Positions 1-64,000 of a stretch of DNA of 64,000 nt are shown piece by piece; the first letter of the stretch is position 1, and each line of letters begins with the position of its first letter. The stretch comes from Subtercola boreus. Its GTDB lineage: Bacteria > Actinomycetota > Actinomycetes > Actinomycetales > Microbacteriaceae. Both the position numbers and the translations under genes were made by a program. The stretch is taken from positions 2,046,001 to 2,110,000 of the forward strand of contig NZ_VFOO01000001.1 of assembly GCF_006716115.1 (NCBI RefSeq), given 5' to 3'. A model generated the notes under the pieces. The model did not search any database and was not told the DNA's origin. It worked only from the letters and a program-made list of their open reading frames with translations.

Positions 1-42
1 CTAGGCGCTTGACACAGCCTTCAGTGACTTCGAGGCAGATGC

Positions 43-48
43 TACAGT
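43..48 (+). promoter_or_regulatory. -10 element, likely leaderless start of the beta-propeller gene
   Basis: TACAGT lies 5 bases before the ATG at 54, matching the pattern repeated across this window. The only TTGACA upstream (9-14) is 28 bases away, too far to be its -35 partner. Confidence 0.4.
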
Positions 49-53
49 GAGCT

Positions 54-1493
54 ATGTTCACTTATTCGTCTGCGCTACGCCCTCTTGCTCGCGGCGCCTC
101 GCTGGTTGCGGTCCTGGCGCTTCTGGGAGCTGCATCGAGCGCTGCTGCCGCAACAGTCTCGTTCCGTTCGGCACCGCCCCTCTCTCTGGGCGGCACACCA
201 GGCTCGCTGGTCATCGATGAAACGAGCAACACCGTCTATCTCCGAAATTCGTCGCTCGGAACCTTCAGCGCGATCGACGGCGAGAAACGTGTTGTGTCTG
301 GCCAGGTCGGGGTCGACAACGCGGCATCTGGTGTGGCCATCGATCCGAGCCGAGGCCTTGCCGTCGTCACGACGCGGAGTGGCCTGGTCGACTTCGTCGA
401 CATCGGAACGATGACCCTCTCAGGAACCCCGCTGATGCTCGGGGAGGAGCCCGCTGGCGTCGTCATAGACGCTGCGGCAGGTGTCGCATTTGTTGCGACG
501 GCCAAGAACAACGCTGTATCTGTGATCGACCTCGACACACGGACGGTGTTGGGCACCCCCATCACCGTGGGAGTGAACCCCGGGCCCATGGCGCTCGACT
601 CCCGGGCCGGAGTCGTGCTCGTTGCGAATCGCGGCGACGCAACTGTCAGTGCTATCGACACCGGGTCCAGAAAAGTTGTCGGAAAACCCGCAACCGTGGG
701 TGCCCAACCACTCGGTATCGCCATCGACTCCGCACGCGGCCTGGCGTACGTGACAAGCAACGCCGCTGGATCTGTGACGGTCATCCGGGTCGGAGACGTC
801 GCACCCCTCGCCACCTTCTCGAACGTCGGATCGAACCCGCTCGGTATTGCCATCGATCCGGACACGGGCCGCATCTTCGTCGGGTCATACCTCGATTCGA
901 CCGTGACGGTCATCGATCCTGACACGAGGAAGCCTGTAGATGTGATCAAGACGGGCCTTCAGCCCATCTCTGTCGCATTCGACTCCCGCCACCACGTTCT
1001 CTACACCACCAATGAAAATGGTGGAACGCTCAGCGTGATCGATGAGATGCTCAGCCCGTCACTGGTCGATGCCGCACTCCCGGGGTGCTCCACCGGCGAG
1101 AGATACAGCTTTCAGCTTGCGGCATCGGGGTACCCGCATCCGCAGTTCAGACTCGGTTCGGGCGAATTGCCCGCCGGCCTGACTCTCTCCCCGGGTGGGC
1201 TGATAGAAGGCCCGTGCGGCAAGGCCGGGGCGAGTGCATTCACGATCGTCGCCGGGAACGGCGCCTCGCCCGATGCGACAGCGGAATTTCAGATTCTGGT
1301 CACGGGCTCCTTCACGACGACTGCCCCGAGCCCAACTGAGGGGACAAAAAGCGTTCTCCCTCCCTCCGCCAACGGCGGCGAACTCGCCCACACCGGAGGC
1401 CACGAGCTGGCACTGAGTCTCGTCGGGATCTTTTTGGGCTGTTTCGGCCTTCTGTGCGTAGTCCTGCGCAGGGCGAAGTCGTTCGGCAAGTGA
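54..1493 (+). CDS. Sortase-anchored YVTN beta-propeller surface protein
   Basis: A 479-aa exported protein. Residues 1-33 form a signal peptide (hydrophobic run ending SSAAAA). Residues about 50-335 hold six to seven repeats of roughly 42 residues with the pattern GxxPxGxAID...AYVT...TVxVID, typical of YVTN/NHL-type beta-propellers. Residues about 345-415 resemble a putative Ig (He_PIG) domain. The C terminus has a LAHTG sortase motif, a hydrophobic helix and an RRAK-type basic tail, so it should be covalently attached to the cell wall. It stands alone and converges on mutM. Ligand unknown; an adhesion or surface-display role is inference. Confidence 0.8.
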   Translation: MFTYSSALRPLARGASLVAVLALLGAASSAAAATVSFRSAPPLSLGGTPGSLVIDETSNTVYLRNSSLGTFSAIDGEKRVVSGQVGVDNAASGVAIDPSRGLAVVTTRSGLVDFVDIGTMTLSGTPLMLGEEPAGVVIDAAAGVAFVATAKNNAVSVIDLDTRTVLGTPITVGVNPGPMALDSRAGVVLVANRGDATVSAIDTGSRKVVGKPATVGAQPLGIAIDSARGLAYVTSNAAGSVTVIRVGDVAPLATFSNVGSNPLGIAIDPDTGRIFVGSYLDSTVTVIDPDTRKPVDVIKTGLQPISVAFDSRHHVLYTTNENGGTLSVIDEMLSPSLVDAALPGCSTGERYSFQLAASGYPHPQFRLGSGELPAGLTLSPGGLIEGPCGKAGASAFTIVAGNGASPDATAEFQILVTGSFTTTAPSPTEGTKSVLPPSANGGELAHTGGHELALSLVGIFLGCFGLLCVVLRRAKSFGK

Positions 1494-1505
1494 CCCCGCA
1501 TACCC

Positions 1506-2435
1506 TCATTGGGTGGCACGAGGGCGGCGGAGCTTCTGGCAGTGCGGGCAGAAGTGCGAGGAACGGTTCATGAAGGCGGCGCGCACGATGAGGTGGCCGC
1601 AACGCGGGCAGGGCTTTCCCTGCTGGCCGTAGGCGTTCAGGCTGTGCGAGAAGTAGCCGGAGGCTCCGTTCACGTTGACATACTGGGCGTCGAAACTGGT
1701 GCCGCCCTCGGCGAGGGCTTTCGTCAGCACCAGCCGCACCTCGGCGAGGAGTCGCCGGGCGACGCGGGGGCCGAGCGACGAGGTCGGCTGCTCGAAGTGC
1801 AGTTTCGCCGCCCAGAGCGCTTCGTCGGCGTAGATGTTGCCGATGCCGCTGACGAGGGTCTGGTCGAGGAGCGCCCGTTTGATCCCGGTGTTCTTCCGAT
1901 TGAGGGCCGCGAAGAACGTGGTCTCGTGGAACGCCGGGTCGAGGGGGTCGCGCGCGATGTGCGCGACCTGGCTGGGGATGAGCGCCGCCCACGCCGGGTC
2001 GAGTGACGTGGCTCCCGCGAAGCCGGCAGGGCGGGCATCCGGAGTCGGAACGAGTTCATCGACGGCCATGGACCCGAAGATGCGCTGGTCGACGAAGTTC
2101 ACCCAGAACTCGCCGAGAGTCGGATGCTCGATACTGAGCCGGATGCGGAGCAGTCCGTCTTCGACCGCCCCGGGCGCCCGCAGCAGCACCTGCCCGCTCA
2201 TGCCGAGGTGGGTGACGAGGGCGCGGCCGGACGAGAGGGGGAACCACAGGAACTTTCCGCGGCGCACGGCGGCGAGCATCCGGTGCCCGGCGAGGAGGTC
2301 GGCGAACGGTCCGGCGAGCACGCTGTGCCGCTTCAGGGAACGCACGTCGAAGATCTCGACGCCGGTGATGAGCGACCCCGTCACGGCGGGTTCGAGGCCC
2401 GCGCGCACGACCTCGACTTCGGGAAGTTCGGGCAC
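1506..2435 (-). CDS. mutM: Formamidopyrimidine-DNA glycosylase (MutM/Fpg)
   Basis: Base-excision repair enzyme that removes oxidised purines such as 8-oxoguanine. The N terminus PELPEVE supplies the catalytic Pro and Glu after Met removal. HLGMSGQ is present, and the C terminus has a zinc finger with two CxxC pairs (CPRCG ... CPHCQ). At 309 aa it is slightly longer than the usual 270-290. The start is GTG and overlaps the rnc stop by one base (TAGTG), so the two genes should be translationally coupled. It is the last gene of the DUF177-rpmF-rnc-mutM series. Confidence 0.96.
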   Translation of the reverse strand: MPELPEVEVVRAGLEPAVTGSLITGVEIFDVRSLKRHSVLAGPFADLLAGHRMLAAVRRGKFLWFPLSSGRALVTHLGMSGQVLLRAPGAVEDGLLRIRLSIEHPTLGEFWVNFVDQRIFGSMAVDELVPTPDARPAGFAGATSLDPAWAALIPSQVAHIARDPLDPAFHETTFFAALNRKNTGIKRALLDQTLVSGIGNIYADEALWAAKLHFEQPTSSLGPRVARRLLAEVRLVLTKALAEGGTSFDAQYVNVNGASGYFSHSLNAYGQQGKPCPRCGHLIVRAAFMNRSSHFCPHCQKLRRPRATQ

Positions 2436-3178
2436 TAGGCGGTGGCCGGGCTGCCGGGCAGAGGCGCGCCGACGGCCTCGGCGCTCGGCGCCAGCAGCAG
2501 GTGCGCGCGCCGGGCGGCAATCGACTCGGCCTGCTTCTTGCTCGACCCCTCGCCCGTGGCGCTGACGAGAGTGCCCACGGTCACGGTCGCGATGAAGGTC
2601 TTGCGGTGGTCGGGGCCGCTCTCGGCGATCTCGTAGACCGGGGCGTCGTCGCCGAGGGTGGCCGCGAGCTCCTGCAGGCTCGTTTTGGGGTCCATCGATT
2701 CGCCGAAGGTGTCGGGATTCGCGATCAGCGGTTCGACGAGACGCAACACGAGCGCGGTGGCGACGTCGCCGCCGAGCCCGAGGTAGGTGGCACCGATCAG
2801 GGCTTCGACGGTGTCGGCGAGGATCGAGGCCTTGGCCCGGCCGCCGGTGAGGTCTTCACCCCGGCCGAGCAGGATGAACGCACCGAGCCCGATCGTCCTG
2901 CCGACGCCCGCAAGAGCGACGGTGCTCACCAGGCTGGCGCGGCGTTTCGCGAGTTCGCCTTCGCCGAGCTCCGGGTACCGGGTGTAGAGCATCACGGTCA
3001 CGGCCTGGCCGAGGATCGAGTCGCCGAGGAACTCGAGGCGCTCGTTCGTGGGCACGCCGCCGTTCTCATAGGACCAGGAACGGTGGGTCAGCGCGAGGTT
3101 CAGCAGGTCATCCGGAATGGCGATCCCAAGGGTCGACAAAAGGTGCGCCCGGTCGGGCTGTGCAGTCGTCTTGCTCAC
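2435..3178 (-). CDS. rnc: Ribonuclease III
   Basis: Double-strand-specific endoribonuclease for rRNA maturation and mRNA turnover. The RNase III signature NERLEFLGDS is near residues 43-52, acidic residues of the second metal-site helix follow near 110-120 (DTVEALIGA), and the last 75 residues form a double-stranded RNA-binding domain (PKTSLQELAA ... SSKKQAESIAA). Length 247 aa is normal. It starts with GTG; a GGAG lies upstream. It sits 94 bp after rpmF and abuts mutM, an order conserved in actinobacteria. Confidence 0.96.
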   Translation of the reverse strand: MSKTTAQPDRAHLLSTLGIAIPDDLLNLALTHRSWSYENGGVPTNERLEFLGDSILGQAVTVMLYTRYPELGEGELAKRRASLVSTVALAGVGRTIGLGAFILLGRGEDLTGGRAKASILADTVEALIGATYLGLGGDVATALVLRLVEPLIANPDTFGESMDPKTSLQELAATLGDDAPVYEIAESGPDHRKTFIATVTVGTLVSATGEGSSKKQAESIAARRAHLLLAPSAEAVGAPLPGSPATA

Positions 3179-3272
3179 TGCATCACTCCGATCGAACGCA
3201 CCCCGTCAGACATCGCCGAAACCCCGGCGGCAGATTCATCTGCGTCGCCCAGCGGGCGCACCAGAGAAAATG

Positions 3273-3476
3273 CTAAACGTCAGCGACCTTGCGGCCCTTG
3301 TACTCCAGGAACAGCGCGGTGCCGGCGGAGTCTTCGACAACCTTCGCGCGGTGCGGGAGGCTGTAGGTGGTCTTGCCGTTCTCGATGGTCTTCACCAGGG
3401 TCGGCGCGGTGGCCTTCCACTGTGCGCGGCGCATGCGGGTGGACGCCCGCGACATCTTCCTCTTGGGTACAGCCAT
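3273..3476 (-). CDS. rpmF: 50S ribosomal protein L32
   Basis: A 67-aa basic protein beginning [19 protein letters not shown], the characteristic L32 start. The CxxC zinc-ribbon pairs of zinc-binding L32 are absent, so this is the cysteine-free (C-) paralogue, which in actinobacteria often coexists with a zinc-dependent copy. It begins 3 bases after the stop of the DUF177 gene, the classic yceD-rpmF pairing. Confidence 0.95.
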
Positions 3477-3479
3477 GAG

Positions 3480-4115
3480 CTAACTCTTTTCTCTCTCGGT
3501 GGGGCTCGCAGACGGAGTCACACCGTCGGTTGCCGTGTCTGTGGAGGCTTCTGTGATCTTCGGTTCTGAATCAGGTGCAGCGTGCGCACCCGAGCCGGTC
3601 TGGCCGAGCAGCCCGGTCAGCGCCGACCAGCGGGAATCGAACTCTTCCTGCGGGACACGCTCGGGCAGGTCGTCCAGCCGCTCACCCGTGACCGGGTCGA
3701 GTCCTGGGCAATCTGGCCGACAAACCGGCTGAAACGGGAGTGCGAGAACAACCGCATCCCTGATCAGTGGTTCGAGGTCGATGTGGTCGGCCTGAACCTG
3801 ATAATCAAAAGCTTCGTCAAGAGAATACGCGAAAAGCTCCGCAAACTCGACTCGAACCGGCAATTCGATGTCCCGGAGGCAGCGACCGCACACTCCCACA
3901 GCCTCGGTGTCGACCCTGATGGTCGCCAGAATGCCGTCGTGGAGGCTCTCGAGCCGGGCGTCGATCTCGAGCGTCTCACCGGCCTGTACGGCGACGAGGC
4001 CCTCACCCATCTTCTCCGGTACAACGATGTCGAGCTCGCGTTCGCGGAGCTCGCCGGGCACGTGCATCAGGTCCCAGACATTGACCGTGAACGGGGTCTT
4101 GTTGAATTTGCTCAC
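3480..4115 (-). CDS. DUF177 (YceD-like) protein
   Basis: A 211-aa member of the DUF177/YceD family, almost always encoded just before rpmF and linked to 23S rRNA/ribosome assembly. It has the family's paired cysteines (CGRCLRDIELP near 85 and CRPDCPGLDPVTGE near 140) and an acidic, low-complexity C-terminal tail. The start is GTG at 4115, within a 4-bp GTGA overlap with the stop of the LysR gene upstream. Having a transcription regulator coupled directly ahead of DUF177 is unusual. Confidence 0.85.
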   Translation of the reverse strand: MSKFNKTPFTVNVWDLMHVPGELRERELDIVVPEKMGEGLVAVQAGETLEIDARLESLHDGILATIRVDTEAVGVCGRCLRDIELPVRVEFAELFAYSLDEAFDYQVQADHIDLEPLIRDAVVLALPFQPVCRPDCPGLDPVTGERLDDLPERVPQEEFDSRWSALTGLLGQTGSGAHAAPDSEPKITEASTDTATDGVTPSASPTEREKS

Positions 4116-5068
4116 TGAGAGAGTTTACCCGGTGGTGGGAGCTGCCGGGCGGGGTTCGCCTCACGGATCGCATCGGCTTCGGTGCGGAGGTGCTCTGCGA
4201 CGGTGCGGACGGCGAGGCGCTCGGCCCGGTCGGGGCGCATGAGGGCGTAGATGTGCCGCTCGGCGCGCATGCCGGAGAGGGGCTTCAGCGCGATGCGGTG
4301 CATGGTGTCGGAGGTCAGCGCGGTGTAGCGCGGCAGGATGGCGATGCCGAGGCCCGCCGACACCAGGGACTCCGTGACGCGGGTGTCGGCGAAACGCTGC
4401 ACGATGTTGACCGGGGCACCGGCCGCAGCCGAGATGTCGTACAGGGTGCGCTCGAAGGGGTACCCCCACGGCACCCCGATCCACTGCTCGCCGATCAGGT
4501 CGGCGGGGCTGACGCTGACTTCACCGGCGAGCGGATGCCCGGGGGGAAGTGCCACGTCGAGGGGTTCCGTCATCAGGTGCACGACGCTGAGGCCACGCCC
4601 GTACCAGAGCGAGGGCGGGCGGGTCGGCGCGTGGGCGACCACGATGTCGAAGTCGTTGGTCAGGTCGGGAAAGCCTTCGGAGACGGGATCGCGGTCGCTG
4701 GCGTGCAGCGTCAGGCCGGACTGCGCCGCGAGCCGGTGCAGCACTCCGGGCAGGAGCATCTGTCCACCGGTCGGGAAGGTCGCGAGCGACACCTCACCGG
4801 TCGGGTCGTGGCGGAACTCGTCCCAGAGCGCGTCGGCACGCTCGAGGGCGATGGCGACATCCGTGGCGCTCCGGGCGAGGGCGCGGCCGGCATCGGTGAG
4901 AACGATTCCGCGGCCGGCCTTCTCGGTGAGGGGAAGGCCGGCCTCGCGTTCGAGCACCCGCAGCTGCTGCGAGACGGCCGAGGGGGTGCGGTGGGTCGCC
5001 CGGGCGACCTCGGTGATGCTGCCCCGCTCCGCGAGCTCGCGGAGCAGTTCGAGCCGGCGTACGTCCAT
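4112..5068 (-). CDS. LysR-family transcriptional regulator
   Basis: A 318-aa LysR-type regulator. The N-terminal winged HTH (MDVRRLELLRELAERGS ... TPSAVSQQLRVLE) is followed by a substrate-binding domain from about residue 90. It lies on the same strand just after the aminotransferase that ends the catabolic block, separated by a tandem-repeat array, so it may regulate that block; this is inference from position. Its start has a TAGCGT element 6 bases upstream, indicating its own leaderless promoter, and its stop overlaps the DUF177 start by 4 bp. Confidence 0.88.
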   Translation of the reverse strand: MDVRRLELLRELAERGSITEVARATHRTPSAVSQQLRVLEREAGLPLTEKAGRGIVLTDAGRALARSATDVAIALERADALWDEFRHDPTGEVSLATFPTGGQMLLPGVLHRLAAQSGLTLHASDRDPVSEGFPDLTNDFDIVVAHAPTRPPSLWYGRGLSVVHLMTEPLDVALPPGHPLAGEVSVSPADLIGEQWIGVPWGYPFERTLYDISAAAGAPVNIVQRFADTRVTESLVSAGLGIAILPRYTALTSDTMHRIALKPLSGMRAERHIYALMRPDRAERLAVRTVAEHLRTEADAIREANPARQLPPPGKLSQ

Positions 5069-5074
5069 GAAGCA

Positions 5075-5080
5075 ACGCTA
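5075..5080 (-). promoter_or_regulatory. -10 element of the LysR gene (leaderless)
   Basis: On the minus strand TAGCGT is followed by 6 bases and the ATG at 5068. The same hexamer and spacing occur at other starts in the window. Confidence 0.5.
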
Positions 5081-5108
5081 CCGGGTCGGGCCCGGATGTG
5101 GTGGCAGG

Positions 5109-5193
5109 GCTGTCAGGCGAGCACCGCTGTCAGGCGAGCACTGCTGTCAGGCGAGCACCGCTGTCAGGCGAGCACCGCTGTCAGGCGAGCACC
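5109..5193. repeat. Five tandem copies of a 17-bp unit spanning a stop codon
   Basis: Unit GCTGTCAGGCGAGCACC occurs five times without gaps (one copy has a single C-to-T change). Read on the minus strand, the first unit encodes the last residues V-L-A and the TGA of the aminotransferase, and four further units follow as non-coding sequence before LysR. There are no spacers, so it is not a CRISPR array; replication slippage of the gene's 3' end is the simplest explanation. Confidence 0.95.
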
Positions 5194-6518
5194 GAGATCG
5201 ACGCGAAGGCCTCGTCGTAGATGGCGAGCGCCTGGGCGACCTCCGCGTCGGTCACCACGCAGGGCGGCACCACGTGCAGCCTGTTGTCGGCGAAGATCGG
5301 CAGGAGCCCGAGCGAGAGCAGCTTGGCCTTGAGCGCGCCGATCGTCGCCTGCGGGAGAGGTTCCCGTGTGGCAGGGTCGGCGACCAGGTCGAGCGCCCAG
5401 AAGACCCCGATCCCCCGCACCTCGCCGATGACATCGTGCTTCTCGGCCAGCGCGCGGAGCCCGGGGCCGAGCACGTCGCGGCCGATGCGTTCGGCGTTCG
5501 CGACGATCCCCTCGTCGGCCATCGCGTCGAGCGCGCCGACGATGGAGGCCATGGCCAGTGGATGCCCGGAGTAGGTCAGCCCGCCGGGGAACACGGTGTC
5601 CTCGAACGCCTCAGCGATGTACGGCGGGATGATGACTCCGCCCACCGGCACGTAACCCGAGTTGACCCCCTTCGCGAAGGTGATGAGGTCGGGAACGACC
5701 GTCTCACCCTCGACGTCGCCGAGCGCCTGGAAGGCGAACCAGCCGCCCGCCCGCCCGAACCCGCACATCACCTCGTCGAAGATCAGGATGATGCCGTACC
5801 TGTCGCAGAGCGCGCGGACGCCCGCGAGGTAGCCGGGCGGCGGCACGAGGATGCCCGCGGTGCCCGGAATCGTCTCGAGCACGATGGCGGCGATACCCGA
5901 AGCGCCTTCGGAGACGATCACCCGTTCGAGGTGGTGGAGGGCCCTTACCGACTCCTCCTCGGGGCTCGACGACCAGAATTCCGAGCGGTACGCGTAGGGA
6001 CCGAAGAAGTGGGCGTGGCCGCGGGCGTACTCGTTGGGCATCCGCCGCCAGTCACCCGTCGCGACGACCGCGGCTCCGGTGTTGCCGTGGTAGCTGCGGT
6101 AGGTCGAGAGGATCTTGTCGCGGCCGGTGTAGAGCCGGGCCATGCGGAAGGCGTTCTCGTTGGCATCCGCACCGCCGTTGGTGAAGAACACCTTGCTGAA
6201 GCCGTGGCCGGCCCGTTCGAGGATGCGCTGGGCGGCTCTGCCCCGCGCGAGATTCGCGGCCGCCGGTGCGATGGTGGTGAGCACCTCGGTCTGCGCCCGG
6301 ATCGCCGCGGTCACGGCCGGGTGCTGGTGCCCGATGTTCACGTTGATGAGCTGGCTCGAGAAGTCGAGGTAGCGGTTGCCGTCGAAGTCCCAGACGGTGC
6401 TGCCGAGTCCGCCGGCGATGACCATCGGCTTCAGGGCGCCCTGCGCCGACCAGGAGTGGAAGACGTGCGCGCGGTCGAGTTCGTAGGCGAGCGTGCCGTC
6501 TTCGGGGTTGAGATCCAT
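5181..6518 (-). CDS. Class-III PLP omega-aminotransferase (beta-alanine/omega-amino acid type)
   Basis: A PLP-dependent transaminase of class III, 445 aa from the ATG at 6518. That start (MDLNPEDG) is preferred over the ATG at 6557 because an AGAAGG ribosome site lies about 8 bases before it. Seen: the phosphate/cofactor motif GGADANENAFRMARLY, the Asp motif FDEVMCGFGRAG, and the Schiff-base lysine in TFAKGVNSGYVPVGG. Family knowledge: such enzymes convert beta-alanine, beta-aminoisobutyrate or other omega-amines with pyruvate. Next to dihydropyrimidinase and ureidopropionase genes it most likely removes the beta-amino acid produced by pyrimidine breakdown; substrate is inferred. Its 3' end is duplicated in the adjacent array. 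Confidence 0.88.
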   Translation of the reverse strand: MDLNPEDGTLAYELDRAHVFHSWSAQGALKPMVIAGGLGSTVWDFDGNRYLDFSSQLINVNIGHQHPAVTAAIRAQTEVLTTIAPAAANLARGRAAQRILERAGHGFSKVFFTNGGADANENAFRMARLYTGRDKILSTYRSYHGNTGAAVVATGDWRRMPNEYARGHAHFFGPYAYRSEFWSSSPEEESVRALHHLERVIVSEGASGIAAIVLETIPGTAGILVPPPGYLAGVRALCDRYGIILIFDEVMCGFGRAGGWFAFQALGDVEGETVVPDLITFAKGVNSGYVPVGGVIIPPYIAEAFEDTVFPGGLTYSGHPLAMASIVGALDAMADEGIVANAERIGRDVLGPGLRALAEKHDVIGEVRGIGVFWALDLVADPATREPLPQATIGALKAKLLSLGLLPIFADNRLHVVPPCVVTDAEVAQALAIYDEAFASISVLA

Positions 6519-6614
6519 GAGTGGTGCCTTCTTCGTGTCGGGTGGTGGGCCGGGCATCCGGTGCTCGCCGCTAATGACGGCGACGACGGATGCCCGGCCC
6601 AGGTAGATCGGGTT

Positions 6615-7769
6615 CTACTTGCCGCCCTCGGTGAGGGTGACGGTGAGGGGCTTGTAGGAGGTTCCGGTGACGTCGACTCCTTCGGCCTTCAGCGCATCGA
6701 GCGCCTTCTGCACGTAGGTGTTGGTGTAGGCGTCGGAGTCGGGCTCCTTGGTGATGACGGTCGTCCCTTCGAGATTCTTGGCCGTCATGGCCACATTGAC
6801 GGTCTGCTTCCACGATGCTTCGTCGACGATGCCGACGCCGGCAGCAGACGGCCAGATGAGCTTGTTGATCTCATTGGTCTGCCAGAGCTGGTGGCTTGCG
6901 CCGAGCTGCGAGCCCTTGGCCACGACGATGGCGGATGCCTTCTCGGGGTTGTCACGGGCATAGATCCAGCCTTTCAGGGCCGCCGTGAGGAACTTCACGG
7001 TCTGGTCCTGGTACGCCTGGTCGCTGTTCAGCTTCTCGGTGTTCGCCCAGATCGCGTCCTGGAGCATCGCGGTGCCCTCGGTGTTCCAGTCGATCACGTT
7101 GAGGTCGCTCGGCTGGTACAGCTTGCCGGTCGCCGGGTTCATGGTCTCGAGGATCTGCGCGTACTCGTTGTAGGTCTCGGCCTGCGCCGCGTCGATCGAC
7201 CCGTCGAGGAGACCCGACTCGTCGAACGCCTGCTGCACGAGCTTCACGTCTGTGGCGGGGTCGAGGCCCGCCTTCGTGATGCCGGCGAACATCTCGAACT
7301 CGTTGCCGTAGCCCCAGTTGCCGACGGTCTTGCCCTTGAGGTCGGCGGCCGTCGTGATGTTCTTGTCGGCCATCGACACCTGCAGGGTGCCGGACTTCTG
7401 CAGGATCTGGGCGACATCCGTGATGCCCGCGCCCTGCTCCCGTGAGGCGAGGGCCTTGGGAACCCAGGCGACCGCGTAGTCCACCGCGCCGTCGGCGAGC
7501 TGGGTCTGCGGAACGATGTCGGTTCCGCCCTCGACGATGGTGACGTCGAGGCCCTCGTCGGCGAAGTACCCCTGGTCGAGCGCTGCGTAGTAACCGGCGA
7601 ACTGCGCCTGCGTGAACCACTGCAGTTGCAGCTTCACGGGGGTCAGGGCGCCCCCGCTCGAGGTGGCGGTGTCGCCGGTGCTCGAGGAGCTCGAACATCC
7701 GCTCAGGATGAGGGCTGCCGACGCGGCGATGGCCGCCGCGCCGAGGGTGATGCGTCTGCTGTGCTTCAT
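6615..7769 (-). CDS. ABC importer substrate-binding lipoprotein, NMT1/SsuA-ThiY type
   Basis: A 384-aa lipoprotein: signal peptide with lipobox LSGC near residue 25, a Ser/Thr linker, then an NMT1/THI5-like binding domain (LQLQWFTQAQFAGYYAA ... GGTDIVPQTQLADGAVDYAV). A strong GGAGGAAAG ribosome site precedes the ATG. Relatives bind thiamine-precursor pyrimidines, sulfonates or nitrate. With two permeases, an ATPase and pyrimidine-type hydrolases in the same operon, an amidopyrimidine, pyrimidine or hydantoin ligand is the likeliest guess. Confidence 0.87.
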   Translation of the reverse strand: MKHSRRITLGAAAIAASAALILSGCSSSSSTGDTATSSGGALTPVKLQLQWFTQAQFAGYYAALDQGYFADEGLDVTIVEGGTDIVPQTQLADGAVDYAVAWVPKALASREQGAGITDVAQILQKSGTLQVSMADKNITTAADLKGKTVGNWGYGNEFEMFAGITKAGLDPATDVKLVQQAFDESGLLDGSIDAAQAETYNEYAQILETMNPATGKLYQPSDLNVIDWNTEGTAMLQDAIWANTEKLNSDQAYQDQTVKFLTAALKGWIYARDNPEKASAIVVAKGSQLGASHQLWQTNEINKLIWPSAAGVGIVDEASWKQTVNVAMTAKNLEGTTVITKEPDSDAYTNTYVQKALDALKAEGVDVTGTSYKPLTVTLTEGGK

Positions 7770-7865
7770 CTTTCCTCCGTTGATCTGTGTGCTGGACAGG
7801 TTGTGCTGGTGCGGTGGTGCTGGTGAAGGTCGTGCGGTGTGAAGGGTCGTGCGGGTGGAACGTTC

Positions 7866-8717
7866 TCAGGCCCGGCGGCGGCTCGCGAGCCGCTCGAGCA
7901 GCAGGGTGACGCCGTAGAAGACGAGCCCCAGGATGATCGCCCCGAACACGTACGCCCACGCCCGGGGGTAGGCGCTGTTCGCGGCGGCGGAGGTGATGCG
8001 GGAGCCGAGACCGTTCTGCAGGCCGCCGAAGTACTCGGCGACGATCGCGGAGATCACCCCGAGAGGCGCCGCGATACGGAGGCCGGTGAAGATGAAGGGC
8101 ACGGCGCCCGGCAGGGTGACGGTGCGCGTGAGCTGCCAGTTCGAGGCGGCGTACGCGCGCATCAGGTCGCGGTGCACCGGCCTGACCTGGCGGAGGCCGC
8201 GCAGGGTGTTGATGAAGATCGGCGCGAAGACGACGATCAGCACGACAATGCGCCGCGGGGTGTCGGAGGTCGATCCGAACATCGTGTTCAGGATGGGCGC
8301 GAGGGCGACGATGGGCACGACGGCCACGGCCGCGACGATCGGCACGATCATCCGGTCGAAGATCGTGACCCGGGAGGCGAGAAGGGCCAGCACGACGGCG
8401 AGGATGGCGCCGAGCACCAATCCGATCAGGGCGTTCAGGCCGGTCGCGAGGAGCGAGGACCAGAGCAGCGGGAAGACGATGAAGATCTGGCCGGCGATGT
8501 CGGTCGGGCTCGGCAGCAGGTAGGGCTTGATGTCGAAGGCGACCACGGCGAGCTGCCAGAGGAGGAGGAAGACCACGCCCAGCACGACCGGGGGAAGCAC
8601 CGAACGCGCCACCGAGCGGCGGGCCGCCCCTCGACCGGGGTTCGCACCGCCACCGGAGTTCGCAGCGGCGGCGGACGGAGCGGTCGCAATGGCGGCAGCG
8701 GCGACGGTGTCCGTCAT
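7866..8717 (-). CDS. ABC transporter permease (SsuC/ThiX type)
   Basis: A 283-aa inner-membrane subunit with about six helices and the EAA-type loop (RAYAASNWQLTRTVTLPGAVPFI) that contacts the ATPase. Its ATG overlaps the ATPase stop by 4 bp (ATGA). It is the second permease of the importer; two different permeases suggest a heterodimeric channel. Confidence 0.88.
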   Translation of the reverse strand: MTDTVAAAAIATAPSAAAANSGGGANPGRGAARRSVARSVLPPVVLGVVFLLLWQLAVVAFDIKPYLLPSPTDIAGQIFIVFPLLWSSLLATGLNALIGLVLGAILAVVLALLASRVTIFDRMIVPIVAAVAVVPIVALAPILNTMFGSTSDTPRRIVVLIVVFAPIFINTLRGLRQVRPVHRDLMRAYAASNWQLTRTVTLPGAVPFIFTGLRIAAPLGVISAIVAEYFGGLQNGLGSRITSAAANSAYPRAWAYVFGAIILGLVFYGVTLLLERLASRRRA

Positions 8718-9562
8718 CGGATGTCCGCCCCGAGAGGAGCGACGGGCGAGCCGTGGAGCGCCTCGCGCACGGCGGTCACGCCGGCGAAGAACGCCGGGTT
8801 CTCACGCAGGGAGTCGCTTCGCGAGGTACCCGGACCGAGATCCACCGACACGATGTCGACGATGCGACCCGGGCGGGGCGACATCACGACGACCCGGTCG
8901 GAGAGGAAGACGGCCTCGGGGATCGAGTGCGTCACGAAGACGACGGCCGCGCCCGTCTCGGAGCAGATGCGCACGAGCTCCTGCTGCATGCGCTCGCGGG
9001 TCATCTCGTCGAGGGCGCCGAACGGTTCGTCCATCAGCAGCAGTTTCGGCCGTTCGGCGAGCGAACGCGCGATGGCCACACGCTGCTGCATGCCGCCCGA
9101 GAGCTGGTCGGGGAAACGGCTCCGGAAGTCGGTGAGCCCGACGAGTTCGATCAGTTCCTCTGCCCGCGCCGCGCGTTCGGCCTTGCCCACGCCGTGCAGC
9201 TCGAGAGGCAGTTCGATGTTCGCCTGCACGGATCGCCACGGCAGAAGTCCCGCGCTCTGGAAGGCGATGCCGTATTCCTGGTCGAGCCGGGCCTGCCGCG
9301 CCGATTTGCCGAAGACGAGGATCTCGCCGCTCGTGGCGGAGTCGAGGTCGGCGATCAGGCGGAGGAGGGTGCTCTTGCCGCAGCCCGAGGGACCGATCAG
9401 CGACACGAACTCCCCCGGCTCGACGGTGAGGTCGATGCCGGTGAGCGCCTGCACTTCGGCGCCCTTCGCCACGGTGAAGATCTTGCCGGCCTGGCGCACA
9501 GAGATGGCCGGCAGAGCGGCGGCGTCCGGGGTGGTCGTGGTGGTGTGGGCAGTGTCGGTCAT
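8714..9562 (-). CDS. ABC transporter ATP-binding protein
   Basis: A 282-aa SsuB/ThiZ-like ATPase from the ATG at 9562. Walker A GPSGCGKST, signature LSGGMQQRVAIARSLA, Walker B LLLMDEPFGALDE and the H-loop VTHS are all visible. The reading frame stays open upstream, but the 4-bp ATGA overlap with the preceding permease and the normal start MTDTAHTT fix the start. It overlaps the next permease by 4 bp as well. Confidence 0.93.
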   Translation of the reverse strand: MTDTAHTTTTTPDAAALPAISVRQAGKIFTVAKGAEVQALTGIDLTVEPGEFVSLIGPSGCGKSTLLRLIADLDSATSGEILVFGKSARQARLDQEYGIAFQSAGLLPWRSVQANIELPLELHGVGKAERAARAEELIELVGLTDFRSRFPDQLSGGMQQRVAIARSLAERPKLLLMDEPFGALDEMTRERMQQELVRICSETGAAVVFVTHSIPEAVFLSDRVVVMSPRPGRIVDIVSVDLGPGTSRSDSLRENPAFFAGVTAVREALHGSPVAPLGADIR

Positions 9563-10458
9563 GAGGCCGCCTCCTGTCGGTTGAAACGCTTGAGGGTGAG
9601 GCCGATCAGCGCGACGATGCCCGCCGAGACGAGCCCGAGCACGACCGCACCGGCGATCGGTGCGTACGCCTTGGCCGGATCGGAGGTTCCGGACTGCGCG
9701 AACTCGATGATCATGCGCCCGATGCCGCCCTTGTAGCCGGTCGAGACCTCGGCCACCACCGTTCCCACGATGGCACTCGCGGCCCCCAGCCGGAGGGCCG
9801 GCAGGAGGTAGGGCACGCTTGCGGGCAGACGGAGCTTCAGGAGCGTGCGAAACCAGCCCGCGTTGTAGGTGCGCATCAGCTCGACGTGGATCGTGTCGGG
9901 CGACTGCAGCCCGCGGAGCGCGCCGACGGCCACCGGGAAGAACGCCAGGTATGAGGCGATGACGGCCACAGACATCCACCGGTCCCAGGAGAAGGCGCCG
10001 ATCTGGATCTTGCCGCCCCAGGCCACGATCACCGGGGCCAGGGCGATGAGCGGGACGGTCTGGCTGAGGATGAGCCAGGGCAGCACGGCCCGCTCAGCGA
10101 CCTGCAGGCGCTGCATGAGCAGGGCGATCAGGAAGCCGACGACGGATCCGATGGCCCAGCCGACCGCTGCGACGCCGAGGCTGGTCAGAGCCGCGCCGAT
10201 GACGGCCACCCAGACCGGCGGGGAGCCGGCGGCGGTGTTCACCGGCTCGATCGCCCGGGACAGCATGTCGACGAGGTGCGGCATCGAGCGGTCGTCGGTC
10301 TTCGGCAGGATGCTCGTGTCGAACAACACCACGCCGCCGGGCGGTCCCACCGCCTTGTAGCCCTCCCAGAGCAGCGCGAGCACGACGACTCCGAGCAGCC
10401 CCCAGAGCAGGGCGCTCCAGCGTCGGCGCGCCCGATCCGCTCCCGATGTCATCGTCAT
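9559..10458 (-). CDS. ABC transporter permease (SsuC/ThiX type)
   Basis: A 299-aa permease with an N-terminal helix (about 15-33), a periplasmic loop and the conserved EAA loop (MRTYNAGWFRTLLKLRLPAS). The start at 10458 overlaps the stop of the LLM oxidoreductase gene (ATGA at 10455-10458), so oxidoreductase and importer are translationally coupled. That links the enzyme and the imported compound. Confidence 0.88.
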   Translation of the reverse strand: MTMTSGADRARRRWSALLWGLLGVVVLALLWEGYKAVGPPGGVVLFDTSILPKTDDRSMPHLVDMLSRAIEPVNTAAGSPPVWVAVIGAALTSLGVAAVGWAIGSVVGFLIALLMQRLQVAERAVLPWLILSQTVPLIALAPVIVAWGGKIQIGAFSWDRWMSVAVIASYLAFFPVAVGALRGLQSPDTIHVELMRTYNAGWFRTLLKLRLPASVPYLLPALRLGAASAIVGTVVAEVSTGYKGGIGRMIIEFAQSGTSDPAKAYAPIAGAVVLGLVSAGIVALIGLTLKRFNRQEAAS

Positions 10459-11471
10459 GCGGTCGCCGTGATGTGCTCTCGCATCGCTGGGATGACGGCC
10501 TCGCCGTAGACACGCAGGGTCTCCTCCTTGTTGTCGTGCTGGAGGTAGCCGGCGAACTGGTCGACGCCGAGCTCCTTGAGAGCCTTCAGCTTCTCGATGT
10601 GCTGGTCGGCCGTGCCGAGCAGGCAGAAGCGGTCGACGATCTCGTCGGGAACGAAGTTCGCGTGCTCGTTGCCGGCGAGGCCGTGCTGGTTGTAGTCGTA
10701 GCCCTGGCGGGACTCGATGTAGTCCGTCAGCGCCTTCGGCACGTTCGAGTCGGTGCCGTACTTCGACACGATGTCGGCCACATGGTTGCCCACCATGCCA
10801 CCGAACCACCGGCACTGGTCGCGCATGTGCTCCCAGTCGTCGCCGATGTACATCGGGGCGGCCACGCAGAACTTGATCGACATCGGGTCGCGCCCTGCCT
10901 TCTCTGCCGCATCGCGGACGGTCTTGATCATCCATTCGGCGATGTCGACGTCGGCGAGCTGCAGGATGAAGCCGTCACCGACTTCGCCGGTGAGCTTGAG
11001 GGCGAGCGGGCCGTAGGCCGCAACCCACACCTCGAGTTCGGAACTGCGGCTCCACGGGAACTGCACGGTCGCCCCGTTGTACTCCACCGGGCGGCTGTTC
11101 GCGAGCTCACGGATCACGTGGATCGACTCCCGCAGGGTCTTCAGCGTGGTCGGTGCGCCGTTCGTCGTGCGCACCGCCGAGTCGCCACGGCCGATGCCGC
11201 AGATGGTGCGGTTGCCGTACATCTCGTTGAGGGTGGCGAAGATGGATGCCGTCACCGTCCAGTCGCGGGTCGCCGGGTTCGTCACCATCGGGCCGACCTT
11301 GATGCGGTGCGTCTCGTTGAGGATCTGGCTGTAGATGACGTACGGCTCCTGCCAGAGCAGGTGCGAGTCGAACGTCCACGCGTAGTCGAAGCCGTGCTGC
11401 TCGGCGAGCTTCGCGAGCGCGAGGGTGCGCGACGCCGGCGGGTGGGTCTGGAGTACTGCTCCGAATTCCAT
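10455..11471 (-). CDS. LLM-class (F420/flavin-dependent) oxidoreductase in the catabolic operon
   Basis: A 338-aa luciferase-like TIM-barrel protein. The start at 11471 (MEFGAVLQ) is supported by AGGAAG upstream. Visible features: GFDYAWTFDSHLLWQEPY near the N terminus, the NPATRDW and GIGRGDSAVRT segments typical of the F420-dependent branch related to Mer, and GDGFILQLAD. The family reduces or oxidises substrates with F420 or FMN. Encoded between dihydropyrimidinase and the importer and overlapping the importer start, it should act on the same compound. The exact reaction is unknown; no dihydropyrimidine dehydrogenase is encoded in this window, so a role in the reductive step is a hypothesis. 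Confidence 0.82.
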   Translation of the reverse strand: MEFGAVLQTHPPASRTLALAKLAEQHGFDYAWTFDSHLLWQEPYVIYSQILNETHRIKVGPMVTNPATRDWTVTASIFATLNEMYGNRTICGIGRGDSAVRTTNGAPTTLKTLRESIHVIRELANSRPVEYNGATVQFPWSRSSELEVWVAAYGPLALKLTGEVGDGFILQLADVDIAEWMIKTVRDAAEKAGRDPMSIKFCVAAPMYIGDDWEHMRDQCRWFGGMVGNHVADIVSKYGTDSNVPKALTDYIESRQGYDYNQHGLAGNEHANFVPDEIVDRFCLLGTADQHIEKLKALKELGVDQFAGYLQHDNKEETLRVYGEAVIPAMREHITATA

Positions 11472-11543
11472 GTGGTGCTGCTTCCTGCAAGGGGTGGTCG
11501 GGTTCATACGCGACGCCGGGCGGGGACCGGCGTCGCCAGTGGT

Positions 11544-12983
11544 TCAGATCAGATATTGGCTCAGGCCGCGCTTGAAGTACTTGCCGTCACCCTTGGTGCC
11601 GAGGTAGGAGTTGTCGTCGACGATGACCTTGCCGCGGGAGATGACGGTGTCGACGTGCCCGTCGATCTCGTAGCCCTCCCAGGCCGAGTAGTCCATGTTC
11701 ATGTGGTGCGAACGGCCCTCGCCGACGCCGATCGAGGTGTGCCCGTTCGGGTCGTAGATCACCACGTCGCCATCGGCCCCGGGCTGGATGACGCCCTTCT
11801 TGCCGTACATGCCGAACATGCGCGCGGGCGTGGTCGACGTGAGTTCGACCCAGCGCGGCAGGCTGATCTCGCCCATCACCACACCCTGGTAGATCAGGTC
11901 CATGCGGTGCTCGACCGAGCCGATGCCGTTCGGGATCTTCGAGAAGTCGCCGATCCCCATGTCTTTCTGACCCTTCATGCAGAAGGGACAGTGGTCGGTG
12001 GAGATGATCTGCAGGTCGTTCGTGCGGAGGCCCTGCCACATGTGGTGCTGGTGACCCTCCGCACGCGACCGGAGCGGCGTCGAGCACACCCACTTGGCGC
12101 CTTCGAAGTCGCCCCACTGCTCACTGGATGCCCCGAGCTGCTCCTCGAGCGACAGGTAGAGGTACTGCGGGCAGGTCTCTGCGAACACGTTCTGGCCGCG
12201 GTCGCGGGCGATGGCGATCTGCTCGACGGCCTGCTTGGCGCTGACATGGACGATGTAGAGCGGCGCACCCGTGAGGTTGGCGAGCATGATCGCGCGGTGG
12301 GTCGCCTCCTCCTCGGCCTGCCACGGGCGCGTGGTGCCGTGGAAGTACGGGGAGGTGTCACCCCGGGCGATGGACTGCTGCACGAGCAGGTCGATGACGC
12401 TGCCGTTCTCGGCGTGCATCATCATCAGCGCACCGTTCTCGCTCGCCCGCTGCATCGCCTTGACGATCTGCCCGTCGTCGGAGAGGAACACGCCCTTGTA
12501 GGCCATGAAGAGCTTGAAGGAGCTGACGCCTTCGTTCAGCAGCTCATCCATCGCCGTGAGCGACGAGTCCTGCACGTCGGAGAGGATCTGGTGGAAGCCG
12601 TAGTCGATGGCGCAGTTGCCCGCGGCCTTCTGGTGCCAGAGCTGGTACTGGTCGAGGATGTTCTCGCCCGCGTACTGCACCACGAAGTCGACGATCGAGG
12701 TCGTGCCGCCCCAGGCCGCTGCCCGGGTTCCCGTCTCGAAGGTGTCGCTCGCGAAGGTGCCGCCGAACGGCATCTCCATGTGCGTGTGCGCGTCGATGCC
12801 GCCCGGGATGACGTACTTCCCCCGCGCATCGATGACGCGGTCGACGTTGGCTGCGACATCGAAGCCGAGCAGGGCCGAGCCCGGGGCCAGCACGGCGGCG
12901 ATCGTCTCGCCGTCGATCAGCACGTCAGCGCTGGCGACGCCCGTGGCGTTCACCACAGTGCCGTTGGTAATGAGTGTCTTCAT
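11544..12983 (-). CDS. hydA: Dihydropyrimidinase / D-hydantoinase
   Basis: Cyclic amidohydrolase that opens dihydrouracil, dihydrothymine or 5-substituted hydantoins to N-carbamoyl amino acids. The 479-aa sequence has the metal ligands DAHTHMEMPFGG (about 62-73), the lysine to be carboxylated in SSFKLFMAYKG, HAENG, HVSAKQ and the final Asp in STDHCPFC. Length and motifs are normal for a functional enzyme. It lies 27 bp after the ureidopropionase gene and 72 bp before the LLM gene. Dihydropyrimidinase and hydantoinase activities cannot be separated by sequence alone. Confidence 0.93.
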   Translation of the reverse strand: MKTLITNGTVVNATGVASADVLIDGETIAAVLAPGSALLGFDVAANVDRVIDARGKYVIPGGIDAHTHMEMPFGGTFASDTFETGTRAAAWGGTTSIVDFVVQYAGENILDQYQLWHQKAAGNCAIDYGFHQILSDVQDSSLTAMDELLNEGVSSFKLFMAYKGVFLSDDGQIVKAMQRASENGALMMMHAENGSVIDLLVQQSIARGDTSPYFHGTTRPWQAEEEATHRAIMLANLTGAPLYIVHVSAKQAVEQIAIARDRGQNVFAETCPQYLYLSLEEQLGASSEQWGDFEGAKWVCSTPLRSRAEGHQHHMWQGLRTNDLQIISTDHCPFCMKGQKDMGIGDFSKIPNGIGSVEHRMDLIYQGVVMGEISLPRWVELTSTTPARMFGMYGKKGVIQPGADGDVVIYDPNGHTSIGVGEGRSHHMNMDYSAWEGYEIDGHVDTVISRGKVIVDDNSYLGTKGDGKYFKRGLSQYLI

Positions 12984-13010
12984 CGATTCGCCTCTCTCGT
13001 TCTGGTCGAC

Positions 13011-13859
13011 CTACGGCTTGGGGATCGAGGTGTACGACTCGGGCCTCCGGTCGCGGTAGAACTGCCAGTCGTCGCGCATCTCCCGCACCAGGTCGAGCTC
13101 GAGGTCGCGCACCAGGATCTCCTCAGAGGTACCGGATCCGCGATCCCCCACGAAGTTGCCACGCGGGTCGATCACCTGGCTGGTGCCGTAGAAGTCGACG
13201 GCGAGGTCGCCGTACTCGTTGTCTTCGCGGCCGACCCGGTTGGGCTGCAGCACGAAGTAGCCGTTCGCGACCGCTGCAGCAGGGCCCTCGACCTCCCAGA
13301 GCCGGTTCGACAGCCCGGGCTTCGTGGCGTTCGGGTTGAACACCATGTGCGCGCCGTTCAGGCCCAGCTCGCGCCAACCCTCGGGGAAGTGGCGGTCGTA
13401 GCAGATGTACAGGCCGATCTTGCCGACCGAGGTGTCGAAGACGGGGTAGCCCATGTTGCCGGGGCGGAAGTAGAACTTCTCGAAGAACCGGTCGACGTGC
13501 GGGATGTGGTGCTTCCGGTACTTGCCGAGGATCGTGCCGTCGGCTTCGACGATCACGGCGGTGTTGTAGTAGACGCCCGTGATGTCCTCTTCGTAGATCG
13601 GCAGGATGATCACGAGGTTCAGCTCTTTGGCGAGCGCGGCGAAGCGCTGCACGATGGGGCCGTCGGCCGGTTCGGCGTAGTGGTAGTACTTCTTGTCCTC
13701 GGTGATGCCGAAGTAGGGTCCGTAGAAGAGTTCCTGGAAGCAGATGACCTGGGCTCCCTCGGCCGCCGCGTCACGCGCGAACTGCTCGTGCTTCTGGATC
13801 ATGGACTCTTTGTCGCCGGTCCAGGTGGTCTGCGTGATCGCTGCCCGTACAACCGCCAT
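13011..13859 (-). CDS. Nitrilase-superfamily amidase, beta-ureidopropionase-like
   Basis: A 282-aa carbon-nitrogen hydrolase with the Glu-Lys-Cys triad in CFQELFYGPYFG, GKYRKHHIPH and YICYDRHFPEGWREL. FQELFYGPYF is close to eukaryotic-type beta-ureidopropionases, which hydrolyse N-carbamoyl-beta-alanine to beta-alanine, CO2 and ammonia, the step after dihydropyrimidinase. It is the first gene of the minus-strand operon, with AAAGGA 8 bases before the ATG and the divergent MocR-type regulator 103 bp away. Confidence 0.88.
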   Translation of the reverse strand: MAVVRAAITQTTWTGDKESMIQKHEQFARDAAAEGAQVICFQELFYGPYFGITEDKKYYHYAEPADGPIVQRFAALAKELNLVIILPIYEEDITGVYYNTAVIVEADGTILGKYRKHHIPHVDRFFEKFYFRPGNMGYPVFDTSVGKIGLYICYDRHFPEGWRELGLNGAHMVFNPNATKPGLSNRLWEVEGPAAAVANGYFVLQPNRVGREDNEYGDLAVDFYGTSQVIDPRGNFVGDRGSGTSEEILVRDLELDLVREMRDDWQFYRDRRPESYTSIPKP

Positions 13860-13962
13860 GGGTGATATTCCTTTCGAAGCCCGTTTTGTTATTATTCGAG
13901 CTGAACATTTCTCTTGTGTTTCAGACTGTGACGCAGGCGTAAAAATAAGTCAAGAGGTGTGG
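13860..13962. promoter_or_regulatory. AT-rich divergent promoter region between the catabolic operon and the MocR regulator
   Basis: This 103-bp gap is markedly more AT-rich than its surroundings. It contains AT runs usable as -10 elements in both directions and a small inverted pair, CTGAA (13901-13905) and TTCAG (13920-13924). Binding by the MocR protein is inferred from position; no operator is proven. Confidence 0.5.
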
Positions 13963-15333
13963 ATGATCGACCAGATCGTCGGGGCTGTGGAGAACAGGAC
14001 ACCCGAAGCCATCGCCGCCGCCGTGTCCCGGCTGATCCGGTCGGGAAGCATCGCCTCGGGCGACCGGCTGCCCACCGTGAGGGACCTCGCCCGCGCCCTC
14101 GGCGTCAGTCCCGCGACCGTCTCGAACGCCTGGCAGGCGCTCGCCGGGGTCGGCCTCATCACCTCCCGCGGACGTGCGGGCAGCTTCGTGCTGAAGGCCG
14201 GCACGACCTGGATGCCGACCCACTTCGCCGAACTCGCTGGCACCCACGTCGAAGCCCGACTCGACCTGTCCTCGGGAACGCCCGATCCGGCGCTCCTCCC
14301 CTCGCTCGGCGCGGCCCTCGCCCGCGTGCCGGCCCGCGCGGATACGTCGAGCTACCTCACCCAGCGTGTTCTCCCCGAACTCGAACGCCAGCTCCGGGCA
14401 TCCTGGCCCTACCGCGCGGAAAGCCTGACGATCCTCGACGGAGCACTCGACGCGATCTCCCGCTCGCTCGACGTCGTTGTGCGCTACGGCGACCGGGTGC
14501 TGGTCGAAGAACCGTCGTTCCCGCCGTTCTTCGACCTGCTCGAACAGTTCGGGGTCGAACGCGTGCCCGTGCAGATCGACGCGCATGGGATGAGACCGGA
14601 TGCCCTGGCCGCCGCCCTCAGCACGAACCCGGCCGCGATCATCCTGCAGCCGCGCGCCCACAACCCGACCGGCGCGTCGATGACCGCGGAGCGCGCCGAG
14701 GAACTGGTGCGGGTGCTGAGGGCGCACTCGCACCTGACCGACCCGGTCATCATCGAGGACGACCACTCGGCGGAGATCAGCTCCGCCCCGGCCCTCAGTC
14801 TCGGCTCCTGGCTGCCGCACCGGGTGCTGCACATCCGGAGCTACGCGAAGTCGCACGGGCCGGACCTCCGCATCGGAGCGCTCGCCGGCCCAGCGGCGCT
14901 GGTCGACCGTATCGTGGCGCGCCGGATGCTCGGGCCGGGGTGGACCTCGCGGATGCTGCAGGTCATCCTGTTCGAACTGCTCACCGCGCCGGAATCGGTG
15001 GCGCAGGTGCGGCTGGCGCGGAACACCTACCGGGAACGCCAGCAGGCGCTGGCCGCGGCCCTCGATCGACATGGACTCGAGGTGGCGAGCGCCGACGGCA
15101 TCAACCTCTGGTTGCCGGTACGGGACGAACGGTCGGCGATCGTGTCCCTCGCTGCGAGCGGGATCCGGGTTGCGGCGGGCACGTCCTTCCAGCCCGCGAA
15201 CGAACCGGGACCGGCACAGCGCCCGTTCGTGCGGGTGACAGCGGGACTGGTGCAGAACGACGTGCACGAGGTCGCGGCGCTGCTGGCAGCAGCCGCGCTC
15301 GGTGAGGGGCCGGCCGGGGCGCTCCGGGCCTGA
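13963..15333 (+). CDS. MocR-family regulator: GntR HTH fused to class-I aminotransferase domain
   Basis: A 456-aa PLP-dependent transcription factor. Residues 5-75 are a GntR winged HTH (GDRLPTVRDLARALGVSPAT); the rest is a fold-type-I aminotransferase domain with HNPTG and the PLP-lysine region IRSYAKSHGPDLRIG. AAGAGG lies 6 bases before the ATG at 13963. MocR proteins usually control adjacent genes for amines, GABA, taurine or vitamin B6. Divergent from the ureidopropionase gene, it is the best candidate regulator of the catabolic operon, perhaps sensing its amino product. Confidence 0.9.
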   Translation: MIDQIVGAVENRTPEAIAAAVSRLIRSGSIASGDRLPTVRDLARALGVSPATVSNAWQALAGVGLITSRGRAGSFVLKAGTTWMPTHFAELAGTHVEARLDLSSGTPDPALLPSLGAALARVPARADTSSYLTQRVLPELERQLRASWPYRAESLTILDGALDAISRSLDVVVRYGDRVLVEEPSFPPFFDLLEQFGVERVPVQIDAHGMRPDALAAALSTNPAAIILQPRAHNPTGASMTAERAEELVRVLRAHSHLTDPVIIEDDHSAEISSAPALSLGSWLPHRVLHIRSYAKSHGPDLRIGALAGPAALVDRIVARRMLGPGWTSRMLQVILFELLTAPESVAQVRLARNTYRERQQALAAALDRHGLEVASADGINLWLPVRDERSAIVSLAASGIRVAAGTSFQPANEPGPAQRPFVRVTAGLVQNDVHEVAALLAAAALGEGPAGALRA

Positions 15334-15343
15334 GCAGGGCGCC

Positions 15344-15380
15344 CGCCGGGGCTGGCAGGCCGTTCGCCGGGGCTGGCAGG
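15344..15380. repeat. Two copies of a 16-bp unit just after the mocR stop
   Basis: CGCCGGGGCTGGCAGG occurs at 15344-15359 and 15365-15380, 21 bp apart, beginning 11 bases after the stop codon and running up to the promoter of the next gene. It belongs with the other post-stop repeats in the window. Confidence 0.8.
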
Positions 15381-15398
15381 GGTGTCGGGAGCCCTCCC

Positions 15399-15404
15399 TA
15401 GACT
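15399..15404 (+). promoter_or_regulatory. -10 element (leaderless) of the second LLM gene
   Basis: TAGACT is followed by exactly 7 bases and then the ATG at 15412, which places the expected transcription start on the start codon. Confidence 0.55.
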
Positions 15405-15411
15405 GGAACGC

Positions 15412-16320
15412 ATGCGCTTCGGAATCGTCATCCTGCCCCAAGAGACCTGGGCCGAGGCCCGCCCGAAATGGCAGGCCGCCGAGCAGTTGGGCTTCGACCA
15501 TGCGTGGACGTACGACCACCTCTCCTGGCGGTCGCTGGCGGACGAGCCGTGGGGCGCGACGGTGCCGACACTGACGGCCGCCGCCACGGCCACCACGACC
15601 ATCCGGCTCGGCACCTTCGTCTCGTCGCCGAACTTCCGGCACCCCGTGCCGTTCGCGAAGGAGGTCGCCACGATCGACGACATCGCGGGCGGCCGGTTCC
15701 TGCTCGGCATCGGTTCGGGCGGCACCGGGTTCGACGCGTTCGTCCTCGGCCAGCAGCAGCTCACCCCGCGCCAGCGCCACGAACGGTTCGCCGAATTCGT
15801 CGAGCTGGCCGACCGTCTGCTGCGGTTCGAGCAGGCTCCGGATGTCGCGGCGGAGGCCGGGACATCCGGAATCAGCTTCGACGGCCGGTGGTACACCGCG
15901 CACGAGGCCCGGATGGTGGGTCGGCCCGCGCAGCAGCCGCGCGTTCCGTTCGTGCTCGCGGCCAACGGGCCGAAGGGTCTCGCGCTGGTCAGCCGGTTCG
16001 GGCAGGGCTGGGTCACGACCGGGGCAGACGGGGCTGTCGGCGAGGACTGGTGGGGCGCCGTCGAGACGCTGGTGCGCCGACTGGAGGATGCCGCGGCGGC
16101 AGACGGGCGGGACCCCGGCACGATCGACCGGTACCTGTCGCTCGACTCGGGCGGCCAGGCGTCACTTGCGAGCGTGGGGGCGTTCGAGGAGATGGTGGGG
16201 CGGGCATCCGGGCTCGGCTTCACCGACGTGATCACGCACTGGCCGAGGCGGTCGGGCATCTATGCCGCCTCGGAGGCGGTGCTGGAAGAGGTGGCAGCCC
16301 GGCTCGACGGGTGGCGCTGA
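15412..16320 (+). CDS. LLM-class F420/flavin-dependent oxidoreductase
   Basis: A 302-aa luciferase-like monooxygenase-fold protein. The start MRFGIVILPQ and the segment GFDHAWTYDHLSWR near residues 29-42 are typical, as are GTFVSSPNFRHP and the GGRFLLGIGSGG phosphate-binding loop. It reads as an F420- or FMN-dependent oxidoreductase of unknown substrate. It is only 77 bp upstream of cofD on the same strand, which favours F420 as cofactor. A leaderless promoter precedes it. Confidence 0.85.
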   Translation: MRFGIVILPQETWAEARPKWQAAEQLGFDHAWTYDHLSWRSLADEPWGATVPTLTAAATATTTIRLGTFVSSPNFRHPVPFAKEVATIDDIAGGRFLLGIGSGGTGFDAFVLGQQQLTPRQRHERFAEFVELADRLLRFEQAPDVAAEAGTSGISFDGRWYTAHEARMVGRPAQQPRVPFVLAANGPKGLALVSRFGQGWVTTGADGAVGEDWWGAVETLVRRLEDAAAADGRDPGTIDRYLSLDSGGQASLASVGAFEEMVGRASGLGFTDVITHWPRRSGIYAASEAVLEEVAARLDGWR

Positions 16321-16397
16321 GCGCCGACGGCACCCGATGCGGGTGGCGCTCAGGGCGGAGTGGCGTCGAACTCGCGGTCGAAGTGGGAAAATCAAGC

Positions 16398-17450
16398 GTG
16401 AAGATAACCGTGTTGGCTGGTGGCGTCGGTGGAGCGAAGTTCCTGCGGGGGCTGAGACAGCACCTGAGGGAGACCCTGCCCGACGGCCGGGGCGGCACGA
16501 CGGCCGTCGTCACCGTGGTCGTCAACACCGGCGACGACCTCTGGCTCACCGGGCTCCGGGTCTGCCCCGACCTCGACTCCATCATGTACACGCTCGGCGG
16601 GGCGAACGACGAGGTGCGCGGCTGGGGGCGACTCGGTGAATCCGAGCGGGTCAGCGCCGAGCTGACCGCCTACGGAGTGGGCTGGCCCTGGTTCACTCTC
16701 GGCGACCTCGACCTCGGCACACACATCACCCGCTCGCACCTGCTCCGCCAGGGGCTGACGCTCAGCGAGGCGACCGCCGAGATCACGGCACGTTGGAACC
16801 TCGGCGTCACGCTGCTGCCGATGAGCGACCAACCGGTCGAGACGCATGTGGTGGTGGCCGACGACGGTGCGGCCGGGGCTGGCGGGTCCGACACCCGCAC
16901 CGACACCCGCACCGGCACTCGCACCATGCACTTCGAGGAGTGGTGGGTGCACTACCGCGCCTCCCTCCCGGCACTGCGATTCGAACAGCACGGACTCGAA
17001 TCCGCAACAGCGGCGCCGGGTGTCGTGCAGGCCATCCTCGACGCCGACGTCGTGCTGGTCGCCCCGTCGAACCCCGTGGTCTCGATCGGCACGATCCTGC
17101 CGGTGCCAGGCATCCTCGAGGCCCTGCAGACAACCGCGGCGCCCGTCGTCGGGGTGTCTCCGATCATCTCGGGCTCGCCGGTGCGGGGCATGGCGAAGGC
17201 CTGCCTCGACGCCATCGGGGTGCCGGTCGCCGCCGACGCGGTGGGGCTGCACTACGGCTCCCGGTCGGGCGCGGGCGGCGGCTTCCTCGACGCCTGGTTG
17301 ATCGACGAGTCGGATGCCGCCCTGGCTTCCGGGATCGAGGCGGCGGGGATCCGGGTGAGTGTCGTACCGCTCTGGATGAGCACTGTCGAACTGGCGACGG
17401 CCCTCGCAGCCGACGCGCTGGCGGCGGCCCGGCCCGCCCTGGCGGTCTAG
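16398..17450 (+). CDS. cofD: 2-phospho-L-lactate transferase (CofD/FbiA)
   Basis: Transfers the phospho-lactyl or phosphoenolpyruvyl group from its GDP-activated form to Fo, making F420-0 or dehydro-F420-0. The GTG at 16398 gives the family start KITVLAGGVGGAKFLRG; further motifs are NTGDDLWLTGLRVCPDLDS, LGDLDLGTHI and APSNPVVSIG. At 350 aa it is slightly long because of a DTRT-DTRT-GTRT insertion coded by a 12-bp repeat (16890-16925). Its stop shares the CTAG at 17447-17450 with the convergent hydrolase gene. Confidence 0.93.
   Translation: MKITVLAGGVGGAKFLRGLRQHLRETLPDGRGGTTAVVTVVVNTGDDLWLTGLRVCPDLDSIMYTLGGANDEVRGWGRLGESERVSAELTAYGVGWPWFTLGDLDLGTHITRSHLLRQGLTLSEATAEITARWNLGVTLLPMSDQPVETHVVVADDGAAGAGGSDTRTDTRTGTRTMHFEEWWVHYRASLPALRFEQHGLESATAAPGVVQAILDADVVLVAPSNPVVSIGTILPVPGILEALQTTAAPVVGVSPIISGSPVRGMAKACLDAIGVPVAADAVGLHYGSRSGAGGGFLDAWLIDESDAALASGIEAAGIRVSVVPLWMSTVELATALAADALAAARPALAV
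16890..16925. repeat. 12-bp tandem repeat inside cofD
   Basis: Three units of GACACCCGCACC (the third is diverged) encode the insertion DTRT-DTRT-GTRT, placed between the Gly/Ala-rich stretch and MHFEEWWVHY. An in-frame, length-variable linker is implied. Confidence 0.9.
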
Positions 17451-18631
17451 CGCCGCTCCGGCCCGGTTTCGCCGCTGCCGCCCCCGGAACTGTGGGCCCG
17501 GCCGTCATCGGAGCCCGCGCTCTGGCCGGGGCTCGAGCCCGCGTGCTGGCCACGTTTGGAGCCCGCACGCTGGCCATGTTCAGAGCCCGCTCGCTGGCCG
17601 TCTCCAAGGCCCGCACCCTGGCCGCTCGCGCGCGCGAACATCCGTTCGACGACCTCGACCGGCCGTTCGATGTGCCCGAAATGGCCGGCATCGTCGAGAA
17701 CGCCACCCTCGAAATCGGGGATCGTCGCCGCGAGCCGTCCCTCGTCGTCGTCGGCCACGAAGACGTCGCTGCTTCCCGTGAGCGAACGCACCGGGCACCG
17801 GATGCCCGCCCAGCGCCGCACGTCGTACTCCCCCGCACGCGCCGACGCCAGCGCGAACGCCCGGGGCCGCGCCTCGGTGGCGAGCGCGGCATACACGCTC
17901 GGCCCGATCCGTGCCGGGTGCGCGAAGAGCGGTGCCATCGACAGCCGGAAGAACCGGGTCGGCCCGATCGCCGCCACGAACCGGGTGCCGGCCGAGCCGA
18001 GGCTAGCGAGCGTGCGCATCACCACGAGCATCCCGACAAAACCCGGCAGGCTGCGGAGCGACCGGAGCGGGTGGCGCACGGCGAGCGCGACACCGAACGT
18101 GGTCGGAGAGATGAGGACCACCCGCTTCGTGGCGGTCTTCTCCCGAGCGGCGAGTTCGAGGGCGACGAAGCCGCCGAGGGAGTGGCCCACGATCATCCAC
18201 CCGTCGTAACCGAGGGCCCGGGCGACCTCGGCCACCGAGGATGCCACCGCCTCGATCGTGCGGTCTTCGGGGCGCCCGGCGAGGGCGGAGGCGCCCCAGC
18301 CGGCGAGGTCGGGGATGATGAGGTCGTCGAGGCGGTCGACCGTGCCGGTGGCGGCGACGAGGTCCGCGGCTGCGAGGAGCGGAGTGAACGTGCTCCACGA
18401 GCCTGCGGCGCCGTGCAGCAGGATGGTCGCCCACGCTCCGGCGCGGCCCGAACGGCGGCCGTGCCGCACGGTGATCGGACCGGCGACAGTGTCGATGACG
18501 GAGGTGACGAGCTCGAAAGCGGCCGGGTCTGCGGTGACGTCGAAGAACCCGTAGTCGCTCGCGGAGGGGGAAGACGCTACAGGTGTCACGTGGGGTGTTC
18601 GCAGCCATCGCCGATAAGGAAGGGATCTCAC
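17447..18631 (-). CDS. Alpha/beta hydrolase with repetitive C-terminal tail
   Basis: A 394-aa alpha/beta-hydrolase. The oxyanion region ILLHGAAGSWSTF, the nucleophile elbow VGHSLGGF and the late histidine DDAGHFGHIERP give a complete Ser-Asp/Glu-His set. Substrate unknown. The last 60 residues are a hydrophilic tail of about five GQRAGSxx units coded by a 24-bp repeat. The first codon is GTG at 18631; a later GTG near 18589 is possible. It converges on cofD, both stops lying in one CTAG. Confidence 0.82.
   Translation of the reverse strand: MRSLPYRRWLRTPHVTPVASSPSASDYGFFDVTADPAAFELVTSVIDTVAGPITVRHGRRSGRAGAWATILLHGAAGSWSTFTPLLAAADLVAATGTVDRLDDLIIPDLAGWGASALAGRPEDRTIEAVASSVAEVARALGYDGWMIVGHSLGGFVALELAAREKTATKRVVLISPTTFGVALAVRHPLRSLRSLPGFVGMLVVMRTLASLGSAGTRFVAAIGPTRFFRLSMAPLFAHPARIGPSVYAALATEARPRAFALASARAGEYDVRRWAGIRCPVRSLTGSSDVFVADDDEGRLAATIPDFEGGVLDDAGHFGHIERPVEVVERMFARASGQGAGLGDGQRAGSEHGQRAGSKRGQHAGSSPGQSAGSDDGRAHSSGGGSGETGPERR
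17511..17630. repeat. 24-bp tandem repeat coding the hydrolase tail
   Basis: About five units of 24 bp starting GAGCCCGC, at 17511, 17535, 17559, 17583 and 17607, encode 8-residue units of GQRAGSxx type on the minus strand. The copies are diverged. Confidence 0.88.
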
Positions 18632-18658
18632 CGTTGCCTGAGTTTTTGTCAGCTACCG

Positions 18659-18664
18659 TAGACT
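18659..18664 (+). promoter_or_regulatory. -10 element (leaderless) of the spermidine-synthase-like gene
   Basis: TAGACT lies 6 bases before the ATG at 18671. A TTGCCT at 18634-18639 with a 19-bp spacer may be the -35 element. The promoter sits in the 39-bp gap to the divergent hydrolase gene. Confidence 0.5.
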
Positions 18665-18670
18665 GGAACC

Positions 18671-19513
18671 ATGGCAACTGATGACGTGGTCTACCGGAGC
18701 CTCCTCGGCGGGCAGCAGGCCGAGATCTCCCTCGTCGACGCCGCGACCCGCACCTTTCGCCTGACGGTTGACGGAGTGCCGCAGTCGCAGGTCTGCCTGG
18801 CAGACCCGGCACTCGTGGACTTCGACTACGTGCGTCACATCGCGCGCCTCATCGACGCGCAGGCCGCGAAGGGTGTACCGCTGACCTGCGCGCACCTCGG
18901 AGGCGGCGCGCTGACTCTGCCGAGATATGTGGGCGCGACCCGGCCGGGATCCGTGCAGTATGTCGTGGAGTCGGAGGCCGAGCGCACCACCGACCTGCTC
19001 GGCATCCTGCCGCTGCCCGAGGGGTGCGATGTGCGCTTCCTGTTCGGCGATGCGCGGGAGATCGTCGACGGCAACGGCCCGCGCTCCAGCTTCCCGTGGC
19101 GGAACGCCGACGTCACGGTCGTGGACCTCTGGGCGGGCTCGACCGTCGTCTCCCGCGTCGCGAGCCTGGAGTTCTATGCCCGACTCGCCCGGATATGCTC
19201 ATCGGACGGGGTTCTCGCCGTGAACCTGCCCGACGGCAGGGAGTTCCACTACACCCGCGGCCAGGCGGCCGCCCTCAGCACACTCTTCGCGCATGTCGCT
19301 GTTGCCACGGACGGTCGGATTCTCGAAGAACCACTCCTCGGAAACGTGCTGGTGATCGCCTCGAACAGTCCACTCGACGCCCTCGAGCAGCCCGGATGGC
19401 CGGTCGGCGACCACAATCCTCCGTACGTGCTCATCGGCGACAGGCTCCGGCAGTGGATCGCCGGCGCCCCGCCCCTGACAGACAGTGACGCCACCGACTC
19501 CCCATCGCCCTGA
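18671..19513 (+). CDS. Spermidine-synthase-like protein
   Basis: A 280-aa Rossmann-fold protein of the spermidine synthase-like family. HLGGGALTLPRYV (about 76-88) is the nucleotide-binding glycine loop, and ADVTVVDLWAG the region where true synthases carry their catalytic Asp. The acidic strand-2 motif of polyamine synthases is only weakly kept (VVESEAERT), so aminopropyl transfer is uncertain and it may be a methyltransferase-like protein. No transmembrane part. It is leaderless, and its stop starts a tandem-repeat array. Confidence 0.75.
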   Translation: MATDDVVYRSLLGGQQAEISLVDAATRTFRLTVDGVPQSQVCLADPALVDFDYVRHIARLIDAQAAKGVPLTCAHLGGGALTLPRYVGATRPGSVQYVVESEAERTTDLLGILPLPEGCDVRFLFGDAREIVDGNGPRSSFPWRNADVTVVDLWAGSTVVSRVASLEFYARLARICSSDGVLAVNLPDGREFHYTRGQAAALSTLFAHVAVATDGRILEEPLLGNVLVIASNSPLDALEQPGWPVGDHNPPYVLIGDRLRQWIAGAPPLTDSDATDSPSP

Positions 19514-19573
19514 CAGGAGATAGCACTGACAGGAGATAGCACTGACGGGAGCTAGCACTGACGGGAGATCGCG
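19510..19573. repeat. Four tandem 16-bp units starting at a stop codon
   Basis: CTGACAGGAGATAGCA is followed by one identical and two diverged copies, without gaps. The TGA in the first unit is the stop of the spermidine-synthase-like gene. The rest of the 179-bp gap to 19692 shows no gene. Confidence 0.93.
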
Positions 19574-19692
19574 TCGGCGACGTGTGCGACTACGGTCGCG
19601 GCGTGGGCTTCATGGTTCCCATCGGTGTCACCTCCACTCGGGTCGGTCCAGCCCGGCGGGCCGAACTCCAGAGTCGACTATATCTCAGTTCA

Positions 19693-20337
19693 TCAGCCGG
19701 CGTCCGCCGCGGTGGGTCCCTCCGCGCGCAATGCCCGCCGGGTGTGCTCTCCGGCGGTCGCATCGACGGACGAGAGGTCTGACGGCGTGTCCACGTCACG
19801 ACGGAGAGTCGAGGTGAGCGGCACCTCGAGCGGCACAAGGCCGGCCGCCGCGTGCGCCGCCGCCGATCCGATCCCGAACTGCGGAACCAACGAAACACCC
19901 GGCCGCGCGGTGATCGTGGTCGTGCCGACACCCTCGAAGTCGGCGACGAAGGCGGCTGGATGCTCGGCGGCGGCCCGCAACGCGCTGTCGACGTCTGCGG
20001 TGGTGAGCGAGGGGAGGTCGGCGGTGATCGCTGCGACCGGCGCTCCGGGGTGACGTCGTCGCGCCTCGGTGAGGCCGGTCGCAATGGCGACGTTCAGCCC
20101 CTCACCAGGATCCGCCAGAATGCGTGCGCCGAGCTCCGCGAGCGCAGCCGCCGACTCGGGGTCGCTCGTCACCACGATGATCTCCCCCACCAGCGCAGAG
20201 GCCGACAGAGCGCCGACGGCGTCCAGCGCGAAGGCGAGCGCCAGGCGCCGGCGCACCAGCACCGTCGCGGGCAGTTCCGCGAGCCGGGACTTCGACAGGT
20301 CCGTTCCCTTGACGGGAACGACGACGCTCCACTGCAT
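19693..20337 (-). CDS. cofC: 2-phospho-L-lactate (or PEP) guanylyltransferase, CofC/FbiD
   Basis: A 214-aa nucleotidyltransferase that activates 2-phospholactate or phosphoenolpyruvate with GTP for CofD. Family motifs are VPVKGTDLSKSRL at the N terminus, the VVTSDPE strand end and AITADLPSL. The start is either ATG at 20337 or GTG one codon earlier (GTGATG); with the ATG it overlaps the cofE stop by one base (TGATG). In actinobacteria the substrate is thought to be PEP. Confidence 0.92.
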   Translation of the reverse strand: MQWSVVVPVKGTDLSKSRLAELPATVLVRRRLALAFALDAVGALSASALVGEIIVVTSDPESAAALAELGARILADPGEGLNVAIATGLTEARRRHPGAPVAAITADLPSLTTADVDSALRAAAEHPAAFVADFEGVGTTTITARPGVSLVPQFGIGSAAAHAAAGLVPLEVPLTSTLRRDVDTPSDLSSVDATAGEHTRRALRAEGPTAADAG

Positions 20338-21257
20338 CACGGATGCACGGCCGGGCCGGCCACACCAGACGGATCGGCCCCACCAGAGTGACCACCCAGA
20401 CCGGCCCGGCGCCCGGCCTCGAACCCCTCGGCGTAGCCGGCAGCGCGCCCCTCGGCGAACCCTGCAGCCCGCCCCTCGGCGAGCGCTTCGTCGGTCCCGA
20501 GCCGGAACATGTCGGTCGGCCCGGTGCGGGTCAGCGCCCTCGCCGGCGTGTCGAGCGTCTCGACGACAAAGGCCGACAGCCCGCGCACCAATGCCACGGG
20601 CATCCCGCTCGCCTTGCCCTTCACCAGATCTGCGGCAGCCGTGATCTCGTCGGCGACCGCCATCTGAGTGACCTCGAGGGTCTGCCCGAAACTGTCGACG
20701 CCCCCACGCAGGTCATCGACGACCAGCACACCTGCTGAGCCGATGGCCGCATCGGTCTGGCCCTCCCGCCAGGCGCGCCCGAGAGTGTCGGACACGAGGA
20801 TGCCCACCCGCACTCCGAGCCGCTCGCGGAGTGCGGCGGCCAGCCGCCGGGCCGAGGCATCGGGGTCGACAGGCAGCAGCAGGACGGTGCCGGCGGGGGT
20901 GTTGCTCGCGTCCACCCCGGCCGCGGCCTGCACGATGCCCAGACGGTTCTCGACGATGCGGGTCACACCCCCGGGGTGCGTGCGGGTGGCGACCACGCGC
21001 ACGGTCTCGGCGGTGATCGCGTCTTCCCGGTCATCCGCCCGCACCGAACGCCCCTCGGCCTTCGAGACGATCTTGCTCGTCACGACGAGGATGTCGCCGT
21101 CTTCGACGTCGAGCCCCTGCCCCGCCAGAGCGTCGGCAATGAGCTCGTCGAGCGAATCTCCCGCCACGACCTCGCCCATGCCCGCGACGGCATACACCTG
21201 GATCATCGTCATGCCGGCGGTCGGCAGCTCAGGAACCGGCATGGCAGGACCCTGCAT
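20337..21257 (-). CDS. cofE: F420-0:L-glutamate ligase (CofE/FbiB N-terminal domain only)
   Basis: A 306-aa F420 gamma-glutamyl ligase. Motifs [26 protein letters not shown] and [18 protein letters not shown] are intact. Actinobacterial FbiB normally carries an additional C-terminal nitroreductase domain (about 450 aa in total); here it is absent and replaced by a tail of 8-residue EGRAAGFA-like repeats. Later in-frame ATGs (MTMIQVYAV) may be the true start. The gene follows coaD by 18 bp and is coupled to cofC. Confidence 0.92.
20403..20483. repeat. 24-bp tandem repeat coding the CofE tail
   Basis: Units at 20427-20450 and 20451-20474, plus flanking degenerate copies, encode [24 protein letters not shown] on the minus strand. 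Confidence 0.85.
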
Positions 21258-21275
21258 TCCCAGCGGCCGGCACGC

Positions 21276-21761
21276 TCAGCGCGGGGACTGCAGGAACTCG
21301 GCGACCACCTGCGGCACGTAGGGTGCGACGTCTCCGCCGAGGCCGGCGACCTGGCGCACCAGGGAACTCGACACGTGCGCGTGCGCCGGGTCGGGCAGCA
21401 GGAAGACCGTCTCGACGCCCGAGAGGTTGCGGTTCACGATGGCCATCGGCGTCTCGTAGGCCACGTCGACCTGCGACCGGATGCCCTTCACGAGCACCTT
21501 CGCGCCGACCTCGACGCAGTAGTCGACCAGCAGCCCGACGCTCCACGAGGTGACGACGATATTGCCCGGCAGGCCACCATCGACGATCGCCCGCTGGATG
21601 AGGGAGACGCGCTGGGCGATCGGCAGCAGGGCCGACTTGTCGGGGTTGTGCACGACCAGCACGTGCACCTGATCGAAGATGCCGGCGGCACGACCGATCA
21701 CGTCGAGGTGGCCGAGGGTCACCGGATCGAACGAACCGGGGACGACCGCAATGGTGCTCAT
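21276..21761 (-). CDS. coaD: Pantetheine-phosphate adenylyltransferase
   Basis: Penultimate enzyme of coenzyme A synthesis: 4'-phosphopantetheine plus ATP gives dephospho-CoA. The 161-aa protein has [15 protein letters not shown] (TxGH motif), [12 protein letters not shown] and the SSSLVRQ motif. In related actinobacteria coaD is commonly close to recG and to DUF177-rpmF; here DUF177 is 17 kb away, with the catabolic and F420 blocks between. Confidence 0.96.
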
Positions 21762-21767
21762 GCGTTC

Positions 21768-21773
21768 AGGTTA
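21768..21773 (-). promoter_or_regulatory. -10 element (leaderless) of coaD
   Basis: Minus-strand TAACCT is followed by 6 bases and the ATG at 21761, in the 25-bp gap after recG. Confidence 0.5.
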
Positions 21774-21786
21774 CCAAGAAGCGATG

Positions 21787-24087
21787 TCAGCTCTTGGCCA
21801 GGAACGCACGGTCGTTCTCGTCGAGTCGGCGTGCGAGGGCAGCTCTCAGCTCCGGATGACCGGCGAGCCCGGCATCGGCTTCGAGCACTTCAGCGGCCGC
21901 CTGCCGCGCCTCGCCGATGAGGTCACCGTCGCTGACGACCCTCAGCAACCGGAGGGAGGACCGGCCGCCCGACTGGTTGCTGCCGAGCACGTTGCCCTCG
22001 CGGCGGAGCTCGAGGTCGATCTGGGCGAGCTCGAAGCCGTCGAGGGTGGAGGCGACGGCATCCACCCGCTCGCGGCCGAGCGTTTCGAGCGGAGCGTTCG
22101 TCACGAGCAGGCAGAGGCCGGGCACACCGCCACGCCCGACGCGCCCCCGGAGCTGGTGCAGTTGGGAGACGCCGAACCGTTCGGCATCCAGAACGACCAT
22201 GGTGGAGGCGTTCGGCACGTCGACACCGACCTCGATGACGGTGGTGGCCACGAGCACATCGATCTCGCCCGCGGCGAAGGACTGCATGATCCGGTCTTTC
22301 TCCTCGCCCGTCATGCGGCCGTGCAGGGCTTCGATGTGCGCCTTCGCGAGGAGGGGGTTGGCGCGGAGGTCGACCAGGACGGCCGACACGGCGGCGAGCG
22401 GGCGCTTGGCTTCTGCCCCGCCCCCGTCAGCCCCGTCAGCGTCGTCGCCGACGAGGTCGTCGGCGTTCTCCACGACGGCCTGATCGATCGCCGGGCAGAC
22501 CACGAAGGCCTGCCGCCCGAGCGCCAGCTCCTCCGCTGTACGCTCCCAGATGCGCGGCACCCAGCCGGGTTTCTCGGCGAGCGGCACCACGAAACTCGAA
22601 ATGCCCTGCCGCCCGGCCGGAAGTTCGCTGATCGTCGAGATGTCGAGGTCGCCGAACACCGTCATCGCGACGGTGCGCGGGATCGGCGTGGCAGTGAGCA
22701 CCAGCACGTGCGGCGGCTGGGCGCCCTTCGCGCGGAGCGTCTCACGCTGCTCGACCCCGAACCGGTGCTGCTCGTCGACGACGACCAGGCCGAGGTCGTA
22801 GAACTGCACGTTGTCGCTCAGCAGGGCATGGGTGCCGATCACGATCTTCGCCTGCCCCGACACCATCCGGAGGAGGGCCTTCCGCCGGGCGGCGACGGGG
22901 AGCTGCCCGGTGTGGAGGGTCGGCACCAGCTCGGCGGCGAGGTCGGGGCCGAGCGTGCGCACGATGGACCGGAGGTGCTGCGAGGCGAGCACCTCGGTCG
23001 GGGCCAGAAGCGCTGCCTGCCCGCCCGAGTCGGCGACGGCCAGCATCGCCCGGAGCGCCACCAGGGTCTTGCCCGAACCCACCTCCCCCTGCACGAGCCG
23101 GTTCATCGGCTCGCTCCGGGCGAGGTCGGCGCTGATCTCGCTGCCGACGAGCTGCTGGTCGCCGGTGAGCGTGAAGGCGAGGGCGCGGTCGAAACGTTCG
23201 AGGTAGCCGCCCGGTTTCGGCACCCGCGGCACGGCCTTCAGGGCATGCGCGGCCTGCCGCTGTTCGAGCAGCGCCATCTGGAGCACGAACGCCTCCTGGT
23301 ACCGCAGGGCATCCCGCGCCCGCTTCCAGTCGGCGTCTTTCTGCGGACGGTGCACGAGTTCGAGCGCGGTACGGAAGTCGACGAGCCCGCGTTCGCTCCG
23401 CACGTCGACGGGCACCGGATCGCCCACAGCGCCCAGGGCATCCAGAACCAGTTCGACGGACTTCTGCACCTGCCAGCTCGCCATCGAACCACTCGCCGGA
23501 TAGATGGGGATGGGCATCTCGGCCCACTTCTTCGCGGAAGCCGAGCCGGCGTCGAGGGTGAGGTCGTCGAAGAGCTCGTAGTCGGGATGCGCGAGCTGCA
23601 GTGCGCCCCGGTAGTCGGAGACCTTGCCGGTGAAGATTCCGCGCACCCCGGGCTTCAGCTCCCGTGCCCGCCAGGACTGGTTGAAGAAGGTGAGGGAGAG
23701 GATGCCGTGGCCGTCGGAGATCGAGACCTCGAGGATCGAGCCGCGGCGGGCCTTCATGCTGCGCTCCGACACCGAACGCACTTCGGCGACGATCGTGACG
23801 GTCTCGCCCTTCGGGAGTTCGTCGAGCGCGGTCAGCTCGCCGCGCCTGGCGTACCGGCGCGGAAAGTGGGCCAGCATGTCGGCCACCGTGCTGATGCCGA
23901 ACGCCTTCTGCAGCGCACCCGCCGTGCGGCCGCCGAGGATCGCGGCGACCTTCGAATCGAGCGTCGCGCTGCCGCGCGGAACGCCGGGAGACGGCGGAAC
24001 CTTCGCGATGTCGGGGTCGATGGGCGCGGCGAGGGCCGCTGCGGCACGGCTCGCCCTGCCGCCGGATGAGCCTTCCGCCGCTTGCAT
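21787..24087 (-). CDS. recG: ATP-dependent DNA helicase RecG
   Basis: Branch-migration helicase that remodels stalled forks and Holliday junctions. The 766-aa protein has an N-terminal wedge/OB domain (about 110-200, MKARRGSILEVSISDGHG), Walker A GEVGSGKTLVALR, motif II DEQHRFG, motif III LTATPIPRT and the C-terminal helicase motif LHQLRGRVGRGG. An extra 40 low-complexity residues precede the conserved start. Confidence 0.95.
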   Translation of the reverse strand: MQAAEGSSGGRASRAAAALAAPIDPDIAKVPPSPGVPRGSATLDSKVAAILGGRTAGALQKAFGISTVADMLAHFPRRYARRGELTALDELPKGETVTIVAEVRSVSERSMKARRGSILEVSISDGHGILSLTFFNQSWRARELKPGVRGIFTGKVSDYRGALQLAHPDYELFDDLTLDAGSASAKKWAEMPIPIYPASGSMASWQVQKSVELVLDALGAVGDPVPVDVRSERGLVDFRTALELVHRPQKDADWKRARDALRYQEAFVLQMALLEQRQAAHALKAVPRVPKPGGYLERFDRALAFTLTGDQQLVGSEISADLARSEPMNRLVQGEVGSGKTLVALRAMLAVADSGGQAALLAPTEVLASQHLRSIVRTLGPDLAAELVPTLHTGQLPVAARRKALLRMVSGQAKIVIGTHALLSDNVQFYDLGLVVVDEQHRFGVEQRETLRAKGAQPPHVLVLTATPIPRTVAMTVFGDLDISTISELPAGRQGISSFVVPLAEKPGWVPRIWERTAEELALGRQAFVVCPAIDQAVVENADDLVGDDADGADGGGAEAKRPLAAVSAVLVDLRANPLLAKAHIEALHGRMTGEEKDRIMQSFAAGEIDVLVATTVIEVGVDVPNASTMVVLDAERFGVSQLHQLRGRVGRGGVPGLCLLVTNAPLETLGRERVDAVASTLDGFELAQIDLELRREGNVLGSNQSGGRSSLRLLRVVSDGDLIGEARQAAAEVLEADAGLAGHPELRAALARRLDENDRAFLAKS

Positions 24088-24093
24088 ACGCCG

Positions 24094-24099
24094 ATTCTA
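24094..24099 (-). promoter_or_regulatory. -10 element (leaderless) of recG
   Basis: Minus-strand TAGAAT, 6 bases before the ATG at 24087. It lies 28 bp from the divergent rsmD -10, so the two promoters overlap back to back. Confidence 0.55.
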
Positions 24100-24126
24100 G
24101 GCGTCACCCCCGACAGCCGGGGGCGC

Positions 24127-24132
24127 TAGGGT
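24127..24132 (+). promoter_or_regulatory. -10 element (leaderless) of rsmD
   Basis: TAGGGT followed by 7 bases and the ATG at 24140. Confidence 0.5.
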
Positions 24133-24139
24133 TTCTCGA

Positions 24140-24721
24140 ATGACCCGCATCATCGCCGGATTCGCCGGATCCCAGCGGCTCGCCGTTCCCCCGGCCGGCA
24201 CCCGCCCGACCAGCGACCGGGTGCGCGAGGCCATCTTCTCCGCCCTCGAAGCGCGTGGCATCGTGACCGGCTCGGCCGTGCTCGACCTGTACGCCGGATC
24301 CGGAGCGCTGGGGCTCGAAGCCGCCAGCCGGGGCGCCGCCGAGATCACACTGGTCGAGAAGAACCCCGGGGCCGCCCGCGTCGCGAAGAGCAATGCGGCG
24401 GTCATCCAGAAGGCGGCCGCCGGCGCGGGGCCGCGGGGCGGACAGAAGCCGCGCATCCACGTCGCCACCCAGTCGGTCGCGCACTTCCTCGCAGCGACCG
24501 TGTCGACGTTCGACATCGTCTTCGTGGACCCGCCCTACGATCTGGCGGAGGACGAACTGGCCGAGGGGCTCCGGATGCTCGGCTCCCGGGTGACGCCCGA
24601 TGCCGTGATCGTGGTCGAACGCGCCTCCCGCTCCCCCGAACCGACGCTGCCGCCGACGCTTGTTCTCGACCGGCGGAAGGACTACGGCGAGACGACGCTG
24701 TGGTGGCTCACGACGACCTGA
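24140..24721 (+). CDS. rsmD: 16S rRNA (guanine966-N2)-methyltransferase RsmD
   Basis: SAM-dependent methyltransferase modifying G966 of 16S rRNA. The 193-aa protein starts MTRIIAGFAGSQRL, has RPTSDRVREAIFSAL, the SAM loop LDLYAGSGALGLEA and the catalytic DPPYD motif. It is divergent from recG with 52 bp between start codons, and leaderless. Confidence 0.95.
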   Translation: MTRIIAGFAGSQRLAVPPAGTRPTSDRVREAIFSALEARGIVTGSAVLDLYAGSGALGLEAASRGAAEITLVEKNPGAARVAKSNAAVIQKAAAGAGPRGGQKPRIHVATQSVAHFLAATVSTFDIVFVDPPYDLAEDELAEGLRMLGSRVTPDAVIVVERASRSPEPTLPPTLVLDRRKDYGETTLWWLTTT

Positions 24722-24784
24722 GGTGAGGGCCGGATCTGAGACCTCTCAGAAACCGCCTCGAGCCTGAGTTTTTACTGCACTCCT

Positions 24785-24825
24785 GCAAGTTTGCACTTGC
24801 GTAACTTTGCACGGCGCGTAAAGTT
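24785..24825. promoter_or_regulatory. Two palindromic operator-like elements upstream of the TetR gene
   Basis: GCAAGT-N4-ACTTGC (24785-24800) is a perfect inverted repeat; AACTTT-N11-AAAGTT (24803-24825) is a second one. Together they cover the region upstream of and including the -10 element TAAAGT (24819-24824), which sits 7 bases before the TetR ATG. Position and symmetry suggest autorepression by the TetR protein; this is inference. Confidence 0.65.
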
Positions 24826-24831
24826 GCAGTT

Positions 24832-25452
24832 ATGAATCCTTCCGCCGAACTCGGGCTGCGTGACCGCAAACGCCTCGAGACCCGCGCGCGCCTCGAGCGT
24901 GCCGCGGTCAGCCTGGCGCTCCGTGACGGTCTCGCCCTGGCCACCGTCGACGCGATCAGCGAGGCGGCCGGCGTGTCGCCCCGCACGTTCTTCAACTACT
25001 TCGACAGCAAGGAAGACGCGGTCATCGGCGTACGCGATACGGCGGTCATGGCCGAGACCATCGCAGCGCATGGCCGACCCTCGGTCGGAGACGATCTCGT
25101 GAAGTCCGTCGTGCGGCTGCTGCTGGCCGTGATGGGACCGATGGTCTCGGCTCCGGATCTCCGTGAACAACGGCTGTCGATCATCCAGCACCATCCCGAA
25201 CTGCTCTCCCGGCAGGTGACGCAGATGACACGGATGGCAGATCAACTGGTCGCGGCCGTCCGCGACATTCTCGAAAGCGATCCCGATCCGTCCCGGCGGG
25301 GCACCGACCCCGAGATGCTGCTCGCGCTCTGCGGCAGCGGCGTGCGGATCGCCATCAAGGAGTGGATCGCCGCCGGCAGCACTCCCTCCCCCGAACTGCT
25401 TGAACCACGAGCGATCTCGCTCGTCAGAGAGGTAACGAAGAACATCCAATGA
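24832..25452 (+). CDS. TetR-family transcriptional regulator
   Basis: A 206-aa repressor-like protein. The N-terminal HTH is clear (RARLERAAVSLALRDG ... VSPRTFFNYFDSKEDAVIG); the C-terminal ligand domain is not assignable to a known effector. It overlaps the MFS exporter gene by 4 bp (ATGA), a normal TetR-efflux pair in which the regulator controls the exporter and itself. A leaderless start fits the TAAAGT element 7 bases upstream. Confidence 0.9.
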   Translation: MNPSAELGLRDRKRLETRARLERAAVSLALRDGLALATVDAISEAAGVSPRTFFNYFDSKEDAVIGVRDTAVMAETIAAHGRPSVGDDLVKSVVRLLLAVMGPMVSAPDLREQRLSIIQHHPELLSRQVTQMTRMADQLVAAVRDILESDPDPSRRGTDPEMLLALCGSGVRIAIKEWIAAGSTPSPELLEPRAISLVREVTKNIQ

Positions 25453-27134
25453 GTACCGCAACCACGCCGAAGATCGCCGCCACACCGGCGGCCAACCCGG
25501 CAACCAGACGCAACATCCTGCTGGTCTTCGCCGGCCTGATGGTCACCATGCTGCTCGCCTCGCTCGACCAGACCATCTTCAGCACCGCGTTGCCGACCAT
25601 CGTCGGCGAGCTCAACGGCGTCCAGTACATGCTGTGGGTCACCACGGCGTACATCCTCGCCTCCACCATCATGCTGCCGGTCTACGGCAAGCTCGGCGAC
25701 CTCATCGGCCGCAAGGGCCTCTTCATCGCGGCGATCAGCCTGTTCATCCTCGGCTCCGTGGTCGGCGGGCTGGCACCCGATATGGGCCAGCTCATCGTCG
25801 GCCGCGCCATCCAGGGCCTCGGTGGCGGTGGCCTGATGATCCTCTCGCAGGCGATCATCGCCGACGTCGTGCCCGCCCGCGAACGCGGCAAGTACATGGG
25901 CATCATGGGCGGCGTGTTCGCGCTGTCGTCGGTTGCCGGACCGCTCCTCGGCGGCTGGTTCACCGAGGGTCCCGGTTGGCGCTGGGGTTTCTGGATGAAC
26001 ATCCCCCTGGGCATCCTGGCGATCCTGTCAGCCGTGATGTTCCTGCACCTGCCGAAGGGCTCCGAGGCCAAGCCGCGTATCGACTTCGCCGGCATGATCC
26101 TGCTCGCATTCGCCTCGACCGGGCTCGTGCTCACCACGACCTGGGGCGGCAACACCTACGACTGGGATTCGCCCATCATCATCGGGCTGATCGTCGGAAC
26201 CATCGTGGCCGCCATTGCGTTCATCATGGTCGAGCGCCGGGCTGTGGAACCGATCATGCCGCCGCACCTGTTCAAGGACCGCAACTTCAACCTCACCACG
26301 ATCGCCGGTCTCATCATCGGCATCGCGATGTTCGGTGCTCTCGCCTACCTGCCCACCTACCTGCAGATGGTCACCGGCGCCAACGCCACCCAGGCCGGGC
26401 TCCTGCTGATTCCGCTGATGGCGGGGCTGCTGGTCACCTCGATCGGGTCGGGCCAGCTGGTCAGCCGCACGGGTCGCTACAAGTTCCTGCCGATCCTCGG
26501 CACCATGATCACGGCCGTCGCACTCGGGCTGCTGTCGACCATGACCGCAGGGATGCCCGTCTGGATCATCTGCGCCTACCTGGCCGTGATGGGCATCGGG
26601 CTCGGCATGTGCATGCAGATCCTGATCCTGATCGTGCAGAACTCGTTCCCGCTGCGTGAGGTGGGGACGGCGACCGCGTCGAACAACTACTTCCGCCAGA
26701 TCGGCGCCTCCCTCGGTTCCGCTGTGGTCGGGTCGCTGTTCGTCGCCAAGCTCACGTCGCTGATGGCCGAGCGCCTGCCCGCCGGTGCGGGCAACGCCGG
26801 TGGCAGCAATTCGTTCACGCCCGACCTGGTGCGGAGCCTGCCGTCGGCGGTGCGCGACATCATCGTCGGCTCGTACAACGACGCTCTGACGCCGGTGTTC
26901 CTCTACATGGTGCCGCTGGTGCTCGTCGCGACGGTGCTGCTGCTCTTCGTGCAGGAGAAGCCGCTGGCGACGACGCTCGACCGGGATGCGGCGCCTGCAG
27001 GGGTTGCCGCAGCGTCGGTTACGGCAGCCTCGGTTACGACAGCCTCACTCGAGATCGACGGGGCGTCGCACACGCGGCTCGCCGACACCGGGGTGGATGC
27101 AGACACCGAAGTGGTCTCCGCCCCCAGGCACTGA
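25449..27134 (+). CDS. MFS drug exporter, DHA2 (14-TM, EmrB/QacA-like)
   Basis: A 561-aa transporter with about 14 hydrophobic helices. DHA2 features are visible: LDQTIFSTALPTIV in helix 1 (motif D1), GKLGDLIGRK (motif A), and GRAIQGLGGGG followed by the antiporter-like GGVFALSSVAGPLLGG. It should export hydrophobic drugs or metabolites against protons. The C-terminal tail holds three AASVT units coded by a 15-bp repeat. Transcribed with the TetR gene. Confidence 0.9.
   Translation: MSTATTPKIAATPAANPATRRNILLVFAGLMVTMLLASLDQTIFSTALPTIVGELNGVQYMLWVTTAYILASTIMLPVYGKLGDLIGRKGLFIAAISLFILGSVVGGLAPDMGQLIVGRAIQGLGGGGLMILSQAIIADVVPARERGKYMGIMGGVFALSSVAGPLLGGWFTEGPGWRWGFWMNIPLGILAILSAVMFLHLPKGSEAKPRIDFAGMILLAFASTGLVLTTTWGGNTYDWDSPIIIGLIVGTIVAAIAFIMVERRAVEPIMPPHLFKDRNFNLTTIAGLIIGIAMFGALAYLPTYLQMVTGANATQAGLLLIPLMAGLLVTSIGSGQLVSRTGRYKFLPILGTMITAVALGLLSTMTAGMPVWIICAYLAVMGIGLGMCMQILILIVQNSFPLREVGTATASNNYFRQIGASLGSAVVGSLFVAKLTSLMAERLPAGAGNAGGSNSFTPDLVRSLPSAVRDIIVGSYNDALTPVFLYMVPLVLVATVLLLFVQEKPLATTLDRDAAPAGVAAASVTAASVTTASLEIDGASHTRLADTGVDADTEVVSAPRH
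27003..27047. repeat. 15-bp tandem repeat in the MFS gene tail
   Basis: Three 15-bp units (27003, 27018, 27033), each reading G-T-T-x-C-x-x-C-A-G-C-x-T-C-x, encode VAAAS-VTAAS-VTTAS after the last membrane helix. Confidence 0.85.
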
Positions 27135-27148
27135 GCCACTCCCCCCGG

Positions 27149-27214
27149 AGGCCCGACTCTCCCGTTTGCGCTGCGTTTCGACGCCTGAGCCGCACGAACG
27201 GGAAGGTCGGGCCT
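27149..27214. terminator. Long inverted repeat between convergent genes
   Basis: Arms 27149-27166 and 27197-27214 are 18 bp each with two mismatches (AGGCCCGACTCTCCCGTT against its complement), with a 30-base loop. It lies between the MFS stop and the convergent DUF7882-like gene. A bidirectional terminator is the likeliest role; there is no strong T-run. Confidence 0.7.
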
Positions 27215-27260
27215 TCTCTGTGGTGTGCAGGTGGGGTCTGGCGAGGGCTCGGGCGTGGCC

Positions 27261-27578
27261 CTAGTGCGGGAGGTTCGACGGATCGGGTTCGGGCAGCAGA
27301 TGCAGGCCCACGGTGCTGCTCGCGCCGACCATCAGAGCTTCGATCCAGGCCCGGTTCAGCACCGGTTCTTTGCTGCCGTAGAACTTGAACTGCAGCGGGA
27401 TCGACGGGTGCAGCCACAGGGAGGCGTGGCCGGCAGCCGATTCGGGGCCGTACGCGTACTGCATCGTGAACGATTCCGCCCGACGAAGCTTCGTCACGAT
27501 GACCACGCGCAGGTGGGCGAGCACCCGGTCATCGAATTCGATCTCCACGCCGGGGGATCCATAGATCAGTTTGCCCAT
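27261..27578 (-). CDS. Small conserved protein, DUF7882-like
   Basis: A 105-aa protein starting MGKLIYGSPGVEIEFDDRVL, with LAHLRVVIVTKLRRAESF and SLWLHPSIPLQFKFYGSKEP. I recognise this pattern as a small family common in Microbacteriaceae, formerly mislabelled ATP-dependent DNA ligase and now DUF7882; the name is from memory. No catalytic motif is seen. The start at 27578 is preferred over 27608 because a GGAG lies 11 bases upstream and the family start is MGxLxYG. Confidence 0.7.
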   Translation of the reverse strand: MGKLIYGSPGVEIEFDDRVLAHLRVVIVTKLRRAESFTMQYAYGPESAAGHASLWLHPSIPLQFKFYGSKEPVLNRAWIEALMVGASSTVGLHLLPEPDPSNLPH

Positions 27579-27703
27579 ACCCGCGGTTGCTCCGTTCAGC
27601 CTGATCACGCATCCCCCTGATGAACGCGCCCGTACAGTTTGCCAGCATAATCTGCCCGCCGACGTTCTCCTCGACAGGGCGCTCCGGCCGAGGCCAGTCG
27701 ACG

Positions 27704-28942
27704 TCAGCCGACAGCGCCGTTCCAGTCGTCGAACGGATCCCAGCCGCCGGGTCTGACGTAGGGCCTGCCGCCGATGGTGACCAGCGGATGCCCGTCCTGC
27801 CCTGCCCGCACCTCACCGATCACGCGGAACTCCGCCGGCAACTCCGCTCCCGGAGGGAACGTCGCCAACAGCGCGTGATCCTCTCCTCCACAGAGCACGA
27901 AATCCTCGGCTTCTGCACCGATCGTGCTGTCGAGCTCCCGCAGGGCCCGCCCCTCGGCTTCGATGGCGTCATGGAACAACTCGAGAGAACACCCGCTCGA
28001 CAAGGCGATACGCCCCGCGTCGAGCACCAACCCGTCAGACACGTCGAGCATCGCGGTGGCACCGGCCTCGGCGGCCGACCGCCCGGCCCCGAGAGGCGAG
28101 ACCGGGGCGAGCTGCGCCTCCACGATGGCGGGGTGAGCGGCGCGCACCGCCCGCCCGAGGGCGGCGTCAGGGTGACGCGCGCCGCCCGGCCGTTCCACGA
28201 CTGGTTGTTCGGCGACCGGTTGGTCGGCGACTGGCCGTTTCGCGACTGGCTGTTCGGCGACTGGTTCGGTTTCCGCCGTTCCCTGGTCCGACTGAGCGGC
28301 GGCGAACAGCCGGGCGATGCCGGCGCCCGCGAGGCCCAGCGCTCCCGCCACGGCGACCCGGTCTCCCGGCCGCGCCCCCGACCGCAGTACCGGAGAACGT
28401 CCGCCCAGGTCGCCGAAGGCCGTCACCGCGAGCACAAGGGTGTTCGACACCGACAGGTCTCCGCCGACCACGCCGGTGCCGGGTGACATCGCCGCGCAGG
28501 CGTCGCGGAGGCCGTCAGCGATGCCCTCCAGGAGAGCGACCGGGGTGTCGAGGGGGGCGGCGATCGCCACGACCAGGGCGCTCGGCGTCGCTCCCATTGC
28601 GGCCACGTCGGAGAGGTTCGTCACCGCGGCCTTCCACCCCAGGTCGTGCGGGGTCGACCAGGCGAGCCGGAAGTCGGGTCCGTGGATCATCGTGTCCGTC
28701 GTCACCACGAACCGGCCATCCGGCGCCGCGACCACTGCCGCGTCGTCGCCCGGGCCGATGAGCGCCGCGTCGGCGTTCGGCAGTCGCGGGAAGATCCGCG
28801 CCAGGGCGGCGACTTCGCCCACGACGGCGAGGGTGTCGGCAGCACGCGTGTCGGCAGCACCCGTGTCGGCAGCACCCGTGGCAGGGCCGATCTCGGACGC
28901 GTCTTCGCGCGAAAGCTGAGGGTCTGCCCCACGGGTGTCCAC
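27704..28942 (-). CDS. thiL: Thiamine-monophosphate kinase
   Basis: Final step to thiamine diphosphate. Motifs: IGPGDDAAVV, VVTTDTMIHGPDF, WKAAVTNLSDVAAMGA, LDVSDGLVLDA, GGEDHALLAT. At 412 aa it is longer than the usual 310-340 because of two repeat insertions: GAADT-type units at the N terminus (28833-28877) and five PVAEQ-type units in a mid-protein loop (28188-28262). The start is GTG at 28942, only 23 bp from the divergent DUF3515 gene. Neither insertion hits a conserved motif, so the enzyme is probably active. Confidence 0.92.
   Translation of the reverse strand: MDTRGADPQLSREDASEIGPATGAADTGAADTRAADTLAVVGEVAALARIFPRLPNADAALIGPGDDAAVVAAPDGRFVVTTDTMIHGPDFRLAWSTPHDLGWKAAVTNLSDVAAMGATPSALVVAIAAPLDTPVALLEGIADGLRDACAAMSPGTGVVGGDLSVSNTLVLAVTAFGDLGGRSPVLRSGARPGDRVAVAGALGLAGAGIARLFAAAQSDQGTAETEPVAEQPVAKRPVADQPVAEQPVVERPGGARHPDAALGRAVRAAHPAIVEAQLAPVSPLGAGRSAAEAGATAMLDVSDGLVLDAGRIALSSGCSLELFHDAIEAEGRALRELDSTIGAEAEDFVLCGGEDHALLATFPPGAELPAEFRVIGEVRAGQDGHPLVTIGGRPYVRPGGWDPFDDWNGAVG
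28188..28262. repeat. 15-bp tandem repeat inside thiL (mid-protein)
   Basis: Five 15-bp units on the pattern GGyyGTTCGGCGACT encode PVAEQ, PVAKR, PVADQ, PVAEQ and PVVER on the minus strand, giving a Pro/Glu-rich loop. Confidence 0.92.
28833..28877. repeat. 15-bp tandem repeat inside thiL (N terminus)
   Basis: Three units of GTGTCGGCAGCACCC (the first with one change) encode GAADT/RAADT units ahead of the catalytic domain. Confidence 0.92.
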
Positions 28943-28952
28943 GGCTCAACGG

Positions 28953-28958
28953 TAACCT
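28953..28958 (+). promoter_or_regulatory. -10 element (leaderless) of the DUF3515 gene
   Basis: TAACCT followed by 7 bases and the ATG at 28966. This selects the third of three consecutive start-capable codons (TTG GTG ATG). Confidence 0.55.
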
Positions 28959-28965
28959 GTTGGTG

Positions 28966-29652
28966 ATGCTTCCCCGTAAACGCCTCCTGGTTCCGGGGGC
29001 CGCCCTCGCCGCCCTCGTCGTCGCCGCGATCACCGGCTGCGCCCCGACCGTGGCGCTCGAACCCGCCGCCGGTGCGACCGACCCCGGCTGCGCCGAGGTC
29101 ATGGTGCGGCTGCCCACGACGGTCGCCGAGGAAACCAGCCGCGAGACGAACGCGCAGGCCACCGCAGCCTGGGGATCGCCCGCCGCCGTACTGCTCCGCT
29201 GCGGCGTGGCAGAGTATGGGCCCACCACCCTCCCCTGCCTCGACATCGGCAACACGTCGAGCCAGACCGGTCAGAGCATCCAGTGGATCGAGGACGACTC
29301 CGAGAAGCCCAGCTACACCTACACCACCTTCGGCCGGAGCCCCGCGACCCAGGTGATCGTCGACTCGAATGCCGTCTCGGCCACCACTGTTCTGATCGAC
29401 CTGCAGAGCGCTGTCGCGGCCATCCCGCAGACTTCGGTGTGCACGAACCCCGACGACGTCCTCGGCACGGCCGGCAGCGGCTCGGCGACCGGCTCGGCTA
29501 CGGACCCCACCAGCACGAACCCCACCAGCACGGACCCTTCCAGCACAGACCCCGCAACCGGCCCCGCCGGCACCGACGCCGCAACGCTGGCACCGTCGGA
29601 CTCCGGCGCACCGTTCATCATCGAGACGACTCCACCGGCCCCGGCCAACTGA
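28966..29652 (+). CDS. DUF3515-family lipoprotein
   Basis: A 228-aa exported protein with a signal peptide and lipobox ITGC near residue 25. The conserved core (GCAEVMVRLP, AAWGSPAAVLLRCG, SIQWIEDD) matches DUF3515, an actinobacterial family often beside thiL, ddl or rsmD. The C-terminal 60 residues are a low-complexity Ser/Thr/Pro tail partly coded by a 15-bp repeat. Function unknown. Confidence 0.85.
   Translation: MLPRKRLLVPGAALAALVVAAITGCAPTVALEPAAGATDPGCAEVMVRLPTTVAEETSRETNAQATAAWGSPAAVLLRCGVAEYGPTTLPCLDIGNTSSQTGQSIQWIEDDSEKPSYTYTTFGRSPATQVIVDSNAVSATTVLIDLQSAVAAIPQTSVCTNPDDVLGTAGSGSATGSATDPTSTNPTSTDPSSTDPATGPAGTDAATLAPSDSGAPFIIETTPPAPAN
29501..29545. repeat. 15-bp tandem repeat in the DUF3515 gene
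   Basis: Three units on the pattern CGGACCCCACCAGCA encode DPTST-NPTST-DPSST in the linker-like tail. Confidence 0.9.
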
Positions 29653-29668
29653 CGCCTCCTCGCTCCCC

Positions 29669-30103
29669 ATGGATCGCCCTCCTGCCACCCCGGATCCGGG
29701 CAGCAGTCGACCGGTCAGACGTCGCCGGAGACTCGCACTGGCGGTCGCGGCCCTCCTGACGATCGGTGTGGGGCTTGGTGTGCATTTCGGAGCGTCCGGG
29801 GCGGCCGCAGACTTCGCCGGCGACGCTCTCTACGCCGTGCTCGTGTATCTCGTCGTCGCCGCGATCGCGCCCCGGCTCCGTTCGGTGCGCGTCGGCGCCA
29901 TCGCCTTCGGGCTCTGCGCGGCCGTCGAATGCTTCCAGCTCACCGGCGTTCCGCAGAGCATCAGCGCCGGCTTTCCAGCCGCGGCGCTCCTGCTCGGGAG
30001 CACCTTCTCGCCGGTCGACCTCCTCGCCTACGCCGCCGGGATCGTGGTGATCACTGCGCTCGACGCTTCGGCTCTGACGGTTCGGCGGTCCCGGCACACG
30101 TGA
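29669..30103 (+). CDS. DUF2809-like small membrane protein
   Basis: A 144-aa protein with four hydrophobic segments after a basic N terminus. Segments such as GDALYAVLVYLVVA, CAAVECFQLTGVPQ and FSPVDLLAYAAG match DUF2809, an uncharacterised membrane family with VanZ-like features. It starts 16 bp after the DUF3515 stop and is probably co-transcribed. The following 108 bp, up to the convergent peptidase gene, are GC-rich without a gene. Confidence 0.72.
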   Translation: MDRPPATPDPGSSRPVRRRRRLALAVAALLTIGVGLGVHFGASGAAADFAGDALYAVLVYLVVAAIAPRLRSVRVGAIAFGLCAAVECFQLTGVPQSISAGFPAAALLLGSTFSPVDLLAYAAGIVVITALDASALTVRRSRHT

Positions 30104-30211
30104 TCGGAAACGATTGCAGCGAACCTCGACCCAGAGTCGCTCGGTGTGCCGAGTCCGTGTCCGTTCGTGCGCGCGCAGGCCGAGTGCCGCGCTCCCGGCC
30201 CGAGCGCGCCC

Positions 30212-32263
30212 CTACTCCGCCAGCCCGCGGCGCGCGAGCAGCGGGCCGATCTCCGCGGCCCGCCCGCGGAACTCGGCGTACGCCTCCAGTGGGTCCTTCG
30301 ACCCGCCGACCCCGAGCAGGAGCGCGCGGAAGCGGTCCCCGTTCGCCCGGGTGAGCCCGCCGTTCTCGCGGAACCACTCGACCGTGTCGGCATCCAGAAC
30401 CTCGCTCCAGATGTACGAGTAGTAGCCGGCGTCGTAGCCTCCCGAGAACGTGTGGGCGAAATACGTGCTCGAGTAGCGCGGAGGCACAGCGGCGTTGTCG
30501 AGCCCGACGGCCGCGAGCGCTGCAGTCTCGAAGGCCGCGACCTCGCGCAGTGATTCCTCCGCCCCGAGCGTGTGCCAGGCCTGGTCGAGCAGCGCGGCTG
30601 CCAGGTACTCGCTCGTCTCGAAGCCCTGGTTGAACGCCGCCGACTCCTGCAGGCGGGCTGCGAACGACGCGGGCATCGCCTCGCCGGTCTGGTGGTGCAC
30701 GGCGTAGTTCGCGAGCACTTCGGGCCAGAGCATCCACATCTCGTTGACCTGGCTCGGAAATTCGACGAAGTCGCGGTACACGCGCGTCCCCGCGAACTTC
30801 GGATAGGTGACCCGCGCGAAGAGCCCGTGCAGCGCATGCCCGAACTCGTGGAAGAGGGTGCCGACCTCGCTGTAGGTCAGCAGCGTCGGTGTGCCGGGAG
30901 CGGGCTTCGGCACGTTCAGGTTGTTGGTGACGACGGCAGGATGCCCGAGGAGGGCATTCTGGGCGACGAGCGAGTTCATCCACGCCCCGCCCCGCTTCGA
31001 ATCGCGGGTGTACAGGTCGAGAAGGTAGAGGCCGACCTCCGAACCGTCTTCGTCCCGGACGTCGAAGACCCGCGCCTCCGGATGGTACGCCACGAGGTCG
31101 GGACGCTCGGTGAAGGTGACCCCGTAGAGCCGGTTCGCCGCCCAGAACACGCCGTCCTGAAGCACCCGCTCCGCCTCGAAATAGGGGCGCATCTCTGAGG
31201 TGTCGATGTCGTAACGGGACTTGCGTTCCTTCTCGCTGAGGAAGGCCCAGTCCCACGCGGCGATCTCGAAGGCGTCTCCGGCCTGGCGCTGCAGCGCTGC
31301 CTGCTCGGTGAGGGCGTTTCGCGCTGCGGGGCCCGCGAGCATCCCGAGCATTCCCGCCACGGCGCCCGGCGTCCCGGCCGTCTGCCCCGACGTCACCAGA
31401 GCGGCGTGCGAGTCGAAGCCGAGGAGCGCCGCCCGCGAAGCCCGCACGCGGGCGATCTCCAGCACCAGCTCGCGGTTGTCGTACGCACCGCCGCGGCGTC
31501 CGCGCGCGAGGGAGGCGGCCATGATCCGCTCACGGAGGGCACGGTTCGTGAGGGTGGCGAGGTACGGATGCCCGGTCGGGAGTACGAGCGTGATCACGAA
31601 CGATCCCTCGAGTCCCCGGTCGCGGGCGGCTTCGGATGCCGCGGACAGCTGCCCGGCGTCGAGCCCGTCGAGCTCGGCGACGTCGTCGACCACGACCGCG
31701 AGGTCGTTGGTGTCGGCGAGCAGGTTCTTCTCGAACCGGGTCGTCAACGTGGAGAGTGTCTGGTTGAACTCCCGGAGTGCCGTCTTGTCGGCGTCGCCGA
31801 GGCCCGCGCCGGACCGGGTGAAGTCGGAGTGGTACCGCCAGGCGAGATAGCGGGCCTCCGCGTCGAGCGCGGTACCGGCCGCGTCGGCAGGAGCACCGGA
31901 CAGCCCCTCCCACACGGCCCGAACCCGGGCGAACAGCACGGGGTCGAGCCGGATCCGGTCCGAGTGCGCGGCGAGAACCGGCGCCAGCTCCTCTTCGAGC
32001 GCATCCGTGAACGGGCTGCTGTCGGCCGAGGCGCGGTTGTAGAACACCGTCGAGACGCGGGCCAGCGTCTGCCCTGCACGCTCGAGGGCGAGGATCGTGT
32101 TCTCGAAGGTCGCAGCATCCGGAACCGCCACGATCGCCGCGATCTCCGCCTCATGCTCGGCCAGACCCCGCTCGAACGCGGGCCGGTAGTGCTCGTCGCG
32201 GATCGCCCCGAAGTCGGGCAGCGAGTAGGGCAGCGGGCTGGGTTCGAAGAACGGATTGCTCAT
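30212..32263 (-). CDS. M3-family metallopeptidase (peptidyl-dipeptidase Dcp / oligopeptidase A type)
   Basis: A 683-aa cytosolic zinc peptidase from the ATG at 32263 (MSNPFFEPSPLPYSLPDF). The zinc motif LFHEFGHALHGLF with its downstream Glu region (FPSQVNEMW) is intact, and ETSEYLAAALLDQAWH and YSSTYFAHTFSGGYDAGYYSY match Dcp-type enzymes. It degrades short peptides. The leaderless -10 confirms the start although the frame stays open far upstream. Confidence 0.93.
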   Translation of the reverse strand: MSNPFFEPSPLPYSLPDFGAIRDEHYRPAFERGLAEHEAEIAAIVAVPDAATFENTILALERAGQTLARVSTVFYNRASADSSPFTDALEEELAPVLAAHSDRIRLDPVLFARVRAVWEGLSGAPADAAGTALDAEARYLAWRYHSDFTRSGAGLGDADKTALREFNQTLSTLTTRFEKNLLADTNDLAVVVDDVAELDGLDAGQLSAASEAARDRGLEGSFVITLVLPTGHPYLATLTNRALRERIMAASLARGRRGGAYDNRELVLEIARVRASRAALLGFDSHAALVTSGQTAGTPGAVAGMLGMLAGPAARNALTEQAALQRQAGDAFEIAAWDWAFLSEKERKSRYDIDTSEMRPYFEAERVLQDGVFWAANRLYGVTFTERPDLVAYHPEARVFDVRDEDGSEVGLYLLDLYTRDSKRGGAWMNSLVAQNALLGHPAVVTNNLNVPKPAPGTPTLLTYSEVGTLFHEFGHALHGLFARVTYPKFAGTRVYRDFVEFPSQVNEMWMLWPEVLANYAVHHQTGEAMPASFAARLQESAAFNQGFETSEYLAAALLDQAWHTLGAEESLREVAAFETAALAAVGLDNAAVPPRYSSTYFAHTFSGGYDAGYYSYIWSEVLDADTVEWFRENGGLTRANGDRFRALLLGVGGSKDPLEAYAEFRGRAAEIGPLLARRGLAE

Positions 32264-32270
32264 GCCCTGA

Positions 32271-32276
32271 AGCCTA
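32271..32276 (-). promoter_or_regulatory. -10 element (leaderless) of the M3 peptidase gene
   Basis: Minus-strand TAGGCT, 7 bases before the ATG at 32263. Confidence 0.5.
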
Positions 32277-32343
32277 CGACGAGCATCCAGAAGCCCGAGC
32301 GCAAGGGTCACCTGCCGATTGGCCAGCCTCGCCGAAGCGAGCG

Positions 32344-32349
32344 TAGCGT
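32344..32349 (+). promoter_or_regulatory. -10 element (leaderless) of the aldo/keto reductase gene
   Basis: TAGCGT followed by 7 bases and the ATG at 32357. The 93-bp gap to the divergent peptidase gene thus holds two leaderless promoters. Confidence 0.55.
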
Positions 32350-32356
32350 TGGGGGT

Positions 32357-33190
32357 ATGACAGTTCCCACAGTGACCCTGAACAACGGCATCGAGATCCC
32401 GCAGCTGGGTTTCGGCGTCTTCCAGATCGACCCGGCCGACACGAAGGAGGCCACGCTCGCCGCTCTCGAGGTCGGCTACCGCCACATCGACACGGCGGAG
32501 ATGTACGGCAACGAGAAGGAGGTCGGGCAGGCCGTGGCCGCGTCGGGCCTCGCGCGCGAGGACATCTTCGTGACGAGCAAGCTCAACAACGGCTTCCACG
32601 AGCGGGATGCCGCGCTGAAGGCATTCGACGGCACCCTGGAGGCGCTCGGTTTCGACTACCTCGACCTGTTCCTCATCCACTGGCCGCTGCCGAAGGTCGG
32701 CGACTACCTCGAGACGTGGAAGGCGATGGAGGAGATCCTCGCCTCGGGCCGCGCCAAGGCGATCGGTGTCTCGAACTTCCAGCAGCACCACCTGCAGCGC
32801 CTGTTCGACGAGGCCGACATTGTGCCTGCCGTCAACCAGATCGAGGTGCACCCGTACCTGACGCAGGATGCTCTCCGAGCGTTCGGCGCCGAGCACGGCA
32901 TTGCGACCGAGGCCTGGTCACCCATCGCCCAGGGCAAGGTGCTCGACGACCCCGCCATCGTGGCCATCGCCGACCGCCTCGGAAAGTCGCCCGCCCAGGT
33001 CACCCTGCGCTGGCACATCCAGCGGGGCGACATCGTCTTCCCGAAGTCGGTGACGCGCACCCGCGTCGAGGAGAACTTCGCTCTCTTCGACTTCGAACTC
33101 TCGGATGCCGACCTCACGGCACTCACCGCTCTGAACCGCGACGAGCGCACGGGCCCGAACCCCGACGAGTTCAACTACATCCCCGCCTGA
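32357..33190 (+). CDS. Aldo/keto reductase (2,5-diketo-D-gluconate reductase-like)
   Basis: A 277-aa NADPH-dependent carbonyl reductase. The catalytic tetrad is visible as Asp and Tyr in HIDTAEMYGNEKEVG, Lys in VTSKLNNGF and His in FLIHWPLP; the NADP-binding PKSVTRTRVEEN follows. Substrate unknown. Single gene, leaderless, converging on ddl across a long palindrome. Confidence 0.92.
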   Translation: MTVPTVTLNNGIEIPQLGFGVFQIDPADTKEATLAALEVGYRHIDTAEMYGNEKEVGQAVAASGLAREDIFVTSKLNNGFHERDAALKAFDGTLEALGFDYLDLFLIHWPLPKVGDYLETWKAMEEILASGRAKAIGVSNFQQHHLQRLFDEADIVPAVNQIEVHPYLTQDALRAFGAEHGIATEAWSPIAQGKVLDDPAIVAIADRLGKSPAQVTLRWHIQRGDIVFPKSVTRTRVEENFALFDFELSDADLTALTALNRDERTGPNPDEFNYIPA

Positions 33191-33248
33191 CCCGCCCGTC
33201 CCGCCCCTCCCGTCCCGTCCCCGCCCCTCCCGCGGCCCCCTGAACGCA

Positions 33249-33308
33249 ATCGAGTGGGCGATTTGGGCCCCAAAATCTGAGATTTAGGGCCCAAATCGCC
33301 CACTCGAT
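33249..33308. terminator. Perfect 22-bp inverted repeat between convergent genes
   Basis: The arms 33249-33270 and 33287-33308 are perfectly complementary over 22 bp (outer end ATCGAGTGGGCG, inner end GGGCCC). Inside them a second AAATCT/AGATTT stem extends the hairpin across a small bulge. It lies between the aldo/keto reductase and ddl stops. A bidirectional terminator or transcript-protecting hairpin is likely, though the symmetry is longer than needed. Confidence 0.8.
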
Positions 33309-33323
33309 GGGGTTTTAGGGGGG

Positions 33324-34412
33324 CTACTCCAGGGCCAGGGTCAGGAGGTGGGTGATCAGGGCCGGGTAGGTGAGGCCCGTGGCGATCCAGCAGGCGGGGA
33401 ACATCGAGATCGGGGTGAAGCCCGGCATCGTGTTGACCTCGTTCACCACGAAACCTGTCGGCGTCAGGAAGAAGTCGACCCGGGCGAGCCCCGCGCAGCC
33501 GATGGCTGTGAACGCCCGCACGGCGAGCTCCTGCATCTCGGCCAGCTCGGCGTCCGTCAGCACGGCCGGGCAGACCAGCTCGATTCCGGCTGCGCCGAGG
33601 TACTTGGCGTCGAAGTCGTAGAACTCGCGGTCGGTCATCACGACCTCGCCGGCGACGGATGCCCGGGGGGCCGCACCGCCGAGGGAGCCGAGCACGCCGC
33701 ACTCCACCTCGCGCCCCACGATGCCCTCCTCGACGAGCACCCGGTCGTCCTCGGCGAGCGCGACCTCCATGGCAGACGCGAACGCAGACCAGTCCTTGAC
33801 CTTGCTCACACCGACCGACGAGCCGGCCCGCGCGGGCTTGACGAAGACCGGCAGCGCGAGCGCGGCGGCCGCGGCATCCTGCACCGCCGACGGCGACGAC
33901 GCCCAGGCCCCGGCCGTCACCGTCTGCCACGGCGCGACCGCGATCCCGGAGGCCGCGAGCACGGTCTTGGTGAAGTGCTTGTCCATACCGAGCGACGACG
34001 CGAGCACCCCTGCACCGACATAGGGCAGCGAGACGAGTTCGAGCAGGCCCTGGACGGTGCCGTCCTCGCCCCACGGCCCGTGCAGGATCGGGAACACCAC
34101 GTCGACGTCGCCGAGCGAGCGAGCGGAGCCCGCGGCATCCAGAACCGTCAGTTCGCGCGACAGAGCCGACGCCGGCCACTGCACCCGTGTGCCGTTGTCG
34201 ACAACGGAAGGCATGGCCGATGCGTCGAGCGTGAACTTCGCCGCGTCGTCGTCTTCGAGCACGAACGCCCCGTCACGGGTGATGCCGATCGGGATCACCG
34301 TGTAGAGCGAGCGGTCAATGGCCTCCAGCACCCCGCCCGCCGTTGCGCAGCTGATCGAGTGTTCGCTGGAACGGCCGCCGAAGAGAAGGGCCACCACGGT
34401 TTTTTCTGCCAT
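33324..34412 (-). CDS. ddl: D-alanine--D-alanine ligase
   Basis: ATP-grasp ligase making D-Ala-D-Ala for peptidoglycan. The 362-aa protein has FGGRSSEHSISCATA, HGPWGEDGTVQGLLE, the ATP-binding FVKPARAGSSVGVSKV, and the terminal GCAGLARVDFFLT ... EVNTMPGFTPISMFP signatures. The start is supported by GAAAGG upstream. Its first 98 bases overlap the 3' end of gpsA in another frame. Confidence 0.95.
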   Translation of the reverse strand: MAEKTVVALLFGGRSSEHSISCATAGGVLEAIDRSLYTVIPIGITRDGAFVLEDDDAAKFTLDASAMPSVVDNGTRVQWPASALSRELTVLDAAGSARSLGDVDVVFPILHGPWGEDGTVQGLLELVSLPYVGAGVLASSLGMDKHFTKTVLAASGIAVAPWQTVTAGAWASSPSAVQDAAAAALALPVFVKPARAGSSVGVSKVKDWSAFASAMEVALAEDDRVLVEEGIVGREVECGVLGSLGGAAPRASVAGEVVMTDREFYDFDAKYLGAAGIELVCPAVLTDAELAEMQELAVRAFTAIGCAGLARVDFFLTPTGFVVNEVNTMPGFTPISMFPACWIATGLTYPALITHLLTLALE

Positions 34413-35469
34413 CGATCGGCCTTTCGCCCTGGGGTTCGAGTGAATCGGTTGTGAGGTGGGGAGCGATGTCCCGAGGGTTCAGCGTACCGGCAAGCACCTG
34501 GCTGACCTGCTGCACGATGGGCATGTCGACGCCCCGCGCGGCCGCCAGCGTGAGGATCGGCGCGACGGAGGCGAGCCCTTCGGCGGTCTGCTGCATGCGC
34601 GCGACCACGTCGGTGAAGCTGTAGCCCTGGCCGAGGAGGCGCCCCGCGGTGTTGTTCCGCGACAGCGGCGACGACGAGGTGGCGATGAGGTCGCCGAGCC
34701 CTGCGAGCCCCGACATCGTTTCGGGCACAGCGCCATAGGCGACAGCGAAGTCGGTCATCTCGGCGAGCCCGCGGGTCAGGATCGAGGCCTTCGTGTTCTC
34801 GCCGTAGCCCACGCCGTCGACGATCCCGATCGCCACCGCGATGAGGTTCTTCAGCACGCCGCCGAACTCGGTGCCGATGACGTCGGTGTTGACGAATGAA
34901 CGGAAGTAGCGGTTCGTGGCCACCTTCGCGACGGCTTCGGCCGTGGCGAGCGATGCCGACGAGATGACGGCGGCTGTCGGCTGCTCTTTGGCGATCTCGA
35001 GCGCCAGGTTGGGTCCGGATGCGACGGCCAGCCGGTCGCGGTCGATGCCGAGGCCCTGCTCCAGCACCTCGCTCATGCGGAGGCCGGTGCCCTTCTCGAC
35101 ACCCTTCATCAGGCTGATCACGACCGTCTCCGGCCCGATCAGCGGCGCGAGCGCGGCGAGGTTCGACCGCAGCGACTGACTCGGGATCGACACGAAGACG
35201 AACGCCGACTCGCCGACGGCCTCCTCGAGCGACGACGTTGCCCGGATGCTCGGCGGCAGGTTGATGCCGGGGAGGTAGTCGCTGTTGCGCTTGGCCAGGC
35301 TGATCTCCCGCGCAAGCTCCGGACGCCGGGCCCAGAGCGTGACGTCGGCACCGCCGTCGGCGAGGATCTTTGAGAACGTCGTTCCCCAGCTGCCGGCCCC
35401 GAGGATGGTGACCTGCGGCACGGGCGGAACGACGATCGGCGGCTTCCGCCGCCCGAAGGGGGGACTCAC
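34315..35469 (-). CDS. gpsA: Glycerol-3-phosphate dehydrogenase [NAD(P)+]
   Basis: Makes sn-glycerol-3-phosphate for phospholipids. Motifs: GAGSWGTTFSKILADGG, FVFVSIPSQSLR, SGPNLALEIAK, the catalytic-lysine region EFGGVLKNLIAVAIG, and SRNNTAGRLLGQG. The start is GTG at 35469, overlapping the plsC stop by 4 bp. At 384 aa it is about 40 residues longer than usual: the C terminus runs basic and unrelated (RKNRGGPSLRRPF) into ddl, giving an exceptional 98-base overlap. A frameshift or lost stop is possible. Confidence 0.94.
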   Translation of the reverse strand: MSPPFGRRKPPIVVPPVPQVTILGAGSWGTTFSKILADGGADVTLWARRPELAREISLAKRNSDYLPGINLPPSIRATSSLEEAVGESAFVFVSIPSQSLRSNLAALAPLIGPETVVISLMKGVEKGTGLRMSEVLEQGLGIDRDRLAVASGPNLALEIAKEQPTAAVISSASLATAEAVAKVATNRYFRSFVNTDVIGTEFGGVLKNLIAVAIGIVDGVGYGENTKASILTRGLAEMTDFAVAYGAVPETMSGLAGLGDLIATSSSPLSRNNTAGRLLGQGYSFTDVVARMQQTAEGLASVAPILTLAAARGVDMPIVQQVSQVLAGTLNPRDIAPHLTTDSLEPQGERPIDGRKNRGGPSLRRPFQRTLDQLRNGGRGAGGH

Positions 35470-36251
35470 AGTCGTCCGAATTCGGTCTGGTCGTGCTCGG
35501 CGGGGTTCCAGCGCTCGGCCGGCGCCTTCTCGCCGCGGAGATCTTCGAGGAGGCGGGTGATGGCATCCATCACGAGCGCCGTCGCCTCAGCGAGCGCCGA
35601 CTGGGTGAGCGGGGCACCCCGGAACCTGGCCAGGTCGACCTCGTCGCCGTACTTGATGTGCACGGTCTTCCGAGGGAACACGCTGATCTTCTTGCTCCAG
35701 CGCGGCAGCACCGCCTGGGTTCCCCAGTGGGCGACCGGGATGACCGGCAGTCCGTTCTCGAGGGCGATCCGCACCGCACCGCTCTTGCCGCGCATCGGCC
35801 AGAGGTCGGGATCGCGCGTCAGCGTACCCTCGGGATAGACGATGACACCCTCACCCTCGGCGGTCAACGCGTTGGCCGCAGTGAGCGGATTGTTGCCGTG
35901 TGTACGGCCCGATCGCTCGACGGGCACCTGTTTGATCGCCCGAAGTGCTGCGCCGAGTACCGGCACCTCGAACAGCGATGCCTTGGCGAGGAACCGCGGC
36001 ACGCGCCCGAGACGCCACACCGACCAGCCGATCATGACCGGGTCGATGTCGCTGTAGTGGTTCGGCGTCAGCACGAAAGCTCCCTCGCGCGGGAGCTTCT
36101 GGGCATCTTGAACCTCGAGCTTCGCGAGCAGGGCGACCACCGGGATGACCGGGGCCGCCAGCAGCCGGAAGGTGAGGTTCTTCTCCGAACGAGCCGAACC
36201 GCCCGAACGGTTCGAACCGCCCGCACCGCCCGAACGCTCGGAGCGAGCCAT
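35466..36251 (-). CDS. plsC: 1-acylglycerol-3-phosphate O-acyltransferase (PlsC-like)
   Basis: A 261-aa phospholipid acyltransferase. The catalytic HX4D motif is PNHYSDIDPVM, followed by VPVERSGRTHGNN and the substrate motif VYPEGTLTRD. The N terminus carries a short Ser/Arg/Gly-rich extension. It lies between murA (2 bp gap) and gpsA (4 bp overlap), a conserved actinobacterial order. Confidence 0.92.
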   Translation of the reverse strand: MARSERSGGAGGSNRSGGSARSEKNLTFRLLAAPVIPVVALLAKLEVQDAQKLPREGAFVLTPNHYSDIDPVMIGWSVWRLGRVPRFLAKASLFEVPVLGAALRAIKQVPVERSGRTHGNNPLTAANALTAEGEGVIVYPEGTLTRDPDLWPMRGKSGAVRIALENGLPVIPVAHWGTQAVLPRWSKKISVFPRKTVHIKYGDEVDLARFRGAPLTQSALAEATALVMDAITRLLEDLRGEKAPAERWNPAEHDQTEFGRL

Positions 36252-36253
36252 GC

Positions 36254-37642
36254 CTACGCCTCGAAGGAGAAGTCGGCTCCCAGCTTCTTGAGCTTGCCGG
36301 TGAAGTCTCCGTAGCCGCGGCTGATCAGACCGACGTTCGAGACGCGCGAGGTGCCCTGGGCCGTGAGAGCTGCGATGAGGTGGCTGAAGCCGCCTCGGAG
36401 GTCGGGGACCTCGATGTCGGCGCCGTGCAGCTTCGTCGGGCCGGTGATGACCGCGGCCTGCTCGAGAGCACGACGGGGAACACGGCGATTGCCGCCTTCG
36501 AGGCCGTTCTTGTGCACCTCGATGTCGGCGCCCATCTCGACGAGGGCGTCGGTGAAGCCGAACCGGTTCTCGTAGACGGTCTCGTGCACGATCGACGTGC
36601 CGATCGCCTGGGTCAGCGCGACGATCAGCGGCTGCTGCCAGTCGGTCATGAACCCGGGGTGCACATCGGTCTCGATCACGACGGGCTTGAGGTCGCCGCC
36701 CGGGTGGAAGAAGCGGATGCCGTCCTCTTCGATGTCGAAGTCGCCGCCGATCTTGCGGAAGACGTTCAGGAAGGTCATCATCTCCTGCTGCTTCGCGCCG
36801 ACGCAGAAGATGTCGCCCTTGGTGGCGAGGGCGGCCGATGCCCAGCTCGCGGCCTCGTTGCGGTCGAACAGCGCGCGGTGGTCGTAGCCCTTCAGCTTCT
36901 CGACGCCCTCGATCAGGATGACGCGGTTCGGCTCGATCGAGATGATCGCGCCCATCTTCTGCAGCACCGCGATCAGGTCCATGATCTCGGGCTCGATGGC
37001 CGCGTTCTTCAGCTCGGTGGTACCGAGCGCGCGCACGGCCGTGAGCAGCACCTGCTCGGTCGCACCGACGCTCGGGTAGGGCAGCTCGATGTTCGCGCCC
37101 TTCAACCCGTGGGGAGCGGTGATGTTGATGCCGCTCGGCAGCTTCTCGACGACGGCGCCGAACGAGCGGAGCGCGTCGAGGTGGAAGTCGATCGGACGGT
37201 CGCCGATGCGGCAGCCGCCGAGGTCGGGGATGAAGGCGTGGCCGAGACGGTGCAGCAGCGGGCCGCAGAACAGGATCGGGATGCGCGACGAGCCCGAGAG
37301 CGCATCGATCTCGGCGCTCTGGGCGATGGCCACGTTGGCCGGGTCGAGCACAAGGGTGCCGGACTCGGGGCTGCCCGTGATCTCGACGCCGTGGATCTCG
37401 AGGAGGCGCGACACGACGTGCACGTCGCTGATGTCGGGCACGTCGCGGAGAACGCTCTTGGTGTCGCCGAGGAGGGCCGCGACCATGGCCTTCGTGACGA
37501 GGTTCTTCGCCCCGCGCACATCGATCCGGCCCCGGAGCGGACGACCGCCGTGCACGATGATCGTGTCGGAGAGAAGTCCCACGTGGGCCGCCGCCTTCTG
37601 TGCGTCGAGAACGAGCTGGGCGTCTTGGAGAAGAGAATTCAT
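36254..37642 (-). CDS. murA: UDP-N-acetylglucosamine 1-carboxyvinyltransferase
   Basis: First committed enzyme of peptidoglycan synthesis and target of fosfomycin. The loop GGCRIGDRPIDFH retains the cysteine position that fosfomycin alkylates. RGAKNLVTKAMVAALL (Lys of the active site) and the C-terminal LRGGFSHLIAALTAQG are present. It has 462 aa with about 28 extra N-terminal residues before the HGGRPLRG start of the fold. It follows leuD by 13 bp. Confidence 0.95.
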   Translation of the reverse strand: MNSLLQDAQLVLDAQKAAAHVGLLSDTIIVHGGRPLRGRIDVRGAKNLVTKAMVAALLGDTKSVLRDVPDISDVHVVSRLLEIHGVEITGSPESGTLVLDPANVAIAQSAEIDALSGSSRIPILFCGPLLHRLGHAFIPDLGGCRIGDRPIDFHLDALRSFGAVVEKLPSGINITAPHGLKGANIELPYPSVGATEQVLLTAVRALGTTELKNAAIEPEIMDLIAVLQKMGAIISIEPNRVILIEGVEKLKGYDHRALFDRNEAASWASAALATKGDIFCVGAKQQEMMTFLNVFRKIGGDFDIEEDGIRFFHPGGDLKPVVIETDVHPGFMTDWQQPLIVALTQAIGTSIVHETVYENRFGFTDALVEMGADIEVHKNGLEGGNRRVPRRALEQAAVITGPTKLHGADIEVPDLRGGFSHLIAALTAQGTSRVSNVGLISRGYGDFTGKLKKLGADFSFEA

Positions 37643-37655
37643 ATAAGGGTGCTGC

Positions 37656-38252
37656 CTACTTCACTGGGAGGGTCTTCGGTCGCCAGCTCTGCCGGCGACT
37701 CTCGAAATCTGTGATCTCCGCTTCGCTTCGCAGAGTGAGCCCGATGTCGTCGAGACCTTCGAGCAGCCTCCATCGAGTGTAGTCATCGATGTCGAAGGGG
37801 ACTGTGAGCGACCCGACCGTCACGGTCTTCGCCAGCAGGTCGACGGTGACGTCGCGGCCCGGCTGCTCGTCGATCGCGGCCCAGACCGACTCGATGTCAG
37901 CCTCGGTGAGCTGGGCTGCGAGAAGCCCCTGCTTGCCCGAGTTGCCGCGGAAGATGTCACCGAAGCGCGAGCTCAGCACGGCCGCGAAACCGAAGTCGCG
38001 GAGCGCCCAGACGGCGTGCTCCCGCGAGGAGCCGGTGCCGAAGTCGGGACCGGCGACGAGCACCTTCGCCCCGGCGAACACGGGCTGGTTCAGAACGAAT
38101 TCCGGGTCCTGCCGCCAGCCGGAGAAGAGGGCATCCTCGAAGCCGGTCTTGGTGACCCGTTTCAGGAAGACGGCGGGGATGATCTGGTCGGTGTCGACGT
38201 TCGAGCGCTTCAGCGGCGCCCCGACCCCGGTGATGACCGATACGGCTTCCAT
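37656..38252 (-). CDS. leuD: 3-isopropylmalate dehydratase small subunit
   Basis: Swivelling subunit of the leucine-pathway isopropylmalate isomerase. The 198-aa protein starts [25 protein letters not shown], with the substrate-recognition [16 protein letters not shown] and [11 protein letters not shown]. It follows leuC by 3 bp. Confidence 0.95.
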
Positions 38253-38255
38253 CGT

Positions 38256-39707
38256 CTAGACCGCCTTCGCTGCTGTGGTGAGTTCGGGAGCCTCGACGAG
38301 GTCCCACGGGCTCGACAGCGTGCCGCGGATCGCGGTGGCTGCGGCGACGAGCGGCGACACCAGGTGCGTGCGCCCGCCCTTGCCTTGGCGGCCCTCGAAG
38401 TTGCGGTTGGAGGTGGAGGCACACCTCTCGCCCGGCGCGAGCTGGTCGGGATTCATGCCGAGGCACATCGAGCACCCGGCGAAGCGCCATTCCGCACCGA
38501 ACTCCTCGACGATCTTGTCGATGCCCTCGGCTTCGGCCTCGATGCGCACCCGGGCGGAACCCGGGACCACCATCACTCGCACGTTGTCGGCCTTTTTCTG
38601 GCCCTTGATGACCGAGGCGAATGCCCGCAGGTCCTCGATGCGACTGTTCGTGCACGACCCCATGAAGACCGCGTCGACCGCGATGTCCTTCATCGGGGTG
38701 TTGGCGGTGAGAGCCATGTATTCGAGCGCCCGCTCGGCGTTCGACCGTTCGTTCGCATCGATGATGGTCGACGGGTCGGGCACGTTCTCGCTGAGCGAGA
38801 CGCCCTGGCCGGGGTTCGTGCCCCAGGTCACGAACGGCTCCAGCGTGTCGGCGTCGAGGAAGACCTCGGCGTCGAACACCGCATCGTCGTCGGTCTCGAG
38901 CGTCTTCCAGTACGCGACGGCTTCGTCCCAGTCGGCTCCGGCGGGAGCGTGCGGACGACCCTGGAGGTAGTCGAACGTGGTCTGGTCGGGTGCGACCATA
39001 CCCGCCCGCGCACCGGCCTCGATGGACATGTTGCAGATGGTCATCCGACCCTCCATCGAGAGGCTCCGGATGGCCGACCCCCGGTATTCGAGCACGTAGC
39101 CCTGTCCGCCGCCGGTGCCGATCTTCGCGATGACCGCGAGGATGATGTCCTTTGCCGTGACGCCCGGGCGGAGCGTGCCCTCTACCGTGATCGCCATGGT
39201 CTTGAAGGCCTTCAGCGGCAGGGTCTGGGTGGCGAGCACATGCTCGACCTCGCTCGTGCCGATACCGAACGCCATGGCGCCGAACGCGCCGTGGGTGGAG
39301 GTGTGCGAGTCGCCGCAGACGACAGTGATGCCCGGCATGGTCAGTCCGAGCTGCGGGCCGACGACGTGAACGATGCCCTGCTCGACGTCGCCGAGCGAGT
39401 GCAGGCGCACACCGAACTCCTTCGCGTTGTTGCGGAGCGTGTCGATCTGGGTGCGGCTCGTGAGGTCGGAGATCGGCTTGTTGATCCCGAGGGTGGGCGT
39501 GTTGTGGTCTTCCGTGGCGATCGTGAGGTCGGGCCGCCGCACGGGGCGGCCGGCGAGCCGGAGGCCGTCGAAGGCCTGCGGGCTCGTCACTTCGTGCACG
39601 AGGTGGAGGTCGATGTAGAGGAGGTCGGGCGCGCCATCCTCACCCTTGACGACCAGATGGTCGTCCCAGACTTTCTCTGCGAGGGTCAGGCCCCTGGTTT
39701 CTGACAT
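38256..39707 (-). CDS. leuC: 3-isopropylmalate dehydratase large subunit
   Basis: Aconitase-fold subunit that isomerises 2- to 3-isopropylmalate. The three [4Fe-4S] cysteines are in GSCTNSR and [24 protein letters not shown] is also typical. Length 483 aa is normal. The upstream region (39708-39795) has a TAGAAT-like -10 (39742-39747, minus strand) and GGTGGAAG before the ATG. Confidence 0.96.
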
Positions 39708-39795
39708 GCTTCCACCTTCGAATGCGGCAATCTATCCGCTCATTCTAACCGCGCACCCCCGAATTGATTCCCGGCGGGCCCGACCAGTCTCGCCG

Positions 39796-40071
39796 TCAGT
39801 CGAAGGTTCTGAGCAACTGCCAGACCAGGCGGTGGTCGTCCCACCGGATGTCGAACATCCGCGCCTCGCCGTCGTCGGCGGTGGCCTGGAAGCGCCAGCC
39901 GACCGAAAGCCGCGGCGGGTGCGTGAAAGCGAGCGCGTCGAGGAAGGACTCGGGAAGGTCGTCGCCGAGCCGGGTCGGGGAGTCCGTCACCCGGAAGCGG
40001 CGCGACCCCCAGACGAGACGGTTCGGCCGGCCCTCCTTCAGCCAGACGGCCACCACTTCGCCGACCTGCAT
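39796..40071 (-). CDS. Small SOS-box-controlled protein, DUF6504-like
   Basis: A 91-aa protein (MQVGEVVAVWLKEGRP) with RLVWGSRRFRVTDSPTRL and MFDIRWDDHRLVWQLLRTFD. This pattern resembles DUF6504, which in actinobacteria is typically encoded beside the imuA/imuB/dnaE2 mutagenesis genes; the family name is from memory. The start is placed at 40071, with GGGAGG before it, because the first in-frame ATG (40101) lies inside the SOS box. No other DNA-damage polymerase gene is nearby. Confidence 0.72.
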   Translation of the reverse strand: MQVGEVVAVWLKEGRPNRLVWGSRRFRVTDSPTRLGDDLPESFLDALAFTHPPRLSVGWRFQATADDGEARMFDIRWDDHRLVWQLLRTFD

Positions 40072-40093
40072 CACGTTCTCCCTCCCGCCACAC

Positions 40094-40109
40094 TCGAACA
40101 TATGTTCGA
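40094..40109. promoter_or_regulatory. LexA (SOS) box
   Basis: TCGAACATATGTTCGA is a perfect 16-bp palindrome matching the Gram-positive SOS consensus (C)GAAC-N4-GTTC(G) in its extended mycobacterial form TCGAAC-N4-GTTCGA. It lies 22 bp upstream of the DUF6504-like start. Confidence 0.88.
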
Positions 40110-40181
40110 TTGATCGAGTCTAGGTCGGTGGGCGGAGACTCGCCAACACAATCGCCCGACATCGGATGGCGCCAAAAGTAC

Positions 40182-40210
40182 TTGACATGACACCACCGTG
40201 GTGTCACAGT
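40182..40210 (+). promoter_or_regulatory. Promoter with embedded palindromic operator for the RHH gene
   Basis: TTGACA (40182-40187), a 17-bp spacer and CACAGT (40205-40210) end 6 bases before the ATG at 40217. The spacer is almost filled by a perfect inverted repeat, TGACACCAC-C-GTGGTGTCA (40188-40206). An operator at this position would block RNA polymerase; the RHH protein encoded next is the likely repressor (inference). Confidence 0.75.
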
Positions 40211-40216
40211 AGTGCT

Positions 40217-40714
40217 ATGGAACTCAGCCACTACGTCAGCGACCTGCAGGAGCGACTGCTCGGCGCGGCCCAGAACGCCTCCGACGACACCCGGGAGGCG
40301 GCCGAACGGCTCGTCTCCGGGATCGATGCCGCCGCACGCCTGGTGCTGCTCGACGTGCTGTCGGCCGCCGCGAGCGAGATCACGCGAGACCTCGCCCCGG
40401 GCTCGGTCGACCTGCGCCTGCGAGGGCGCGACGTCGACTTCGTGGTCACCCGCCCACTGCCCGAAGCCGACGAGCGGGGTGTCGATGTGACACCACTCCC
40501 CACCGCAGACCTCTCCGACACCTCCAGTTCTCGCACCACGCTCCGGCTGCCCGACGCCCTGAAGTCGCAGGTCGACGACGCAGCGGCCGCCGACGGCGTC
40601 TCGGTCAACACCTGGCTGGTGCGCGCCGTCGCCGACGCCCTGCAACCCCGGCAGCGACGATCGGCGCAGAAGACACTGCGAACCGGCGACAGCTTCGCCG
40701 GTTGGGCCCGCTGA
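40217..40714 (+). CDS. Ribbon-helix-helix regulator (HicB/Arc-like C-terminal domain)
   Basis: A 165-aa protein. The last third, SSRTTLRLPDALKSQVDDAA followed by GVSVNTWLVRAVADAL, is a classic RHH DNA-binding fold. The N-terminal part is an acidic/hydrophobic helical region without a recognised domain. It is first in an operon with a DUF4097 protein and a DrrAB-like ABC exporter, and sits behind a promoter containing a perfect palindrome. I read it as the operon's autoregulator rather than an antitoxin, since no toxin is adjacent. Confidence 0.8.
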   Translation: MELSHYVSDLQERLLGAAQNASDDTREAAERLVSGIDAAARLVLLDVLSAAASEITRDLAPGSVDLRLRGRDVDFVVTRPLPEADERGVDVTPLPTADLSDTSSSRTTLRLPDALKSQVDDAAAADGVSVNTWLVRAVADALQPRQRRSAQKTLRTGDSFAGWAR

Positions 40715-40792
40715 CCCGCGGCACACCGCTGGCAGCACCCCGACCACTCACCCCCCACAACACACCTCACAAGCAGAAAGGCAGGCGCCAGC

Positions 40793-41638
40793 ATGCCCAC
40801 TTTCCCCACCCCCGAACCTCTCGACCTCGCCATCGACCTCCAGGTCGGGGCGATCGACATCATCGCCTCCGAGCGCGCCGACACCGCAGTCACCGTCACC
40901 CCCTCGAACCCCGACAGGGCCGTCGACGTGCGGGGAGCCGAGCAGACCACCGTCGAGTTCGACGGCCGCCGCCTCACCGTCGTCGGCCCGCGCCCCCGGC
41001 TCAGCTGGATCGGCCCGACCGAGTCGGTCGACCTCCGCATCGAACTCCCCGCGACCTCCCGGGTCACGGCCGAGATCGCCGTCGGTGGCGTGCGCACCAC
41101 GGGTGCACTCGGCGCCACGCGCATCAAGAGCTCGATGGGCACCGTCGAGCTCGAACAGATTGCAGACCTCTGGATGCGCGCCGGCCACGGCACGGCGAGC
41201 GTCGGCCGGGCGACCGGCTCGATCGACATCACGGCCGACCACGGGCAGATCCGGGTCGGCGTCGTCGCGGGAGACGCCACGCTGAAGGCCTCCCACGGCA
41301 GCATCCGCGTGGGCGAATCGGCCGGCGACGTCGACGCGAAGCTCTCCTACGGAGACCTCGAGATCACGCACGCCCTCGCCTCCGTCTCAGCGAAGACCGC
41401 TTACGGGAGCATCCGCATCGACGAGGTCTCCCGGGGCGACATCCAGCTGCAGAGCGGGTACGGGCAGGTCGAGGTCGGCGTGCGCCCCGGGGTACCCGCC
41501 TGGCTCGACCTGGCGTCGAAGGAGGGTCACGTGCGCAACGGACTCGACGGCGACGGCGCACCCGACCCGGCGGAACCCTCCGTTGCGGTGCGGGCCCGCA
41601 CCCAGTTCGGCGACATCACGGTGCGGCGCGCGGGCTGA
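40793..41638 (+). CDS. DUF4097 beta-helix protein
   Basis: A 281-aa protein made of short beta-strand repeats (GTVELEQIAD, GSIDITADHGQIRV, GSIRVGESAGDVDA, GDLEITHALAS), as in the DUF4097 / adhesin-like beta-helix family. No signal peptide or membrane helix is seen, so it should be cytosolic. It is preceded by a GCAGAAAGGC ribosome site. DUF4097 proteins often accompany ABC-2 exporters; the function is unknown. Confidence 0.85.
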   Translation: MPTFPTPEPLDLAIDLQVGAIDIIASERADTAVTVTPSNPDRAVDVRGAEQTTVEFDGRRLTVVGPRPRLSWIGPTESVDLRIELPATSRVTAEIAVGGVRTTGALGATRIKSSMGTVELEQIADLWMRAGHGTASVGRATGSIDITADHGQIRVGVVAGDATLKASHGSIRVGESAGDVDAKLSYGDLEITHALASVSAKTAYGSIRIDEVSRGDIQLQSGYGQVEVGVRPGVPAWLDLASKEGHVRNGLDGDGAPDPAEPSVAVRARTQFGDITVRRAG

Positions 41639-41664
41639 CAGAGCGCCGCCTGACAGCACGCTGG
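41635..41664. repeat. 15-bp duplication starting at the DUF4097 stop codon
   Basis: CTGACAG recurs at 41635 and 41650, each followed by similar GC-rich sequence (period 15). The first copy contains the TGA stop. Confidence 0.6.
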
Positions 41665-41675
41665 CCGACCTCACA

Positions 41676-41730
41676 CCCGACCGCCCCATCCAGCCCGACC
41701 GCCCCATCAAGCCCGACCGCCCCCATCCAG
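41676..41730. repeat. Three tandem 18/19-bp units between the DUF4097 and ABC ATPase genes
   Basis: CCCGACCGCCCCATCCAG occurs at 41676, 41694 and 41712, the third with one extra C. The array fills the space just before the AAAGGACGAC ribosome site of the ATPase gene. Confidence 0.92.
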
Positions 41731-41744
41731 AAAGGACGACACTC

Positions 41745-42683
41745 ATGACCCCTGCAGCGATCGAGGTGCGCGACCTCACCAAACGCTACGGAACCGCCAC
41801 CGTACTCGACCGGATCGACTTCACCGTGCCGGCCGGCTCGGTCACCGCCCTCATCGGCCCGAACGGCGCGGGCAAGACGACGACCGTGCAGATCCTCTCC
41901 ACGCTCCGAAAGGCCGACGCCGGCATGGCGAGGGTGGCCGGATGCGACGTGCAGGGCGACCCCGACGGAGTGCGTGCGGCGATCGGGCTGACCGGCCAGT
42001 TCTCGGCCGTCGACAAGCTCCTCACCGGCGAGGAGAACCTGCGCCTGATGGCCCGGCTCTCACACCTCGGCCGGCGGCGCGGGGCGGCGCGCGTCGAGGA
42101 GTTGCTCGAGCAGTTCGACCTCGTCGACGCGGCCCGGAAGCCCCTCTCGACCTACTCCGGCGGCATGCAGCGCCGTCTCGATCTTGCGATGACACTGGTG
42201 CGCACCCCCGAGGTGATCGTTCTCGACGAACCGACCACCGGGCTCGATCCGAGCAGCAGACGCACCCTCTGGAACGCGGTGCGGGACCTGGTCGACGCCG
42301 GCACGTCCGTCCTGCTGACCACGCAGTACCTCGACGAGGCCGACGAGCTGGCCGACCGCGTCGTGGTGCTCGACGGGGGCCGGGTCGTCGCCGACGGCAC
42401 GCCCGACGAGCTGAAACGTCGCGTGCCCGGCGGCCACATCCGGTTGCAGTTCGGCGACACCCGGTCGCTCGATGCAGCGCACCGGATGCTCGGGGGCGCG
42501 TCACGGGGCGACACCGCTCTGGCGCTCGACGTGCCGCTCGCCGAGGGTGACGGGAGCGTGTCCACCCTGCGGCACCTGCTCACCCGGCTGGACGGGGCCG
42601 GCATCGTCGTCGACGACCTCACCATCCACACCCCCGATCTCGACGACGTGTTCTTCGCCCTCACCCAGGAGGTCTCCTCATGA
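41745..42683 (+). CDS. ABC-2 exporter ATP-binding protein (DrrA-like)
   Basis: A 312-aa ATPase: Walker A GPNGAGKTTTVQ, signature YSGGMQRRLDLAMTL, Walker B VIVLDEPTTGLDP and H-loop STQY variant (LLTTQYLDEADEL). The DrrA-type C-terminal extension follows. It pairs with the next gene to export a drug, lipid or natural product. The frame stays open upstream, but the AAAGGA ribosome site fixes the ATG. Confidence 0.93.
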   Translation: MTPAAIEVRDLTKRYGTATVLDRIDFTVPAGSVTALIGPNGAGKTTTVQILSTLRKADAGMARVAGCDVQGDPDGVRAAIGLTGQFSAVDKLLTGEENLRLMARLSHLGRRRGAARVEELLEQFDLVDAARKPLSTYSGGMQRRLDLAMTLVRTPEVIVLDEPTTGLDPSSRRTLWNAVRDLVDAGTSVLLTTQYLDEADELADRVVVLDGGRVVADGTPDELKRRVPGGHIRLQFGDTRSLDAAHRMLGGASRGDTALALDVPLAEGDGSVSTLRHLLTRLDGAGIVVDDLTIHTPDLDDVFFALTQEVSS

Positions 42684-43546
42684 CGACACTCGATCGCTCC
42701 GCCCCTTCTCGTTCCCCGCGCCCCGCGCGGCCGCCTCACCGCTCGCATGTCATCGCCGACTCCGTCACGATGCTGCAGCGGAACCTCCTGCACATGGTGC
42801 GGTACCCCGGCCTCTCGCTCTTCACGATCCTCGGACCCGTCGTGCTGCTGTTGTTGTTCGTCTTCGTTCTGGGCGGAACCCTCGGCGCGGGCCTCCCGGG
42901 TGCCGGGAGCGGGGACGCCGTCGACGGGGCAGGAGGGCGCGACGCCTACCTGGCCTACGTGATGCCGGGCATCCTCATCGTGACGATCGCTGGCACGGCG
43001 GGCGGCACGGCCACCACTGTCTCGATGGACCTGGCCGACGGCATCACGGCCCGGTTCCGCACCATGGCCATCTCGCGGGCGGCCGTGCTCGCCGGTCACG
43101 TGCTCGGCAACACCCTCCAGGGGGTGCTCGCGGCTCTTCTCGTTCTGGGCGTCGGGCTGTTGATCGGGTTCCGGCCCGGCGCCTCGCCGCTCGGCTGGCT
43201 GGCGGTCATCGGGCTGGTCACCCTGGTCGCGTTCTCGGTGAGCTGGCTCGGCGTCGCGATGGGGATGCAGGCGAGATCGGTCGAGACGGCGAGCAACCTC
43301 CCGCTCGTGCTCACCTTCCTCCCCCTTCTCGGCAGTGGATTCGTGCCGACGGCCTCCCTGCCCGAGGGGCTCCGCGTCGTCGCCGAGCTACAGCCCTTCA
43401 CCCCGTTCACGGAGGGCCTGCGGGCGCTGCTCGGCGGCACCGAACCCGGGATGACTCTGCCGCTGTCGCTCGGCTGGTGTGTGGTGCTCGCGGTCGCCGG
43501 ATACATCTGGTCGCGGGCGCTCTACGAGAGGAGATCGGTGCGGTGA
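42680..43546 (+). CDS. ABC-2 type transporter permease (DrrB-like)
   Basis: A 288-aa membrane protein with six hydrophobic segments. FVFVLGGTLG follows helix 1, and MPGILIVTIAGTAGGTATTVSMDL, NTLQGVLAALLV and LPLLGSGFVPTASLP match the ABC2_membrane family. It overlaps the ATPase gene by 4 bp (ATGA). Confidence 0.9.
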   Translation: MTTLDRSAPSRSPRPARPPHRSHVIADSVTMLQRNLLHMVRYPGLSLFTILGPVVLLLLFVFVLGGTLGAGLPGAGSGDAVDGAGGRDAYLAYVMPGILIVTIAGTAGGTATTVSMDLADGITARFRTMAISRAAVLAGHVLGNTLQGVLAALLVLGVGLLIGFRPGASPLGWLAVIGLVTLVAFSVSWLGVAMGMQARSVETASNLPLVLTFLPLLGSGFVPTASLPEGLRVVAELQPFTPFTEGLRALLGGTEPGMTLPLSLGWCVVLAVAGYIWSRALYERRSVR

Positions 43547-43698
43547 ACAATGCTTATACCTGAAAAACAGCTGGCAGTCCGAAAAGATTAACATTCGGAA
43601 ATACAGGTGACAAAAACACCGTTCGTCGGATAGCTTCATCTCGATGTCGCCGTCGCAGGGGGCGCTCTTCCTTTGTCAATTCCATTTCAGGAGCACCC
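43547..43698. promoter_or_regulatory. AT-richer intergenic region before the LANTG protein
   Basis: A 152-bp gap with lower GC than its neighbours. It contains the inverted repeat TCCGAA-N10-TTCGGA near 43575-43600, which could end the ABC operon or bind a regulator, and a GGATAGCTTCAT stretch near 43628-43640 usable as a -10. AGGAG precedes the ATG at 43699. No gene is seen. Confidence 0.45.
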
Positions 43699-45024
43699 AT
43701 GCACGGTATTTCCCTACCTGAACGCGCCACAAGCCGCCCAGCGGCTTCGCGCGGTCTCGCGAAAAGACTGGCCATCTTCGGCGCCGCAGCAGCCTTTGCT
43801 GTCGTCCCGTCGCTCGCTCTCGCCCCGGCGGCCTTCGCTGCGGGTGAGTTCAGCGTCACAGCCCCCGCCGCAGGCGACACGGATGTCGCGCAGGCCGGTC
43901 CCGGCCTCACCGGCTTCGCCGGCACCAACCTCGACGCCGGTGACACCGTGCAGGTCTACTACACCGCAGCAGACGGAACCGCAGACACCCCCGCCATCTT
44001 CGGCGGCGTGCAGGCCGACGGCGACGGCAACTGGACTGCGATCGCGAACTTCGGCGCCCTCGCGCCGGGCCAGACCCTGGTCAGCGTCACAGTCAAGGAG
44101 TTGAAGGACGACGAAGCGGGAACGGTCGTCGAGACCCTCCCGGCCTACTCCTTCACCTTCAAGGACGCGCCCGTGCCCGGCGACCCGTTCACGGTCACCT
44201 CGCCCGAGCAGCTGAGCACGGTCGACACCGCCACTCCGGTGTTCGAGGGAACCGGCACACCCGGTGCCACCGTCGAGATCCAGTACACGGGTCGCGCGGG
44301 CAACCAGGACAGCGCCGGCACGACCATCGTGAAGCTCGACAAGACCTGGTCGATCACCACCGACTTCAGCGACCTCGAGCCCGGCGGCGGAACGGTCGAC
44401 ACCGACGGCGTGCGCGTTCTCACGTACCAGACGGATGCCGACGGCAACGAGCTCCCCGGAGCAGACCGCCAGGCCATCGTCTTCTACTTCGCGACTGCCC
44501 CGGTGCCGCTCATCCCGCTGAGCCTCACACTCGACCCGACGTCGACCACCGTCTCCGACACCGCAGCCACCGGCATCGCGTTCACCGCGACCGGCTTCAG
44601 CCCCGCCGAGTCGCTCACCCTGGTGATCACCGACCCGACGGGCGCCGTCGTCGTGCTCCCCGGAGCCGACACCGCAGCCCAGCTCTTCGCTGAGGCGACG
44701 GACGGCAGCGCGAAGGGTGCGATCATCCTCGCCGCCAACGCTCCTGTCGGCGACTACAGCGTGGCCCTGACCGGCGACCGATCGGCCCGCGTGGCCACGG
44801 GGACGTTCACAGTCGTCGCCGACCCGACGCCCACCCCCACCCCGACACCGACTCCGACCACCCCGGCAAACGGTGGCGGCAGCGGTAACGGCGGATCGGG
44901 CAGCGGAACCGGCGGACTGGCCAACACCGGTCTTGACGCAACAGGTATCGGCGCCCTCGCCGGTGGCTTCCTGCTCGTCGGTGCCGGCGTGGTCTTCGCC
45001 TTCCGTCGCAAGGCGAACGCGTAA
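43699..45024 (+). CDS. Sortase-anchored surface protein with Ig-like repeats
   Basis: A 441-aa wall protein. A signal peptide ends ALAPAAFAA near residue 49. Two bacterial Ig-like domains follow (about 50-150 and 155-265; the second has PVFEGTGTPGATVEIQYTG), then a third beta domain, a TPTPTP linker, Gly/Ser-rich sequence, the sortase motif LANTG, a hydrophobic helix and RRK. The same LAxTG type as the protein at 54-1493 suggests a class-E-like sortase elsewhere. It is 59 bp upstream of the ferritin-like gene. Confidence 0.85.
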   Translation: MHGISLPERATSRPAASRGLAKRLAIFGAAAAFAVVPSLALAPAAFAAGEFSVTAPAAGDTDVAQAGPGLTGFAGTNLDAGDTVQVYYTAADGTADTPAIFGGVQADGDGNWTAIANFGALAPGQTLVSVTVKELKDDEAGTVVETLPAYSFTFKDAPVPGDPFTVTSPEQLSTVDTATPVFEGTGTPGATVEIQYTGRAGNQDSAGTTIVKLDKTWSITTDFSDLEPGGGTVDTDGVRVLTYQTDADGNELPGADRQAIVFYFATAPVPLIPLSLTLDPTSTTVSDTAATGIAFTATGFSPAESLTLVITDPTGAVVVLPGADTAAQLFAEATDGSAKGAIILAANAPVGDYSVALTGDRSARVATGTFTVVADPTPTPTPTPTPTTPANGGGSGNGGSGSGTGGLANTGLDATGIGALAGGFLLVGAGVVFAFRRKANA

Positions 45025-45083
45025 CCCGAACCGCGTCACAACACCTCTTCTCTTTTCTTCTTCCACACCGTTTGGAGTTCCAC

Positions 45084-46034
45084 ATGTTCGACGAGAAATT
45101 CATCACCAACGCCATCAACCGCAGCGCTGAGACCAAGCTCGACCGCCGCAAGCTGCTCGCCGCCGCCGGGATCGGTGCCGCCGGCATCGGCGCCGCCGTT
45201 CTCGCCCCGGCCGCCGGTGCGGTCGCCGCCCCCGCCGTCTCGGCTGCCGGCATCAGCGACGGTTCGATCCTGAACTTCGCCCTCAACCTCGAGTACCTCG
45301 AGGCCGAGTTCTACCTGCACGCTGTGACCGGTGCGGGCCTGCCCGCCAGCCTCGTCGGTGGCAAGCAGGCCGTCGGCTCCGTCACCGGTGGCAAGCAGGT
45401 CAAGTTCGCGACCCCCGCGATCAAGGCCTACGCCGAGGAGATCGCGGCCGATGAGCGTGCGCACGTCGCGTTCCTCCGTGCCGCGCTCGGTTCCGCTGCT
45501 GTGTCGCGCCCCGCGATCAACATCTCGGACGCGTTCACCTCGGCCGCCGTCGCGGCCGGCGTGATCAAGCAGGGCCAGACCTTCGACCCCTACGCAGACG
45601 AGGTCAGCTTCCTCATCGGTGCCTTCATCTTCGAAGACGTCGGAGTCACCGCGTACAAGGGTGCAGCCGCCCTCGTCACGAACAAGACGTACCTCGAAGC
45701 TGCCGCGGGCATCCTCTCGGTCGAGGCGTACCACGCCGGAATCGTGCGCTCGAGCCTCTACCGCATCGGCGTCGAGACCCCGTCGGTCATCGACACGGTC
45801 AACAAGATCTCGGCAGCACGCGACAGCCTCGACGGCTCGACCAGCCTCGACCAGGGCATCACGGTCAACGGCAAGGCGAACCTGGTTCCGACCGACGCGA
45901 ACGGCATCACCTTCAGCCGTACGCCCGGCCAGGTGCTGAACATCGCCTACCTGAACCCGAAGGCCGTCACCAAGGGCGGCTTCTTCCCGTCGGGTGTCAA
46001 CGGTGCGCTGAACACCAGTGGTGGCGCTGCGTAG
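45084..46034 (+). CDS. Exported ferritin-like (Ferritin_2/Dps-like) protein
   Basis: A 316-aa protein. The N terminus has a twin-arginine signal (LDRRKLLAAAGIGAAG, then an Ala-rich region ending AAPAVSA), suggesting Tat export of a folded protein. The core carries ferritin-like metal ligands in NLEYLEAEFYLHAV, ADERAHVAFLR, FEDVGVTAYKG and VEAYHAGIVR, as in Ferritin_2 / desiccation-related proteins. TTGGAG lies 8 bases before the ATG at 45084. A hairpin terminator follows. Iron or oxidative-stress function is inferred. Confidence 0.85.
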   Translation: MFDEKFITNAINRSAETKLDRRKLLAAAGIGAAGIGAAVLAPAAGAVAAPAVSAAGISDGSILNFALNLEYLEAEFYLHAVTGAGLPASLVGGKQAVGSVTGGKQVKFATPAIKAYAEEIAADERAHVAFLRAALGSAAVSRPAINISDAFTSAAVAAGVIKQGQTFDPYADEVSFLIGAFIFEDVGVTAYKGAAALVTNKTYLEAAAGILSVEAYHAGIVRSSLYRIGVETPSVIDTVNKISAARDSLDGSTSLDQGITVNGKANLVPTDANGITFSRTPGQVLNIAYLNPKAVTKGGFFPSGVNGALNTSGGAA

Positions 46035-46051
46035 TCCGTAGCCTCACACTG

Positions 46052-46090
46052 AAGAAGGGTCCTCGCCTCATGGCGGGGGCCCTTCTTTCG
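46052..46090 (+). terminator. Rho-independent-like terminator after the ferritin-like gene
   Basis: A 16-bp stem (46052-46067 and 46072-46087, two mismatches) with loop TCAT and a following TTCTTTC tract, 18 bp after the stop codon. Confidence 0.85.
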
Positions 46091-46106
46091 CGAAAGGGAG
46101 CATCCC

Positions 46107-47348
46107 GTGTCAGAACGACCCACCCACGCCGGCAGCGCGGAGCCCGAGTACGAGCTCAGCAGCCCGCTCGACACCGATCCGCTCGGCCTGTTCGAGGGCA
46201 TCCCCGCCGAAGACCGGGACTACGCCGCCCGCGCACGCACCTTCGTCGAGGGCGAGGTTCTGCCGGTCATCGACGACTACTGGGACCGCGCCGAGTTCCC
46301 CGCCCACCTGGCCCGCCGGCTCGGCGAGCTAGACCTGCTGCGGGAGGGCAGCGACGTCGCCGGCTTCCCGCCGATGTCGAAGCTCGCCGCCGGGCTCGTG
46401 AGCCTCGAGATCAACCGCGGCGACGGCTCGCTCGGGGCCTTCATCGGCGTGCAGGGCGGGCTCGCGCTCCGCTCCATCGCCGCGTTCGGCTCGGCCGGGC
46501 AGAAGGAACGCTGGCTCGAACCGCTCGCCCGCGCCACCGAGTTCGGGGCGTTCGCGCTCACAGAACCGGCCCACGGCTCGGACTCGGTGGCCCTCGAGAG
46601 CACCGCGACTGCAACGACCGCGGGCGGCGCCGCGGGCGGTACCCCCGGCTACCTCCTGAACGGTGAGAAGAAGTGGATCGGCAACGGCTCGCTCGGGGGC
46701 CTCACCATCGTCTGGGCGCGCACCGCCGACGGTGCGGTCCGCGGCTTCCTCGTCGACCAGGCGGCCCCCGGCTACACCGCGACCGTGATCGAACAGAAGG
46801 CCTCGCTCCGCGCGATCTGGCAGACGCACATCGTGTTGCACGACGTGTTCGTACCGGCCGAAGCGCTGCTGCCCGGGGCGACCTCGTTCCGCGAGACGGC
46901 ACGGTCCATCCAGGCCACCCGCCTCTCGGTCTCCTGGGCCGCCCTCGGGCATGCGACCGCCTGCTACGAGGCCGCCGTGCACTACGCCGCCCAGCGGGTG
47001 CAGTTCGGCCGGCCCCTCGGTGCGTCGCAGATCGTGCAGGAACGGCTTGCCCGCATGCTGAGCGAGCTCGCCACGATCCAGCTGTACTGCTTCCAGGCGA
47101 CGGCTCTGGATGCCCGTGGCGCCCTCACCGCGACCCAGGCCAGTCTCGCGAAGTACACCAGCACCCGCACCGCCCGCGCGATCGCCTCGAATGCGCGCGA
47201 CCTGCTCGGCGGCAACGGCATTCTGCTGAAGCACTCTGTCGCGCGCCACCTCGCCGACCTCGAGTCCCTGCACACCTACGAGGGCACCGAGACGATCCAG
47301 GCCCTGCTGATCGGCCGCTCCATCACAGGCCTGTCCGCTTTCGCCTGA
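46107..47348 (+). CDS. Acyl-CoA dehydrogenase (glutaryl-CoA dehydrogenase-like)
   Basis: A 413-aa FAD flavoprotein. ALTEPAHGSDS and KKWIGNGSLGG form the FAD-binding region, RVQFGRPLGASQIVQERLA the C-terminal signature, and the catalytic Glu sits in TYEGTETIQALLIGRSITG, the position used by glutaryl-CoA dehydrogenases. The start is GTG with AAGGGAG upstream. It is followed by the FabH-like gene 79 bp on, so a lipid or branched-acyl role is possible; the substrate is uncertain. Confidence 0.88.
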   Translation: MSERPTHAGSAEPEYELSSPLDTDPLGLFEGIPAEDRDYAARARTFVEGEVLPVIDDYWDRAEFPAHLARRLGELDLLREGSDVAGFPPMSKLAAGLVSLEINRGDGSLGAFIGVQGGLALRSIAAFGSAGQKERWLEPLARATEFGAFALTEPAHGSDSVALESTATATTAGGAAGGTPGYLLNGEKKWIGNGSLGGLTIVWARTADGAVRGFLVDQAAPGYTATVIEQKASLRAIWQTHIVLHDVFVPAEALLPGATSFRETARSIQATRLSVSWAALGHATACYEAAVHYAAQRVQFGRPLGASQIVQERLARMLSELATIQLYCFQATALDARGALTATQASLAKYTSTRTARAIASNARDLLGGNGILLKHSVARHLADLESLHTYEGTETIQALLIGRSITGLSAFA

Positions 47349-47427
47349 CCGGCGGCATCCTGCAGCGGCGCGCGCGAATCTCGTTATCGTTGACGAAGCA
47401 GTTCAACGTAGGAGGAGCCAGCATCCG

Positions 47428-48411
47428 ATGAGCACAGCCCAGATCGTTCCCGCCCCCACCTCCCCCGGTGCCCGGATCGCAGGGTTCGGCTACGACCGCG
47501 GTTCACGCGTCATCACGAACGATGATCTCTCCCAGACCCTCGACACCAACGACGAGTGGATCACCCGCCGGGTCGGCATCCGGGAGCGGCGCTTCGCGGG
47601 CCCCGACGAGACCGTGGTGTCGATGGCCGTGAAGGCCGGCCGCATGGCCCTCGCGGATGCCGGACTGCAGCCCTCGGACATCGACACGGTCATCGTCGCC
47701 ACCTGCACGATGCCCTCGCAGATCCCGCACGCCGCGACGCAGGTCGCTGCCGGCCTCGGCATCGAGGCTCCCGGCTCCTTCGACATCAATGCGGCCTGCG
47801 CCGGGTTCTGCTACGGGCTCGGGGTCGCGTCGAGCGTCATCCGGAGCGGCGCGGCGAAGACCGTGCTGCTGATCGGCGCCGAGAAGCTCACCGACTGGGT
47901 CGACCCGACCGACCGCGGCAACGCGATCATCTTCGGCGACGGCGCGGGAGCGGCGATCGTCACCGCGAGCGAGGTCGACGAGATCGGCGTCGTGGCGTGG
48001 GGATCCGCCGAGAAGCTGGTCTCGACGATCCATGTGAAGGACCGCGACTCGTTCATCTTCCAGGAGGGCCAGTCGGTCTTCCGCTGGGCGTCGACCGCGA
48101 TCGCTCCGGTCGCCATCAGGGCAGCCGAGGCATCCGGAGTCGCGCTCGGCGAGATCGACGCGCTGGTCACCCACCAGGCGAACCTCCGGATCGTGGAGGC
48201 GATCGCCACCCGCGTGAAGGACGCCGGGGCGCGCGACGACCTGATCGTGGCCGATGACATCGTCACCACCGGCAACACCTCGTCGGCATCCATCCCGATC
48301 GCCGTCGCGCGGATGCGGGAAGCCGGCACGCTGACGTCGGGGAACCTCGTGCTGTCGGTCGGTTTCGGTGCGGGCCTGACCTACGCCGGGATCGTCTTCC
48401 GCCTGCCCTGA
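47428..48411 (+). CDS. fabH: 3-oxoacyl-ACP synthase III (FabH-like)
   Basis: A 327-aa thiolase-fold condensing enzyme. The Cys-His-Asn triad is in NAACAGFCYGLG, THQANLRI and TGNTSSASIPIA; TNDEWITRRVGIRERR is the KASIII substrate motif. AGGAGG precedes the ATG. It is outside a fab operon, next to an acyl-CoA dehydrogenase, so it may be an accessory KASIII rather than the housekeeping initiator. Confidence 0.87.
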   Translation: MSTAQIVPAPTSPGARIAGFGYDRGSRVITNDDLSQTLDTNDEWITRRVGIRERRFAGPDETVVSMAVKAGRMALADAGLQPSDIDTVIVATCTMPSQIPHAATQVAAGLGIEAPGSFDINAACAGFCYGLGVASSVIRSGAAKTVLLIGAEKLTDWVDPTDRGNAIIFGDGAGAAIVTASEVDEIGVVAWGSAEKLVSTIHVKDRDSFIFQEGQSVFRWASTAIAPVAIRAAEASGVALGEIDALVTHQANLRIVEAIATRVKDAGARDDLIVADDIVTTGNTSSASIPIAVARMREAGTLTSGNLVLSVGFGAGLTYAGIVFRLP

Positions 48412-48442
48412 CGCCACACAGGAGCCCCCGGGCCCCAGCGGG

Positions 48443-48461
48443 TAAGGTGAGGCTTACCATG
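48443..48461 (+). promoter_or_regulatory. DtxR/IdeR-type iron box at the start of the siderophore-uptake operon
   Basis: TAAGGTGAGGCTTACCATG matches the iron-box consensus TTAGGTTAGGCTAACCTAA at 13 of 19 positions; GGTAAG-N6-CTTACC (48441-48458) is a perfect inverted repeat. It overlaps the start codon of the first permease gene, so iron-loaded DtxR would block initiation. Confidence 0.75.
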
Positions 48462-49514
48462 GTGACGACCCTGCCGAACGCGCCCGCGAAGGCGCCGCCG
48501 CGCCCGGCGCTGGCGGCCACCGCGAGCCGCCGCACGGTCATCCTGCTCGCCCTGCTCGTGCTTCTGGCGCTGCTCGCCGGGCTCAGCCTCTTCGTCGGGT
48601 CGGGAAACCTCGCACCGGCCGCGGTCTGGAAGGCGCTCACCGAGGGCGGCAGCGACACCACCGCTCTGCTCGTCAACAGTTTCAGGGTGCCCCGGATGCT
48701 GCTGGCCCTCCTGGTGGGCGCCGCGCTCGGCCTCGGCGGGGCGCTGATGCAGGCGATCACCCGCAATCCCCTGGCCGACCCGGGCCTCCTCGGGGTGAAC
48801 GCCGGAGCCTACATCGCCGTCGTCGTGGCGATCACCTACGCCGGCGTCGCCGGGATCTCGAACTACGTCTGGTGGTCGTTCGCCGGGGCGATCATCGTCA
48901 CGGCCGGGGTGTACGCGATCGGCGGTCGCGGGCGGTCGGGGGCCGACCCGGCCCGGCTCGTGCTCGTGGGCGTCTCGGTGTCGTACCTCCTGAACGGCAT
49001 CAGCGTGGGGATCACGTTGCAGAACCCCGACACGTTCGACGCGATCCGGTTCTGGTCGGCGGGTTCGCTGCAGGGCCGGCAGTGGGACATCGTGTGGGGC
49101 GTGCTGCCCTTCATCCTCGTCGGCACTGCCGTGGCGCTCTCGCTCGGCCGGTCGCTGAACGCGTCGGTGCTCGGCGACGACCTCGCGAAGTCGCTCGGCG
49201 CGAACCTGCTCCGCACCCGGATCATCGGCTTCGCCGCCGTGACGGTGCTGTGCGGCGCGGCCACGGCGGCGGCCGGCCCCATCTCGTTCCTCGGGCTGAT
49301 GGCCGCCTTCGTGGCACGGCGGATCGTCGGGCCCGACCAGCGCTGGATCCTGCCGTTCGCGGCGGTCATCGCACCGATCATCTTCCTCACCGCCGACATG
49401 ATCGGGCGCCTGCTGGTCGCGAGCGAAGTGCCCGTCGGGCTGGTCACCGCGTTCGTCGGAGCGCCGCTGCTGATCGTGCTGATGCGTGGCCGGAAGGCGG
49501 TGAAGGGGCTGTGA
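48459..49514 (+). CDS. Iron-siderophore ABC transporter permease (FecCD family)
   Basis: A 351-aa permease with nine to ten helices. FecCD signatures: RVPRMLLALLVGAALGLGGALMQAITRNPLADPGLLG and LGLMAAFVARRIVGPDQRW. Start options are GTG 48447, ATG 48459 and GTG 48462; the ATG is chosen. It overlaps the next permease by 4 bp (GTGA). Confidence 0.9.
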   Translation: MVTTLPNAPAKAPPRPALAATASRRTVILLALLVLLALLAGLSLFVGSGNLAPAAVWKALTEGGSDTTALLVNSFRVPRMLLALLVGAALGLGGALMQAITRNPLADPGLLGVNAGAYIAVVVAITYAGVAGISNYVWWSFAGAIIVTAGVYAIGGRGRSGADPARLVLVGVSVSYLLNGISVGITLQNPDTFDAIRFWSAGSLQGRQWDIVWGVLPFILVGTAVALSLGRSLNASVLGDDLAKSLGANLLRTRIIGFAAVTVLCGAATAAAGPISFLGLMAAFVARRIVGPDQRWILPFAAVIAPIIFLTADMIGRLLVASEVPVGLVTAFVGAPLLIVLMRGRKAVKGL

Positions 49515-50605
49515 CGAAGGTGGATTCGAGCGACACGGCTGTACGCGCGACGCCGCAGACCCTCGCCGCGGTGAAGGGGCTGCACGTCGTGCGGCTCGCG
49601 GGTGGTCGGCTGAGCATCCGGATCCGCACCCGCACGGTCTGGGTGGTGGGCGCCCTCACGGTCTTCACGCTCGCGCTGGCGGTGCTCGCTGTGACGCTCG
49701 GCGAGTTCCCGATCGCACCCGGCGACGTCTTCGCGGTGTTCACCGGGCACGGTTCGGCGAGCATCCAGCGCATCGTGCTCGAGTGGCGGGCACCCCGGAT
49801 CGTGCTGGCCATCCTCGCCGGGGCCGCCCTCGCTCTGTCGGGGGCGATCTTCCAGTCGCTGACCCGCAACCCGCTCGGGAGCCCCGACATCCTCGGTTTC
49901 TCGCACGGCGCGTACACGGGTGCGCTCATCGTCATGTTCGTGATCGGCGGCAATTATGTGGCCACGTCGATCGGCGCGTTCGTCGGCGGGGTCGCGACCG
50001 CTGCCGTCGTGTACTTCCTGAGCTTCCGGAACGGCGTGCAGGGCTTCCGGCTGATCGTGATCGGCATCGCGGTGAGCGCCTTCCTCGTGGCGCTGAACGG
50101 CTGGTTCATCATCTCGGTCGATGTGAACAGCGCGATCTCGGCGGCGACCTGGGCGACCGGATCCTTCGACCTCTCGACCTGGAACGACGTGCTCCCGGTG
50201 CTCGGCACGATCGTCGTGCTCGTGCCGGTGCTCGCGATGTACTCGCAGCGACTGCACACCCTCGAACTCGGCGACGATGCCGCGATCGGCCTCGGTGTGC
50301 GGGCCGAACCCACGCGGCTCGTGCTGCTGCTCGTGGGCGTGGCGCTGGTGGCCGTCGTCACGGCCGCGGCCGGGCCCATCTCGTTCGTGGCCCTCGCCGC
50401 CCCGCAGATCGCCCGCCGCCTCACCCGCTCCCCCGGCACGGCCCTCCTGCCGTCGGCCCTGCTCGGCGCCGCGCTGATGCTCGGCAGCGACGTGATCGCC
50501 CAGCGTGTGATCGCGCCCACCCAGCTGCCCGTCGGGATCATCACGGTGATCATCGGCGGCATCTACCTGATCGCGCTGCTCGCGGCGCAGTCCCGGAAGG
50601 CCTGA
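49511..50605 (+). CDS. Iron-siderophore ABC transporter permease (FecCD family)
   Basis: A 364-aa second FecCD subunit, GTG start at 49511. The shared motifs are RAPRIVLAILAGAALALSG, LTRNPLGSPDILGF and AAPQIARRLTRSPG. It has a longer basic N terminus than the first permease and probably forms a heterodimer with it. Confidence 0.9.
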   Translation: MTKVDSSDTAVRATPQTLAAVKGLHVVRLAGGRLSIRIRTRTVWVVGALTVFTLALAVLAVTLGEFPIAPGDVFAVFTGHGSASIQRIVLEWRAPRIVLAILAGAALALSGAIFQSLTRNPLGSPDILGFSHGAYTGALIVMFVIGGNYVATSIGAFVGGVATAAVVYFLSFRNGVQGFRLIVIGIAVSAFLVALNGWFIISVDVNSAISAATWATGSFDLSTWNDVLPVLGTIVVLVPVLAMYSQRLHTLELGDDAAIGLGVRAEPTRLVLLLVGVALVAVVTAAAGPISFVALAAPQIARRLTRSPGTALLPSALLGAALMLGSDVIAQRVIAPTQLPVGIITVIIGGIYLIALLAAQSRKA

Positions 50606-50606
50606 C

Positions 50607-51407
50607 GTGACCCCTGCCGAGAATGCCGTGCGGCTCGCCGGCCGGAACCTCCGGGTCGGCTACGACAGGCGCACGATCATCCACGAGCTCGACATCGAGA
50701 TCCCGGATGACTCGTTCACCGTGATCGTCGGACCGAACGCCTGTGGCAAGTCGACTTTGCTGCGCTCCCTCGCGCGGGTGCTCACGCCGACAGGCGGCAG
50801 TGTCGTGCTCGACGGGCGCGACATCTCGACGTACCCCTCGAAGGAGGTCGCCCGGCGCGTCGGACTGCTGCCGCAGACATCCATCGCGCCCGACGGAATC
50901 ACCGTGCTCGACCTCGTGTCGCGTGGGCGGTTCCCGCACCAGTCGCTGCTGCGGCAGTGGTCGACGGACGACGAGAGCGCCGTCGCGCGGGCGATGGCGG
51001 CGACGAATGTCACCGAGCTCAGCGAGCGCACGGTCGACGAGCTCTCCGGCGGCCAGCGGCAGCGGGTCTGGGTGGCGATGGCGCTCGCCCAGGAGACCCC
51101 CCTCCTGCTGCTGGATGAACCGACCACCTTCCTCGACATCGCCCACCAGGTGGAGCTGCTCGACCTGTTCGCTCGGCTCAACCGGGAGTCAGGACACTCC
51201 CTCGTGGCGGTGCTGCACGACCTCAACCAGGCGGCGCGGTACGCGACGCATCTGGTGGCGATGAAGGAGGGCCGCGTCGTCGCGGAAGGCGCGCCCCGCG
51301 ACATCGTCACGGCCGAGCTGGTCGAGCATGTCTTCGGGCTCCGCTGCCGGATCATCGACGACCCGGAATCCGGGACGCCGCTGGTGATTCCGCTGCTCTC
51401 GCGGTGA
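50607..51407 (+). CDS. Iron-siderophore ABC transporter ATP-binding protein (FecE/FepC-like)
   Basis: A 266-aa ATPase: GPNACGKSTLLRSLARVL (Walker A), LSGGQRQRVWVAMALAQ (signature), LLLLDEPTTFLDI (Walker B), AVLHDLNQA (H-loop). It starts with GTG one base after the permease stop. Confidence 0.94.
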   Translation: MTPAENAVRLAGRNLRVGYDRRTIIHELDIEIPDDSFTVIVGPNACGKSTLLRSLARVLTPTGGSVVLDGRDISTYPSKEVARRVGLLPQTSIAPDGITVLDLVSRGRFPHQSLLRQWSTDDESAVARAMAATNVTELSERTVDELSGGQRQRVWVAMALAQETPLLLLDEPTTFLDIAHQVELLDLFARLNRESGHSLVAVLHDLNQAARYATHLVAMKEGRVVAEGAPRDIVTAELVEHVFGLRCRIIDDPESGTPLVIPLLSR

Positions 51408-51435
51408 CGGGACGGGCCTCGCCAGGTTCTCTCGG

Positions 51436-51454
51436 TTTGGATAGGCTAACCTAA
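51436..51454 (+). promoter_or_regulatory. DtxR/IdeR-type iron box before the siderophore-binding lipoprotein
   Basis: TTTGGATAGGCTAACCTAA matches the consensus TTAGGTTAGGCTAACCTAA at 17 of 19 positions, 33 bp before the ATG at 51488. The binding-protein gene therefore has its own iron-repressed promoter in addition to readthrough from the permeases. Confidence 0.85.
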
Positions 51455-51487
51455 GATAAATCCCTGTACCCGATCGAGAGAGCAGTC

Positions 51488-52504
51488 ATGCGCCCCCGTC
51501 TCCTCCGCACCTCCGCCGTCGTAGCCGCAACTGCGGCGGCCCTCCTCGCCTTCACCGGTTGCGCCTCGGGCGCCACCGGCGAGCCGGCCTCGTCCGCAGC
51601 ATCCGGAACCCTCGGCACCGTCGACACCATGTTCGGCACGGTCGAGGTCCCGCAGCCCGCCACCGCCGGCGACCTGAAGGTCGTCGCCCTCGGCTGGTCG
51701 GATGCCGAGATGGCGCTGGCGCTCGGCGTCAAGCCGGTCGGCGTCTACGCCTGGCAGGGTTTCACCGAAGACACCAAGGGCGTCGGCCCGTGGGCCTCGT
51801 CGCTCTTCGGCGACGTCACCCCGACGCAGCTCGGCGGCGGCGAGACGCTCAACTACGAGCAGATCGCGTCGCTCGACCCCGACGTCATCCTGAACGTGCG
51901 GAGCGACAACGACGAGGAGACCTACAAGCGCCTCAGCGAGATCGCCCCCACCGTCTACGCCCCGACAGGCACCGGCGCCTTCGCCACGGACTGGGCCACG
52001 CAGCTCACCTCGATCTCCGACGCTCTCGGCCTCGCCGACCAGGGTGCGTCGCTGGTCAGCTCGACCAAGGCCGACATCGCTGCGGCCGCCGCCGCTAACC
52101 CGGGTTTCGCCGGCAAGACCGCGGTCTCCGCCGCCAAGTTCGGTGAGGCGTACGGCGCCTACCTGCCCGGAGACGGTCGCTTCGACATCCTCGCCGACCT
52201 CGGCTTCGTCAGCGCGCCGGCTGTGACCGCCCTCGGCGCCGGTGCGTTCTACGCCGCCGTCTCGGTCGAGAACGTCGCCGCGCTCGACGCCGACGTGATG
52301 GTCGCCCTGCCCATCGGGTTCACCGCTGCAGAGACGTCGGCCGATCCGCTGCTCGCCAGCCTGCCGGTGGTTCAGGATGGCCGGGCGATCGTGCTCGACC
52401 CGACCTCGGAGCTCGCCACCGCGTACAGCGCGGCGAGCGTGCTGAGCATCCCGGTGGTGCTCGACCAGCTCGTGCCGCTGCTGGCGGCGGCCGCAGCCAA
52501 GTAG
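51488..52504 (+). CDS. Iron-siderophore substrate-binding lipoprotein
   Basis: A 338-aa lipoprotein with lipobox FTGC near residue 24 and a periplasmic-binding fold of the FecB/FhuD type (LKVVALGWSDAEMALALGV, QIASLDPDVILNVR, VAALDADVMVALP). It captures an Fe3+ siderophore for the permeases encoded just upstream. Confidence 0.9.
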   Translation: MRPRLLRTSAVVAATAAALLAFTGCASGATGEPASSAASGTLGTVDTMFGTVEVPQPATAGDLKVVALGWSDAEMALALGVKPVGVYAWQGFTEDTKGVGPWASSLFGDVTPTQLGGGETLNYEQIASLDPDVILNVRSDNDEETYKRLSEIAPTVYAPTGTGAFATDWATQLTSISDALGLADQGASLVSSTKADIAAAAAANPGFAGKTAVSAAKFGEAYGAYLPGDGRFDILADLGFVSAPAVTALGAGAFYAAVSVENVAALDADVMVALPIGFTAAETSADPLLASLPVVQDGRAIVLDPTSELATAYSAASVLSIPVVLDQLVPLLAAAAAK

Positions 52505-52511
52505 CGGCCGG

Positions 52512-53309
52512 TCAGCCGCGGCTGGCGCTGGCGAGCAGCCGCGGCTCCGGCTCGCCGGGCCAGCGCCCCAGCAGGAGGGCGCTCATGCCCGCGACCGCTG
52601 CGGACGTGTCGGCCCGTGCGGCGGAAGCCGCCTCCTCGGGCGTTAGCGTGCCGTCGCCGGTCACCCGGCGCAGCACCTCGAGCACGATCCCACCGGCGCG
52701 GATGAGCGTCGACTCCGGGCCCGTCTCGACAGAGGAGATCGCGGCCACACCGGGTGCACCGCCGGCACCGCCCGCACCGTCGGCACCGCCGGCACCGCCC
52801 GAGGCCACCTCCCCGCCCAGCACCGCACTTCCGCCGGTCCCCTCGACCAGCGTGTCGAGCGGTTTCGGCACCATCTCGCCGTCGATGACCCAGTGCTGTT
52901 CGACGTGGCTCCCGCCACCCAGGATGACCGTTCCGAGCACCGCCGCATAGACCGGGTCGCCGCACGCGTCATAGACCCAGCGCGTGCCGAGCACGGAGTG
53001 CTCCACGGTGCCGACCAGCCAGTCCCCGGCCCCGTCGAGCGGCTCGGCGCGGTACGTCACGGGAACCTGCAGCACCGGGCCTTCGACTCCCGACCCGGCC
53101 GGCACCCGCAGCAGCATCGTCTCGATGCCGACCTCGCCCGCGGGGTCGTCGAACCGGTACGACCCGACCTGTTCGAGGGCACCGTCCGGGACATCCGGCC
53201 CGCCTGCCCCATCCGTGTCAGCCGCCGTGAACCACGGCTGGGCCGGAACCCACTCCTGCAACAGCTCAAGCTTCGAGGGGGTCAGTACTGCTTTGTGGAG
53301 AAGAGCCAT
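52512..53309 (-). CDS. Maltokinase N-terminal cap-like domain protein
   Basis: A 265-aa protein starting MALLHKAVLTPSKLELLQEW, with QPWFTAA and LGTRWVYDACGDPVYAAVL; this matches the stand-alone version of the cap domain found at the N terminus of actinobacterial maltokinases. A glycine/alanine-rich segment (about 168-185) is inserted before the C-terminal helices. The kinase domain is absent, so its role is unknown. It is convergent with the siderophore-binding gene (7 bp gap). Confidence 0.78.
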   Translation of the reverse strand: MALLHKAVLTPSKLELLQEWVPAQPWFTAADTDGAGGPDVPDGALEQVGSYRFDDPAGEVGIETMLLRVPAGSGVEGPVLQVPVTYRAEPLDGAGDWLVGTVEHSVLGTRWVYDACGDPVYAAVLGTVILGGGSHVEQHWVIDGEMVPKPLDTLVEGTGGSAVLGGEVASGGAGGADGAGGAGGAPGVAAISSVETGPESTLIRAGGIVLEVLRRVTGDGTLTPEEAASAARADTSAAVAGMSALLLGRWPGEPEPRLLASASRG

Positions 53310-53315
53310 GACCCG

Positions 53316-53321
53316 ATCGTA
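53316..53321 (-). promoter_or_regulatory. -10 element (leaderless) of the cap-domain gene
   Basis: Minus-strand TACGAT, 6 bases before the ATG at 53309. Confidence 0.5.
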
Positions 53322-53351
53322 GGCTCTCGGCCCGGCGCGGTCATCCCGGAG

Positions 53352-54359
53352 CTACGCCCCGGCGAGTTCGGCGAGCGACGGCGGGTTCGCCCCCGCCCGC
53401 GACACCGTGATCCGCGCACTCTCGAGCGCCGTGCGCGCGATCGCCGTCACCTGCGCTTCGTCGAGCCGGCCGGCGAGGATGCCCGGCACCAACCCGTCGC
53501 AGAGGATCGCGTAGAGCATCCCCGACATGAACGAGTCACCCGCGCCGATCGTGTCGACCACGTCGACCGGTTGTGCGGGCAGCGACACCCGGACTCCGGG
53601 AGCGGCGAGCAGGCAGCCCTCCCCGCCGCGGGTCACACCGACGAGGAGGCTCCCCGCGTCGAGGAACCCCGACACGACCGTCTCGAGGTCGGCACCCGGG
53701 TAGAGCCACTCGGCGTCCTCGTCGCTGAGCTTCACCACGTGCGCGTCCGCCGCGAGCGCCTCGACGTCGGCCAGGACGGATGCCCGGTCGGGCGTGATGC
53801 TGGGGCGCACATTCGGGTCATAGCTGAGGAGCACGTCGCCGCGGGCGCGGGCATCCGCGAACAGCCGCCGGATCTCGTCGGAGCCCGGGCGGAGCACCGA
53901 CGCGATCGATCCCGTGTGCAGCACGCTGGTGCCGGGGGCGATGTCGCTGCGGTCGAGCTCCCAGACGATGTCGAACTCGTAGCTGGCCCTGCCCTCGGCG
54001 TCGAGGTGCGCCGTGGCGGTGGAGGTCGGGGCATCCAGAGCCGTTGCCTGTTCGAGCACGACTCCGGCTTCGCCCAGGTGCTGGATGATCGCCCGCCCGT
54101 AGTCGTCGTCGCCGACCTGCGCGCGGAAGGTCGTGGCCATGCCGAGCCGGGCGAGCCCGTAGGCGACGTTCAGGGGGCTGCCGCCCGGATGCACGACGGG
54201 AGCCGCGGTGTCTGCCGATCCGCTCCGCACGAGGATGTCGACGAGCGCCTCCCCGATGACCAGCACGCCCGGGGCGGCCGAGGACGCAGCTGCCCCGGCC
54301 TCAGCCGCCGACGACGCAGCCGACTCGGACGGGGACTGCGGGTCTTCGCTGACGTTCAC
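53352..54359 (-). CDS. PfkB-family carbohydrate kinase (fructokinase-like)
   Basis: A 335-aa ribokinase-fold sugar kinase. GGSPLNVAYGLARLG is the substrate motif and DTIGAGDSFMSGML the catalytic PfkB signature with Asp. An Ala/Ser-rich 28-residue N-terminal extension precedes VLVIGEALVDILV. The start is GTG with a leaderless -10. Fructose is likely but unproven. Confidence 0.9.
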   Translation of the reverse strand: MNVSEDPQSPSESAASSAAEAGAAASSAAPGVLVIGEALVDILVRSGSADTAAPVVHPGGSPLNVAYGLARLGMATTFRAQVGDDDYGRAIIQHLGEAGVVLEQATALDAPTSTATAHLDAEGRASYEFDIVWELDRSDIAPGTSVLHTGSIASVLRPGSDEIRRLFADARARGDVLLSYDPNVRPSITPDRASVLADVEALAADAHVVKLSDEDAEWLYPGADLETVVSGFLDAGSLLVGVTRGGEGCLLAAPGVRVSLPAQPVDVVDTIGAGDSFMSGMLYAILCDGLVPGILAGRLDEAQVTAIARTALESARITVSRAGANPPSLAELAGA

Positions 54360-54365
54360 GCCACC

Positions 54366-54371
54366 ATCCTA
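54366..54371 (-). promoter_or_regulatory. -10 element (leaderless, GTG start) of the PfkB kinase gene
   Basis: Minus-strand TAGGAT, 6 bases before the GTG at 54359. Confidence 0.5.
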
Positions 54372-54458
54372 GACTGGACGCGGGTACCGGCCACGGCCGC
54401 GCGGCCCGCGCGGTTCGCGCGGTTTCGCGCACCGCGCCGTCGAAGGAAGCGAGCAACG

Positions 54459-55361
54459 ATGACGTCGAGGGACACGCTGGTCCGAGGGCTCTGGACCCTC
54501 TTCGAACCCCTCCACGCGGTCACCTACTTCTCGGCGGAATCGCGCGCCGCCTTCGCATCCGTCGGCCTGACGCGGTACTGGGACGGCTACTTCGCCGGGC
54601 GCTCCGCCCCGCTCGGTGCCGTCACCGCCGCCCCTGTGACCGCGCTGTTCAGCGGCTTCGCGCCCGCGCTCGTCGAGCGCGCGCTGCCCGCCGCGTGGTC
54701 GGTGGCCTCGCCCGCCGCCGTTTTGGATGCCCGGTCGGAGGGTGCGGCATCCACTCTCCGCACGCTGGTACCCGACCCGGATGTCGCGGCCCGCGCCCTC
54801 GCCGCTCTGGCCCCGATCGCCGCCGGAGCCGACACGGTCGGGCGCCCGCTCGCAGCGGCGAACCGTGCGCTGCCGCCCACCGGCGACCCGTACCGCGACC
54901 TCTGGCAGGCGACGGCGACACTCCGGGAGCACCGCGGCGACGGCCACGTGATCGCGCTCGTCACCGAGGACATCGCCGGACTCACGACGATCGTGCTGCG
55001 GAGCGGACTCGACCTCGACACGTCATCGATGAAGCGCTCGCGCGGCTGGAGCGACGAGGTGTGGGACGACGAGCAGTCCAGCCTCGTCGACCGGGGGCTG
55101 CTCGACTCCGACGGGCGCATCACCCCGGCCGGCGCCGAGGCGATCGACCGCGCCGAGCGGCTGACGAACCGCCTCGCGGCTGCGCCCTGGGCCGGCCTCA
55201 GCGACACGCGTCTCATCGCGATCGCGGAAGCGCTCGCCCCTCTCGCGAACGCCTGCGCACCTCTCTATCCGCAGCCGAACCCGATCGGCATGCCCTCCCC
55301 CTGGGACGCGGCCGCCGACCCCGCGGGCGCGACGATCGCCGCGGGCCCCACCGCGCGCTGA
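54459..55361 (+). CDS. SCO6745-family protein
   Basis: A 300-aa protein of the actinobacterial SCO6745 family. LWTLFEPLHAVTYFSAES, YFAGRSAPLGAV and FSGFAPALVERALPAAW are typical, and the later part resembles a winged-helix (WSDEVWDDEQSSLVDRGLL). Function unknown; a regulatory role is possible. AAGGA precedes the ATG. It is divergent from the PfkB gene. Confidence 0.8.
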   Translation: MTSRDTLVRGLWTLFEPLHAVTYFSAESRAAFASVGLTRYWDGYFAGRSAPLGAVTAAPVTALFSGFAPALVERALPAAWSVASPAAVLDARSEGAASTLRTLVPDPDVAARALAALAPIAAGADTVGRPLAAANRALPPTGDPYRDLWQATATLREHRGDGHVIALVTEDIAGLTTIVLRSGLDLDTSSMKRSRGWSDEVWDDEQSSLVDRGLLDSDGRITPAGAEAIDRAERLTNRLAAAPWAGLSDTRLIAIAEALAPLANACAPLYPQPNPIGMPSPWDAAADPAGATIAAGPTAR

Positions 55362-55408
55362 CGCGCTTGCCGCCGCAGGCCGCGGTGCGAGGCGGTGCGC
55401 AGCGATCT

Positions 55409-55458
55409 GAGGCGGCGGGCAGCGGCGCGGTGCGAGGCGGCGGGCAGCGGCGCGGTGC
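55409..55458. repeat. Two perfect 25-bp tandem units after the SCO6745-family gene
   Basis: The 25-bp unit at 55409-55433 is repeated exactly at 55434-55458 and is preceded by a shorter degenerate copy (55389-55408). Each begins GAGGCGG and ends GCGCGGTGC. The array fills the 133-bp gap to the next gene. Confidence 0.92.
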
Positions 55459-55494
55459 GGCGCGCGAAACCGAGGCGGGGTGGAGACTGGGGCG

Positions 55495-55851
55495 ATGAGC
55501 GAAGACGCCGGCACAGACATCCAGAACCCCCCGCGAGCACGCAACCCGCTCGGGATCGTAGCGCTCGTGGTGGGGGTGGTGGGCATCCTGTTCAACGCGC
55601 TGTTCACCCTGGTGCAGGCGGTTGTCGTCGGGCAGGGGATGTATGACCTGCTCGCCACGTTCGGAGTCGCCCACTCGGTGCTCGCCATCGTCATCGCGCT
55701 GGCGACGATCGCGCTCGGCGTCGTCGCGCTGCTGCGCCCCGGAGCCCCGCGGGGTGCGGCCGGCGCGGGCACCGCCCTCGGCGCGGCGAGCCTCGTGAGC
55801 GTGCTGACCGGTTTCCTCTACTCCGGTGTCATCGCGGCCACCGGCTTCTGA
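55495..55851 (+). CDS. Small membrane protein (DUF4190-like)
   Basis: A 118-aa protein with three hydrophobic segments after an acidic N terminus: LGIVALVVGVVGILFNALF, a middle helix ending IALGVVALL, and a C-terminal helix. The pattern resembles DUF4190-type membrane proteins. Function unknown. Confidence 0.65.
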   Translation: MSEDAGTDIQNPPRARNPLGIVALVVGVVGILFNALFTLVQAVVVGQGMYDLLATFGVAHSVLAIVIALATIALGVVALLRPGAPRGAAGAGTALGAASLVSVLTGFLYSGVIAATGF

Positions 55852-55868
55852 CCCGCTCCCCGGCCACA

Positions 55869-55927
55869 TCGACTCGGGAGTTCCTGTCGGTACGGCGATG
55901 GTGTGGCGACTGAAACTCCCGAGTCGA
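55869..55927. terminator. Long inverted repeat between convergent genes
   Basis: Arms 55869-55889 and 55907-55927 are 21 bp each with a short mismatched patch (perfect over TCGACTCGGGAGTT), with a 17-base loop. It lies between the small membrane protein gene and the sugar-importer operon. A bidirectional terminator is likely. Confidence 0.72.
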
Positions 55928-55960
55928 GGAAGTGGGAGGGGTGGGCGGGTGGCGGCGCGG

Positions 55961-56956
55961 CTAGAGCCGCTGCGTGCGCGAGAGCACCGTCTGGATGATC
56001 ACCACGATCGCGAGGAACGCGCCCGAGACGACCGCCTGCACCGAACTCGACAGCGTGCCGACCTGGTTGATCAGGTTCTGGATCACACTCAGCAGCAGCA
56101 CGCCGGCCACCGTGCCGATCAGGTTGCCGCGCCCGCCGACGAGCAGGGTCCCGCCGATCACGACAGCCGAGATCGCGTTCAGTTCGAGCCCGACCCCGAC
56201 GGTCGGTACGCCCGACGACGAGTACGCCGCGTTCAGGGCCCCCGCGAGCCCGGCGCAGACGCCCGAGACCACGTAGACCGTGAACTTCACCCGCGCCACG
56301 GGCAACCCCATCAGCGTCGAGGCGCTCTCCGAGCCGCCGACCGCGTAGATCGACTGTCCGCCGCGGGTGCGGGCGAGCAGCACCGATCCCACGACGATCA
56401 CGACGACCGCGATGAACACGGGCCAGTGGATGCCGAGCACCTCCCCCTGGCCGAGAGCGACCACCACGGGGTCGGTGATCAGCGGCGTCGTCGACCCGCC
56501 GTCGGTCGTGGCGAGCACGAGCCCGCGCACCCCGAGCAGCCCCGCGAGCGTGACGATGAACGGCGCCATACCGGCATGGGCGATGAGGAACCCCTGCAGC
56601 GCACCGATGGCCCCGCAGACGACCAGCGGGAAGACGAGCGCCCCGAGCAGCCCGAATGTCGATCCGTAGGCCGCGAGCACCCCGCCCAGGGCGAACACCG
56701 ACCCCACCGAGAGGTCGATCCCCCCGGTCAGGATCACGAAGGTCATGCCCGCGCCGACGATCAGCAGGAACGACGACTGCGTCAGGATGTTCGAGAAGTT
56801 GCCGGGCGTGGCGAAGGTCGGGAATCCCACCGCGCCGACGACGAGCAGGATGACGAGCACGATCGCCGCGCCGTAGCTCTGCAGCAGCCCGGCGACGCGT
56901 TCGCGTGCGGCCTGCCGGTCGGTGGTCGGTCCCGCTGCCGGTTCGAGAGTGGTCAT
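55961..56956 (-). CDS. yjfF: Sugar ABC transporter permease (YjfF-like)
   Basis: A 331-aa RbsC-type permease. VGAGMTFVILTGGIDLSVGSV and VVIGGTLLVGGRGNLIGT are hallmarks; IYAVGGSESASTLMGLPV and TLSSSVQAVVSG resemble E. coli YjfF, the second permease of the galactofuranose importer. It overlaps ytfT by 4 bp. Substrate specificity is by similarity only. Confidence 0.85.
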   Translation of the reverse strand: MTTLEPAAGPTTDRQAARERVAGLLQSYGAAIVLVILLVVGAVGFPTFATPGNFSNILTQSSFLLIVGAGMTFVILTGGIDLSVGSVFALGGVLAAYGSTFGLLGALVFPLVVCGAIGALQGFLIAHAGMAPFIVTLAGLLGVRGLVLATTDGGSTTPLITDPVVVALGQGEVLGIHWPVFIAVVVIVVGSVLLARTRGGQSIYAVGGSESASTLMGLPVARVKFTVYVVSGVCAGLAGALNAAYSSSGVPTVGVGLELNAISAVVIGGTLLVGGRGNLIGTVAGVLLLSVIQNLINQVGTLSSSVQAVVSGAFLAIVVIIQTVLSRTQRL

Positions 56957-57921
56957 CTGACTCGGGCCTTTCCACGCTGGATGTAGACGGCGACCAGGAT
57001 GATGATCGCCTGCGCGATCTGCGAGTATGCATCCGGCACGTTGTGCTTGATGAGCGTCGCGCTGATGAACTGCAGCAGCACGGCCCCGGCGAGCGTGCCG
57101 AGCACCTTCACCTGCCCGCCGCTCAGCGGGGTCCCGCCGACGACCACCGCGGTGATGGCCGACAGCTCGATGAGGTTGCCGAGGGTGGAGGGGACGGATG
57201 CGCCCAGCCGGGCGGTGCCGATCACCCCCGCGACGGCGGCGAGCGCCGCGCAGAGCACGTACACGATGAGCAGGATCCGCTTCACCGGCAGGCCGGCCAG
57301 CTCGGCCGCCCGGCGACTGCCGCCGATCGCGATGAGCTGCTTGCCGAAGGTCGTGCGGTTGACGAGGATGGCGACGACTCCCACGAGCACCGCGGCGATC
57401 AGCACGCTGTACGGGATGCCCAGCACCGAGTCCCGGCCGAGAGCGAGCACGTCGGGGCTCGTCACCGACTTCAGCTGTTCGTTCGCGATGAGGAGGGCCA
57501 GCCCGCGCCCGGCCACCATCACGGCGAGCGTCGCCACGATCGGCTGAACCCCGATGAAGGCGACCATCGAGCCGTTGAGCGCGCCGATCACCGCTCCGAC
57601 GCCGATCGCGATGAGGAGGGTGGGCACCAGCCCGTAGCCGACGTAGAGCGGGATCACCGCGGCGGCCAGGGCCATCACGGCGCCCACCGAGAGGTCGATC
57701 CCTTCCGTGCCGATCACGAGCGCCATGCCGAGCGCGACGATCAGCACCGGCACGACCTGCACGAACTGCGTGCGGAAGTTGTCGATCGCAAAGAAGTTGG
57801 GCGTGAAGAAGAGGTTGTAGAGCAGCAGCAGCACGATCGCGATGTACACGCCGTACTTCTGGAAGACGCCGAGCACCGCCGAACGGCTCGGCACACGCAG
57901 CGACACGGTGGCCTGCGTCAT
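56953..57921 (-). CDS. ytfT: Sugar ABC transporter permease (YtfT-like)
   Basis: A 322-aa RbsC-type permease starting MTQATVSLRVPS at 57921. VALGMALVIGTEGIDLSVGAV and VVVGGTPLSGGQVKVLGT are family signatures; QPIVATLAVMVAGRGLALLI resembles YtfT. It overlaps the ATPase gene by 4 bp (ATGA). Confidence 0.85.
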   Translation of the reverse strand: MTQATVSLRVPSRSAVLGVFQKYGVYIAIVLLLLYNLFFTPNFFAIDNFRTQFVQVVPVLIVALGMALVIGTEGIDLSVGAVMALAAAVIPLYVGYGLVPTLLIAIGVGAVIGALNGSMVAFIGVQPIVATLAVMVAGRGLALLIANEQLKSVTSPDVLALGRDSVLGIPYSVLIAAVLVGVVAILVNRTTFGKQLIAIGGSRRAAELAGLPVKRILLIVYVLCAALAAVAGVIGTARLGASVPSTLGNLIELSAITAVVVGGTPLSGGQVKVLGTLAGAVLLQFISATLIKHNVPDAYSQIAQAIIILVAVYIQRGKARVR

Positions 57922-59456
57922 GATGCTCCCCCTGCCAGCGCCGCGAGAAGCGCTCCCTCGTCGACCTGGTCGCCGCGGAGCTCCGTCTCGATGGATCCGT
58001 CGCGCAGAACGATCACCCGCGCGGATCCCTCGACGACCTCCTCGACCTCGCTCGACACCAGCACGATCGCCAGTCCCTCGTGGGCGAGCTCGTCGATCAG
58101 GGACTGCACCTCGGCCTTCGCCCCCACGTCGATTCCGCGCGTGGGTTCGTCGAGCAGCAGCACCTTGGGTGTCATCGCGAGCCAGCGGGCGATCATCACC
58201 TTCTGCTGGTTGCCGCCCGAGAGCTCGGAGACGAGCTGGTCGGGGCTCGACACCTTGATGTGCAGACGCTTGATGAACACGTCGACCACTGCATCCTGCT
58301 TGCGACGGGAGGTGAAGCCCGCGCGGGAGAGTTTCGGCAGGGCTGCCAGCACGATGTTGTCGCGCACCGACAGGTTCGGAACGATCCCCTCGGCCTTCCG
58401 GTCTTCGGGCAGCATCACGATGCCGGCACGGATGGCGGCGGGAACGGATCCGCTCCGCACGTTCTTGCCGTCGATCGTCACTCCACCCCGGTCGAGTTGC
58501 ATCACCCCCGAGAGTCCCTTCAGCGTTTCGGAGCGGCCGGAGCCGAGGAGCCCGCCGAGGCCGACGACCTCCCCCGGACGGATGGAGAGGCTGATCCCGT
58601 CGATCTGGTGCTTGCGGCTGAGGTCGGTGGCGACGAGCACGGGCGGCGCGTCGCTCTCGTTCGCCGCGCGGAACGCGGTCACTCCCCCGCGCTCGACCTT
58701 CTCGACCGAACGGCCGAGCATCATCGAGACCAGCTCGACCCGGGGCAGGTCGCCGAGCGACCCGACGTGCACCACGCGACCGTCGCGCAGCACTGTGACG
58801 GTGTCGCAGACGCGGTAGATCTCGTCCATCCGGTGCGAGACGTAGATGATCGCGATGCCGCGCTCCCGCAGCAGCCCGATCACGCGGAACAGCGTCTCGA
58901 CCTCGCGCGCCTCGAGCGAGGAGGTCGGCTCGTCCATGATGACGACGTTCGCGTTGATGCTGACGGCCCGCGCGAGCGCGACCATCTGCTGCACGCCGAG
59001 CGCCAGCGTGCGGAGAGGCCGCCGCACGTCGACCTGGATCCCGTACTCCGCAAGGAGGGCCCGCGCATCCGCGTACATGCGGCGGAAGTCGATGAGACCG
59101 ACCCGCCCGCGCGGCTCGCGCCCGAGGTAGATGTTCTGCGCGACCGACATCAGCGGCACCAGGTTGACCTCCTGGTAGATGGTGCTCACGCCCGCCTTCT
59201 GCGCGTCGAGCGGCCGGGCGAACGTCGCAGGGCTCCCGGCGAGCAGCAACTGCCCCTCCTCGGGCTGGTGCACCCCGGTCAGCACCTTGATCAGGGTCGA
59301 CTTGCCGGCCCCGTTCTCGCCCATCAGGGCCATGCTCTCCCCGGCCCGGAGCACGAGATCGACCCCGCTGAGCGCGGTGACCCCGGCGAACCGTTTGGTC
59401 ACGCCCCGCGCCTCGAGCACCGGAGCCTCGAGCCCGGAAGTACGCGCATCCGACAT
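57918..59456 (-). CDS. ytfR: Sugar ABC transporter ATPase, two fused nucleotide-binding domains (YtfR/RbsA-like)
   Basis: A 512-aa protein from the ATG at 59456 (MSDARTSG), with AAAGGA 8 bases upstream. First domain: GENGAGKSTLIKVLTGV, signature-like LALGVQQMVALARAVS, VVIMDEPTSSLE. Second domain: degenerate Walker A LLGSGRSETLKGL, SELSGGNQQKVMIARWLA, VLLLDEPTRGID. This asymmetry is normal for the RbsA/MglA/YtfR group. Confidence 0.92.
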   Translation of the reverse strand: MSDARTSGLEAPVLEARGVTKRFAGVTALSGVDLVLRAGESMALMGENGAGKSTLIKVLTGVHQPEEGQLLLAGSPATFARPLDAQKAGVSTIYQEVNLVPLMSVAQNIYLGREPRGRVGLIDFRRMYADARALLAEYGIQVDVRRPLRTLALGVQQMVALARAVSINANVVIMDEPTSSLEAREVETLFRVIGLLRERGIAIIYVSHRMDEIYRVCDTVTVLRDGRVVHVGSLGDLPRVELVSMMLGRSVEKVERGGVTAFRAANESDAPPVLVATDLSRKHQIDGISLSIRPGEVVGLGGLLGSGRSETLKGLSGVMQLDRGGVTIDGKNVRSGSVPAAIRAGIVMLPEDRKAEGIVPNLSVRDNIVLAALPKLSRAGFTSRRKQDAVVDVFIKRLHIKVSSPDQLVSELSGGNQQKVMIARWLAMTPKVLLLDEPTRGIDVGAKAEVQSLIDELAHEGLAIVLVSSEVEEVVEGSARVIVLRDGSIETELRGDQVDEGALLAALAGGAS

Positions 59457-59557
59457 GCGGCGGATCCTTTCGTCGTTGAAATTCATGAGTGCGGCCCGGC
59501 CGGCCGAATGCGACAGACTGAACGATCGCCTTGGGCCGCGCGGGCCGCACTCGCCGG

Positions 59558-60640
59558 CTAGAAGGCCGAGCCGACCTTCGCGGCGGCGTTGGAGGGATCG
59601 TACTCGCTGTCCTGGATGATCACGTCCTGCCCGACGGCTGTGCCGTCCATGAAGTCCTGGATCGTCTGGAAGGCGAGCGGGCCGAAGCGCGGGTTCGACT
59701 CGATCACACCGTTGTAGGCACCGGCGACGATCTGTTCGACAGCGTTCTTGGTGCCGTCGACCGAGTAGATCTGGATGTCCTTACCGGGTGTCTTGCCGGC
59801 CGAGATGATCGCGGCCTGGGCCCCGAGGCCCATCTCGTCGTTCTCGGCGTAGATCGCGGTGATGTCGGGGTTCGACTGCAGCAGCTGCTCGGTGACGGAC
59901 TGGCCCTTGTCGCGGGCGAAGTCACCGGTCTGCTGGGCGACCACGGTGATGTTCGGACCCTTGGCCGCGATCTCGTCGAGGAAGCCCGAGGTGCGGTCGG
60001 TGGTGACCCCGTTGCCCGAGGAGCCGAGCAGCACGGCGACCTTCGCGGTGCCGCCCGTACCGGCGATCAGCTGGTCGGCGGCACGCTTGCCCTGCTCGAC
60101 GAAGTTCGAGCCGAGGAACGAGACGTAGTCGGTGCACGCGGTGGCGTTCAGCTTCCGGTCGATGGTGATGACCGGGATGTTCTTGGCGCGAGCAGCGGCG
60201 AGGGCGGGCTCGAGGCCATCCGAGTTCAGCGGCGCGACGATCAGGATCTGGGCGCCCTGCGCGATGAGGTCGTTGATGTCGGAGATCTGCTTCGACAGCG
60301 TCGACTGAGCGTTCGTCTTGATGAACTTCTTGACGCCGACCTTGGCGGCTTCGTCGGTGATGGACTGCGTCTCCGCGATGCGGAACGGGTTGTCCTCCTT
60401 CTCGGACTGCGAGAAGCCGACGGTCGCCTGGGTCAGGTCGATCTTGTCGCCTTTGTAGTCAGCCAGCGAGCAGGTGGGGCCGGTGACGGGAGCGGCGGTC
60501 TGGGCGGCATCCGTCGCGGCTGCTGTGCCGGATGAGGGGGCGGTGGTTCCGGTGTTCGTGCAGCCGGTCAGAGCCAGGCCGACGGCGGCGACGCAGGCTG
60601 CTGCGGAGAGGAGCGCGCGTCCCTTTCGGTTCATGTTCAT
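59558..60640 (-). CDS. ytfQ: Sugar-binding lipoprotein (YtfQ/RbsB-like)
   Basis: A 360-aa lipoprotein from the ATG at 60640 with AAGGAAG upstream. Lipobox LTGC near residue 25; then a pentose/hexose-binding fold (VGFSQSEKEDNPFRIAETQS, LIVAPLNSDGLEPALAAARA, VITIDRKL, YAENDEMGLGAQAAI). YtfQ binds galactofuranose in E. coli; the true sugar here is uncertain. First gene of the importer operon after deoR. Confidence 0.88.
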   Translation of the reverse strand: MNMNRKGRALLSAAACVAAVGLALTGCTNTGTTAPSSGTAAATDAAQTAAPVTGPTCSLADYKGDKIDLTQATVGFSQSEKEDNPFRIAETQSITDEAAKVGVKKFIKTNAQSTLSKQISDINDLIAQGAQILIVAPLNSDGLEPALAAARAKNIPVITIDRKLNATACTDYVSFLGSNFVEQGKRAADQLIAGTGGTAKVAVLLGSSGNGVTTDRTSGFLDEIAAKGPNITVVAQQTGDFARDKGQSVTEQLLQSNPDITAIYAENDEMGLGAQAAIISAGKTPGKDIQIYSVDGTKNAVEQIVAGAYNGVIESNPRFGPLAFQTIQDFMDGTAVGQDVIIQDSEYDPSNAAAKVGSAF

Positions 60641-60683
60641 GAGATCAACTTCCTTGTTGGTGTGGGGTCCAGCGATCACAAGC

Positions 60684-60730
60684 TAGCAATTTCCATCAGA
60701 ACAGAAACCGCTTCTGATGAATTGTTGCTA
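60684..60730. promoter_or_regulatory. Palindromic operator region upstream of the sugar importer
   Basis: ATCAGAA (60695-60701) and TTCTGAT (60712-60718) are perfect inverted arms around a 10-bp spacer; outer TAGCAA (60684-60689) and TTGCTA (60725-60730) extend the symmetry. The palindrome overlies the probable -35 of ytfQ (candidate -10 TAGCTT at 60680-60685, minus strand). Control by the DeoR protein encoded next door is inferred. Confidence 0.65.
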
Positions 60731-60755
60731 AAACGTGTCCAAAAGTCCAGCACTC

Positions 60756-61535
60756 TTACGCAGGGACACTCCCCGACGGGGCGACATGCAGCGTGACGCC
60801 GAGCCGGGCGAAGGCGCCGAGCTGCTCGGCCGGGGCCCCCGCGTCGGTGACGAGATGACTGAGCTGATCGCTGGCGATGGTCTGGATCGCCGTGCGCACC
60901 CCGAACTTGGTGTGGTCGACGAGCGCCACCACCTCGTGGCCGGCCGCGGCCATCGCCCTGTCCGAGTCCGCGACGGTCATGTTGGGCGTCGACAGCCCGA
61001 AGTCGGCCACCAGCCCGTTGCCCGAGACGAAGGTCCGGTCGGCGTGGATCCCCCGCAGGGTGCGGTTGGTCGCCTCGCCGACGAAGGCCCTGATGGATGC
61101 CCGGAGGGTCCCGCCCGTCATGATCACCTCGTTCGCGGTGGCCGGCACGAACGCCTCCGCGACCGGCAGAGAATTCGTGATCACGGTGAGGCCTGTGCGG
61201 TCGAGGATCGACTCGGCGAACGCCTCCGTCGTCGTGCCCGGCCCGATGATGATGACGTCACCGTCGTGCACGAGGGTGGCGGCGAGGCGCCCGATGGCGT
61301 ACTTCTCCTCCATCGCCTGGCCGATCTTCTCGGCATAGGTGGATTCCCGCGAGGGCGCTCCGGCGACGGCGCCGCCGTGGGTGCGGGTCAGCAGCCCGAC
61401 GGAGTCGAGGTAGACGAGGTCGCGCCGGATGGTCACGGCCGAGGTGTCGAGGCGCTCGGCAAGGGAGCCGATGGAGACGGCCCCGTCGGCCCTCAGGAAA
61501 TCGAGGATCAGATTGCGTCGCTGCGCTGCAAGCAC
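60756..61535 (-). CDS. DeoR/GlpR-family transcriptional regulator
   Basis: A 259-aa repressor with the DeoR HTH at the N terminus (SIGSLAERLDTSAVTIRRDL, then LTRTHGGAV) and a phosphosugar-sensing C-terminal domain (IIIGPGTTTEAFAESI, DRTFVSGNGLVADFGLS). It is upstream of and in the same orientation as the sugar importer. The start is GTG with a leaderless -10. Confidence 0.9.
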   Translation of the reverse strand: MLAAQRRNLILDFLRADGAVSIGSLAERLDTSAVTIRRDLVYLDSVGLLTRTHGGAVAGAPSRESTYAEKIGQAMEEKYAIGRLAATLVHDGDVIIIGPGTTTEAFAESILDRTGLTVITNSLPVAEAFVPATANEVIMTGGTLRASIRAFVGEATNRTLRGIHADRTFVSGNGLVADFGLSTPNMTVADSDRAMAAAGHEVVALVDHTKFGVRTAIQTIASDQLSHLVTDAGAPAEQLGAFARLGVTLHVAPSGSVPA

Positions 61536-61541
61536 CCCGCC

Positions 61542-61547
61542 ATCCTA
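61542..61547 (-). promoter_or_regulatory. -10 element (leaderless, GTG start) of the DeoR gene
   Basis: Minus-strand TAGGAT, 6 bases before the GTG at 61535; identical hexamer and spacing to the PfkB kinase promoter. Confidence 0.5.
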
Positions 61548-61578
61548 CGGAGAATGACGACGAAATGAACAGTTTCGA

Positions 61579-62250
61579 TCAGTTCGCGGCAGATTCGGGC
61601 AGCGCGGCGGAGGGCAGGCTGGGGGTGGTGAAGGTCAGCGTCAGTGAGGGACGGGCATCCGGAACGTCGCCTTCGAAGCCGCCCTCCTCCTCGCCGTTCT
61701 GCTGTTCGAGCGCGCGATAGACCGTGGCCCGGGAGGTGCCGAGCTGCTGGGCGATCTCGCGCACGGAGGCCCCCTGCTCACGGAGCAGCAGCACCCGCTC
61801 GACGTTGGTCGCCGAGAGAGCGCGGGGCCGGCCGGCGACCCGCCCCCGCGCCCGAGCCGCGTACACGCCCACCATCGTGCGCTCACGGGTGAGTGTGCGC
61901 TCGAGTTGCGTGAACGCCTGGATGACCCGCAGCAGGGCGGCGCCATCAGGCCCTGTCGTGTCGAGATTCTCGGTGAGCGACTGCACCCCGACCCGCCTGC
62001 CGCCGAGCAGTTCGAGCAGCGAGAGCACCTGAGGTAGCGTGCTGGCGAGGCGGTCGAGCCGCCATGTGACCAGGGTGTCCCCGGGGCCGATGTCGTCGAG
62101 CAGAGTGGTCAGTTCCGACCGGGTCGCCGTGACGGAGTTGGCGCTGACGTCTTCGTAGAACCGCGTGACGCCCTGCTGCCGCAGCAGGTCGCGCTGGTAG
62201 TCGCCGTTGTGTTCCAGCGGGCCGACCCAGATGTAGCCGACCTCAGCCAT
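61579..62250 (-). CDS. Serine-recombinase-like protein with degenerate active site
   Basis: A 223-aa relative of Tn3-type resolvases. Conserved parts: GPGDTLVTWRLDRLASTL, VQSLTENLDTTGPDG, ERTMVGVYAARARGRVAGRP and a C-terminal HTH (REIAQQLGTSRATVYRAL). But the N-terminal YARVST motif reads YIWVGP: both the catalytic Ser and the adjacent Arg are gone. It is probably a catalytically dead, DNA-binding derivative. A Pro/Ser/Thr-rich tail follows the HTH. It overlaps the acidic 62-aa gene by 8 bp. No transposon or inverted repeats flank it. Confidence 0.82.
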   Translation of the reverse strand: MAEVGYIWVGPLEHNGDYQRDLLRQQGVTRFYEDVSANSVTATRSELTTLLDDIGPGDTLVTWRLDRLASTLPQVLSLLELLGGRRVGVQSLTENLDTTGPDGAALLRVIQAFTQLERTLTRERTMVGVYAARARGRVAGRPRALSATNVERVLLLREQGASVREIAQQLGTSRATVYRALEQQNGEEEGGFEGDVPDARPSLTLTFTTPSLPSAALPESAAN

Positions 62251-62431
62251 GGTCAGCGCCGTCTGGGACAGCGCCGTCTGGGTCAGCGCCGCTTGAATCA
62301 GCGCCGAGCGGATCGTCGTCGACGTCAGTGTCGTCGCCCGTGTCTTCGGCGTTCGGTGTGGGGGCCGCGACGAAATCCGCATCCTGGGGCACGGTGAAGT
62401 CGTGGAAGGGATCGAATTCTTTGTCGGGCAT
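62243..62431 (-). CDS. Small acidic protein with five-residue repeats
   Basis: A 62-aa, strongly acidic protein (MPDKEFDPFHDFTVPQDADF...). The C-terminal half is coded by the 15-bp array and reads as GADSS, GADPD, GAVPD, GADHG units. A leaderless -10 lies 6 bases before its ATG, and its end overlaps the start of the recombinase-like gene, so it is probably the first gene of a two-gene transcript. No homologue recognised. Confidence 0.55.
   Translation of the reverse strand: MPDKEFDPFHDFTVPQDADFVAAPTPNAEDTGDDTDVDDDPLGADSSGADPDGAVPDGADHG
62251..62310. repeat. 15-bp tandem repeat inside the acidic gene
   Basis: Four 15-bp units on the pattern GGTCAGCGCCGTCTG at 62251, 62266, 62281 and 62296. 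It encodes the five-residue repeats on the minus strand and abuts the ATG of the recombinase-like gene (62250). Confidence 0.92.
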
Positions 62432-62437
62432 GCCCCA

Positions 62438-62443
62438 ACGCTA
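62438..62443 (-). promoter_or_regulatory. -10 element (leaderless) of the acidic 62-aa gene
   Basis: Minus-strand TAGCGT, 6 bases before the ATG at 62431; the same hexamer precedes the LysR and aldo/keto reductase genes. Confidence 0.5.
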
Positions 62444-62464
62444 CCCGGGTGTTCAATGGAATGC

Positions 62465-63400
62465 ATGGCAGTCAAATGGATCGCACAGGATTTCGGCGGA
62501 CTCGACGTGTTCACGGAGGTCGAGGCGGATGACCTGCCGCCGGGCCGCGGTGAGGTGACGATCGAGATCCGGGCTGCCGGAATGAACCCGGCCGACTACA
62601 AGCATGTCGCGTCCGGGAGCGACCGGAGCCTCCTTCCCGTGCAGGTCGGGTACGAGATCGCCGGGGTGATCCGGGGGATCGGCCCGGACACCACGATCGC
62701 GTCGGGCGGCGGCGCAGTCGGCGACGAGGTGCTGGCGTTCCGCGTCGCGGGCGGTTACGCCTCCGAGCTCACGGTTCCCGCCGCCGACGTCTTCGCCAAA
62801 CCGGCGTCGCTCGGTTTCCCGGAGGCCGCGAACCTCCTGCTGGCCGGGTCGACCGCCGCCGAGATGCTCGACGTCACCCGCGTCACTGCCGGTGACACGA
62901 TCCTCCTCCACGGAGCATCCGGAGCCGTCGGCGTGAGCGTGCTGCAGCAGGCCGCGCTCCTCGGGGCGACCGTGATCGGCACGGCCAGCGAGAAGAGCTT
63001 CGAGGTCGTGCGGCGCTTCGGCGGGCATCCGGTGGCCTACGGCGACGGCCTCGAACAGCGGGTGCGTGATGCTGCACCGAACGGCGTCGTGGCCGCCCTC
63101 GACGCCGTCGGCACCGACGAGGCGGTCGACGTGTCGCTGGCGCTTGTGGATGACCGGCAGCGCATCGTGACGATCGCAGCGCCGGGGCGGGCCGAAGCCG
63201 ACGGTTTCCGCGCGATCGCCGGCGCGAGACCGCAGAGCGCGGCGTTCCGCAACGGCGTGCGCGCCCGGCTGATCGACCTCGCGGGCAGCGGGCGGCTGGT
63301 GGTACCGATCGCCCGCACCTGGCCGCTGGACGAGGCGCGGGAGGCGCTGGAATTCCTGATGGATCAGCACCCCGGGGGCAAGCTCGCGCTGATTCCCTGA
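62465..63400 (+). CDS. Zinc-independent NADPH:quinone oxidoreductase-like MDR protein
   Basis: A 311-aa medium-chain dehydrogenase/reductase. GMNPADYKHVASG near residues 40-52 and GYEIAGVIRGIG form the GroES-like domain; LLHGASGAVGVSVLQQAALLGATVIGTAS is the NADP-binding loop. The zinc-ligand cysteines of alcohol dehydrogenases are lacking, which fits the quinone-oxidoreductase branch. The start MAVKWIAQ at 62465 is preferred over the ATG at 62456. Divergent from the acidic gene. Confidence 0.87.
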   Translation: MAVKWIAQDFGGLDVFTEVEADDLPPGRGEVTIEIRAAGMNPADYKHVASGSDRSLLPVQVGYEIAGVIRGIGPDTTIASGGGAVGDEVLAFRVAGGYASELTVPAADVFAKPASLGFPEAANLLLAGSTAAEMLDVTRVTAGDTILLHGASGAVGVSVLQQAALLGATVIGTASEKSFEVVRRFGGHPVAYGDGLEQRVRDAAPNGVVAALDAVGTDEAVDVSLALVDDRQRIVTIAAPGRAEADGFRAIAGARPQSAAFRNGVRARLIDLAGSGRLVVPIARTWPLDEAREALEFLMDQHPGGKLALIP

Positions 63401-63482
63401 GCGGTCGACGGCGGGTCGTGGGTGCTGGCAACCGATGGTGTGCCCGAAAAGCAAGCCCCTGCCGCCTCCGGGGACCCTGGCT

Positions 63483-63488
63483 TACATT
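63483..63488 (+). promoter_or_regulatory. -10 element (leaderless) of the 73-aa acidic gene
   Basis: TACATT, 6 bases before the ATG at 63495. Confidence 0.5.
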
Positions 63489-63494
63489 GGAAAC

Positions 63495-63716
63495 ATGAGC
63501 GACACGAATCTCGGCACCGACGGCACCATCCCCAACTCCGAAGACGGCATCGCCGTCGGACACGTTCCGGACGGATCGCACTTCAACCCCGAGGAGGAAG
63601 CCGGGTCAGCCGCCGCTGGCGATGAGGAGTCGGGCACCTACACCGACGCCGAGGGCGACGACCGCGAGGACCGCCCCGCGGAGAAGGACGGGACCTACAC
63701 GGACGCCGACGAGTAG
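63495..63716 (+). CDS. Small acidic hypothetical protein
   Basis: A 73-aa, very acidic, probably disordered protein. It begins MSDTNLGTDGTIPNSEDGIA, and the second half repeats GTYTDA twice (ESGTYTDAEG and KDGTYTDADE). No known domain recognised. The promoter spacing and consistent codon use support a real gene. Confidence 0.65.
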   Translation: MSDTNLGTDGTIPNSEDGIAVGHVPDGSHFNPEEEAGSAAAGDEESGTYTDAEGDDREDRPAEKDGTYTDADE

Positions 63717-63808
63717 GTCGGATCGAGTCGGGTTCCCTCCAAAACTTCACCCTCTCTTAAGATGGGACGAGTTGTCTGGTTTCATCTGATCTAAGGCGGG
63801 GTGCTGAT

Positions 63809-64000
63809 ATGGCAATCGACAAGAGTCGGGTGCTCGACGCTCCACACATCACGGCACGTCTCCGAAGTGACAACTCGGGTGTGCTGGTGGTCGATGGAGA
63901 CGAGCAGCACATCACCGCGGACTCCGCCGGAGCGGCCCTGCAGGAACTCGTCGGCCTCATCCAGGGCGAGGCTGAGCGACTCGGTCGGCCCGTGCGCGTC
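63809..64000 (+). CDS. Hypothetical protein, cut by the right edge
   Basis: At least 64 residues (MAIDKSRVLDAPHITARLRSDN...), open to the end of the window. AAGGCGGGG lies about 8 bases before the ATG. The visible part alternates short beta and helical segments (GVLVVDGDEQHITADSAG). I do not recognise a family. Confidence 0.6.
   Translation, partial: MAIDKSRVLDAPHITARLRSDNSGVLVVDGDEQHITADSAGAALQELVGLIQGEAERLGRPVRV

Follow-up and report, generated by a model that had tools for sequence, protein, structure and literature searches.

A probable F420H2-dependent pyrimidine-degradation operon in Subtercola boreus, with a TIGR03842-family LLM oxidoreductase in place of dihydropyrimidine dehydrogenase

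Within the window (the whole 64,000-nucleotide stretch of Subtercola boreus DNA that was analysed), a predicted pyrimidine-degradation operon runs as a single minus-strand unit from 5181 to 13859 and comprises an amidase, a dihydropyrimidinase, an LLM oxidoreductase, an ABC importer with an NMT1-type binding protein, and a class-III aminotransferase. Open reading frames and family matches recovered every gene that the original prediction had named, all on this same strand. Read along the minus strand, the first gene is a CN-hydrolase (13011–13859; PF00795), a probable beta-ureidopropionase for step 3 of the pathway, whose solved relatives include both beta-ureidopropionases and N-carbamoylputrescine amidohydrolase and which scored 239 bits against TIGR03381, under the cut-off of 410. 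It is followed by a dihydropyrimidinase (11544–12983; TIGR02033 541 bits, cut-off 393), so that step 2 of the reductive pathway is, by family assignment, present; among solved structures it matches the dihydropyrimidinase 3sfw best (468 bits) and D-hydantoinases nearly as well, the two activities not being separable here. Next comes the LLM gene (10455–11471, with an alternative start at 11507; PF00296, TIGR03842), which encodes a proposed F420H2-dependent uracil/thymine (dihydropyrimidine) reductase. Its stop overlaps the start of the importer by 4 bp (ATGA), just as had been claimed, the importer gene in question being an ABC permease (9559–10458; PF00528). The importer continues with an ABC ATPase (8714–9562, ATG start at 9562; PF00005), a second ABC permease (7866–8717; PF00528), and the NMT1-type substrate-binding protein (6615–7769; PF09084 126 bits), which counts the pyrimidine-binding protein 3ix1 among its solved relatives (60 bits). 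The operon closes with the class-III aminotransferase (5181–6557; PF00202; PRK06062 706 bits, cut-off 472), a probable beta-alanine aminotransferase for step 4, of which the top solved-structure match is taurine:2-oxoglutarate aminotransferase (341 bits).

The stretch up to 15333 also includes a MocR-type regulator (13963–15333, plus strand; GntR plus the aminotransferase fold Aminotran_1_2, PF00392 + PF00155), which is divergent from the operon and lies outside it; against a PtsJ-like model it scored 270 bits, under the cut-off of 573. A MocR homologue was divergent and at most 600 bp from the amidase in all 60 of the 60 other loci where both were found, and the protein is probably the regulator of the operon. 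The intergenic region between the two (13860–13962) is presumed from its position to be a divergent promoter, and a search at seed 6 for inverted and direct repeats at least 8 bases long found none in it. Further on, about 1.1–5.9 kb past 15333, lie the three F420 synthesis genes that had been placed near the operon: cofD (about 16392–17390, plus strand; TIGR01819 310 bits, cut-off 257), cofC (19693–20340, minus strand; PF01983 (CofC) 35 bits, cut-off 22), and cofE (20337–21257, minus strand; TIGR01916 224 bits, cut-off 181). The cofactor F420 is itself rare. Elsewhere, the genome has an FbiC-like gene of its own (322.6 bits, under the CofH cut-off of 374.1) and FGD over its cut-off, and a search of the genome for npdG gave nothing over the cut-off. 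Judged by gene content, the host is equipped both to synthesise F420 and to reduce it.

The LLM protein matched TIGR03842 (F420_CPS_4043, NCBIfam) over model positions 1–329 of 329 with 593.4 bits (cut-off 295.45) and is a member of this family; PF00296 is its only Pfam match. F420-dependent enzymes made up its ten best PDB profile matches as well as ranks 1–9 of the fold search, and by comparison of both sequence and fold the F420-dependent Mer is its closest solved relative, with profile scores of 109–151 bits and 24–28% identity in structural alignments. A conserved region of the LLM protein at about residues 217–270 (motifs RWF, NHV, and YDY) is not covered where the profile aligns with the top-scoring Mer entries, and the predicted model is of low confidence around residues 221–270. 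Because FMN monooxygenases exist in the LLM superfamily, with SfnG at rank 10 and luciferase lower among the structural matches, the protein might instead work like RutA, catalysing opening or oxygenation of the pyrimidine with reduced FMN and oxygen. We consider this extremely improbable: the matches ranked above SfnG are F420 enzymes, RutA is absent from the 25 families that match the LLM protein (E ≤ 0.001), and, as described below, TIGR03842 occurs together with F420 synthesis genes. The product of RutA, moreover, would need no dihydropyrimidinase, which counts against a RutA-like role in this operon. RutA-like proteins do occur elsewhere in the genome, under the cut-off (best match 382 bits, cut-off 498), and both of their genes lie near an NtaA/DmoA-type monooxygenase gene, as seen among the few neighbours scanned; a RutA-type pathway in this genome was rejected on these grounds.

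The preferred reading, in which the LLM protein is an F420-dependent ring reductase, is supported by the absence of the classical first enzyme. E. coli PreA as query gave no match in the window, bearing out the claim that no dihydropyrimidine dehydrogenase lies there, and a genome-wide search for one, whose presence had been named beforehand among the refuting conditions, returned none either: the genome is 99.8% complete, its sole DHO_dh protein is PyrD, and no PreA in it exceeded the cut-off, and we therefore reject a hidden dihydropyrimidine dehydrogenase elsewhere. The LLM protein has no DHO_dh domain (PF01180) and thus falls outside the PydA/PreA family, which is defined by DHO_dh plus Fe-S domains. 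PreA was over the cut-off in 0 of 296 Actinomycetes genomes and 0 of 158 phylum genomes, in searches where 2 of 14 controls exceeded the cut-off each time. Among the 296 Actinomycetes genomes, TIGR03842 occurred in 89, dihydropyrimidinase in 93, and both in 87 (raw counts, kin included); two TIGR03842 genomes (G025 and G208) had no dihydropyrimidinase over the cut-off, and six genomes with dihydropyrimidinase had neither TIGR03842 nor PreA over the cut-off. CofD was over the cut-off in 87 of the 89 TIGR03842 genomes versus 157 of the 207 others (raw counts, kin included), and the two genomes short of it, G133 and G182, are both fragmented (for G182 this was taken from the E-value, with which the tally agrees).

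Gene order points in the same direction. The dihydropyrimidinase lay on the same strand as the LLM gene within 500 bp in 59 of 88 class loci and within 2.5 kb in 84 (88 loci were fetched, a partial second match in G410 being left out), and it was within 500 bp in 80/80 loci of the genome_contigs set, which consists of the 80 top-ranking loci out of at least 594. Other actinobacterial classes and certain marine proteobacteria showed the same arrangement. Outside the class Actinomycetes, 19 of 27 loci carried a dihydropyrimidinase and 8 carried none, and in 9 of the 19 a Zn-hydrolase replaced the CN-hydrolase; across the other actinobacterial classes the LLM gene stayed constant while the types of beta-ureidopropionase and transporter varied. 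Genes for F420 synthesis fell within 45 of 168 loci (3/88 class loci and 42 of the 80 top-ranking genome_contigs loci), mainly in close relatives, and the linkage of TIGR03842 to such genes was seen in Micrococcales and Alphaproteobacteria. Clustering the neighbours in 169 loci, with each cluster named from one representative, gave a CoA-acylating semialdehyde dehydrogenase in 54, an NCS1 permease in 28, and F420-0 importer parts in 25 and 20. These neighbours bear on a second alternative, namely that the LLM protein is F420-dependent and acts at another step, its substrate being an alcohol or aldehyde in the beta-alanine branch (malonate semialdehyde), much as F420-dependent alcohol dehydrogenase acts on alcohols. 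That enzyme does belong to the LLM proteins and stands at rank 9 of the structural matches (1rhc), and the window operon yielded no gene for a semialdehyde dehydrogenase. Since 54 of the 169 loci carry the LLM gene together with a gene of the semialdehyde dehydrogenase cluster, however, that step is served in those loci while the first step would be empty, and the profile favours Mer over the alcohol dehydrogenase, which scored 68 bits. We thus regard this alternative as very unlikely.

Plasmid records, on which our statements about PreA and TIGR03842 in proteobacteria are based, offered a further comparison. Two Leisingera plasmids carry cofGHDCE-npdG-TIGR03842 divergent from genes for an NCS1 symporter (nucleobase permease), a dihydropyrimidinase, a Zn-hydrolase, and an aminotransferase; PreA had no match on either record, which covers the plasmid alone and leaves a chromosomal PreA possible. 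On one plasmid from Azospirillum and one from Burkholderia, the corresponding cluster contains PreA, preceded by an NAD(P)-dependent oxidoreductase and accompanied by the Zn-hydrolase and dihydropyrimidinase. On a Paracoccus stretch no dihydropyrimidinase was seen, within the stretch only, and a PreA on the chromosome is possible. The mutual exclusion of PreA and TIGR03842 is not absolute, because Caballeronia sp. SBC2 has PreA with a dihydropyrimidinase on one replicon and a partial TIGR03842 stretch on another (38% of the query, mostly without an annotated gene, beside a Zn-hydrolase). The plasmids also inform a third alternative, in which hydantoins or dihydropyrimidines from the environment would be the substrates of the operon, with the LLM protein reducing some other unsaturated ring. 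The overlap of the dihydropyrimidinase family with D-hydantoinase would allow for this, as would the distant relation of the importer binding protein to the known pyrimidine binder and the LLM proteins of Chloroflexota proposed as yanthine reducers (PMC12507026). Against it, nucleobase symporters of the NCS1 type adjoin the operon in other taxa, and the corresponding Burkholderia PreA cluster includes thymidine phosphorylase and cytidine deaminase, which makes this alternative highly unlikely in our assessment.

We conclude that the operon is quite likely one for reductive pyrimidine degradation, with the TIGR03842 LLM protein standing in for dihydropyrimidine dehydrogenase and taking its hydride from F420H2. 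That the LLM protein is the ring-reducing enzyme, perhaps through F420, had been suggested in the original prediction, and this predicted role draws support from the profile, the gene order, the Mer kinship, the linkage to F420 genes, and the presence of PreA in corresponding proteobacterial clusters. A non-homologous replacement is the best explanation of these findings, and its use of F420 is proposed from kinship and gene linkage. In the pathway that we envisage, pyrimidines would be taken up by the NMT1-type ABC importer, and the LLM protein, with F420H2 as hydride donor, would reduce uracil or thymine at the C5-C6 double bond to the dihydropyrimidine. By family assignment, the dihydropyrimidinase would then open the ring and the CN-hydrolase would split the product into beta-alanine (or its methyl homologue), CO2, and NH3, after which the class-III aminotransferase would remove the amino group; in other loci, an adjoining CoA-acylating (methyl)malonate-semialdehyde dehydrogenase would complete the pathway.

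If true, a non-homologous F420H2 enzyme would fill the missing first step in Actinomycetota and give a reaction to TIGR03842, an F420 family that is modelled as a hypothetical equivalog, to which no reaction has been assigned, and of which our literature search found no mention. With somewhat less confidence, we suggest that the reductive pyrimidine pathway exists in a third, widespread form, the standard one in Actinomycetota, in which uracil is reduced with F420H2. Certain Alphaproteobacteria, on this reading, would carry the complete F420 pathway (synthesis, reduction by NpdG, and the LLM enzyme) on plasmids within a uracil-degradation module, making nucleobase catabolism one reason for proteobacterial F420. 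Why proteobacteria make F420, posed as an open question in PMC8498797, would then become directly testable, and the proposal predicts that F420 is required for growth with uracil as nitrogen source. The literature search found no paper stating an F420-dependent replacement of the first enzyme of uracil degradation.

Among known systems, Mer shares the LLM fold with the window protein and must differ from it in substrate. In biosynthesis, SSGG-03002/NpsU of the mureidomycin and napsamycin pathways is a putative F420/FMN oxidoreductase that genetics and NMR showed to reduce the uracil C5-C6 bond in mureidomycins, its in vitro assay having failed (PMC10714638); it acts on a uridyl peptide and is likened to TIGR03842 by description only. 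Similarly likened by description, the putative F420-dependent yanthine reductase of Chloroflexota also has an LLM protein in place of a PydA-like reductase acting on a uracil-type ring, but it belongs to a purine (uric acid) pathway and another cluster, and is a proposal only (PMC12507026). The nearest counterpart of the operon is the Pyd pathway (PydA or PreT-PreA), which is alike in its downstream steps and type of cluster, with dihydropyrimidinase, beta-ureidopropionase, a transporter, and sometimes an aminotransferase. Its first enzyme, in contrast, is unrelated to the LLM protein: the dihydropyrimidine dehydrogenases described in PMC7332683 are all forms of a single flavin/Fe-S enzyme that takes its electrons from NAD(P)H or ferredoxin, whereas the donor proposed here is F420H2.

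The operon in the window (5181-13859, minus strand) proved to be built as originally predicted: gene calls and family matches agree on an aminotransferase, an NMT1 binding protein, the permease, ATPase and permease of an importer, the LLM oxidoreductase (10455-11471), a dihydropyrimidinase and a CN-hydrolase amidase, probably a beta-ureidopropionase. The enzyme genes and the importer are joined by a 4-bp ATGA overlap, a 27-bp gap and a gap of either 36 or 72 bp, depending on the LLM start. A MocR-type regulator is transcribed divergently, away from the operon, and its homologue lies divergent and <600 bp from the amidase gene in all 60 other loci containing both; profile matches place cofD, cofC and cofE within 6 kb past the regulator. 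The closest named loci are from Microbacteriaceae. About 70 bp upstream of cofD, we observed a second LLM protein (15382-16320, plus strand), TIGR03560/TIGR03619-like but under these cut-offs.

The predicted absence of a dihydropyrimidine dehydrogenase extends to the whole host genome (4.21 Mb, completeness 99.8%), where no PreA scored over cut-off and the sole DHO_dh protein is the quinone-dependent PyrD. PreA was over cut-off in 0 of 296 class genomes and 0 of 158 phylum genomes, with 2 of 14 control genomes over it in each case, and tblastn with E. coli PreA (E up to 1e-10) gave no match in 212 loci and the window.

The LLM matches TIGR03842, a model of the hypothetical equivalog type, at 593 bits vs a cut-off of 295. 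Among the 296 class genomes, TIGR03842 was over cut-off in 89 and dihydropyrimidinase in 93, the two together in 87 (Fisher p = 8e-65, ignoring kinship); two genomes (G025, G208) had TIGR03842 without a dihydropyrimidinase over cut-off, and six (G009, G014, G027, G058, G140, G276) the reverse. The pairing is present in 14 of the 15 families having TIGR03842. In the family to which the window belongs, both genes occur in 10 of 14 genomes and neither in four, three of which also lack CofD. CofD was over cut-off in 87/89 TIGR03842 genomes vs 157/207 others (p = 6e-7, Fisher, ignoring kinship), and TIGR03842 in 31 of the 158 phylum genomes. Three genomes (G009, G014, G140) carry strong dihydropyrimidinases (512-583 bits) with neither TIGR03842 nor PreA over cut-off, and in family f10 only G243 has TIGR03842 over cut-off.

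In 88 class loci, taken around the TIGR03842 genes of the 88 other carrier genomes, a same-strand dihydropyrimidinase lies within 500 bp in 59 and within 2.5 kb in 84; 82 have a same-strand amidase no more than 5 kb away. The remaining four comprise L063, whose genome has its dihydropyrimidinase ~34 kb away; L099, a 7.3-kb contig with the dihydropyrimidinase on a different contig of the same genome; and L107 and L136, from the two genomes in which no dihydropyrimidinase passed the cut-off. Among the best 80 of at least 594 LLM matches in genome contigs, dihydropyrimidinase was within 500 bp in 80/80 and the amidase in 78/80. Recurrent neighbour clusters, each named via one representative, included a CoA-acylating methylmalonate-semialdehyde dehydrogenase (54/169 loci), an NCS1 nucleobase permease (28/169) and components of a putative F420-0 importer (25 and 20 of 169). 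Such importer genes (TIGR03868, TIGR03869 over cut-off) were seen at L147 4926-5984 and L070 2-1039, which also carry the amidase-dihydropyrimidinase-LLM operon. Genes for cof proteins fell within 45/168 loci, 3/88 from the class and 42/80 from those best 80 contig matches.

Beyond class Actinomycetes, 27 loci from 26 genomes were examined. Dihydropyrimidinase is present in 19, nine of these having a Zn-hydrolase at the CN-hydrolase's place; among the other eight, Zn-hydrolase, aminotransferase and NCS1 permease occur together in three, the amidase accompanies the importer in one, another two have respectively the importer and the semialdehyde dehydrogenase, and in the last two nothing was recognised. 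Downstream and transport genes are thus swapped, whereas the LLM is retained. In the Natrinema plasmid locus L227 (4254-9002), hydantoinase A/B (oxoprolinase) genes precede an LLM gene with a 4-bp overlap.

Sixteen plasmid records matched the LLM (E up to 1e-30), including ten from Leisingera and one from Paracoccus. In the two of these Leisingera records that were inspected, one arm encodes an NCS1 symporter, dihydropyrimidinase, Zn-hydrolase, aminotransferase and transhydrogenase, and the divergent other arm reads cofG-cofH-cofD-cofC-cofE-npdG-TIGR03842. The Paracoccus plasmid shares this F420 operon, with an ABC importer after it, and no dihydropyrimidinase was found in the stretch shown. 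PreA gave no match on these three plasmid records, both positive controls being detected; it occurs on 62 plasmid records, and Leisingera and Paracoccus are absent among the 30 listed. In each of two other plasmids, one from Azospirillum and one from Burkholderia, PreA clusters with Zn-hydrolase and dihydropyrimidinase, and the gene before it encodes an NAD(P)-dependent oxidoreductase, presumably PreT; the Burkholderia cluster adds an NCS1 permease, thymidine phosphorylase and cytidine deaminase. Caballeronia sp. SBC2 counts against strict exclusion between PreA and TIGR03842: one replicon carries PreA and dihydropyrimidinase, and another a partial TIGR03842 stretch (plasmid locus L267, 8001-8384; 38% of the query), mostly without an annotated gene, beside Zn-hydrolase and transhydrogenase genes and near IS66 genes. 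This stretch resembles a degraded copy of the F420 module; one such incomplete gene in a strain with an intact PreA pathway has no bearing on the main profile.

Kinship points to F420. Selengut and Haft reportedly first linked the TIGR03842 family to this cofactor in 2010, via phylogenetic profiling. A profile of 13 members matched best the F420-dependent Mer (six entries, 109-151 bits), then four other F420 enzyme entries (62-74 bits); an F420 enzyme from Thermomicrobium came next at 56 bits, with FMN luciferases lower still (<=51 bits). In a fold search with the predicted LLM model (mean pLDDT 83, pTM 0.86), ranks 1-9 were Mer and F420 alcohol dehydrogenase, with SfnG from rank 10. The motifs around RWF..(M/L)V.NHV and YDY..H are retained with minor changes in 13 of 14 sequences from two phyla, the exception being a divergent Variovorax protein under the TIGR03842 cut-off (203 vs 295 bits). 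Its gene is in a cluster (L225, Variovorax sp. PBL-E5 plasmid, 3414-12909) with CN-hydrolase, amidohydrolase, npdG, RidA and cofG-cofH-cofD-cofC, perhaps a related F420 pathway for a different ring.

The simplest interpretation is that the LLM would provide the missing pyrimidine reduction using F420H2. The original prediction of ring reduction, perhaps with F420, is very probably correct, on the observed basis of gene content, profiles, linkage and kinship; we infer the LLM's substrate, reaction direction and cofactor, as well as what the importer carries and what the regulator responds to. The potential of F420 lies below that of NADPH, which fits pyrimidine reduction. In the host, FGD (454 bits vs a cut-off of 420) is a possible source of F420H2; no npdG was over cut-off in this genome.

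The literature searched, which left preprints and most subscription papers outside its reach, contained no mention of TIGR03842, and its available passages no F420 enzyme assigned to uracil degradation; an earlier description of F420-dependent uracil degradation may nonetheless exist. According to published work, Mer belongs to the reductase group of F420 enzymes (PMC6279831), Chloroflexota have a putative F420 yanthine reductase (PMC12507026), M. smegmatis has a reductive uracil pathway with partly identified genes (PMC4617892), and Paracoccus denitrificans contains F420 in traces, the reason proteobacteria make it being called an open question (PMC8498797). Other papers describe SSGG-03002, which reduces the uracil C5-C6 bond in mureidomycin according to genetics and NMR, an in vitro assay having failed (PMC10714638), and a ferredoxin-dependent form of PydA (PMC7332683). 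The LLM stands outside the PydA family yet very likely works like PydA, and its route is very likely a new form of an established pathway, reductive pyrimidine degradation.
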